A stretch of DNA of 64,000 nucleotides from Cristatella mucedo (lineage: Eukaryota > Bryozoa > Phylactolaemata > Cristatellidae), in assembly GCA_009760855.2 (NCBI GenBank), contig WPIO01000008.1, positions 7,736,001 to 7,800,000 on the forward strand. Reading direction: 5' to 3'. Positions 1-64,000 of the stretch are shown piece after piece. Under the pieces are notes generated by a model. It was not told the origin of the DNA, did no database searches, and worked only from the letters and a program-made list of their open reading frames with translations. Every line of letters begins with the position of its first letter. Positions within the stretch are counted from its first letter, which is position 1. A program made the translations under genes and the position numbers.

Positions 1-215
1 AGGCATCGTCTCCAAAGAAATTTAGTTTCTTTCGAGGCACAGATCAGCGACCAATATAAGAGGACCAAGATATCAAGTGGCACGTTAGGAAGGCGGATTA
101 AGACCATAGCAAACAGGTGAGCCGATGCAAGATTATGATGGCATTTGAAAGTGAGTGGTAGGATCTTAAAGTTTATATGACAGCTTGATGGAAGCCAGTG
201 CAGGTTGGTGGAGAA
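1..215 (-). mobile_element. LINE ORF2 C-terminal remnant (L2/CR1-like)
   Basis: Read on the minus strand, this edge of the window opens with Leu-His-Trp-Leu-Pro, followed by a basic, aliphatic stretch. That is the pattern downstream of the reverse transcriptase in L2/CR1-type LINEs, and the same LHWLP block occurs in the better preserved LINE copy at 31.5 kb. It is truncated by the window edge, has no intact ORF and is presumably dead. Family assignment is by motif only. Confidence 0.5.
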
Positions 216-1801
216 TTAACTAGTGCGTGATTATTATGTTCACGGCAGACTAGCATGGCTGCTAAGTTTTGTAATATACTCCAGCTGCTCATTAGAACAG
301 GGCAAGGAGACGTTGTAGCTGAGAGCTGTAGTACTTATTGCACTCTATTCACAATCTGTCTCTAATGGGTTGGAGGCAAAGCTAAGCAATGGCACACCGC
401 CATTGTTACTGGTCCTTGCACAGTGACCAAAAGCTTTGCCTCATGCATCAAGATTGCAAACTTAGCATATTGACTTGACACTTTCTTTCTAGCGGAATCG
501 ACACTTGCTCTCAAACAGACAAGTCCGTTTTTGAAGATCGTGTGGTGTAAGCATGCAAGATTCTCAACTTGAAAAGTCGACATTTGTACTCCGACGTTAA
601 CCAAGTTTAATCAGTGAAATTCCACCACACGATTGAAAGCAATAGATGGTACACCGACTCTCCAGCCATGCTACTCTATCGTGAACGGTGCATCAGCCAT
701 CGAATTCAAATTCTCTCTAACTTGCCATCGACTTCAAGATCATCTCTCACTGGCTAAGGTCTCTTATTTTGTTTTTACATCTACTTCCTGATGTGAAATA
801 CTTAGTTCTCAGGATTAGTTCTCATACTACCAGCTTCTCTCCCGTGGGGTCATTTAGTCAACCTTCAATCAACCGTCAGCATTTAATTAACCTTCATCCT
901 TCGGGTATCTGGCATTTATTTTCTATGCAAACAAAACCTTGAAGCCTCTGCCGACTGACATTATGACATCCCCTGACCTGGTCTCAGTTTACCGCAAAGC
1001 TAGAAACCCAGCAGTTCGTTGCAGCAGTGGCATCGTGGCTATGAATCGCGCATGATTTGCATACACATGCTACACGCTACTATCACTAATCGGTCGTCTT
1101 GCTTCTTTTCCAACCCTATGTGAAGCGCCCGGCAGAGGGTTTGGTAAACCCAAGGTTCTTGACAAATATGCAAGCGGCACTTTCAGATATGCAACTAGGT
1201 GTAGGTTAGCGTTGGCAACCAATATGTTAGTGTATTGAGCTTGTTGGAAGTGGCAATCAAGCCATAGTTGAACTCAGGTTTGATAAACCTCGAGATTTCT
1301 CAACTATATTACGATATTTAAGACAGACTTTGGTCGCACCATATCTGCATTGCACTCCTCAATGCCGTACGCTTAAATGCAAACTGGTAAAACAGGGAAC
1401 ATCTTGCTCAATGGTTTCTCGCACCAAACCCAGTTGCTGGCTGAGTGCCGGTACTTTGTGCCATTTTGTAAACAGCACATTGTTCATAATATCTAGTACG
1501 ACAGCTGAGGACATTAATCTCCCAAATCCAAGTCAAACGCGAGAGCTTACGCACCATAGTAGGGGCCCACCAAAGAGAAGTTTGCTCGTAGCTAATAGCA
1601 GGCAGAAGCAAACCTGTGCACGGCTGCTCATCCGCCCAAGTCACCACATGCAGTTGCCCACGTGCACTTCGGTGTGACCTGATTAGTTAACCCTGATCAA
1701 ATCGTGTTACCTTTTGTGACATTCGGCATTTGAAGGGTGTAACTTTTGTTTTCCAATGAAAGGTTTCTCTCGATTCGACCCAGGTATGTATTTTCCTGCA
1801 G
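216..1801. other. Intergenic or intronic DNA without a recognised gene
   Basis: Moderately AT-rich sequence with only short ORFs that lack codon-like composition. I see no tandem repeat, tRNA-like head or splice-bounded exon here. It may be upstream intron of the coiled-coil gene that follows. Confidence 0.5.
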
Positions 1802-1909
1802 GCCCGAAGAGTTGCCAGGTACCTCGAGACGGTTTTCCCAAGGCAGGCACCGGAGAAGCTCTGGCAAAGATGCACGACGCAACCTCGCCCAATGCATCGA
1901 GGTTGGCGG
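1802..1909 (+). CDS. Possible upstream exon of the coiled-coil gene
   Basis: A 108-bp open segment lies between a TTTCCTGCAG-type acceptor and a strong donor (GCGG|GTGAGT). Read from its first base it gives 36 residues, rich in Arg, Leu and Gln and plausibly helical, in phase 0. It could splice in phase to an exon beginning at 2671. A second frame is also open here, so the reading frame is not settled. This is an inference from splice motifs and phase only. Confidence 0.25.
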
Positions 1910-2670
1910 GTGAGTCTTCTCTCGATTCACTGCAGCATGCACTGGTTTGCGAAAAACTGTTTCTTCTGCTACTCGCTTCCTCTCTGCCTATGCCGTTGCT
2001 GCTGAGTGTCCGGTTCTGTCCACAGACTGTGCCAGACCTCGTGAATGGGGCTACGAAGCCAGATTCTTGAATGAGCTGTCGCGAAAGAAAAGCGATGGCC
2101 AATCGCGGAATCGGCCAATCGCGTCGGTCGGCTGCCAGCAAATTCGAGGCGCTGTCAGCAGCAGCTGCGGCCAGACGTCGGCCAGAGATCGGCTCTCTTT
2201 TGCTGCTCCTCTGACCACTTTGGCCCGAACAGGTAGCTCGTTCGCTGCCCCGGCAGCGTGACGGTGTTGCATCTGCTAGGTAGCTGGTGGCCGTAGCTGG
2301 TAGCTGAGTAGCTGGTGCTTGAGAAAGCCTAGCTTTTCGGCAATGCCGACCTGATCAGGCTAAACGATCAAGCTGACTAGTGATGTGAGTGGGCAGAGAC
2401 CATTCGTCCATTCGAATTGTAGTTTTAAGAAGGAAGTCGAAAACGCGAATGACAGTTGCCATCCCCATTGTCGGAGAGCCCTGCAAATCAAGGAAACCTG
2501 AGCCGAGGTTGTTCGAGCCTTCTAGGTCAGTGAGTTGCTCACGGCCGGCAGGCCTGACTGAGGAGGTGCAAGTGCAGGACTGCAGCTTCAGCCATCCTCA
2601 GTGCAGCTACCGTCAATATTTTTGGTCAGTAAAGGGCTGCTGCATTTACTTTTTTGACAGCCTCTACCAG

Positions 2671-3070
2671 GAGACAGTGCCGCGGTCATGCTCACAACAT
2701 TCGCGAGGTAGCTCAGCTACAAAACTCGCTGCCAGCTATGATGGGTCAGCCAAGATCGCTCGAGTTGAGAGCAAGTCGAGAGGTTTTGGCACTGCCAACA
2801 GCAGACCTGCCTACAGCAGGCATGCCATCCTTTTTGCCGAGTCCAGGCCAACGAACGGCATCATTGTTGATGGCAGGTCTTCAGCAGTGCATCTACGAAC
2901 GTCAGCTGAGAATGCTAAGACTGCGGACGTCACATCTCCGAGAATGCGGCTAGCCGAAAGATACCGAAAAGCCGAGGAGGACACGTTTAAAAAACTCGAA
3001 CGAATGGCTAGTAAGCAACCGGCGCCCAATGCAACCTATATTAAGTATCAGACGTCACCATCGTTGACAG
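2671..3070 (+). CDS. Exon of an unidentified coiled-coil protein gene
   Basis: The frame is open well beyond chance and its composition looks coding. The end of the segment is a charged helix (RLAERYRKAEEDTFKKLERM). A polypyrimidine-AG acceptor at 2670 fits phase 0. Two donors are possible: after 3010 (GCTA|GTAAGC) or after 3070 (ACAG|GTTTCG). Both leave phase 1, which is what the next exon at 4174 requires. The later donor adds about 20 residues rich in Pro, Thr and Ser. A competing frame across 2654-2953 is also open but ends in a stop. I do not recognise the family. The exon limits are inferred. Confidence 0.4.
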
Positions 3071-3370
3071 GTTTCGCCGTTGCATGTTCAGCTGCTCTAG
3101 GCCGTCTTTTTTCTAGGGTTTTGTTTTATTCGCTTGAGGCTGACCAATGAATCGCAAAACAAATCAACTCCATGCACCAAGTGTGCTTGATTTGAGCCGC
3201 GTGCATGTACGGGTCCCTTAAAGAGCACAGCATCCATTTGTCCTATTAATTTTAACTGGAAAACTTTCGTTCATTTTAATATTCTGTTGCCATTATCTTT
3301 AGCCATGGCATGGGTTATTATTTATCAGTGATAGTTATATCTACATGCTACAGAGGCTAGAGGCACGTGT

Positions 3371-3548
3371 TCTTATATAGCGACAGAAGAGCCTTTACGG
3401 CTATCACCACCACTTGCAGTAGCGATAAAGAACCACCCACCGCAGGAATCAAACCCACGACCTCGGGACCGAGGTCGTGAAAGCAACCGCCTTACCTAGT
3501 GTGCTATCACGGCTAACCGCCTTACCTAGTGTGCCATCACGGCTAACC
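3371..3548 (-). mobile_element. SINE family A (tRNA-derived), head duplicated
   Basis: Read on the minus strand the element begins with a tRNA-like head (AGCCGTGATGGCACACTAGG, matching an A box) and then carries the hairpin CACGACCTCGG/CCGAGGTCGTG. A degenerate B box follows, and then a body ending in GCTATATAA. Unlike the other copies, its first 30 bp are present twice in tandem (3485-3514 and 3515-3544, one mismatch). It belongs to the same family as the copies near 6.6, 7.2, 11.8, 32.4 and 48.3 kb. Confidence 0.8.
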
Positions 3549-4173
3549 TTATGGCGGTCGTTATTGGAGCCTGCCTCAAAAAATTAGCCACCGCCTGAGG
3601 TAGCTGTCAGTCATTCTCCTGAGAATGGCAAACAAAACTCTCGCAAGCTGATTGCAGAATATCGTGGCGATACTGGGACAAATTGAGTATTTTTAGGTGA
3701 ACATTGAGATATAAAGGTAGAAATTTAGATTATGAAATAGATTTGATTGGAATGCTGGTTTCTGAGAGATGACTTGCTTAGTATTTTGACCGTCCTGAAA
3801 TAAGCAATCAATCGTGTGGACACGGCACTGTCTTGAAATTGTAAGTTGCCCTTGCTGCATGTTCTTTGTTTGATCAGACCTTTCGCCTTACTTCAAGTTC
3901 AGTTGCATTACTATTGGATCTGCCGATGGTGTAGATGCTATGGATGTCATTTAATGGTAGCTTTGGTTCGCGAAAGTGATGTCTGCATGCTCGCCGAGTA
4001 TAAGCTTCGGTAGTTTTCTTATTGTCTTCATTTAGAGTGATGCCAATAGACTTGGAAACTCGAGAGACATTTGAAGCCCCAACTTGCCAATAAGGTCTCA
4101 AAATCTTATCGTGTCGACAGCCATTCAACGATAATCTCTCTCAACTAATCCTTTAATATTGGAATGTTTCCAG

Positions 4174-4454
4174 GGCTCTCCGCTCACGGCCAAAGATCCT
4201 CCGACGTCGCCACTGTCACTCTTAACAATCAGTTGGTTTGGACAACCAGGTTGACGCCAATCTGTCCAGATGTGGACAGCCATGTGAAACCACCATTCTC
4301 GAAACTTTGCCTCTGGGCACTGCAGAATCGACTTCGACTAAAGCAAGACGAGCAGCTGCGGCTGACAAAGCAAGTCGCCGATGCCGAGCTTCGAATGCAG
4401 AGGCTGGAACTCGAGTGCCGCCTTTCGGCGACTGCTCTACGAGAGCAGCTCACG
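4174..4454 (+). CDS. Coiled-coil exon of the same unidentified gene
   Basis: This exon is bounded by TTTCCAG|GG and CACG|GTGAGT and runs from phase 1 to phase 0. Its second half is a textbook heptad-rich helix dense in Leu, Arg, Gln and Glu (for example KQVADAELRMQRLELECRL), predicted to form a coiled coil for dimerisation or scaffolding. A second strong acceptor lies inside it (CACTGCAG|AAT at 4325), so a shorter alternative exon is possible. No catalytic motif is visible. The phase matches both flanking exons, which supports one continuous gene. Confidence 0.5.
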
Positions 4455-4700
4455 GTGAGTGCGGCCAAGGCGTCACCGAGCGGTGAGTTGCTGACCAGCA
4501 TAACAGCCAGTCTAACTGCCAGCACTGGACAAGTTCGCATTTCAGCGTTTCGGGTGCGGGCTCAGGACACCCCCTCGTAGTCTACATATTAGCCCGTTGC
4601 GAATGTTGGCTTGCTTGAGCTCATGCATGCACAACAAATATCAGTGCTTACTGGCGTGACTTAAGCCACATAACGAGATCAGATGGGCTGGTCACTGCAG

Positions 4701-5666
4701 ATCGTCGATTCTAAAATCTGTCGGCTGAGCCTGCAACTGGACGAGCTGCTGCTTGGCGAGACGAGACTGAAGCTTCAGCAACAGCCATCACTGATGGAGC
4801 AGCCACCAGTACAACGACGGCAAGTGACGGTGGGGCCGCAGCCCTGGCATGCGGAGCCGCCTTCGAAGCTTTTGCAGCCACTACTGCAGCAGCAGCAGCA
4901 CGGGTCGTGGCAGCAGCCATCGTGGAAGCAGCTACTGACACAAGCTAGTTTGAATAGCTTGATAAGAAGTAATAACGACAGTGGCATGCAATTGGAAACG
5001 CTTGATCGGCTAGGGGATGCTCACCTTGAGACAGTGAACTGCGATAGAGGCGATAGCAGCTTGCATCGGCCGAAGCCAGCTTTCCTGGAGATCGTCGGTG
5101 ACGGCTCGGCCACGAGGGGCAGCCTGCTTCTGCATCAGCTGCCTAATCGTTGGCCGGCTCGCTCTGAGGCCGGCGGTGGTGTCCGAAGCATCAGCGCTAG
5201 CCGGCAGCGCCGGGGCCTGCTTTGTGCTTCAAGCTCATTTTTTGGCACCTCCTCGTTTGCCCCGTTGACGGCACGCGAAGCCACGCACCCGAACGTCCTG
5301 CTGCTGTCACCAATTGCTGAAACGTCATGCGCTGCCTCTGGCGGCTGCCAGCAGGGCGAGCTAGCGTGGGAGTCTGCTCGTCAGACGTCGACCACTTCCG
5401 TCCGTGCAGACGTCCGGTCGCCTGCCGAAATAGCAGCAAAGCCCCCCCCCCCCCCCCGCTTGAACTGCTCGACCTGTCAACGTTTGCTCGGACCAAAGCA
5501 GTCGACTTCCCCGTCGTATCTGCATGCCGTCAATCGATTGCCTTCGTCAGGCCACTTTGCACTTTTGCTAATGAGGTCGTTCACAGAGCGAAAAGACGTT
5601 CGAGCTTCCAGAAGCTCAGGCCACCGCTGCAGCGTGCAAGGGCAACTACGTGCGCTGTTGCATTAG
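4701..5666 (+). CDS. Terminal exon, Gln/Ser-rich tail of the coiled-coil protein
   Basis: A frame of about 320 codons runs to a TAG stop at 5664-5666. It starts at CACTGCAG|ATC in phase 0; an acceptor at 4682 is also in phase 0. The first 30 residues continue the coiled coil of the previous exon, reading on in the same Leu/Arg/Glu pattern. The rest is low-complexity: Gln clusters near 4780-4940, Ser-rich segments and a Pro run made by a poly(C) tract at 5443-5458. A canonical AATAAA lies about 110 bp beyond the stop. No homologue comes to mind, and the protein's role (scaffold, centrosomal or cytoskeletal) is open. Confidence 0.5.
   Translation: MVDSKICRLSLQLDELLLGETRLKLQQQPSLMEQPPVQRRQVTVGPQPWHAEPPSKLLQPLLQQQQHGSWQQPSWKQLLTQASLNSLIRSNNDSGMQLETLDRLGDAHLETVNCDRGDSSLHRPKPAFLEIVGDGSATRGSLLLHQLPNRWPARSEAGGGVRSISASRQRRGLLCASSSFFGTSSFAPLTAREATHPNVLLLSPIAETSCAASGGCQQGELAWESARQTSTTSVRADVRSPAEIAAKPPPPPRLNCSTCQRLLGPKQSTSPSYLHAVNRLPSSGHFALLLMRSFTERKDVRASRSSGHRCSVQGQLRALLH
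5443..5458 (+). repeat. Poly(C) run inside a coding exon
   Basis: An uninterrupted run of about 16 C encodes a short proline stretch in the terminal exon of the coiled-coil gene. Such a run is prone to length error or polymorphism, and a change not divisible by three would shift the frame of the last 70 residues. Confidence 0.8.
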
Positions 5667-5774
5667 CGACCGACTGGTATTGAACGACTTATCGCCATTC
5701 GTTTGCTTTGTATGCACTTTTTATTAAAAGTTTAATTATTACTTTTGCTGATTGTTTTTTAAGCAAATGGTTTA

Positions 5775-5780
5775 AATAAA
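5775..5780 (+). terminator. Poly(A) signal AATAAA
   Basis: A canonical AATAAA sits 108 bp after the stop codon of the coiled-coil gene and just upstream of a TG-rich tract. TG/GU-rich sequence downstream of AATAAA is typical of a cleavage and polyadenylation site. Confidence 0.55.
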
Positions 5781-5806
5781 GACAGGACTTATGCTTTGTA
5801 CACGTA

Positions 5807-5809
<3 letters not shown>

Positions 5810-5885
<76 letters not shown>
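5810..5885 (+). repeat. (TG)n microsatellite
   Basis: About 37 near-perfect TG units lie immediately downstream of the predicted poly(A) signal, so they may also act as the GU-rich downstream element. Confidence 0.97.
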
Positions 5886-5886
<1 letters not shown>

Positions 5887-6580
5887 TTGGACTTGGGCCT
5901 TGATTATCCTGCCCAGCCAGATGTGCTGCTCCTATACTCTTGGCGACGCTAGTAATTTTAGCTGTGCTAGATTCTAATGCTTCAAAGACTAGAAAGAAGT
6001 TTATCACAGCCATAACACTATTGACATTACAATAGCCGGACCTCCAGCATAATACTAGACAGCCTTCTAGCTTTGGGGTGATGTAATGTAATGTACTTTA
6101 AATGGTGATGCACTTCAAAGTGGGCATACGGGTCTATGCTTATTCCCAGCTTCAAATCCCGGTTGACTAGCTCTATTGGTCCTTATTAGAAATCACCCCA
6201 CTGCTGTCAATATTGAATCTCATTGGTAAAATCCATCGTCTGCGTCAAGATTCCGTAGCAAGTTTGTTCATTGCCTATGGCAGCGATGAAGTGCTACAAG
6301 CAATGAAGAATCCAACCAGTATTTGCATCTAGCATTAACGGTACCTGAAAATCCTAATTCTCCATAAAAGGCTGCCAACAAGAGATTGTTAACAGAAATC
6401 CTGAGCAGTGCGAATGCTGCTTGCAACGACTTTGACATTAAAAGGTGCCTTCAGGTTCAAGGTTCAGGGCAGTATTTTACGATATTGTCAGTGCTTGCTT
6501 TCGGCTTGTCTGGCCTTTTGACGTTCATGCTGCTTTGCCAGTGTCCGGTTGCTTTAAATTTGCTTATTACGCAGTAGTTA
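5886..6580. other. Gene-free stretch
   Basis: AT-rich DNA with a short TGTAATGTAATGTA tract near 6080 that resembles a retroposon tail. Nothing else identifiable is seen and the ORFs are short. Confidence 0.5.
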
Positions 6581-6729
6581 AGCCGTGATGGCACACTGGG
6601 TAAGGTAGTTGCTTTTCACGACCTCGGTCCCGAAGTCGTGGGTTCGAATCCTGCGGTTAGTGATCCTTTATCGCCACTGCAAGCGGTGGTGATAGCCGTA
6701 AAGGCTCTCCTGTCGCTATATAATGAGGC
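6581..6729 (+). mobile_element. SINE family A (tRNA-derived)
   Basis: The head AGCCGTGATGGCACACTGGG gives an A box and GGGTTCGAATCC a perfect B box, so an internal RNA polymerase III promoter is present. Between them lies a long hairpin with arms CACGACCTCGG/CCGAAGTCGTG. The body ends in TGTCGCTATATAATGAGGCT. This is the cleanest copy in the window. Confidence 0.85.
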
Positions 6730-7135
6730 TTTTAAATCAACTAGTGTTCATTTATTTAGTTTTTTGTCGCTGTGTATCGTGCATTGTTGAAACAAAGAGA
6801 AAGGGAGAAACTTGGCATTGCCAATATTTCGCGGTCAAATTATTTGCTCTTATATGTTTTGCCTATTGTCACTATTGGTAGGTGTACATGCCACCTGTGT
6901 ACCTCGACTTTCAGATACACTGGTGAAATATATTTGCCGCAAAATAAATGGCAGACCAGCGCTAAAGTTATGCATGCAATGACTCTGTTATTTCGTTCTT
7001 TCATGCGACGAACAAATGACTTAACTTGTGGCGTTTTTACGTTGTAACGCTTCTGGGAATCCTTGAAACTTCTTATGCAATGACTTCAAGCAGCTACACA
7101 GTGCATTACTATCAATAATATTAGCTGATTTAACT
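6730..7135. other. Gene-free AT-rich stretch
   Basis: About 400 bp of AT-rich DNA without coding signal or recognisable repeat. Confidence 0.5.
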
Positions 7136-7290
7136 GACTCATTTGTATAGCGGTAGAGGAGCCTGATGGCTATCACCACCGCTTGCAGCTGGCAGTATAT
7201 GATCGCTCGCTGCAAGAATCGAACCCACGACCTCAGTCGTGAAGAGCAAGCATCTCACGTCCTGGGCTATCGAGAGCTATTTGCGAGCCA
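7136..7290 (-). mobile_element. SINE family A (variant with short hairpin)
   Basis: Same body and tail as the other family A copies (CAAATGAG, CTATCACCACCGCTTGCAG) and a good B box (GGTTCGATTC on the minus strand). The hairpin is reduced to CACGAC/GTCGTG, so this is a subfamily distinct from the copies at 6.6 and 48.3 kb. Confidence 0.75.
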
Positions 7291-8130
7291 CTGCTTCGGA
7301 TGAGAGGCTTAGAAGTCGCCGTTTTCTTAAATTCGCAATTAAAGTAAAATCAACACTCGAAGTCTAACTGATGACCTTTTTGAGGCAGCAATCGAGAATG
7401 CTTGCCGGCGCTACCTGCTTCCCGGCTGCTTTGGATGTGCTCCCTTCTACCCCGCTGCATAGGATGTGCCCCTGCCTCTGGGCTGCTTAATAATTGTGCT
7501 CTCTCCTGTCGGGCTGCTTAGGATGCCGGTGGCACAATTTACGCAGCCTTCGCTGCAAGACATGCTGCAAATTTCTGCCCCTTGAGTTCGCTTCATGTCG
7601 TCGGAATTCAACCACTCTACCACATAAGTCACTTATCTCAAGTAAGAACAGCCATCGTCAACCCGTTTCAAGCAATTCTTTGCAAAAATAGCGGGTTTCG
7701 GTGATGCAAGCGCATTGTGCAACTTCTAAAACCGGTCTCCGTTGTTGAGTGTTCCCGCACTTTCAAATATACTTCGCTGCACTTATGATTCCTCACCTAA
7801 AACGGTCCGATTATCTTCCCATATTATTATTAGCGTATTAATATTAGTATTTATTAGCGTATTAATAGCAAGCCGCAGCAAAATCTGGAGCGTAATCTTG
7901 GCTCATTCTTCAAGTCTAAGTGAAGTAACCTATCTATGCACGTTGCAGAAAGATGCAGCCGCCGCGATATTGAGCAGCAGTCGTATGTCTCCATTCCACC
8001 GCGTATGTCAGCCGAGATGTAAGACTGGCTGCTCCTGGTGTACAAAGTTATTTCTTTGCCACTTAACGGCCATCTCAGCCTGGTTGCCCTTCCCTAAAAG
8101 TCTGGTAGCCACCAAGGAGGTCGGCCCCTA
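7291..8130. other. Gene-free stretch
   Basis: No exon with convincing splice sites and no known repeat. A loose tandem pattern near 7420-7530 repeats a GCTGCTTAGGATGTGC-like phrase three to four times at about 35-40 bp spacing. Confidence 0.4.
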
Positions 8131-8183
8131 CCTGAGAATGAAGTACAAGGTGCAGAACATGCACCTTGTGCTTCATTCTCAGG
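8131..8183. repeat. 23-bp inverted repeat (hairpin) with 7-nt loop
   Basis: The arms at 8131-8153 and 8161-8183 are reverse complements with a single mismatch, separated by AGAACAT. A transcript of either strand would fold into a stable stem. There is no adjacent target duplication that would mark it as a MITE. Confidence 0.9.
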
Positions 8184-8439
8184 AGCATGCAGCAAGATAC
8201 TTTAGACGAGCATACGAAGGGGTCTCGTTCTAGGTGGTTGCCTTGCTGATGTGCATTCTACAAGTACTGCTAATACGCAGTACCTAATAATAATCTCAAG
8301 AAACGCCACTAAACAATTTCAATTTTGCTTTAACGAAATCTGATTGGCTAGATGGTTCGAACGATGCATACGCCAAACCTTTGCTAAGATATAGAGAAAA
8401 AGGGGGAAATACCACTGAGGACAAAAATGATAATATTGA

Positions 8440-8690
8440 GATAATAAAAATAATAATGCATTTGATAAAGCACCCTCAGAGAACTAAATCCCTTTCTAGG
8501 CAATTTACATTTGCTGCAAAGGAAGCACATCGCATGGTTAGTGGTAGTGTGCTCAATGACAACAAGCATAACATGGTAAGGGGTGACATGCACAGGATGC
8601 CAGAGCAGACGAAAACAAGTGACAAGTTAGATACAAGAACTATTTTGCTGCAGAGTATTTGGATTTTCTGCCTATTCTTTCTACTGACAG
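8440..8690 (-). mobile_element. LINE 3' end fragment (L2/CR1-like)
   Basis: The left end carries an ATAATAATAATGCA tail followed by TTGATAAAGCACCCTCAGAG. This is the reverse complement of the LINE 3' UTR seen at 31.9-32.06 kb (AAAGCGCCTAGAAAGAGATTG, then GGCTTTATCAAGTATTATT). Only 3' UTR is present, typical of strong 5' truncation. Confidence 0.75.
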
Positions 8691-10789
8691 TTAAACCTTA
8701 TGCCCATGAGCAGTATGCCTTGGATCTTGGTGTATTGTGTACTATGCAAACAGATATTCGGCTTACATGTAAACACGAAGGAGAGGATGATGTTCTCGCG
8801 TATAAGAGCAAATATTCACTTGCTGCGTGCAGTTTGGATTTGATGCGGATAAACATTTATACATCCGGTGCAAGCCAGTGGCCATAATTCCGAGCACGCA
8901 TCGAGAAAGAGATAAGTGGCTTCTTTCTACAGTAATAGAAATAAGGCTGCAGAATCAGCATGCTTTCTCAGTCTCCCCCTTCTCTGTTTGTCTGTCTGTC
9001 TCTGTCTCTCTCTCTCTCTCTCTCTACCTCTATCTTTCATCGGAAACTTGAGGTAGCAGCTGCACAAGCCATCAACAACAATAGTGGAGCTTTTTCTTTG
9101 TCCATAGTGTACTTATGCATAGTGACAGTTGGCGTGTTGCCACAAATGATAGATATGCTTCCTTTTCCAGCATATGCAAATAGGTTTGATGTAGATATAG
9201 TCCCTTTTATGGTGCTGTGCAAATATCTTATCATAATGATTTGCCACATTCAGCACTGCCAAAAGCAAGATTAGGTAGCAGCAGCAGAATCCTTAGCATC
9301 AATACAACTAAGATGATAACATAGGTACCCATTCTTACTTTTTTGTAAATCCTTTGTACACTGAGTGTGTCCTACAACATAAGCCCATTAAAATGTTTAT
9401 CTTGCGAGCACTCTACTACGGGCTGCTGCTTTATGGTCAGTAGGCGAAAATGTCTTAGCTCTTCACTAGTTTGTGTTGAATTTATCCTAGGATTTTTCTA
9501 TTTCTAGTGCTTCCCGCCTAAGAGACGTTACACCAAAGCACACACAACTATTTGTTTCATGATTTATTGAATATCAAGATTCTCTGACGGTGTGTCCGAT
9601 TGATCAGGTCGACAAAGCATTAATCTTGCCACTGCTAAACCGAAAGCTTGTTATGAAAGTCGGACGACGAGGCCTTTCTGATATTAGATGAAGGCCGTAG
9701 ACCTGCTTTTGAACATTTAACCTGTGCTTGTTATGCACAGACTTCTCTGCGCATTGAAAAATCGAAGCATATCAAATGCAAGTGCACACGAGATACCACG
9801 ATCTAGCGTCATGCAGGTACACGTGTGGCTGCATTAGCATCTCGTGATTCATGTGCTAATTTGTCACCATCTACAGTATCCCTCCTATGTTGGAATTTCG
9901 CAAGTCTTCTAATCATTTTTAAATGTCTGGCTATTGAAGAACAGGGCATTAGCCGAACTTCAAAGTGATTTTAAACGTTTCTTTGGAGATAACTCAAAGA
10001 TGCTGGATGAAATAATCTGCTTCGCATCCTCGAAAAAGGCACCATACGCAACGGCTGAAAACACGTTATTAGATTACCAGCAAAAGCGACTGCGACTTTT
10101 TGAACTAATTCTAACTTATCCTCAGCTTACAACTTTCACAACGCCGACTACCAGAGGTCACTATAAAAACAGCTATTGTTAATCACCTGAATAACCTCTA
10201 AAAATAGTTGGCTTCAAGGCTCAATGGCGAGAGATCGAGAACAGAAAACATGTTCACTGGCCATGCGATTTCCAACGACTTCGGCATCGAAAGCCACCTT
10301 TTCGAGGCAGGAGTGTAAAATTATGTTGGTACTAGTTTCCGGCTTGTAAGGCCTTGATTTGCTTTACCTGCATCCTTTTGCCTTTTTTGTATAGATCGGG
10401 TTTTTACTTTCCAGTCGCTTTTTCGCTGCGTGTTGTTCGCTGTTACTCACTTCTTGACAAGATAAAGATGAGGCCCCTTGTTGGCACGCTATTTTGGGGA
10501 TATTTTTTGTCGGAGCTGCTTAGCAATACCGTAGTCATATGAAGTCTGTGCGAAGTGTATTTAAGCTTGCCAGCTATACCACTAAGCATAGATTCGTCAC
10601 CATCTGGAGCGAATCCTGTTAGTGCTCTTTTGTCGTCGGTGATTAGAGTAGACCATTACGACCCGCATGACTTCTACTTATCTGTATCAGGCAACTGGCA
10701 GGATGAAGTCCAGCATTTACTGCCTCGCCAAACGCTGCCGTAAGGTAGATTCGCTGTTCGGCAATACCAAGTTTTTGCTTTAGATCAGC
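8691..10789. other. Mostly gene-free region with a (TC)n tract
   Basis: Contains (TC)n at about 9000-9027. An AT-rich open segment at 9934-10182 (82 codons, Lys/Leu/Phe-rich with an amphipathic look) might be an old exon, but it lacks clear splice signals. Nothing else is recognisable. Confidence 0.4.
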
Positions 10790-10905
10790 TATTGCTTCCC
10801 TTACTAGCTCGCCTCGACCAAGGTCTGGCCGAGGCCATGGGCTCGAGCCCTGAGGCATATGTAAAGCGCTTGAATAGAGACTAAGTTCTCTTAGGGCGTT
10901 ATACC
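10790..10905 (+). mobile_element. SINE family B (tRNA-derived head, LINE-like tail)
   Basis: A tRNA-like head (CTCGCCTCGACCAAGGTCTG) is followed by the B box GGGCTCGAGCCC and then the tail GTAAAGCGCTTGAATAGAGA, ending TTCTCTTAGGGCGTTATACC. The tail closely resembles the 3' end of the LINE fragments in this window, suggesting it is mobilised by that LINE. Confidence 0.8.
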
Positions 10906-10909
10906 AATG

Positions 10910-10952
<43 letters not shown>
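10910..10952. repeat. (TA)n microsatellite
   Basis: About 20 TA units directly after the SINE B tail. It may have grown from the SINE's terminal TATA repeat. Confidence 0.95.
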
Positions 10953-10959
<7 letters not shown>

Positions 10960-11560
10960 CATCGCTCACACACTCAAATACCAATCAATCAAAAAGCCAT
11001 GGTACCAAGAAACTCACACCAGACTTATAATGAATGCTTCTGGATTGTCCAGTAAAAGCAATAAATCAAAATTCAGCTATCCAACTAGCCTAGTTTATAT
11101 CGCGATCGCAATAGCTCGTCTGCGTCACCCTCAGAGAGCTATATCTCTTTACAAGCGCTTTATGGCTTACTTTAGTAAATGCAAGAAGTAAGGTTAACTG
11201 AAAAACATTCAAGTATTATGCTAAGGCAAGCATTCAGACGCACGCAATAAGATAATCAGAGCCACTGGTTATTAAGACCACTTGCAAAATGTGAAGTTCA
11301 CTTGGGCGCCAGGAAAGCTAAGCGGTACATATTTTCTTCAGCGGAAACTTCAATTTTTCAAAGCATTTGCATGTATTAATAGCAGCCAGGCATTAGTTCT
11401 GTATTATGTATTATAATAAGGGCTGGAGAACTTTTCTGGATGTAGCGGCGTAGGTGGCCCCAACTTCTGGCCTTTTCTCTGGGAGGAGGCTGCCATATTT
11501 GAAAGTAGAGTGCAGTAAACCCGCCCGGCTGGTAGAGTTCTGGGTGCAGCTCGAGGCTAT
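10953..11560. other. Gene-free AT-rich stretch
   Basis: No coding signal, tRNA-like head or tandem repeat was recognised. Confidence 0.5.
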
Positions 11561-11660
11561 CTACATCTAGCTATCTACATCATAATCATCATCTATCTAC
11601 ATCCTCATCATCATCATCATCTATCTACATCCTCATCAAGCTATCTACATCTACATGGGC
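11561..11660. repeat. Imperfect tandem repeat (ATCTATCTACATC-like)
   Basis: Four to five copies of CTATCTACATC separated by (CAT/ATC) trinucleotide runs. Confidence 0.75.
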
Positions 11661-11769
11661 TGAGCCCTTAGCCTTCTCTTGAAAATCACGGAGCTCTTAC
11701 CTTGGTGGCCGCAATGACTCCGTAGAAGAACGAATAGGAAAATAATAAAACCATCCGCTATCTCAGCTG

Positions 11770-11880
11770 ATTGTATAGCCTCATTTGTATAGCGGTAGAT
11801 GAGCCATAACGGCTCGAACCCACGACACTGGTCGTGAAGAGCGAGCACCTTACCCCTGGGCTGAGACCCAGCGGCATAAA
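11770..11880 (-). mobile_element. SINE family A fragment
   Basis: Shares CATTTGTATAGCGGTAGATGAGCC and the B-box region GGTTCGA (minus strand) with the other family A copies. It has an internal deletion of the body and the short CACGAC/GTCGTG hairpin. Confidence 0.7.
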
Positions 11881-12771
11881 GTGTTTGTGCGTCCTAGGTC
11901 CTAGGTGCAGCTAAAACAGGAAGCAGCTCGGAGGGCTCTGCCTGCCACAGCAGCAGTTGCAGAATGCAATGCGGAAGAACGGCTGCTGGAGAACACTGGC
12001 AAGCCAGCAAGGGATGGATCTATGCCGCCTCCTCGAGGAGTTCCAGCTAACGACGAGCGTGGTGAGTGCAGAGTCAGGCACTGTTATGTAGAGCAGGGCG
12101 GAGTGCAGCAGAGTGGAGTAAAGCGTGTTCGACGAATTCGTTGGAACAGATTGCGGTAGAGGCCGGGCTATTGCCTTCGATTGCCGTGCATTGCCATCGA
12201 TTGTGCGTTCTCGAATGTTTAAAAGGATGTGGTTTCACTTTTAATGCAGTGTAGTGCAATACGCAAGCAAAGTTGGAGCTTCTCTTAGCAACTGTCGGTC
12301 CATTTGCAACGGACCGTTATGGATTGGCGGATTTCCCCTGGCCATTGCCGTCGATTTCGGTGCATTGCCATCGATTGAACTCAAACAATGGGTGAAAATT
12401 ATGTGTGCACAAGGTGCATGTTACGTGGAATGAGAGTTGCAGTTTATTGCAGCCAATATTGTCAATTTTCCACGGATTTCGCTAGCGGCCTCAACCATTG
12501 CTGCGGATTGCCATGCATTGCTGACAGTTAACGAGCAAAGCATCTTGAAAATGCCACGGTTTTTTCTTTGGACGCAGCGGAAAGTTATACTTTATGACAA
12601 TTTGGGCTTCGTGCTGCCTATTTCTCGTCAATTTGCCGCGAATTGGGGTATTAGCCCGGGCCATTGCTTTCGATTGCCATTTATTGCTCGTGATTGTACG
12701 TTCGCGATTGGTTGAAATGATTTGATTGTACTTTAAACACAGCGAGCTGCGACGGGTAAGATAAATTTGAT

Positions 12772-12776
12772 TTTGG
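12772..12776. repeat. Target-site duplication, left (TTTGG)
   Basis: TTTGG immediately precedes the 5' LTR and is repeated exactly after the 3' LTR. A 5-bp duplication is the usual footprint of Ty3/gypsy and Copia-type integrases. Confidence 0.85.
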
Positions 12777-13087
12777 TGTAGTTCGATTGATTGCATGCGG
12801 GCTGGTACCGCTCCTATCCTAAACAGCTGCTGGGAGCATCCTCGAGAGGGGCCTGTGCACAGCTGTGGTCCACTTCTAATGAGGCGTTGACACAGGCCGA
12901 TAAGCCGCTGGTGAACAGATGGTGGATTCACCATCGGGGTCGGCCAAGGCACAGCCGGAGTCGAGGAGAAGAGACTCGAGTGTGAGAAGGGGCGAAGGCA
13001 GTCGTGCGTCTTGCGGCTCCGTTCGTCGGATAATAAACTATTAGCGTTGTGCATCGGCTGGCACTCTAATGTGCGAACCGAACGACA
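12777..13087 (+). repeat. 5' LTR of a gag-only retrotransposon
   Basis: This 311-bp repeat begins TGTAGTTCGATTG and ends CCGAACGACA (canonical TG...CA). It contains a poly(A) signal AATAAA at 13032-13037. It matches the 3' LTR at 14268 over its full length, at roughly nine identical positions in ten by eye, with one 4-bp ATTG length difference. Confidence 0.9.
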
Positions 13088-14103
13088 AGCTATTTCTGGG
13101 AATGGAGCCGATGACGCCTTTGGAGATGTATTGTGCAGCGTCCCAAAGCTTCGATGGCTTCGGAGATTTCTTTGGCTGGCTGCTGAACTTCGAGAGGGAG
13201 ATCAAGAAAAAAGGCTACGAACCGAGCGAGTGGCACTTGTTTTTGCTCCTGGCAATGCAAGGCGGGGCCTTCACGTTTGCCTCGAGGCTCCCGCAGGAAG
13301 TTCAGGATGACTATGCCAAGCTTCGTGAGGCCCTAGTGAGGGCATTCACCTCGTCGGCCGGTAGAGCGCGATTGCTGCACGCTGATCGGATAAAGGCTGG
13401 TCGGACTGAGAGGGCCGACAGGAGCGACCGGAAGCGGCAGCAGCGATCACCAACTGTGTGCCGGGCGACAGAGGTTTGCCAGGCTGCCGAGCCGTGGCGG
13501 CAGGCAACGGCTCTCAAAGCGGTGACGGTTGGTCAAGCTGCGTTGTTCGAGGCAACGATCAGTGGTGTGGCTGAGGCGACTGAGAGTGAAACGACGCATG
13601 GAGAGGCGGCGGCGTCAGCGTGGAAGGCGGCGGCGTCCGCGACAGAGGCATTGGCCTTCGATGGAGCGAAAGCCATGAATGTGACGTTGGCCTGCGAACA
13701 GCCGGTGGGCTGTGACGCGGCGCAGGCCGGACAGTGTTGCAGACCGAAGAGTCTGCACATGACGGCGAGACTGTCGAGGAAGAAGAGTCTGTGCTGGTCA
13801 CAGGGATTGTGCAGACCGAAGAGTCCGCACAGGCCGGACAGTCTGTGCAGCATGGGGAGTCAGCTCGGGACGGAGAGACTGGGAAAGTTGGAGAGGCTGT
13901 GCTGGCCGGAGAAGCAGCTGCGCATGTCGGAGACAGAATCAGAACAGACAGAACAGGCAGAATCCGATGGAGCGACGGCGGCCGAGGTCAGCAAAATGGT
14001 GGCTGTGGACGTCAGCTCGGCGACGATGGCCGGTGGCTCACGTTGCCGGCTGGTCGTGAAAGGCCGTGCACCAGCGCGCCTCCCGCGAGCAGCTGTAAAA
14101 TAG
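13069..14103 (+). CDS. Gag-like protein of the non-autonomous LTR element
   Basis: The ATG lies in the last 20 bp of the 5' LTR; an in-frame ATG at 13102 is an alternative. Residues 12-110 look like a Ty3/gypsy-type capsid: a FDGFGDFFGWLLNFEREI block, then KKKGYEPSEWHLFLLLAMQG, then LPQEVQDDYAKLREALVRAF. No CCHC zinc knuckle is seen. After about residue 115 the protein becomes low-complexity, rich in Ala/Thr/Glu and then Arg/Ser/Cys. From about 13733 another frame gives a cleaner acidic repeat (VQTEESA, GQSVQHGE, DGETGK) open to 14216. A frameshift near 13733 has therefore probably replaced the original acidic tail. Confidence 0.75.
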   Translation: MCEPNDKLFLGMEPMTPLEMYCAASQSFDGFGDFFGWLLNFEREIKKKGYEPSEWHLFLLLAMQGGAFTFASRLPQEVQDDYAKLREALVRAFTSSAGRARLLHADRIKAGRTERADRSDRKRQQRSPTVCRATEVCQAAEPWRQATALKAVTVGQAALFEATISGVAEATESETTHGEAAASAWKAAASATEALAFDGAKAMNVTLACEQPVGCDAAQAGQCCRPKSLHMTARLSRKKSLCWSQGLCRPKSPHRPDSLCSMGSQLGTERLGKLERLCWPEKQLRMSETESEQTEQAESDGATAAEVSKMVAVDVSSATMAGGSRCRLVVKGRAPARLPRAAVK

Positions 14104-14267
14104 CCAGCCAGCCTCTGGGGTCAGCTATTGATGTTGGCTGCTATGCCGATACGGCACTGCATGTGTCGTGTCGCATTTTTAGAGGCTTGGCTCGATCAAT
14201 GCTGCCCTGTACATAGCAGCTACATGTGTCGGTGCTGCAAACTTGTGACCTTAAGGTCAAGGGGGCG

Positions 14268-14575
14268 TGTAGTTCGATTGCATGCGGGCCGGTACCGCTC
14301 TTTTCCTAAACAGCTGGTGGGAGCATCATCGAGAGGGGCCTGCGTACAGCTGCGGTCTGCTTCTAACGAGGCGTTGACACAGGCCGATAACCCGCTGGTG
14401 AACAGATGGTGGATTCACCATCGGGGTTGGCCAAGGCACAGCCGGAGTCGAGGAGAGGAGACTAGAGTGGGAGAAGGGGGCGAAGGGAGCCGTGCCCCCC
14501 TCGGCTCCGCGCGTCGGATAATAAACTATTAGCGTTGTGCATCGGCTGGCTCTCTGCTATGTGAACCGAACGACA
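14268..14575 (+). repeat. 3' LTR of the gag-only retrotransposon
   Basis: 308 bp, TGTAGTTCGATTG to CCGAACGACA, with AATAAA at 14520-14525. It is the direct repeat of 12777-13087. Confidence 0.9.
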
Positions 14576-14580
14576 TTTGG
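14576..14580. repeat. Target-site duplication, right (TTTGG)
   Basis: Exact repeat of the pentamer at 12772-12776, directly after the CA end of the 3' LTR. Confidence 0.85.
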
Positions 14581-16140
14581 CCTAGTCACTTTCCGGCGAT
14601 TTTCAATTTCGACGGATCATAATGGACTGCCGCATTTTCCCGGGCCTTTGCCGTCGATCGCCATGAATTGTCCTCAAGATCGAACGGTCAGAGCGAGTTG
14701 AAAGTATGTTCGCGGCGGGCAGCGATACGTTACTTGGAACGAGAATTGGAGCTTGGTTCGCCGATTTCCCGTCAATTTGCCATTGATTTCGGTATGGTCC
14801 CAGCCATTGCTTTCGATTGGCATGCATTGTTGACAATTAACGTGCAAAATAGCTTGAAATTCCTACGATTTCACTTTTAGCTCAAAGAAATGTGATATGG
14901 GATGACAGTTGGCACTTAGTGCAGGCAATATGTGGTCGACTTGCCACGGATTGTAGTGGATTGCTGCTTTAATCCGAGCAGTTGCCGTAGATTTCCGTGC
15001 ATTGCCCAAGATTGTACGAGTGAAATTGCTTAAAATGATGTGGTTGACTTTAACCAGTGTGCTTTGTAACATGGATTCAAAATAAGAGCATTGCAAAACC
15101 CATTTCAGGGCATTTTGCATCAGAATGCTGCAGATTGCAGTATTGGCCCGAGCCATTGCAGTCGATTGCAGTTAATTGCTGCCGAATGGTCAAGGTAATT
15201 GTATAGAAATTGTGCGATTACAAAATAATCTAAAGTTAGAGCAACGTACAATCACTATTAGAGCTTGAAGTGTACGAATTCTGGTCGTTTTGCAGCGGGT
15301 TTCGGTGGATTCACGTACTGGCCCGGGCCATTGCAATCGATTGCAGTGCATTGCTGCAGAATGGTCGATGCAATTACAGTGAAGTTATGCGAGTACGCAA
15401 TTACCGAAGAATCGAGCAGTGTCCAATCAAAATTAGTGCTTTTAGTGTACGCATTCCGGTCGCTGTGCGGCGGATTGAAGTGGATTGTGACATGGGACCG
15501 GGCCGTTGCAGTCAATTGCAGTGCATTGCATGAGGACGCGTGTGCACAATAGAGCGAAATTTTGTTGGTGCACTTTGAGCTGAGTCTAGCCTTATATGCA
15601 ATGTAATTAGACCTTCGGTGGCGATTTGAGGATGGTTTGCACTGGAATAGAGTAGATTTTGATAGTTTCTAGGCTCTTTCAGGTGACTGCCGCGCATTGC
15701 CACAGTGCGAGGATGCACATTTTTTTTTATTCTATGTGGGTGTGCACACCACACGGTGCACTTTAATATGCAATAAAACTGGAGCTCGACCCAACTTAGT
15801 TTGACTTTTTTGCTGTGGATTTTGTGGATTGAAGTGGACTGCAGTATTGTCCCGGGCTACTGCAGTGGATTGCAGCGCATTGCACGAGAACGGCCGTGCC
15901 AACGCAAGTGAAAGTTTTTTGAATGCTATTGCCGCAGAGTGTGCTGTCATATGCAATCAGAAAGGAGCTTTTCGAACAGGATTTCTTTCGTTGCGGGGTG
16001 GAATGCAATGGATTGCCGTGGATTGCGGTATTGGCCTGGGCCACTGCGATATTATTTTAGTGGACTTCATGAGAACACGTGAGCGTTATCTCGCGAAACT
16101 CTCTGGGTACATTGCACACGCAGCGTAGTTTGATATTTCA

Positions 16141-16600
16141 AACGTTTTGGAGCTATGTGCGTCGCTGATTTGTGGTGGATTTGACGGAAACTATTACTAC
16201 CGTTTAGGCAAGTTTGTAGAGGCCTTTAGCGTGCTACCCCGGTTCCGGTCCCAATAAAGGCACGAATTTCTTGAAAGTGTATCAAGAAGGGCGTCAAGGC
16301 CTCCGTTAGGAAGGTCGAGGTCCCCCAAAAAACTTCTCAAGAATTAAAATAACTGCCAAACAGTTAACTTCTTAAGTACAATTTGAGTATTAAGGTTTTT
16401 GCTCGGCCGACAATTTTTCCCCAGCATATTTCGACGAGAGGTCATTAACCTTGTGCCACGCCCCTTAAGGTTGCACTTTATTTCCTTGTACCAAAATCCC
16501 TCTCAAAAGAGAGGCTACGTCAGTGCTCCGAATCCCGAGTAAAAGTGTACCTTAAATGAGAACTATCGCTCTATTCAAAAGTAAAAGCCGAGTCCATTAA
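16141..16600. other. Gene-free spacer between satellite array and LINE cluster
   Basis: Unique-looking sequence with no ORF of note. It may include 5' untranslated LINE sequence. Confidence 0.4.
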
Positions 16601-18269
16601 TATGTATTTTTTTATTTATGAATGCGTGTTATCATCCACCGCCTGCCTCAATGCAGCACAAATGAGCCTTTGAAGGCATCTCTGATTGGTAGTGGTGGCT
16701 TCAGTCCGTCTTGGACGAGAAGCTCGGACTTGCGAACATCGTATACGCAAACGATACAGCTAAGACCTGTTGAAAGTTATTCTGATCGTTATTTGACCGT
16801 AGCGCATAACAAATCACGTGCTTTTCGATATCTAAACGCTTATCGCTTCGGGCTGCTGGGTCTCCCACGCCGGCGGCTGCCTTAGCTACGCCGGCGGCTA
16901 GTAACCTGCTTGTTAGTGATGATCGTCAGCAGCTGCTATCGCTTCGTCATCGTAGATCAAATGCATTCCTAGATATTAATGTAGTTGCTAAGATTCATGA
17001 ACTACGCATTAACAAAAGAAAAGCTCCCAGTAGCCGCCGCGGTGACCGGAACCGCCAGGTCAGACGCCGCTCGTTGGGCGGGAACTTCGAGCTGAGTACC
17101 CGCTCGTTTGGTATTCCTAGCATTGTCTCGAACCGCTCAGCACGCTCCCCCACATGCGTCACTGTGAATCTCTCTAACTTAGTGGTCATCAGGCCTGTTA
17201 TAACTCCATCGGCCCGACTTAACGCTTGCCTTTGGAATTCTCGCTCAATGTTCAATAAACCTCTGGTAATAAGAGACCTTATTTCGGAAATTGGTCTCGA
17301 CCTGCTCGCCCTAACTGAAACTTGGCTAAAATCGATAAACTGTCTGACAATTAAAGACGCTACCCCAACTGGTTTCTCATTCTTTCACACTGCAAGATCA
17401 ATCAAAACTGGAGGTGGAGTTGCTGTTATCGTACGCTCGAAATTCAACCTCAAGCCATTTGCAGTACCCTCGAAGCAGTCTTTTGAATCAATTGTCTTGG
17501 TCTCACCCGAAAACTACCTACCGATGGTGGCAGTAGTCTATCGCCCACCAGGTACCAAATCCTCCTTTATCTCAGATTTCTCCGATCTCATTTCGATTCT
17601 GTGTGCAAGAAATCGATCCTTCCTCGTTATGGGTGATTTCAACGTTCACTTTGATAGCTTAACTGATACTTTTCCTTTGGACCCTATTCCCACTGTCCTA
17701 CTCTTACGTTGCATTGATCTGCTGCTGCCATGCGTAACATTAATATGTCATTAGCCTCAGGTTATATGCCAGCACCTTTCAAAAAAGCTTTAGTCAGGCC
17801 ACTTCTCAAGAAAGCGATACTAGACCAAGAGAACTTGAGCAACTGCCGCCGAGTCTCCCTTCTACCATTCTTATGATAGACGCTGGAACGGGTCGTGGAG
17901 GACCAGCTGAACTCATATACTGAAACTTCAAACCTTGCTTGTAAGTTCCAGTCTGGCTTTAGAGCTAATCACTCCACAGAATCAGCATTGCTTAGGGTGT
18001 ACAACGACCTACATAGGAATGCAGACATGGGTAGAGTATCTCTGTTTTGCTTGATCTCTTGGCAGCTTTTGATACTATAGATCACCAAGTTCTTCTAGAG
18101 CGCCTCTCATCTCGCCTGGGCATCACTGACACTGCTCTGCAATGGTTCAGGTCCTATCTCAGTGGGAGACTCCAGAGTATTGACGTGAATGGACAAAGAT
18201 CATCCAAGGTACCTCTGAAATATGGGGTACCTTGGGGCTCCGTGCTAGGTCCGGTTCTTTTCACGGTTT

Positions 18270-18322
<53 letters not shown>

Positions 18323-18545
18323 CTGATGTGATTGCCAAGCACAATCTAGGCTTTCACTTCTATCCGGATGACACTCAGTTGTACCTTTGCTTTGATCCCT
18401 CCCAGCCTTCGAGCAATACGAATTCTCTCAACTCACTTGCTGCATGTATTGATGACATCTGCACATGGATGGCAGCAAATTTTCTAAAACTAAACGATAA
18501 CAAAATTAACTTATCGGTTATGGGCAAACCTATTGAGACAAATCT
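16601..18545 (+). mobile_element. Broken LINE (L2/CR1-like): endonuclease and reverse transcriptase
   Basis: The 17074-17754 frame has an APE-type endonuclease: LNACLWNSRSMFNKP, LLALTETWL, GGGVAVIVRSKF, VVYRPPGT and GDFNVHFD. The rest of the endonuclease and the start of the RT are deleted. RT motifs then appear in scattered frames: FQSGFRANHSTESALLRVYN, AAFDTIDHQVLLERL, GSVLGPVLF and FHFYPDDTQLYL. The catalytic box reads YPDD rather than the usual YADD. A (CT)24 run splits the RT. The copy ends abruptly at 18545 against an oppositely oriented LINE tail. It is a pseudogene with several frameshifts. Confidence 0.85.
18273..18320 (+). repeat. (CT)n expansion inside the LINE reverse transcriptase
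   Basis: 24 CT units stand between the RT blocks GPVLFTVYT and ADVIAKHNLGF. The upstream and downstream coding frames differ, so the expansion shifts the frame. Confidence 0.9.
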
Positions 18546-19500
18546 ATAAATAAATAATAATAATAATAATAATAATGCACTTGATAAGCCGCCCTCAGAG
18601 AACTCAGTCTCTTTCTAGGCACTTTACATTTGCTACAAAGGGAAACGCGATTGAATGGTGAGCTAATATCATGCTTGATAAACAACATGAATAACATGGT
18701 TACGGGTGACATGCACTGGGTCAGCATGCAAATGTGGTTAGTGGCAGCATGCACAGTGTCAGCACACATAAGCACATAAAGGACAAATCACAGGGACCCA
18801 CTAAATGCTATCATAAATAGGTGTTTTTAAATTCTTTTTAAATGTGGTCAAGTCAGGGGTTGTTGTGACGCAATTCGGGAGTGAGTTCCAGGCTTTGGGA
18901 GCATAAGAACTAGAAAACCCTGAACGACGGTGTTGATATGTTCACTACATTTTGTAAGGCAGCACTATGATTTAGCTTGCATGATATTTAGCAAGAGAAT
19001 AGAGTGTGCACGGTCTCCAAAGGATTTGAGGTTTGTACGAGGTATTGGTAAACTGTTGGATTCCGAAAAGCAGGTGGTACGATGCTTGGCCTGGCGGGGG
19101 GGGGGGGAGTAGATCTGAGAGATAGGCTGGAGCCAGAGAATGAAGTGACCTAAAAGTGAGCTACAAAACATTGAAGTCGATCCGTTGCTTGACTGGTAGC
19201 CAGTGCAGGTCGGCAAGAAGTGGTGTGGTGTGGCAACTGCGACGCACACGACAGACAAGCAGAGTTTTGCACCAGCTGTAATCGCCTGATTGCACATGCC
19301 GGTAGGCCAGCAAGCAGTGAGTTACAGAAGTCAAGACGGGATGTCACAAATGCATGGACCAGATAAGACGTGGTATCTTTATCTAAACAAGCCCGAATTC
19401 TAGCAATGAATAAAATAATTACGGTTATCGGCATCATATGCGACTTGTATCCCAACTGATCGAACCTTAGTAGATCGCTATAGATGCTCGAAGCTTGTTG
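18546..19500 (-). mobile_element. LINE 3' half, opposite orientation
   Basis: An ATTATT-type tail at 18548-18576 (seen as AATAATAATAAT) and a 3' UTR reverse-complementary to 31.84-32.06 kb are followed by the ORF2 C-terminus on the minus strand (TSRLDFCNSLLAGLPACAIR, RLQLVQNSA). It abuts the + strand LINE at its tail, so it probably inserted into it or joined it later. Frameshifts are present. Confidence 0.8.
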
Positions 19501-19689
19501 AGGTGCATACTTGTGACTTTTATACAGCTTCATTTCCAGGGTTGGTTGGTGGCTTGTAAATAAATAACACAACTAATATTTCACTATCGGAGTGAAATTT
19601 GAAATGTGAGTTCAGCTTTGCTTTTTTACGCTTCGTTTTCACTCAATTGATTCTATAAGTCCACGATTACGGAAAATAAAGCTCCCGGA

Positions 19690-19838
19690 CGTTTGATGAC
19701 AATACTGCCATTCATACTAGCATAATAAATGTCTCCTTAGCCTCAGGTCATGTCTCGGCAACCTTCAAAAAGGCTGCTGTTAGGCAATTAATTAAGAAAG
19801 CGACACCAGACCAAGAGAACTTGAGCTGCTTTCGGTAC
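19690..19838 (+). mobile_element. LINE internal fragment
   Basis: Matches 17737-17850 (TTAGCCTCAGGT..., GCCACCTTCAAAAA-like, GACCAAGAGAACTTGAGC) and lies at the edge of the GC-rich block. Confidence 0.7.
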
Positions 19839-20097
19839 GGCTGGCTGCTAACACGTTCACGACCTACGACCGTAGCTGCAGAGTTTTACAGCACCAACAG
19901 CTGCAAGCGTCCTATCGGGCGGGCTGCAAGAAATTGCCCGCCAGACGGCGAAAGTAGCGTGCGAAGGCTGTGACGCACCATTACGACCCTCTCTTCTCCG
20001 TCTTGCTCGTTTCTCTCTCATTCTTCTAGAGACGTCGTCGCCGACGCGCCCTGCGTCTCGCCGACGACGAGTGGGACTCGTCCTCCGTCGGAATATA

Positions 20098-20225
20098 CTC
20101 GCGCGATCGGCGCTTTAGTCGCATTGTCCTTCCCCCACCCCGCGTGCGCTTTAACCGAATTGCCCCCCCCCCTTCCGCCCCGCACGCACTTTAGTCGAAT
20201 TGTACCCCCACCCCACCCGCGTACG
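20098..20225. repeat. Short tandem repeat, about 41-bp unit, 3 copies
   Basis: Three imperfect units of GCGTGCGCTTTARYCGAATTG followed by a C-rich tract. Confidence 0.65.
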
Positions 20226-20850
20226 CTTCTCACCGCGAAGTCGTCGTAGCGGTGCTGCCGTACAGAAGCCGCTGCTTCGCAGCGGCTTAGAATGGAGTCG
20301 TCTGAGTGAAGATGGAGCGAGAGAAGCTAAACACAGCAAAGCACCGGTTCCTCGCAGCATTTGAGGGAACCGTGCGGAAAATGTCCTTTGCGTGCTCACG
20401 CGAGCTGACACTGTGCAAGCTATCGCCGAGCGCGCCGACGCGCTTCCTGGGCAGCGTAATTGACGCGCCAAGACCGAGATTCGACTCTCTGAGGGAGCCG
20501 TGCAAATTTTTTCTGTTACTGTAATTGTTATCATTATCAGCGAAGTGGACCGGCCATTCGCCATAGCCAGCGTAGCTCTAAAGCAGACGACCGAGCCGCT
20601 CTGCGCCGGGCGTGGCTCGAGGCGCCGCGCTAGCCTGTACGGCCGGCCGGCCATGCGCGACGTTACATTATGGCCGCTGACGAGCAAGCAAGCTCTGCGT
20701 CCCTCGCGCCCTGTAATATGAATTGCAAGGAAGTTCAACGAACCGAGTAGCCCGTAATGAGACCGGGAGCGGTTCCGTTAGCGCTGTCTAGCGCCGCTGG
20801 GCTCGACGTCCCCAGACGATTCCAGCAAACTTCAGGGCCCTCGTCACCGC

Positions 20851-20870
20851 CGCCGCCGCCGCCGCCGCCC
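20851..20870. repeat. (CCG)n microsatellite
   Basis: About six CCG units in the GC-rich block. Confidence 0.8.
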
Positions 20871-23854
20871 TTGTGCCGCCCGCAAATGGCGCTGCGCTCG
20901 CACGCGTTCGCGCCGGCGAAATCGTTTTAAGCGGCGGCGCGCTGCTAGCTACCTTTTTCAGCTCTGCCAGCCGCGGATGTACGCGTGAACTCGGCTGGGC
21001 GAAGCGGGTCGAGCGTTGCCCGCGCCTTGCGCCGTTTCGGTACTCCGCGACGGGTCGGAGGCGAGAGAGGGCGGTAGCTGCTTGGCGACTAGTAAGTCAG
21101 CAGCGCTTGTCCGCCGTCACGTGGACGCCTGCGACCGTCGGGCTCGCGGTTGAGGGTGGGGGCGGCGGCGGCGACGAGCGGGACAAAAGTTTCGTGCGCA
21201 GTCGGCTTTCTCGCAGGCAAAGATAAAGTCGTGAAGGCGCGCGCGCGCGCATGACTCGCGAATGACCGCTCTTTGCTGCCTACTCAGCTGAGTTTGCTGC
21301 TCGCGCGCGCACCGTCAGAGCTGGGAGCCCGCTAGCGTCCGGCCTCTTTCGGTCCTCGCCCGGCCCCTTCCGGTAGTTTCGCGGCGCTCAAAGCTAAGCC
21401 TTGCGCAAATCTACTCCCTCTGCATCTTGTAGAGTCGGGCGCTTTGCCGCCGCGATCGAGCGCACGCGGGAGGGGCGGGGCGGGGCGGCGCGTCGCGGCG
21501 CCCGATCGAGGTTGCGCGACGGCTACAACGGAAGCGCTCGACGCAGCCGAACCCAGGTCGCTAGCGCGCCGCCTACGCGTCTCGCGCTCTATGAATAAAT
21601 AATTGCCCAAAGAGCTAGGATTTTCGCGTCGCCGCGTTCAGCCCGAGCGGTTTTTAAATAAGTCCTTTCGTCGAGGGCGGCCGTCGTAGGCTGCGGCCGA
21701 GGCGGATCGGCGACGCCTACAAGCGCTAGCGAGGCTGCTACCGGGCAGTGAAGACGCCGGCACGCAGCCGAGCCACCGCTCTCGCGGCGACGTCCGTCCG
21801 GTAGCTTCTGACTGCTGACTATTGTCGACATTCGATCGGGGTTTCTTGATAATGCAAGAAAGCGACTTTCGTCAGGGGGCGCGCGGCTCCGATTAAATGA
21901 GTTTCTTCGGTTAACGACGGGCGATCTGGGAAAAATCAATGGCGTCTCCCTGCCGAAGCGAGCGCGGCGCACGCGGCTGCTTGGGCGAATGCGACTGAGT
22001 GTGGAGACGCGGCCGACCTCGCCCTCGGCGAGCGCGAGCCGCTGCAGCTACCGCGTCATTCGCTGCCCGACGCCCGGATTTTCGCCGTCCGTTGCCGCCG
22101 CGGCGTTTGGCCGCGGCGGCGAAGGCGGTGACGAAGGTGGCAGCCACCGCTAGGACGTCGCGACCGACCGGGACGCTTAGTCGGCTAAGCTTGCTAAGCG
22201 GGCCAGTGAGCTCACGCGTGCTCCTCTCAGAGGCTCGGCTTAATGATTCGCGCCCCCACTTCGCGCACTGAGCACACAGCGCCGGCTGCGGCCAACAAAA
22301 GAGCCAGAAACGCGACGAGGATTCTCCTTGCGGGAGGCCGCCGCGCGCCGCCCTGCGCTGCCCGGCGGCTCAGCGCCAGCCGCCCGTCAGCTACGCGTCA
22401 TTGGCCCCCGATCAAATAGCGCTGAGCCGCCGCCGCCGCCGCTAAGCGGCCGCTATATTGCGCAAGGCGGCCGGTGCGACGGGCGCGCTCGGAAGGGTTG
22501 CGCGCTGAGCGGCTACAGTACAGTCGGTACAGTACTACCGGTACAGTGTCTGGCGAGAAATTGCAAACCGCACGAGTGGCGCTCGCACCGCGCGCAAGCG
22601 CGGCGCGTCGCTCCTACCGCCGGCAGCGCACTCGCCGTTTTCGCTCGTTGCGCATCGACGCACAGCGAACCCTCGCTGCCGCGGTGCAGGCGATGCACTA
22701 ACGGGCATAGGGGGACGAGCGGCTGGAGGTGCATCGCGAGACGCCGTCGGCTGCTGAGTACCAGCCACCCTCCCTCCACCGCCACCCAACCCGTCGATTC
22801 TCGTGCAATGGCGCGCGCGAGCGCGGCCGCTGGCTGTACTTAGCCGCTAGCGCGCCTACTAGCTCAGCTGTCCCGCCATGTAGGCCCTGGCGCTTGACAG
22901 CCGCCGTTGGCATGGAGAAGCGACGCCGCTCAATAAGGCGATTGACTTCGGCAGCCGCCTCGGCGCAGACACGCCGCGCTGTCGTCTGGGGATCTTTAGA
23001 GAGGCGGCTATCGCGGTCGCGCCGAGTTCCGGCCGGCGCTGCACGGGCCGATCTATTCACCGAACAAGCAGCGAGCGTCCTTTACCTGGCGCGGCCGCAT
23101 CAATTACTGCCGCGTCCGTTCTGCCCTCGCCGCCGCGGAAGCGCCGCGATCGGACGAAGGCGAACGACTAGAGGCGGTGGCGGCGGCGGCGACGGGACAG
23201 TCTGGCGAGCCAACAGCCGCGGCTGCCTCTGCGTCAGCGTGGTACCTGCGACGGTCCGCACTGCATTTCAGGGCAAGGCTGCGACAAGTGCGCTCCTTCG
23301 CCAGATCCGTCCCCAGAGGGCACCGCTCCGAGACGCCGAAGACGTCGAAGACGTCGACAGTAGCCGCGTGCTTCGCGTCCTGGCTGGGCCACATTTCACG
23401 CAATCAGATGCGCCGGCGCCTGCGAGCGTGCGCGCGCCGCAGCGTGCGGGAGCGCGCGCGCTTTCAACGCGCTTCGAGCTCGCCGTCCGCCCTCGGGCGC
23501 CGCTGTCAACTCGGCGACGCGCCGCTGTGCCAATAGGCGGACACAGCAGCGCTAGGAAAATCAGGTCGCTGACATGTTCGGCGGCGAAAACCTGCGACCG
23601 TCCGATAGCGATCGCGAGGTTCACCGACGCGAGCGTTTCGACGAAAAGCAAGCTCGTCGTCGCGACTTGCCGTTCGCTAGAGATCGTCTGAACGTCTTGT
23701 ACACGAGCGTCTACTGGGCGTGCCCAGCTAGCTGCACGGCGGCTTTAGCCACCAGGGGGCGGGGTTAAGGCGCTCGCACTGGGCGACCTGCGAGGCCTCT
23801 GCAGCGAGCAGGTCTTTCGTTTGCCCACCGCAAGCGGGCGGATGTAGAAATATA

Positions 23855-23975
23855 ATTAACTTGTAAAGCGCCCTAGGAGACGTAGTCGCTGTCCAGGCGC
23901 TGCACGTGTACCGCAGCGCTCGACTCCACGACCTCGGCCGTCAAAGGCGAGCACCTTAACAACCCCCTCACCCCC
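23855..23975 (-). mobile_element. SINE family B (old copy)
   Basis: GTAAAGCGCCCTAGGAGACG, CAGGCGCTGCACGTG, CCACGACCTCGGCC and GCGAGCACCTTAAC follow the SINE B order on the minus strand. The copy is diverged and GC-shifted. Confidence 0.65.
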
Positions 23976-26900
23976 CCACCGCCGGGCCTAACCTGGGCGG
24001 CATAGAGGCCGTCGGCTCTTGGGTAAAGGATGCGGTCGAATCGGCCATTTATCTTTTTTTCCCTCTCTCACTCGCACTGGCCTCTCTACTTTCAACGGAG
24101 CAGCTCGCTCGCTCGCCGCCAGCCTTCGGTTTTCTCGCGAAGGAGGAAAATGCGCCGCCGACGGCTGTCGTCGCGTCTATTTCCGCCGCCGCTCACGACA
24201 CGAGCTGCCTCGAGCTTCTTCTCTTCGGCTACGAGGCGCGCGCGCGCGGCGAGAGCGCACTCGCCGGCTGCGAATCAGCCGCCTCTGCGAGGGCTTCGCA
24301 GCAATTTAGGAGGAACGAAATTGAAAGCGAAGCAAACTACGCCGCTCCTCGTCGGCCCGGCCTCGCTAGTCGCGCCGCGCAATCGACGCTGGGCCGGGCG
24401 ACTAGCGTTCAGGACGACCCGCTCGCTCACGCCGCGCTCCGCAGCAGCTGACGGAGCGCGGCGTGCCGGCGGCGCACGGAATAAGAGCCCGGTCCGACGG
24501 AGCGGCGTCTACTCGCCAGCGGCAGCGCTGGCTCGCGCGGCCTCGCGGGCCGCGATCCGTCCGAGGTATCGGCTGCGCATCGGCTGCGACGAGCCGTCGT
24601 GCAAGCGCCATGTGGCGTCAGCGCTCGAACAGCGCCGGCGCCGGGCGCGCGTCGCCGCCTCCGAGAGCGTTCGTTTCTCGCTTCCGCTCTGAGCAGCGTC
24701 GACCGGAAGCGGAGATGCTCAAGATGCCCGGCGCGCCCTGCCAGTCGCGTCATCAAGAAAGAGTACGGTCGCGGAGAGCCGCACGGTTTTAGCACCAGCG
24801 CGGCTTGGGTGGCAGCGTCCTTGGGTCGGGCGAGCGCGACTCGTAGCGAGGCGCCACGTGGACCTGCTTTTGAAAACGAGGCCGCAGCCTGTGGCGACCG
24901 GCTGCATGCGCGGCCGTCTCGTTGGCCGTACGCGGCGTCTGGACACTGCTGTCGCAGGGTGGACTTCTGCCAAGAGGAGCGAGGTACTACGTCCGCCGAC
25001 GGACGCCTTGCTAAAAAGGGGGGGGGGGTTGTCACACGGATGCGTGCGACGTCCGGGGCGGCGACGCGCGGCGGCTGCCGGCGGCGAGATGATAGTCACT
25101 CTCGAGATCTCTCGCGAGAGAGTACGGCGCCTGCAACTGCTGCGGGCGCTCGCCCATCGCCGCGAGGCAGACGGTCGGCTGAGTCGGCGCGTTCACTTCG
25201 ATCAATGTCTTGCGCTGCGGATTATTGCGACTACGCCGACGACTCCGCCCACTGAGTAGCTTTGTCACGACGTGTCCGACGAGGGTCACGCGCGCTAGCG
25301 TCCTAAATCGATCCGATTGCGACGGCGATCGCTAGCGAGTCGTTAACGGTTCCTGAATTGTACTAATTGGAATTCGGATACGTCTGAAGCTACGCCTTAG
25401 ACGACATATAAAAATGGAAAATGGCTATAAAAATATAAAATAAAGGCGAAAAAAGGCGATCGGGTCTGACGATTAAGGTCTTATGGCGCTGCCGCGGTTG
25501 AATGGCGTTGTTAAGAGCTTGTTTTATTGAGGTTTATGGTTGTACGGGTTATCTATTTTGAACGAGGGTGAGTCGCGGTCTGCAGAGAAGGGGCAGGGGG
25601 AACGCGGGCGCAGGAGAGGATGGTAGCGAGCCGTCGCCCTGCGAGCCCAAACGAACAGTTCCTCTTTGACGTTCGGCTTTTCCGTAACGCTGCTGACTTG
25701 CTGTAGACACGTCAAACCGCAAGGAGCTCGGTATGCCACGGCCGGTGCTACCGATGCGTTGCGCACGTGTGTGGCTCGGGGAATGTACCACCATACGTTA
25801 AGGAAGCGGACTCATAATTAAGGTACGCGAAGCTCTCGCGCTCTGCACGGCGGCTGCGCCACGCCTCCGCGGTGGCTGCCTACGATCCGAGCGCCGCGGA
25901 GACGCCGCACTTCGTCTCTTTGTCACGCCTCGACGAGGAATAGCCAGCACCGGCGACGTGCGCTGCATTTTTGCCAAGGGACTTGGAGCTCAGGAGCCGT
26001 AGTGCGCTGCCTCCAAATTATGTTGTCTGACCAAGTTCATTGATGAAAAGAGCTCCAGTTACTCCTCCTTGGTTACGGAAGTAGTGGGAAACGGCGGCGG
26101 CGCCGAGACGGAGCGGCTGAAAATGCTTAGCTCAAGCGAAAGTGTAACTGCCTCTCAAATGAAGCCCTCGTTTGTTCTCTAAATTGTTTCTCTTTACATT
26201 TCGCTCGAAATCGCTTACCTCCAGACATACGCATGTGCACATGCACTCGCTGAAAGCTGGGAGAGGCGCGCAGAAACAGCTCACAGAAGTCCAAGCTGAG
26301 TAATACTGAGCGTATCGGAATGGCTCGGGCGGCGGCGGGAAGCGATCGAAAGTGCAACGGTCTCACGCACTCGGTGCAACGCTCGCGCGGTCCGCTTCGC
26401 GGTCGCTCGCACCCTGCAGGTAGGCTGGATTCGCCTACGAGACAGGTCTTCGCAGAATCTCAGGTAATCTCATTCTATAATTAACTTTCATTGCCCTAAT
26501 TAATCTACTCTCTGTCGCCGTCATTTACTCAGCCTTTCGAAGGTTCTTGAAGATGCTGCGATTGCCATCAGCTGATTCAGCCGGATGCGAAATGCCACTT
26601 CCAGCGGGTGCGCCATTCTGAGGCAACAGCGCACCAATGACGTTCGTTGCGCTCAGAGAAAGCGCACGCCCGGGCCTCGTAGCCCCAACGTCCGCCTAAG
26701 CGCGAGGCGTTGGCACTTTACGACTCCGAGCTCGAATCCTTCAGCAGGCCAGTCCTCATTTGCTGCCCTGCGCTCAAATTGCGAGCGAGCCGACGTGATC
26801 GATCGCTTTTGGATTCGATAACCAGCCTGGCGATCGGGTTTAATGCTAACCGTTGCGACTCGACGCCATTCCTCGGCAGCCCCGCGGCGTTCAAGTTGGT

Positions 26901-27481
26901 GCGCGTCCTTATCACTTCCTGGCAATCAAATTAGCGCCCGAACCGGCAGCGCACGGACGCGCGCTCGGCGGCTGCAGCGAGTCCCATTAACAGCGGCGTT
27001 TGCGCGTGAGAGCGGCGACCTTTCCTCTGGAGAGATTTCTGCGTAGCCAACCCGCGACGCAGAAATGTCTCCGCGTCTAGTCTGTCTCACTCTCGAGGAG
27101 CGAGCTCGCGATTGGCGCTTGATAAGGGCGCTCGCTCTGCCGCCGCCGCGCACTCCTAGTGGCGGGGGCGCAGCGGCTAGACACGCGGCGGCCGCACCGG
27201 ATCGCGGCCTCTGCCGCAAGGTCTCTGCGGAGCACCGCAAGGAGGCTGGACCTTCCGGCAGGCCCTTGGCTGCAAAATGGCGAGCGACGCCATTTTAAAT
27301 TCCGAAAGCAGCTCCGACTGAAGTGGCAATCGCACGGCGGCGACGAGCTGCTGAAAGAAGGACGCGAGCGTGCGCTGAACTGATCTGTCGCGCGCGGACA
27401 GTGCAGTAGAGCGTCGATAAATAGCGAACGGTCTAATAGCCTACGGCGACAGCGAGTGGAGACCCCGCGGTGGTAAGCGTC

Positions 27482-27545
27482 AGAAAGTCCGTCCGCGCGG
27501 ACGGACGTCCGCGAGAAAGTCCGTCCTCGAGCGGACGGACGTCTG
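27482..27545. repeat. Two tandem palindromes (GTCCGTCC...GGACGGAC)
   Basis: 27487-27506 is a perfect 20-bp palindrome. 27519-27540 repeats it with a TCGAGC centre. The unit, including GAGAAA before and GTC(C/T)GCGAGA after, recurs at a 32-bp offset. Confidence 0.85.
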
Positions 27546-28574
27546 CGAGAGGAGCAACTCCAGCTCGCGCCGACCGGACGTCTGTCGCCGCGTCATCCGT
27601 TCGTTAGCATCCTCGGACTGGGCGGCCTCTCGGACGAGCCTGTACAACCGCCGCCGATGCATCGCCGATGCGTCGCTTGAAGCTGCGGCTGCTGCGGCGA
27701 GTAGCTCGAACGATCTAATCGGCCGCCGGATCCCCTCTGATGATAACATCCTTCCTCCTCGACGGCAGCCGAAACGCGGCAGCAAAAACTGCCCTCCCGA
27801 CGGCTGCGAAAAAGCGCCGCCATCAGTTAAGCCGTCGTTTGTAGACGTGGCCGCGCGCGGTTCGTCTTCGACGAGCGCGAACTCGACGTCGACAAATTAA
27901 GAAACTGCGAAGGCTGAGTCGGAAATGCAGGTAGCTGGAAAGTTTGGGATCCGCGAGCGCGCGGATTCGGAGGAGCGCCCCTCGCGGCGGTGGCAGCAGC
28001 GGCGTGACTTTCGATGCGGCGAAGCTGATGATGAGCGGCAGCAACCTCAAAGGTGCGCTCGTATTTTTCGCAGCGCCCTCCGGTCCTAGCGCGCGGGGCA
28101 TTACTATTCCCACCGCCTTCCGTAAAGATTCCCCGCTCGGTGTTCTTTTTAGCACGCGGTGTGCGAGTATAGTCGTTAGCCGCCGGTAGGCCCCTCGGGT
28201 CTGAGCTCGTTCGCAATCAGTCAGCTGACCGGAGCGGATACGACAACCGGGTCTCTCAACGGCGACGGCTCCGTTGAATGCTTCACTTGACGCACAGCGG
28301 ATCCCGCTTTTGAGCGACCATGCGAATCCGGCGAATGAGAAACTCGAAAAGGAGTTTGGCCACTGGCAACGTCGTTGAGGCGCCCCGCGAACGGCTGAGA
28401 AACTCGGACGTGCTAGCCATAAACAAGTCGGCCCTATTAAACGCAGCTTAACGTGAAAAGGATGGACCGCGTCTCCACGCTCTATCGGAGCCGCAATAGA
28501 TCGCATTGTAGGCTCGCCGCAACATTGTTTAACCGGGTGGTCCAGGACGGAGCTGCAACACAAGATATCTATAA

Positions 28575-28712
28575 CAATACATATCATTTATACAGCGCCC
28601 TAAGAGAACTTAATCTCCATTCAGACGCTTCGCACATGCCACGGGGCTCGAGCCCACGACCTCGGCCAGACCTCGGTCGGGGCGAGACATTAACCGCTGG
28701 GTCATATTAGAC
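28575..28712 (-). mobile_element. SINE family B
   Basis: TATACAGCGCCCTAAGAGAA is the tail on the minus strand, then CAGACGCTTCGCACATGCC. GGGGCTCGAGCCC gives the B box and TTAACCGCTGGGTCATA the tRNA-like head. Read 5' to 3' it is a tRNA head plus a LINE-like tail. Confidence 0.8.
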
Positions 28713-29099
28713 CAGCAGGCATTGCCGCAACCTCTGCATAGAAACAGGTCGGACGCGCGCCTCGCCGCCGGAGCCTCGCATTGCGCGAGCGGCAAGGCAA
28801 AGCAGTCGACGTGTCGGTTTTTCGCGAAGGCCAGCGCCAATGTAAATGCAAAGAATCGCGGCCCACGGCCGCGTGAGGCTTATCGGGTCTCGCTCTGTCT
28901 AGCGCTCGCCCGCACATCTCCGCTCGAATGCGCAGGCGATCGCCGCAGTCCGCCGGGCGCGGCAGCGGCGGAGTCGCCGCCGCCGCCGCAGGTGGGAGCA
29001 GGCGCCGCGAAGCTGCGCCGCGCCGAGTCCGTCCGCGCCGCCGGCGCCGCCGGCGCAGTGACGCGCGCCACCGCTGGGTCGCACTCCGTCCACGTCTAC

Positions 29100-29130
29100 C
29101 GGCCGGCCGGCCGGCCGGCCGGCCGCCGCG
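29100..29130. repeat. (GGCC)n tetranucleotide run
   Basis: About seven GGCC units within the GC-rich block. Confidence 0.85.
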
Positions 29131-29363
29131 GCGTCGAGTTACGGCAAATCGTTGCCGCAGCGCATTGTGCAAACGCGGCCCGGGTCGCGCCGGAGGTGCC
29201 GCCGGCGCGAAAGGCCCGCCCCATTCAGAGCCCGCCGCCCGCCAATCGGCTGCCGGCGAAGTGGGCGGGCGTCGGGTGAAGTCGCCGACCGGCCCGCATT
29301 TAGCCTTGCACCGAGGGCGGGTGTGTCCGCTCGCAGCCGCTATTTGCGCAGGTGGCAAGTGAA

Positions 29364-29365
29364 GC

Positions 29366-29439
<74 letters not shown>

Positions 29440-29474
29440 GTGGAAACAAGGGAGAGAGAGAGAGAGAGAGAGAA
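29364..29474 (+). repeat. (GA)n microsatellite
   Basis: Two purine runs, 29364-29433 and 29453-29474, separated by GCGAGAGGTGGAAACAAGG. Confidence 0.95.
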
Positions 29475-31114
29475 GAGAGAGAGAGAAGAGGAAGACTAAA
29501 AGCACGGACGAAAAGCGGGCAGCAGCCTCCGGAGCGTCGCCTGCGTGGAGGAGACGGGACGGAGCGCGACGGAGGAAGCGAGCACGCACGCACGAAGGCC
29601 GTGAGTAGCGAGCGGCCCGCGAACCGACGCTTCGTCCCTCCGATCGCGCGGCGTCGTAGCCGCGCGAGACGCTATCTGCGGAGGAGGCGAGCGCGCACGC
29701 TATCCGGCAAGGTCCGCCTTGGCGGCGACCCGAGGCGGCATCTTCGCCGGTGCGTCGGTCTTCGCGAGCGCTGAGTAGGCGGTTTTCGCGGGTGACGAGC
29801 TCTGCATCGGCTGCTGCTGCTGGGCGGCGGCGGTCGGCGACGGCCCTAACCCTAAGCTAGGTCGGCGCGTCGGCGGCCAGTGGGCTGCCAGCACGAGGCG
29901 CCTCGCTCGGTGATGAATCGTGGGAGGCAGAGAGGAATGACTGAAAGCTCGACGCCTCAAGTGTCCTCTACTCGCGTCCTGTGCGTGGCGACACGCGTGG
30001 GAACGCGGTCGCACCCTCGCCATTCTGCTCTCTCTCTCTCTCTTTGTATCTCTTTCTCAATCTAGAGGGCAGCTCTCGAGCCAAATATGAACCGCTAGAA
30101 ACGCGCCGGTGGCTGACAGCAGTCGGCAGCACCGCAGCCCCGCCGGCAGCTGGCGCGTCAGGGTGGCGGCGCCGGTTCAGCGGGCCGGAAATGCAGCACC
30201 GCCCGCCCTCAGCCCGCTAGCGAGCGTCGGCCAAGGCTGCGGATGCCGCCGCCGCACTCGCGCCGGCGCGGGCTGGGCGACGGGGTGCGAGCGTGCACGC
30301 TCTTCGGGTCGGCGGCTCGAGCGAGCTCGTCGGAGCGCTCTCGGCGGGACGCTAATGCCGCCCGAGGCTGTCCCACTTGCCACCTCAGCGGGCGCCGCGC
30401 AGAATGCTCTCGCACCCCGAGCGCGTCATGCCCCGGCATGAGGCAAACGACGGGTGACAGATAATAAAAGCGCTGAGGCTGCTCGCGCGGCGGGAGCCGC
30501 CTCTGGCGTGCACACGACCGGGCGGCAGCCCTGCCCGGCCGTATCTTGGGCCGTGCCGGCGGCTCGACCGTACGCGGCGCAGCGCTGGCCTCGGTCTGGG
30601 CTCGTCGCCAGCTTTCCGGATTCGGCGTTCGCGAGCAAGCGGGCCTTTCATCGCAGCCCCGAAGATGGCCCGAGACCGGATCGAATAAGCCGACCCATTA
30701 TTGTCGAGATGATCGACGGGTGATTTTTGCAGGCGAAGCTACGACGGCCAGGTCACATAGTCCAGTAACCTTTCCCCGGTGTGCTGCCCGACGGCAGCAG
30801 CAGCTGCTGCTGAGGTGACTGAGGAGGACATTTCGTGGGGCGGCTTCTGCAGCCACGCCTCCTTCTGCTTCTGCAGCCGATGCCCATCAATTCAGCCTCA
30901 GCCGCCTGACGCAGGGCCGGGATAATGTTCCGGCAGGGCTTGGGGTTACTTGACTCAGAGTGACGCTAAAGGATTCGTCTGACATTGGGCAGTGCCCCCT
31001 CCCCAAGCCCGAAGAGGGCAGGCCCACTTGCCATGCCAAGGGATGCTGTGCAGAAGGGCAGGACAGGCACACAAGACGAGGGGGCGGCTCCTCGCATGGC
31101 TGCAGTCAGGCCAG

Positions 31115-32062
31115 GATATTCCAGAGACAATGATGATAAAACTAACCTATTAGTTATGGGCAAAGCAAGTGTGATTCGGAAATTGGAAAGGCTAACACTC
31201 AAAATTGGCTCTGCCAGCATATTTTCTGTTGAATCAGCACGAAATCTAGGTGTCATGTTCCAAAGTGACCTCTCGGTTAGACGACCATGTCGGCTCTACA
31301 ATCAAGTCTGCCTACTTCCAGCGACATAACATTGCTAAAATTCGGGATTGTTTAGATAAGGTTAACACGTCTAAGTTGGTCCACACATTTGCGATATCCC
31401 GTCTTGACTTCTGTAACTCACTGCTTGCTGGCCTACCGGCATGTGCAATCAGGCGATTGCAGCTGGTGCAAAACTCTGCTTGTCTGTCGTGTGCGTCGCA
31501 GTTGCCACACCACACCACTTCTTGCCGACCTGCACTGGCTACCAGTCAAGCAACGGATCATCTTCAAGGTTTTGTAGCTCATTTTTAGGTCACTTCATTC
31601 TCTGGCTCCAGCCTATCTCTCAGATCTACTCCCCCACCAGGCCAAGCACAGTACCACCTGCTTTTCGGGATCTAACAGTTTACCAATACCTGTACAAACC
31701 TCAAGCCCTTTGGAGACTGCATTTACGTTCCCAAAGCCTGGAACTCACTCCCGACTTGCGTCACAGCATCCCCTTACTTGACCACGTTAAAGAACTTAAA
31801 AAATGTAGGACATCATTTAGTGGGTCCCTGTGATTTGTTCTTTATGTGCTTATGTGTGCTGACACTGCACATGCTGCCACTAACCACACTTGCATGCTGA
31901 CCCTTTATATGTGACCCCTAACCAAGTTATTCATGTTGTTTATCAAGCATAATATTTCTCACCATTCAATCGCGTTTCCCTTTGCAGCAAGTGTAAAGCG
32001 CCTAGAAAGAGATTGAGTTCTCTGAGTATGGGCTTTATCAAGTATTATTATTATTATTAATT
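31115..32062 (+). mobile_element. LINE, 5'-truncated, 3' end intact
   Basis: The ORF2 C-terminal region starts with LLVMGKASVIRKLERLTLKI and continues with RLDFCNSLLAGLPACAIRRL and LADLHWLPVKQRIIFKVL, in frames broken by indels. The 3' UTR then has GTAAAGCGCCTAGAAAGAGA and the TATTATTATTATTA tail. This is the best 3' end in the window and the reference for the minus-strand copies at 8.4 and 18.6 kb. Confidence 0.85.
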
Positions 32063-32399
32063 TTTAACCTCTCCACCGCCGGCGCTATAATCAGCGCTGG
32101 GCAAATACTGTACTAGCTGCACCTCTTGACGTGCTCCTGCGTAGTCCCACGGTCGCAGGGTGTGCAGAGACACGGAGGCGATCAAACATGAAGTCCCACA
32201 GTGTCAAGTGTCCACAGCCTCTTCTGCCTCTGCATGGAATTTCCCATCAAGTCGCTGTGCTTGTGAGCTATTCTTTGCGTCTTCCGATGGCTAGAGTAGA
32301 AAAAAACTACCACGTAAATCACAGGCCCCCCCTCCAGACGCCTGATGGGTTAGGTTGCTCAAGACTCTGCTCTTTAAATTAGTAGATTCAATAAATAAA
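32063..32399. other. Gene-free spacer
   Basis: No coding or repeat signal recognised. Confidence 0.5.
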
Positions 32400-32545
32400 T
32401 TCCAGCTGATTTAACAGCCTCATTTGTTTAGCGATAGAAAAGCCTTAACGGCTATCGCCACCACTTACAGTTGTCAATAAAGAATCGCCGCTGCCGGATT
32501 CGAAGCTACGACCGCAGCCGTGAAGAGCGAGCCTCACCCCACCTC
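32400..32545 (-). mobile_element. SINE family A (diverged)
   Basis: CAGCTGATTTAACAGCCTCA, AAAGCCTTAACGGCTATCGC and a B-box-like GGATTCGAAGC in the usual order on the minus strand. Confidence 0.7.
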
Positions 32546-33077
32546 TTGGACTTTCACGGCCCCTACCTTTGCTGTAGAGCAAGAGGTCTCCGATGGAATC
32601 TCCTCCGAGGGCGTCCTCAGAGGGTGGAGCTGTCTTTTTATTCCTAATTGCCTCCCCACTAGACGCCGACTTCCGGAGACAGCCGGATATGTCACGGCAG
32701 TACGGTTTGGACTGCCTTAAAGTCGTGCGACCTGGATGGTCGAAAGTTCTTTCACGGTGGACCAGGGAGGAGAAAGGACCAGGGGTGAGGGACGCGGGGA
32801 CCTCGAGTCAAGTAGAGCCTTGAGCTCTGTCTGTGCGCACTAGGAGGCCGGGGCTCCGGATGTAGCCGAGGCCGAGGTGACATCCGCTGTCGTCAACGCT
32901 TGCTGATTTCTGCTGCTGCTGTTACCCTGCCTTCGGCCAAAGCTGCTGCAGTGGTAGTGATGTGAGACGTTACTAGTATCGCTCCACTGCTTCGTTTTGC
33001 AGTGCTTCGCATGAGTCATTTGAGACAGATCGAGGGCTCACAGCAGCACGTCTGACCGGCGTGGTCCGTGTCTGTCC

Positions 33078-58269
<25,192 letters not shown>

Positions 58270-58785
58270 GACGGAAGTGCTGCTCAAAGACAGCAGCGGT
58301 GGCGCAATAGCCTTCGTGGCTGCTGTCACCGCCTTCCGGTTAACTGCCAGTCGGGGGGGGGTGTGTGCTTGCAGCTGGCCAATGAAGGACAGACATTGCT
58401 GCCTGCTGAGACTTGACTGAGTTGTCTGTCTGTCTGTCAGTCTCTCTCTCTCTCTCTCTCTCTTTCTCGGTGGTGTGACATATTGCCACATCTGCCTCAA
58501 TGCACATACGTGCAGTTTATGCTTGCTAATGACCTCAATCGAGGTCTTGCTACAGCAGCTCATTTCTGGTCGGCCACCTTGATACAAGCTGACATTTTGC
58601 TTTGTGGTCGTTGGGGACCAGATGCCCAACGGAGGCTAGAAACTCCACCTACCTTGGCTTGGCAGTCACACTGCCACCTGCTGCTCCGAGATGGGGGAGG
58701 CAGGTGGTGCCAGCCAATGGCTGCATGGGATGGTGCTTAGCTGTGTGGGGCTGCTTACATGCTTGCTTTTCTAGTGCTGCTTTAC

Positions 58786-58791
58786 ATTAAA
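58786..58791 (+). terminator. Possible poly(A) signal ATTAAA for DDR
   Basis: The commonest variant signal, 517 bp after the DDR stop. No AATAAA was noticed nearer. Confidence 0.35.
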
Positions 58792-58865
58792 GCTCCCTTC
58801 TGCAACATGCTCACCCCGACACACTGCCATATCGTCGGTGATATTGTCACCAGCCCGTTTGAACT

Positions 58866-58993
58866 GGGTTCAAGCAAAGCCACCGAGAGTGACAATTACA
58901 GCGATCCCATCAGCTTTAGCTTTAGCATTAGTGGGTTCAAGCAAAGCCACCGAGAGTGACAATTACAGCGATTCCATCAGCTAGCAGCTTTAG
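58866..58993. repeat. 67-bp tandem duplication
   Basis: GGGTTCAAGCAAAGCCACCG to CATCAGC is repeated at 58933 with one clear base change (GATCCC to GATTCC). Confidence 0.9.
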
Positions 58994-59369
58994 CCTAGCC
59001 GTGGCAAGACATATACAGTATGTAAACCTGGCCTGTGTACCAGTGGTGCAACAGCAACAACGAGCAATAGCGGTGCAACGAGCAACAATTTAGTGGCCGA
59101 CGTTTTCGCTCTCTTGGTACATGCCGATTCTATTCAAGCGGCTATTTGGCAGTCTGCTCCACTAGTCAAAACTAGCAGGTTAATGGTCCTCGAAGTCGCG
59201 TATTCTTTGGTTGCGAAACCTACTAAGTCCTGATATCCACCGGAGGCACATCCACTGTGTCTTGCACAAACGCCCTCTGAACTTCGTAATTCCTGCAGAC
59301 ATTTTGCCGAGTCTATACAAGAACTATTCCTTACCAATCACCTCGACGGTGGTGTATAGCTGGCAGTTC

Positions 59370-59377
59370 TGCTAAGC
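59370..59377. repeat. 8-bp target duplication, left (TGCTAAGC)
   Basis: Identical to 59557-59564; 8 bp is the hAT-transposon hallmark. Confidence 0.9.
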
Positions 59378-59556
59378 CAGCGGTTCTCAATCTTTTATAA
59401 ATGCCGCGAACCTCTAATACAGTGCCTCATATTTGTCAAACTCAACCATGCAATTCTTGGGTGCAAAATGGGGAAATGTGTTTTCCGATGGTCTTAGGCG
59501 TGCTGTGAAAGAGTTGACCCCCAAAGGGGTCGCGACCCACAGGTTGAGAACCGCTA
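59378..59556. mobile_element. SPIN-like hAT miniature transposon (179 bp)
   Basis: The ends are inverted repeats (CAGCGGTTCTCAAT... and ...TTGAGAACCGCTA) flanked by a perfect 8-bp duplication, TGCTAAGC. The right end read inward (GCGGTTCTCAACCTGTGGGT, then CGCGACCCCTTTGGGGGTC) and the internal TTTTCCGATGGTCTTAGG are, from memory, hallmark sequences of the SPIN (SPace INvaders) hAT family known for horizontal transfer between distant animals. It encodes no transposase and is non-autonomous. The left end has diverged after the first 16 bp. Confidence 0.85.
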
Positions 59557-59564
59557 TGCTAAGC
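59557..59564. repeat. 8-bp target duplication, right (TGCTAAGC)
   Basis: Exact copy of 59370-59377 directly after the hAT right end. Confidence 0.9.
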
Positions 59565-60080
59565 AGTGTTGCTAAATACGACGAAAGTCTCAGCGGCTCT
59601 TTTAAATTAATTCGAGCGATATTTCCATCGCACGACAGTCTACGTACCGGCGGTGAGCGACCGTGCGCTCACGACTGGCTGCGTAGTAGGGTGCCGTTTT
59701 AGAGCCTACTATCGCCACGAAGCTACCACTGCTGCTTGCTTCTCGTCTGGGTAGACGCCAACGTGGATGCTGCGGGCGTAGGCGCCAGCTCGTGCCACGA
59801 GCTGGGTGCGTGGTAGCGCGATAGCTGCGTCGCTTCACGTCGAAAACGCGATACGGGAAGCTTAGCACAGCTGCCTGGCCTTGACCCTGCTAGGTGACCT
59901 TGGCGGTCATTGGAGCACCTCACGTCTAGCCTCGCATGAGCGCCCTGCCTTGCGGCTAAAGAGCCAGAAAGAGGTTTCCATGAAAGGGAGAGCAATTATA
60001 CTATGTAATAGATCTTAATTAACTTTTTGTTCTTTACAAGAAATTTACGTTTCTAATCCATTTGGACATACATATATAGA
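59565..60080. other. Gene-free spacer
   Basis: GC-mixed DNA with a 10-bp-arm palindrome (CCAGCTCGTG/CACGAGCTGG) near 59,788. No coding support. Confidence 0.5.
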
Positions 60081-61048
60081 AAATAACTATCGTTCTGCAA
60101 AACATTTTGCTTATGCGGTCAGCGATTACATTTTGAAATTCTCCAGCTGTACTGTCGGGTACGATGTGGACAGCGGGTTCGCACATGAAACATTCGTTGT
60201 GCGCCTGCTCAAAAACAGGGAGAGTTGGGCGTACACAGACAACACTAGGGAGTATTATTCACAGAACGTAGCAGCAAACAGTGCAAGTGCCTTAAATGAG
60301 CATTTCAGCAAAGGTCATTGTGGAGTGCGAGAACGGTAAATGGCCAAATTTGATTTCCAGTTTTACAGCCAAATTATTTTTCCTTCCGGCATGCTCAAAG
60401 GCTGGTTTAGGGGTAAACAAGAGAGTCGTGACGTTTGCCATCCCAAGAGTTTGGTGGGAACCGACTGACCACCGCTCAAGCTTTACTCCTACTTTTGACT
60501 GGTGGACCTTTCCAAACATCGAACTGGTAAGAGCGCCCCCGCATCATGAATCCACACATTCCATCACTCATCACACCAGCGCAACTGTGCGCTGAGTTCC
60601 TCGGCTCCTCTCTTCTGGAGAGGAATCAGTCATCTTCAAGAAAGAGCCACAATTCAGACAGCGAGGAAGGTCCAGGCAAATCCAGGTTTCAATTTCACAG
60701 ATGCGGCTGAGGAGAGGAAGTCATTCATTCCCAGCCGGAAAGGTCTAAAAAATCTAATCACATTCTCGGTCTTAACCAATTTAAATGCTGAGCTTCTGCC
60801 ATCTGGGGTCAAGAGATGAAACTTGTTGGATGAAAACGTGAAAGTAACTGATCAGAGAAAGCGTCGCCAACTTTTTTTTTGGAACTCCTACAGTCAACAA
60901 GACGGGATGTGCGTCTGCAACAATATTGCCGCTCTATTCGAAGCTATAGGAATCACGTGTGATCCGAGGGATCACGTGCGATCTGAGTGAATGGTGCCTA
61001 TTCAAGGACAACTCATCCTGGAGCCTCAAATCCACAGTTCCGCTTTAT

Positions 61049-61066
61049 AACTCGAGCAAGTATCAA
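61049..61066. repeat. 18-bp target duplication, left
   Basis: AACTCGAGCAAGTATCAA, identical to 61182-61199. Confidence 0.9.
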
Positions 61067-61181
61067 ACTCAAAACAGAAAATATATCCAAAAATGCGCTT
61101 ATAATTAACATAAATATAAGCACTCTGGCAGCCATGCTAAACAGCCTGCAACGGGCATTGTGCCAATAGCAGTCGCCGCTG
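61067..61181. mobile_element. Repeat R1, copy 2 (retroposed, 115 bp)
   Basis: Homologous to 56209-56321. It interrupts the pseudogene reading and is bounded by an exact 18-bp direct repeat. Duplications of that length are typical of target-primed reverse transcription, so R1 is probably a short retroposon or a truncated piece of one. It has no pol III boxes and no A- or simple-repeat tail. One frame through both copies is open to the same stop. Confidence 0.85.
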
Positions 61182-61199
61182 AACTCGAGCAAGTATCAA
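61182..61199. repeat. 18-bp target duplication, right
   Basis: Exact repeat of 61049-61066. Confidence 0.9.
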
Positions 61200-61270
61200 T
61201 CTCTCTCTTTAGCTCACTGTGTGCGCATCAAAGAGGACGTACAGGAGCAACACGCGCTGTCGGGTTGATG

Positions 61271-62255
61271 CCGGACAAGGCTCTGGCATCGTTCCCAATC
61301 GCGTGGAAATAGCGCGTACAGCGTCTTTCACTTGTTTCAAAGCGCATGCATTAACCATCGTGGCGTACTACTTACTGCACCAGGAGTTACTGTGTGCAAG
61401 TGCAAAATGCCAATATGTACGCGTATGATCTCATAGCGGCCATTAAACTGATGCATTAATGTAGATAGAGAATGCACGTATTTACTTATGCTCGGTTAGT
61501 GGTATTTGTTTCTTGATTCTTAATGGAATTATAAAAACATATTTATTCAGAAAATATTAGTCGTGAATGCAAACGACCGTGCGACGCGGTTTGGGAGAGA
61601 TTTCACGCTCTCAGCACAGTTTAATTGTAAAGAGATAATACAAATCCAGCATGCGCCGCGTGGATGGCTGGGGCGCTATTAGAGATGAATTTACATACTG
61701 CGCCAGTTGGAGCGGACGCTGAAAGGACACGCCGACAATCTGGCTGTGCGCATGCCTCCGAGCGGCTGCGGGGTTACATGGCTCGCACCACCTGCCGCCA
61801 TGACTGCTACATTAGTCCGACAACATACCAAACTCGACGACCTACGCCAAGGTTGCCAAGGGCGTTTGACGAATGCCAGCCAGTCCAGTCCGTAGTCCTG
61901 CGAAATCAAAATAATGAGACCGGAAGTCCGTAGCGAGCCTGCCCTCGCTCCGGCGCGGCCCCACTTCCTCGCTGACGTTTCGCCACTCTGCATGTTGGAA
62001 TGATAAACTTAAGACCTACTCAACCGGGGTCCCTCCAATTCTGGGCACCCTGCTTCCACTTGACCTTTGCCTAGACGACCTTTACATCCGCTTCGCCGTC
62101 GCGCCTGCTCGCTTTCGGCCGCGTCGCGTTGCGGAAAGCGATTTGACTTTGCATAGATTGGGGCATAGCAGCCAAGTCAGCCCAAGTATTTACGTGTAAC
62201 TCCCCCCCACCCCACCCACCCCACCCTCTGGACATCTGTGGTTCCCTCGCTGCAG
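61271..62255. other. Gene-free spacer
   Basis: AT-rich to 61,650, then GC-mixed; a C-rich CCCCCCCACCCCACC run lies near 62,205. No gene or repeat recognised. Confidence 0.45.
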
Positions 62256-62451
62256 GTCGTCCTACGTGAGCGACGAGGAACTCACACTGGCGGCGAAGAA
62301 CTTGGCAGCTAATCTTGTCTATCGCAAGTCGTGGCGAAGCGCCGTCTGCTTTTTTCGGCCAGAGCCTTTGGCGTTCTGCAACCTAGCAGACTCTTCGCAC
62401 AAGAACGTAGTGCACTCGTTCTGGATTCAAGCACCTCTTTCTGGATTCTAG
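62256..62451 (+). CDS. Possible exon (unidentified)
   Basis: A strong polypyrimidine acceptor (TTCCCTCGCTGCAG) is followed by an open frame beginning SSYVSDEELTLAAKNLAAN, which looks coding, to a stop at 62449-62451. No neighbouring exon was found. It might be a lone exon of a gene running out of the window or a processed remnant. Function unknown. Confidence 0.25.
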
Positions 62452-62765
62452 CACCCAGCTCGTCGTGGAGTCCAGCGGAGCACTAGCTTGCGGCGCAATG
62501 AAGCAGTTGCAGTGCATAATTTTGAAGCGCTGACCCCGTACACGTCGGCCGAACGCACGGAGTACGAGGCGTCTCGAAACGCACTCGAAACGTAATCGTA
62601 CGCTCGTATGCAGTTGTAGTCACGCGACCTCTATAAACCACCGCCCCGCTGTAATGGCACCCGAACAAAGCATTCTCTAGATAGACGATTTGCATCGAGA
62701 GACCTACGACTGAGCCGGGCAGACGCTCGTAAACTTGCCAAGCACAACGCGCGCAAGCACCGCCG

Positions 62766-62804
62766 CGTTCGTCTGGACGCGAAGGGTTCGCGTCCAGACG
62801 AACG
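62766..62804. repeat. Perfect 18-bp inverted repeat, 3-nt loop
   Basis: CGTTCGTCTGGACGCGAA and its exact reverse complement flank GGG. Confidence 0.95.
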
Positions 62805-63439
62805 GCCCCCCGTAGTCTCCGACGCTCGCGCGTCAGAAACCAACGAAGAGTAAAGTGTGGGGCGGCACCGACGCCATTCTGCTGCGGAGGGATCTTTGGT
62901 AAACTTGTCGTCGAGCGCCTCTCGCGCTGAAAGGGACCTCACGCTGCATTTCGGCGTCTCGCCCTCGCCGCGCGACACCGCATGCGAGCTTTAAGCGCGC
63001 GAGCCTTTCTTGAGCGAGGAAGCTCTGCGGCGCGCAGCGTTCGAGTGAACGCGCGGCTGCCTTTAGTAGGAAGAAACGGAAGTAGCGGATCCGGCGAGAG
63101 CGTCGCCTATTGAGCTGAGCAGCTTTGCACCGCGCCGGCGCGGCGGTCGCCGCTGCGCTGCAGCCAAGCCACACCCGCTTCGCCCTTTGTTTTGCGACCG
63201 GCGTGCGACCATCGCCGCCGCACGAGCTCGCTCCGCACGCGCGAGCGACGCCGCCCGCCAATTTCTCCGAGCGGCGGTTCCGGCCGGTGGCGTTCTTGTC
63301 GCGTCTTCGTTAGCGGCGTATTTACGCTTTACCACCGACGCTCGGTAAACGGAGAGCGGGAGACCGCCCGTAAAGCTCGCTCGGGTCCCGCGAGATCGAG
63401 CCATTAGCGCCTCGGCGGTGGCGGCTGGAGGCGTCAGCT

Positions 63440-63467
63440 GGTGGCGGCGGTGGCGGCGGCGGCGGCA

Positions 63468-63502
<35 letters not shown>
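63440..63502. repeat. (GGC)n microsatellite
   Basis: GGTGGCGGC phrases leading into about eleven pure GGC units. Confidence 0.95.
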
Positions 63503-64000
63503 GATCCTGTCGCCGTAGCCGCTCGGATTGCGCCGTCGCCGAGCCACGTGATCGGCGCTACCTGGCTAGTGGCAGAGGCGGCGGACGCCGCTGCCGCCGC
63601 CGCAAGGATAGCGCGGTATCAATGACGGGGCGGTGAAGAATCTGGCGAAAGCCCGGCGCTGGCGGCGGCGGTGGCGACAGCGGATAATCTAAAACAAAAT
63701 AAACAGCGGAGGCGAGAGCAAAGAACGCCGACCGCGGCGCAGTTCGGCGCCGCTATTTGCCGAGGCGCTCCGCTGTCGTGTCCCGCCCATTGACCGCGGC
63801 CGGCGCGGCGCCGGCCGAGCGAGGCGCCGTCGGCAAAGTAGGGATCCGATAAGGTGGCCCCCAACCGCCGCCGAAAGTCACGAGACGGCGACCCGTTCGC
63901 AGCCGACTCGAGGTTTTTGCTGGCTGTTTACGCTCCGCAGCGAAGTGTGCGGAGGAGGGCAGAGGGCAACGAGGGCGTCGTGCTCGCCGCCGAGACGGAC

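What the first reader, a model, noticed from the sequence alone, without database searches (positions are those of the whole stretch)
59370..59564. SPIN-like hAT MITE with perfect 8-bp target duplication
Seen: inverted ends CAGCGGTTCTCAA/TTGAGAACCGCTA and TGCTAAGC on both sides. The right end and the internal CCGATGGTCTTAGG match what I remember of SPIN elements, a hAT family spread horizontally among tetrapods and reported in a triatomine bug and a pond snail. A copy here would extend or place that host range.
Basis: partly seen in the sequence, partly recalled or inferred. Interest (0 to 1): 0.75.

Follow-up and report, generated by a model that had tools for sequence, protein, structure and literature searches.

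The report
SPIN jumping-gene copies in a non-vertebrate genome
A short, non-coding jumping gene next to a receptor gene is one of many copies in this animal's genome, and their shared sequence looks almost the same as the SPIN family that jumped between mammals, reptiles and other animals, which points to transfer between distant species.

Summary
59378-59556 is a 179-bp element with 13-bp inverted ends and a perfect 8-bp duplication, TGCTAAGC. The host assembly (572 Mb, 688 contigs) gave 40 scored places, the window included, out of 1,801 loose candidates. I fetched the 39 others; 38 could be delimited. Of these, 30 have duplications matching at 6/8 or better, and 29 of the 30 are centred on TA, the target consensus of TcBuster; SPIN belongs to the Buster group (PMC3499496).

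It predicts the first 85 bases of the 187-bp genome consensus without error and 78 of the last 79. A printed mouse primer matches 19 of 20 bases. So this is very probably a SPIN MITE; no database reference could be compared. The middle of the element differs from the recalled one.

A receptor-gene exon near the element is 39/76 identical to human DDR2, which suggests a non-vertebrate. Horizontal transfer is inferred. Whether a transposase exists is unknown: that search did not complete. SPIN in invertebrates is already known, so this is a new member of a known kind.

The parts
59370..59377 (.). left copy of the 8-bp target-site duplication, TGCTAAGC (fits nnnTAnnn)
   Evidence: consensus nnnTAnnn for TcBuster from PMC3499496, passages
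59378..59556 (-). SPIN-family MITE, 179 bp, too short to encode a transposase; the minus strand reads in the orientation of the recalled SPIN consensus
59378..59390 (.). terminal inverted repeat CAGCGGTTCTCAA
59485..59498 (-). internal block CCTAAGACCATCGG (plus strand CCGATGGTCTTAGG); part of a 24-nt exact match to the recalled SPIN sequence and of a 17-nt exact match to a printed mouse primer
59527..59538 (.). subterminal palindrome GGGTCGCGACCC, possible transposase contact site (function inferred)
   Evidence: TGGGTCGCG subterminal repeats reported for Buster1 in PMC4298943
59544..59556 (.). terminal inverted repeat TTGAGAACCGCTA
59557..59564 (.). right copy of the 8-bp target-site duplication, TGCTAAGC
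57718..58269 (+). open frame holding the last kinase part of a discoidin-domain-receptor-like gene; its stop lies about 1.1 kb before the element (context, not part of the element)

Best explanation
59378-59556 is a non-autonomous hAT element of the SPIN family (Buster group). Shown: inverted ends, an 8-bp duplication with a TA centre, and many dispersed copies with the same structure. Inferred: a SPIN transposase encoded elsewhere bound the subterminal GGTCGCG motifs and the TIRs, cut the element out, and joined it to a staggered cut at an nnnTAnnn site, which gave the 8-bp duplication. The MITE probably arose by internal deletion of an autonomous SPIN that entered this lineage horizontally. 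Copies have since decayed (median K2P 0.062 from consensus in the 38 examined). It most likely does nothing for the host.
For: Structure of the window copy. Copies: 40 scored places of 1,801 candidates. Of the 39 others, 38 were delimited; 16 of 38 have a perfect 8-bp duplication, 30 of 38 match at 6/8 or better, and 29 of those 30 have TA at positions 4-5 in at least one flank. Two further copies, 90% and 91% identical to the consensus, turned up in 195 kb of DNA taken from 20 arbitrary places. The consensus of the 38 others matches the recalled SPIN sequence over 85/85 bases at one end and 78/79 at the other. Within those two ends the window copy departs from the consensus at 29 sites (18 substituted, 11 missing); the recall, typed before the other copies were seen, agrees with the consensus at 29 of 29. 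The window copy aligned to the recall scores 134 against a maximum of 30 in 1,000 shuffles. A mouse Kcnq1ot1 primer printed in PMC6221546 matches the consensus at 19/20, and murine rodents are listed SPIN hosts (PMC5857283, passage). PMC3499496 (passages) places SPIN in the Buster family and gives nnnTAnnn for TcBuster. A host exon is 39/76 identical to human DDR2.
Against: No SPIN reference from a database was compared. The middle of the element does not match the recalled one. The window copy is an outlier (K2P 0.143 against 0.033-0.110 for the 38 others) yet has an intact duplication. 8 of 38 delimited copies have duplications matching at 5/8 or fewer, and one of 39 could not be delimited. 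No transposase was found, because the searches did not complete. Nine pattern and BLAST searches of prokaryote, phage, plasmid and viral collections gave nothing, as expected for an animal element. Horizontal transfer was not tested against host gene divergence.
Confidence: 0.93

Rival explanations
1. A hAT MITE of another Buster-group family whose ends resemble SPIN (for example OposCharlie1/OC1, hAT1, Buster1 or a host-specific family).
For: Several hAT families share similar CAG..GTTCTCAA-like ends (recalled). The subterminal TGGGTCGCG motif is also reported for Buster1 (PMC4298943). The middle of the element differs from the recalled SPIN element.
Against: Agreement with the recalled SPIN reaches 85 bases inward at one end and 79 at the other, far beyond the TIR. 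Buster1 and Buster2 ends in PMC4298943 Table 1 (for example CAGGGCTTCTTAAAC; CAGGGGTGGCCAACCT) differ from CAGCGGTTCTCAA. The mouse primer match falls in the inner block. OC1 and hAT1 sequences were not compared.
Confidence: 0.05
2. A SPIN family inherited vertically since the common ancestor with tetrapods.
For: None found. Only one host genome could be examined.
Against: Non-coding ends 163/164 identical to a mammalian family (recalled) while a nearby receptor kinase exon is only 39/76 identical to human. The 38 copies are only 0.033-0.110 K2P from their consensus.
Confidence: 0.03
3. Vertebrate contamination or a mis-assembled fragment.
For: The match is to a family known from vertebrates.
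Against: The 40 scored copies lie in 28 contigs, 25 of them longer than 1 Mb. Flanks of the 38 delimited copies share only one match, of 16 nt, between two of them. Two copies were present in the 20 arbitrary stretches.
Confidence: 0.01
4. Chance inverted ends and repeat.
For: Short TIRs and 8-mers do occur by chance.
Against: 0 in 20 shuffles; many structurally equal copies elsewhere.
Confidence: 0

Closest known systems
SPIN (Space Invaders) non-autonomous elements of tetrapods (Pace et al. 2008, recalled, not read; hosts listed in PMC5857283, passage)
   Same: TIR, 8-bp duplication, 85 + 79 terminal bases matching at 163/164 positions (recalled sequence against genome consensus), size of about 200 bp
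   Different: The middle differs; the host appears not to be a vertebrate; the consensus here is 187 bp against 225 bp of the recalled element
SPIN_NA elements of Rhodnius prolixus (PMC11614815, passages)
   Same: SPIN MITEs in an invertebrate, attributed to horizontal transfer from tetrapods
   Different: Sequences not available here, so not compared. Rhodnius is AT-rich (recalled), whereas the sampled GC here is 46%
SPIN-like hAT of Biomphalaria glabrata, about 1,000 copies (PMC5440852, passage)
   Same: Invertebrate, SPIN-like, many copies
   Different: Sequence not available here, so not compared; snail genomes are AT-richer (recalled)
Buster1 / Buster2 MITEs (PMC4298943, section 5 part 1)
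   Same: Buster group; subterminal TGGGTCGCG repeats in Buster1; invertebrates, and a bat for Buster2
   Different: TIR sequences differ; lengths 246-908 bp

Membership tests
hAT superfamily | 8-bp target-site duplication | tested here: met
   Window copy 8/8; 16 of 38 other delimited copies perfect, 30 of 38 at 6/8 or better, 8 of 38 worse. Ends were chosen partly by duplication match, a mild bias.
hAT superfamily | short terminal inverted repeats | tested here: met
   (the window's right end reads CTA where most copies read CTG)
Buster group of hAT | target-site consensus nnnTAnnn | tested here: met
   Window TGCTAAGC; 29 of 30 copies with a recognisable duplication. The consensus is printed for TcBuster (PMC3499496); its extension to the whole group is recalled.
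SPIN | terminal and subterminal sequence of SPIN | tested here: inconclusive
   85/85 and 78/79 against a consensus recalled before the copies were seen, and a printed mouse primer at 19/20. Strongly in favour, but the reference is recalled and not from a database.
SPIN | internal sequence of a known SPIN MITE | tested here: inconclusive
   The middle differs from the one recalled element; no other SPIN MITE could be compared. MITEs of one family often differ inside (recalled), so I do not count this as defining.
SPIN | autonomous partner encoding a SPIN transposase | not tested
   22 requests for PF05699 in the host genome did not complete (last)
SPIN | patchy distribution by horizontal transfer | tested here: inconclusive
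   Family ends near-identical to recalled mammalian ones against a 39/76 identical receptor exon; no relatives of the host could be searched
MITE | short, non-coding, many copies of uniform length | tested here: met
   179 bp here; 181-191 bp in the 38 others; 40 scored places

The most novel reading that the evidence does not exclude
An undescribed SPIN invasion of a protostome: one horizontal arrival, a host-specific MITE made locally by internal deletion, and expansion to thousands of copies. The host could be a blood-feeder or parasite and so a bridge between vertebrate hosts.
Probability: 0.4. Interest if true: 0.65.

Novelty: new member of a known kind. Interest (0 to 1): 0.45.

Why it matters
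SPIN is one of the clearest cases of a mobile element crossing between distant animals. Each further invertebrate host narrows down how it travelled. Once the host is named, the family here can be dated and compared with SPIN from tetrapods, Rhodnius and snails.

Tried and rejected
Looked for other SPIN sequence in public collections: phages and plasmids by blastn, five exact patterns in viral contigs and two in genome contigs. All nine gave nothing. These are prokaryote and virus collections, so this says little.

Looked for the SPIN sequence in print, four searches. One search (inverted-end words) found eight papers, seven listed, whose titles concern other subjects; none was opened. Searches found none. 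One search found one, the mouse primer (passage). The main SPIN papers (Pace 2008, Gilbert 2010, Gilbert 2012) and Arensburger 2011 are not held; a fifth look-up also failed.

Host identification failed. Seven requests for PF00115 (COX1) did not complete. Samples of 600 bases from 20 contigs chosen as probably small (one proved to be 2.6 Mb) showed repeats and gaps and no mitochondrial gene that I could recognise by eye in the longest frames. The view that the receptor gene is of protostome type rests on recalled motifs and is a lead only. Rfam and tRNA searches of the window gave no match.

A single-strand DNA fold of the element is more stable than shuffles (z -2.83, 1 of 200 shuffles as good). 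This is expected from the inverted ends and was not pursued.

Considered and rejected: chance, contamination, vertical descent, another hAT family (see rivals). Age in years was not estimated, because no rate is known for the host.

Two statuses in the membership table were lowered or changed to inconclusive because the reference is recalled.

Full report
What is there. The element runs from 59378 to 59556, 179 bp, with TGCTAAGC on both sides. Its ends pair over 15 nt at 93%. A window-wide scan for 8-bp repeats around matching ends finds this element and two overlapping microsatellite hits; 20 block shuffles find nothing. At 179 bp it is too short for a transposase, and none of the 71 frames of 150 codons or more covers it. 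Within the window it has no other copy; the next blastn match has E 0.11.

Copies. The host assembly, reached once, has 572,011,866 bases in 688 contigs, and the window is part of a 12.8-Mb contig. Of 1,801 loose candidates the tool scored 40, each matching at E 3.1e-34 or better, the window copy included; the best other is 81% identical to the window copy. The tool says that counts of repeats are lower bounds. The 40 lie in 28 contigs, 25 of them longer than 1 Mb. I fetched the 39 others. Of these 38 could be delimited by both ends; L016 could not and was dropped before the counts. Lengths are 181-191 bp. Duplications: 16 of 38 perfect, 30 of 38 with at least 6 of 8 matching, 8 of 38 with fewer. 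Of the 30, 29 have TA at positions 4-5 in at least one flank. My script picked ends partly by duplication match, which favours duplications a little, but it did not look at TA. The flanks share one match of 16 nt between two copies and nothing else at E 0.01, so the insertions look like separate events.

Copy number. Twenty 10-kb stretches (195 kb without N) held two matches, 90% and 91% identical to the consensus, each lacking a terminal part in the alignment. Positions were arbitrary, but the contigs were ones that I knew or its like to hold a copy. Scaled up, that is about 5,900 copies, with a Poisson 95% range of about 700 to 21,000. The number is therefore rough.

Which family. At that time I had seen the window copy and a mouse primer, and no other copy. 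The window copy aligned to it with a local score of 134; 1,000 dinucleotide shuffles reached at most 30. Because I had read the window copy, shared stretches are not an independent test. The copies give one. Their consensus, made without the window copy, is identical to the recalled sequence over the first 85 bases and at 78 of the last 79. Within these ends the window copy departs from that consensus at 29 sites, 18 substituted and 11 missing, and the recall sides with the consensus at 29 of 29. The recall therefore described letters that I had not yet seen in this genome; one of them, next to the inner block, may have been known to me from the primer. The middle of the element does not match the recalled one.

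Independent print evidence is thin but real. A search for the inner 14-mer, on either strand, in 5.39 million papers found one paper: a mouse Kcnq1ot1 primer in PMC6221546 (passage), not labelled as SPIN there. It matches the consensus at 19 of 20 bases and the window copy over 17 consecutive bases. PMC5857283 (passage) lists murine rodents among SPIN hosts. PMC3499496 (passages) puts SPIN in the Buster family and gives nnnTAnnn as the TcBuster target. PMC10512250 (passages) gives nTnnnnAn for Hermes, which TGCTAAGC does not fit. PMC4298943 (passages; section 5 part 1) reports TGGGTCGCG subterminal repeats in Buster1; the window copy has GGGTCGCGACCC at 59527-59538.

Age. The 38 copies lie 0.033-0.110 K2P from consensus, median 0.062; without CpG sites the median is 0.051. 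They are the best matches to the window copy, not a random sample. The window copy lies at 0.143, and at 0.146 without CpG sites. It is older than the rest or derived from a divergent source copy. No date is given because the host's rate is unknown.

Host. A discoidin-domain-receptor-like gene lies before the element. The frame at 50100-50684 matches the DDR DS-like domain below the Pfam cut-off and no solved structure. The frame at 43925-44421 matches human DDR1 first. The kinase frames at 57718-58269 and 57244-57615 list an EGFR chain first by E-value and human DDR2 next; a further kinase piece lists ROR1 first and DDR2 second. Four of the seven frames given to Pfam had no match. The exon at 57244-57615 is 39/76 identical to human DDR2 over the aligned part. 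In a vertebrate I would expect much more (general knowledge). Sampled GC is 46%. I could not name the host.

Mechanism. Shown: ends, duplications, dispersed copies. Inferred: cut-and-paste by a SPIN transposase supplied in trans, target choice at nnnTAnnn, origin by internal deletion, arrival by horizontal transfer. The transposase search (PF05699) did not complete (22 requests, last), so its absence or presence is unknown. A regulatory effect on the receptor gene, whose stop is about 1.1 kb away, was not tested and I do not claim one.

Known and new. SPIN in invertebrates is on record for Rhodnius (PMC11614815, passages) and, as a hAT of about 1,000 copies with significant identity to SPIN, for Biomphalaria (PMC5440852, passage). 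The pond snail Lymnaea is recalled. Passages of PMC11008031, PMC5331948, PMC5791352, PMC3942097, PMC13155389 and PMC7093834 added background only. It is a new member of a known kind.

Noticed in passing
window 59378-59556: The window copy is more diverged from the family consensus than any of the 38 others examined (K2P 0.143 against 0.033-0.110) but has an intact 8-bp duplication; it may come from a divergent source copy.
   Followed up: partly
window 43925-58269: Discoidin-domain-receptor-like gene on the plus strand, with discoidin, DS-like and kinase parts in separate frames; the kinase reads DIA where human DDR2 reads DFG.
   Followed up: partly
window 16810-17754: Open frame with an endonuclease/exonuclease/phosphatase domain, probably a non-LTR retrotransposon fragment.
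   Followed up: no
window 18561-19408 and 31330-32059: Two inverted copies of a repeat in two aligned pieces, 396 and 348 long, 92% and 87% identical; ends not examined.
   Followed up: no
window 12301-13087 and 14267-15056: Two repeated pieces, 67% and 89% identical, that lie in opposite order in the two places, so they are not simple long terminal repeats; a gag-like frame (impression only, no Pfam match) at 13045-14103 overlaps or lies between them.
   Followed up: no
window 34579-34877: About 21 nearly perfect copies of a 14-bp unit.
   Followed up: no
window 20001-32000 and 60001-64000: GC up to 0.65 with CpG observed/expected of 1.13-1.40, against 0.67-1.02 in the other 4-kb bins: island-like stretches.
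   Followed up: no
L070, L075, L076, L078, L080, L085, L087: Contigs of about 20 kb in the host assembly show similar translated runs in 600-base samples, which suggests tandem or satellite arrays (by eye).
   Followed up: no
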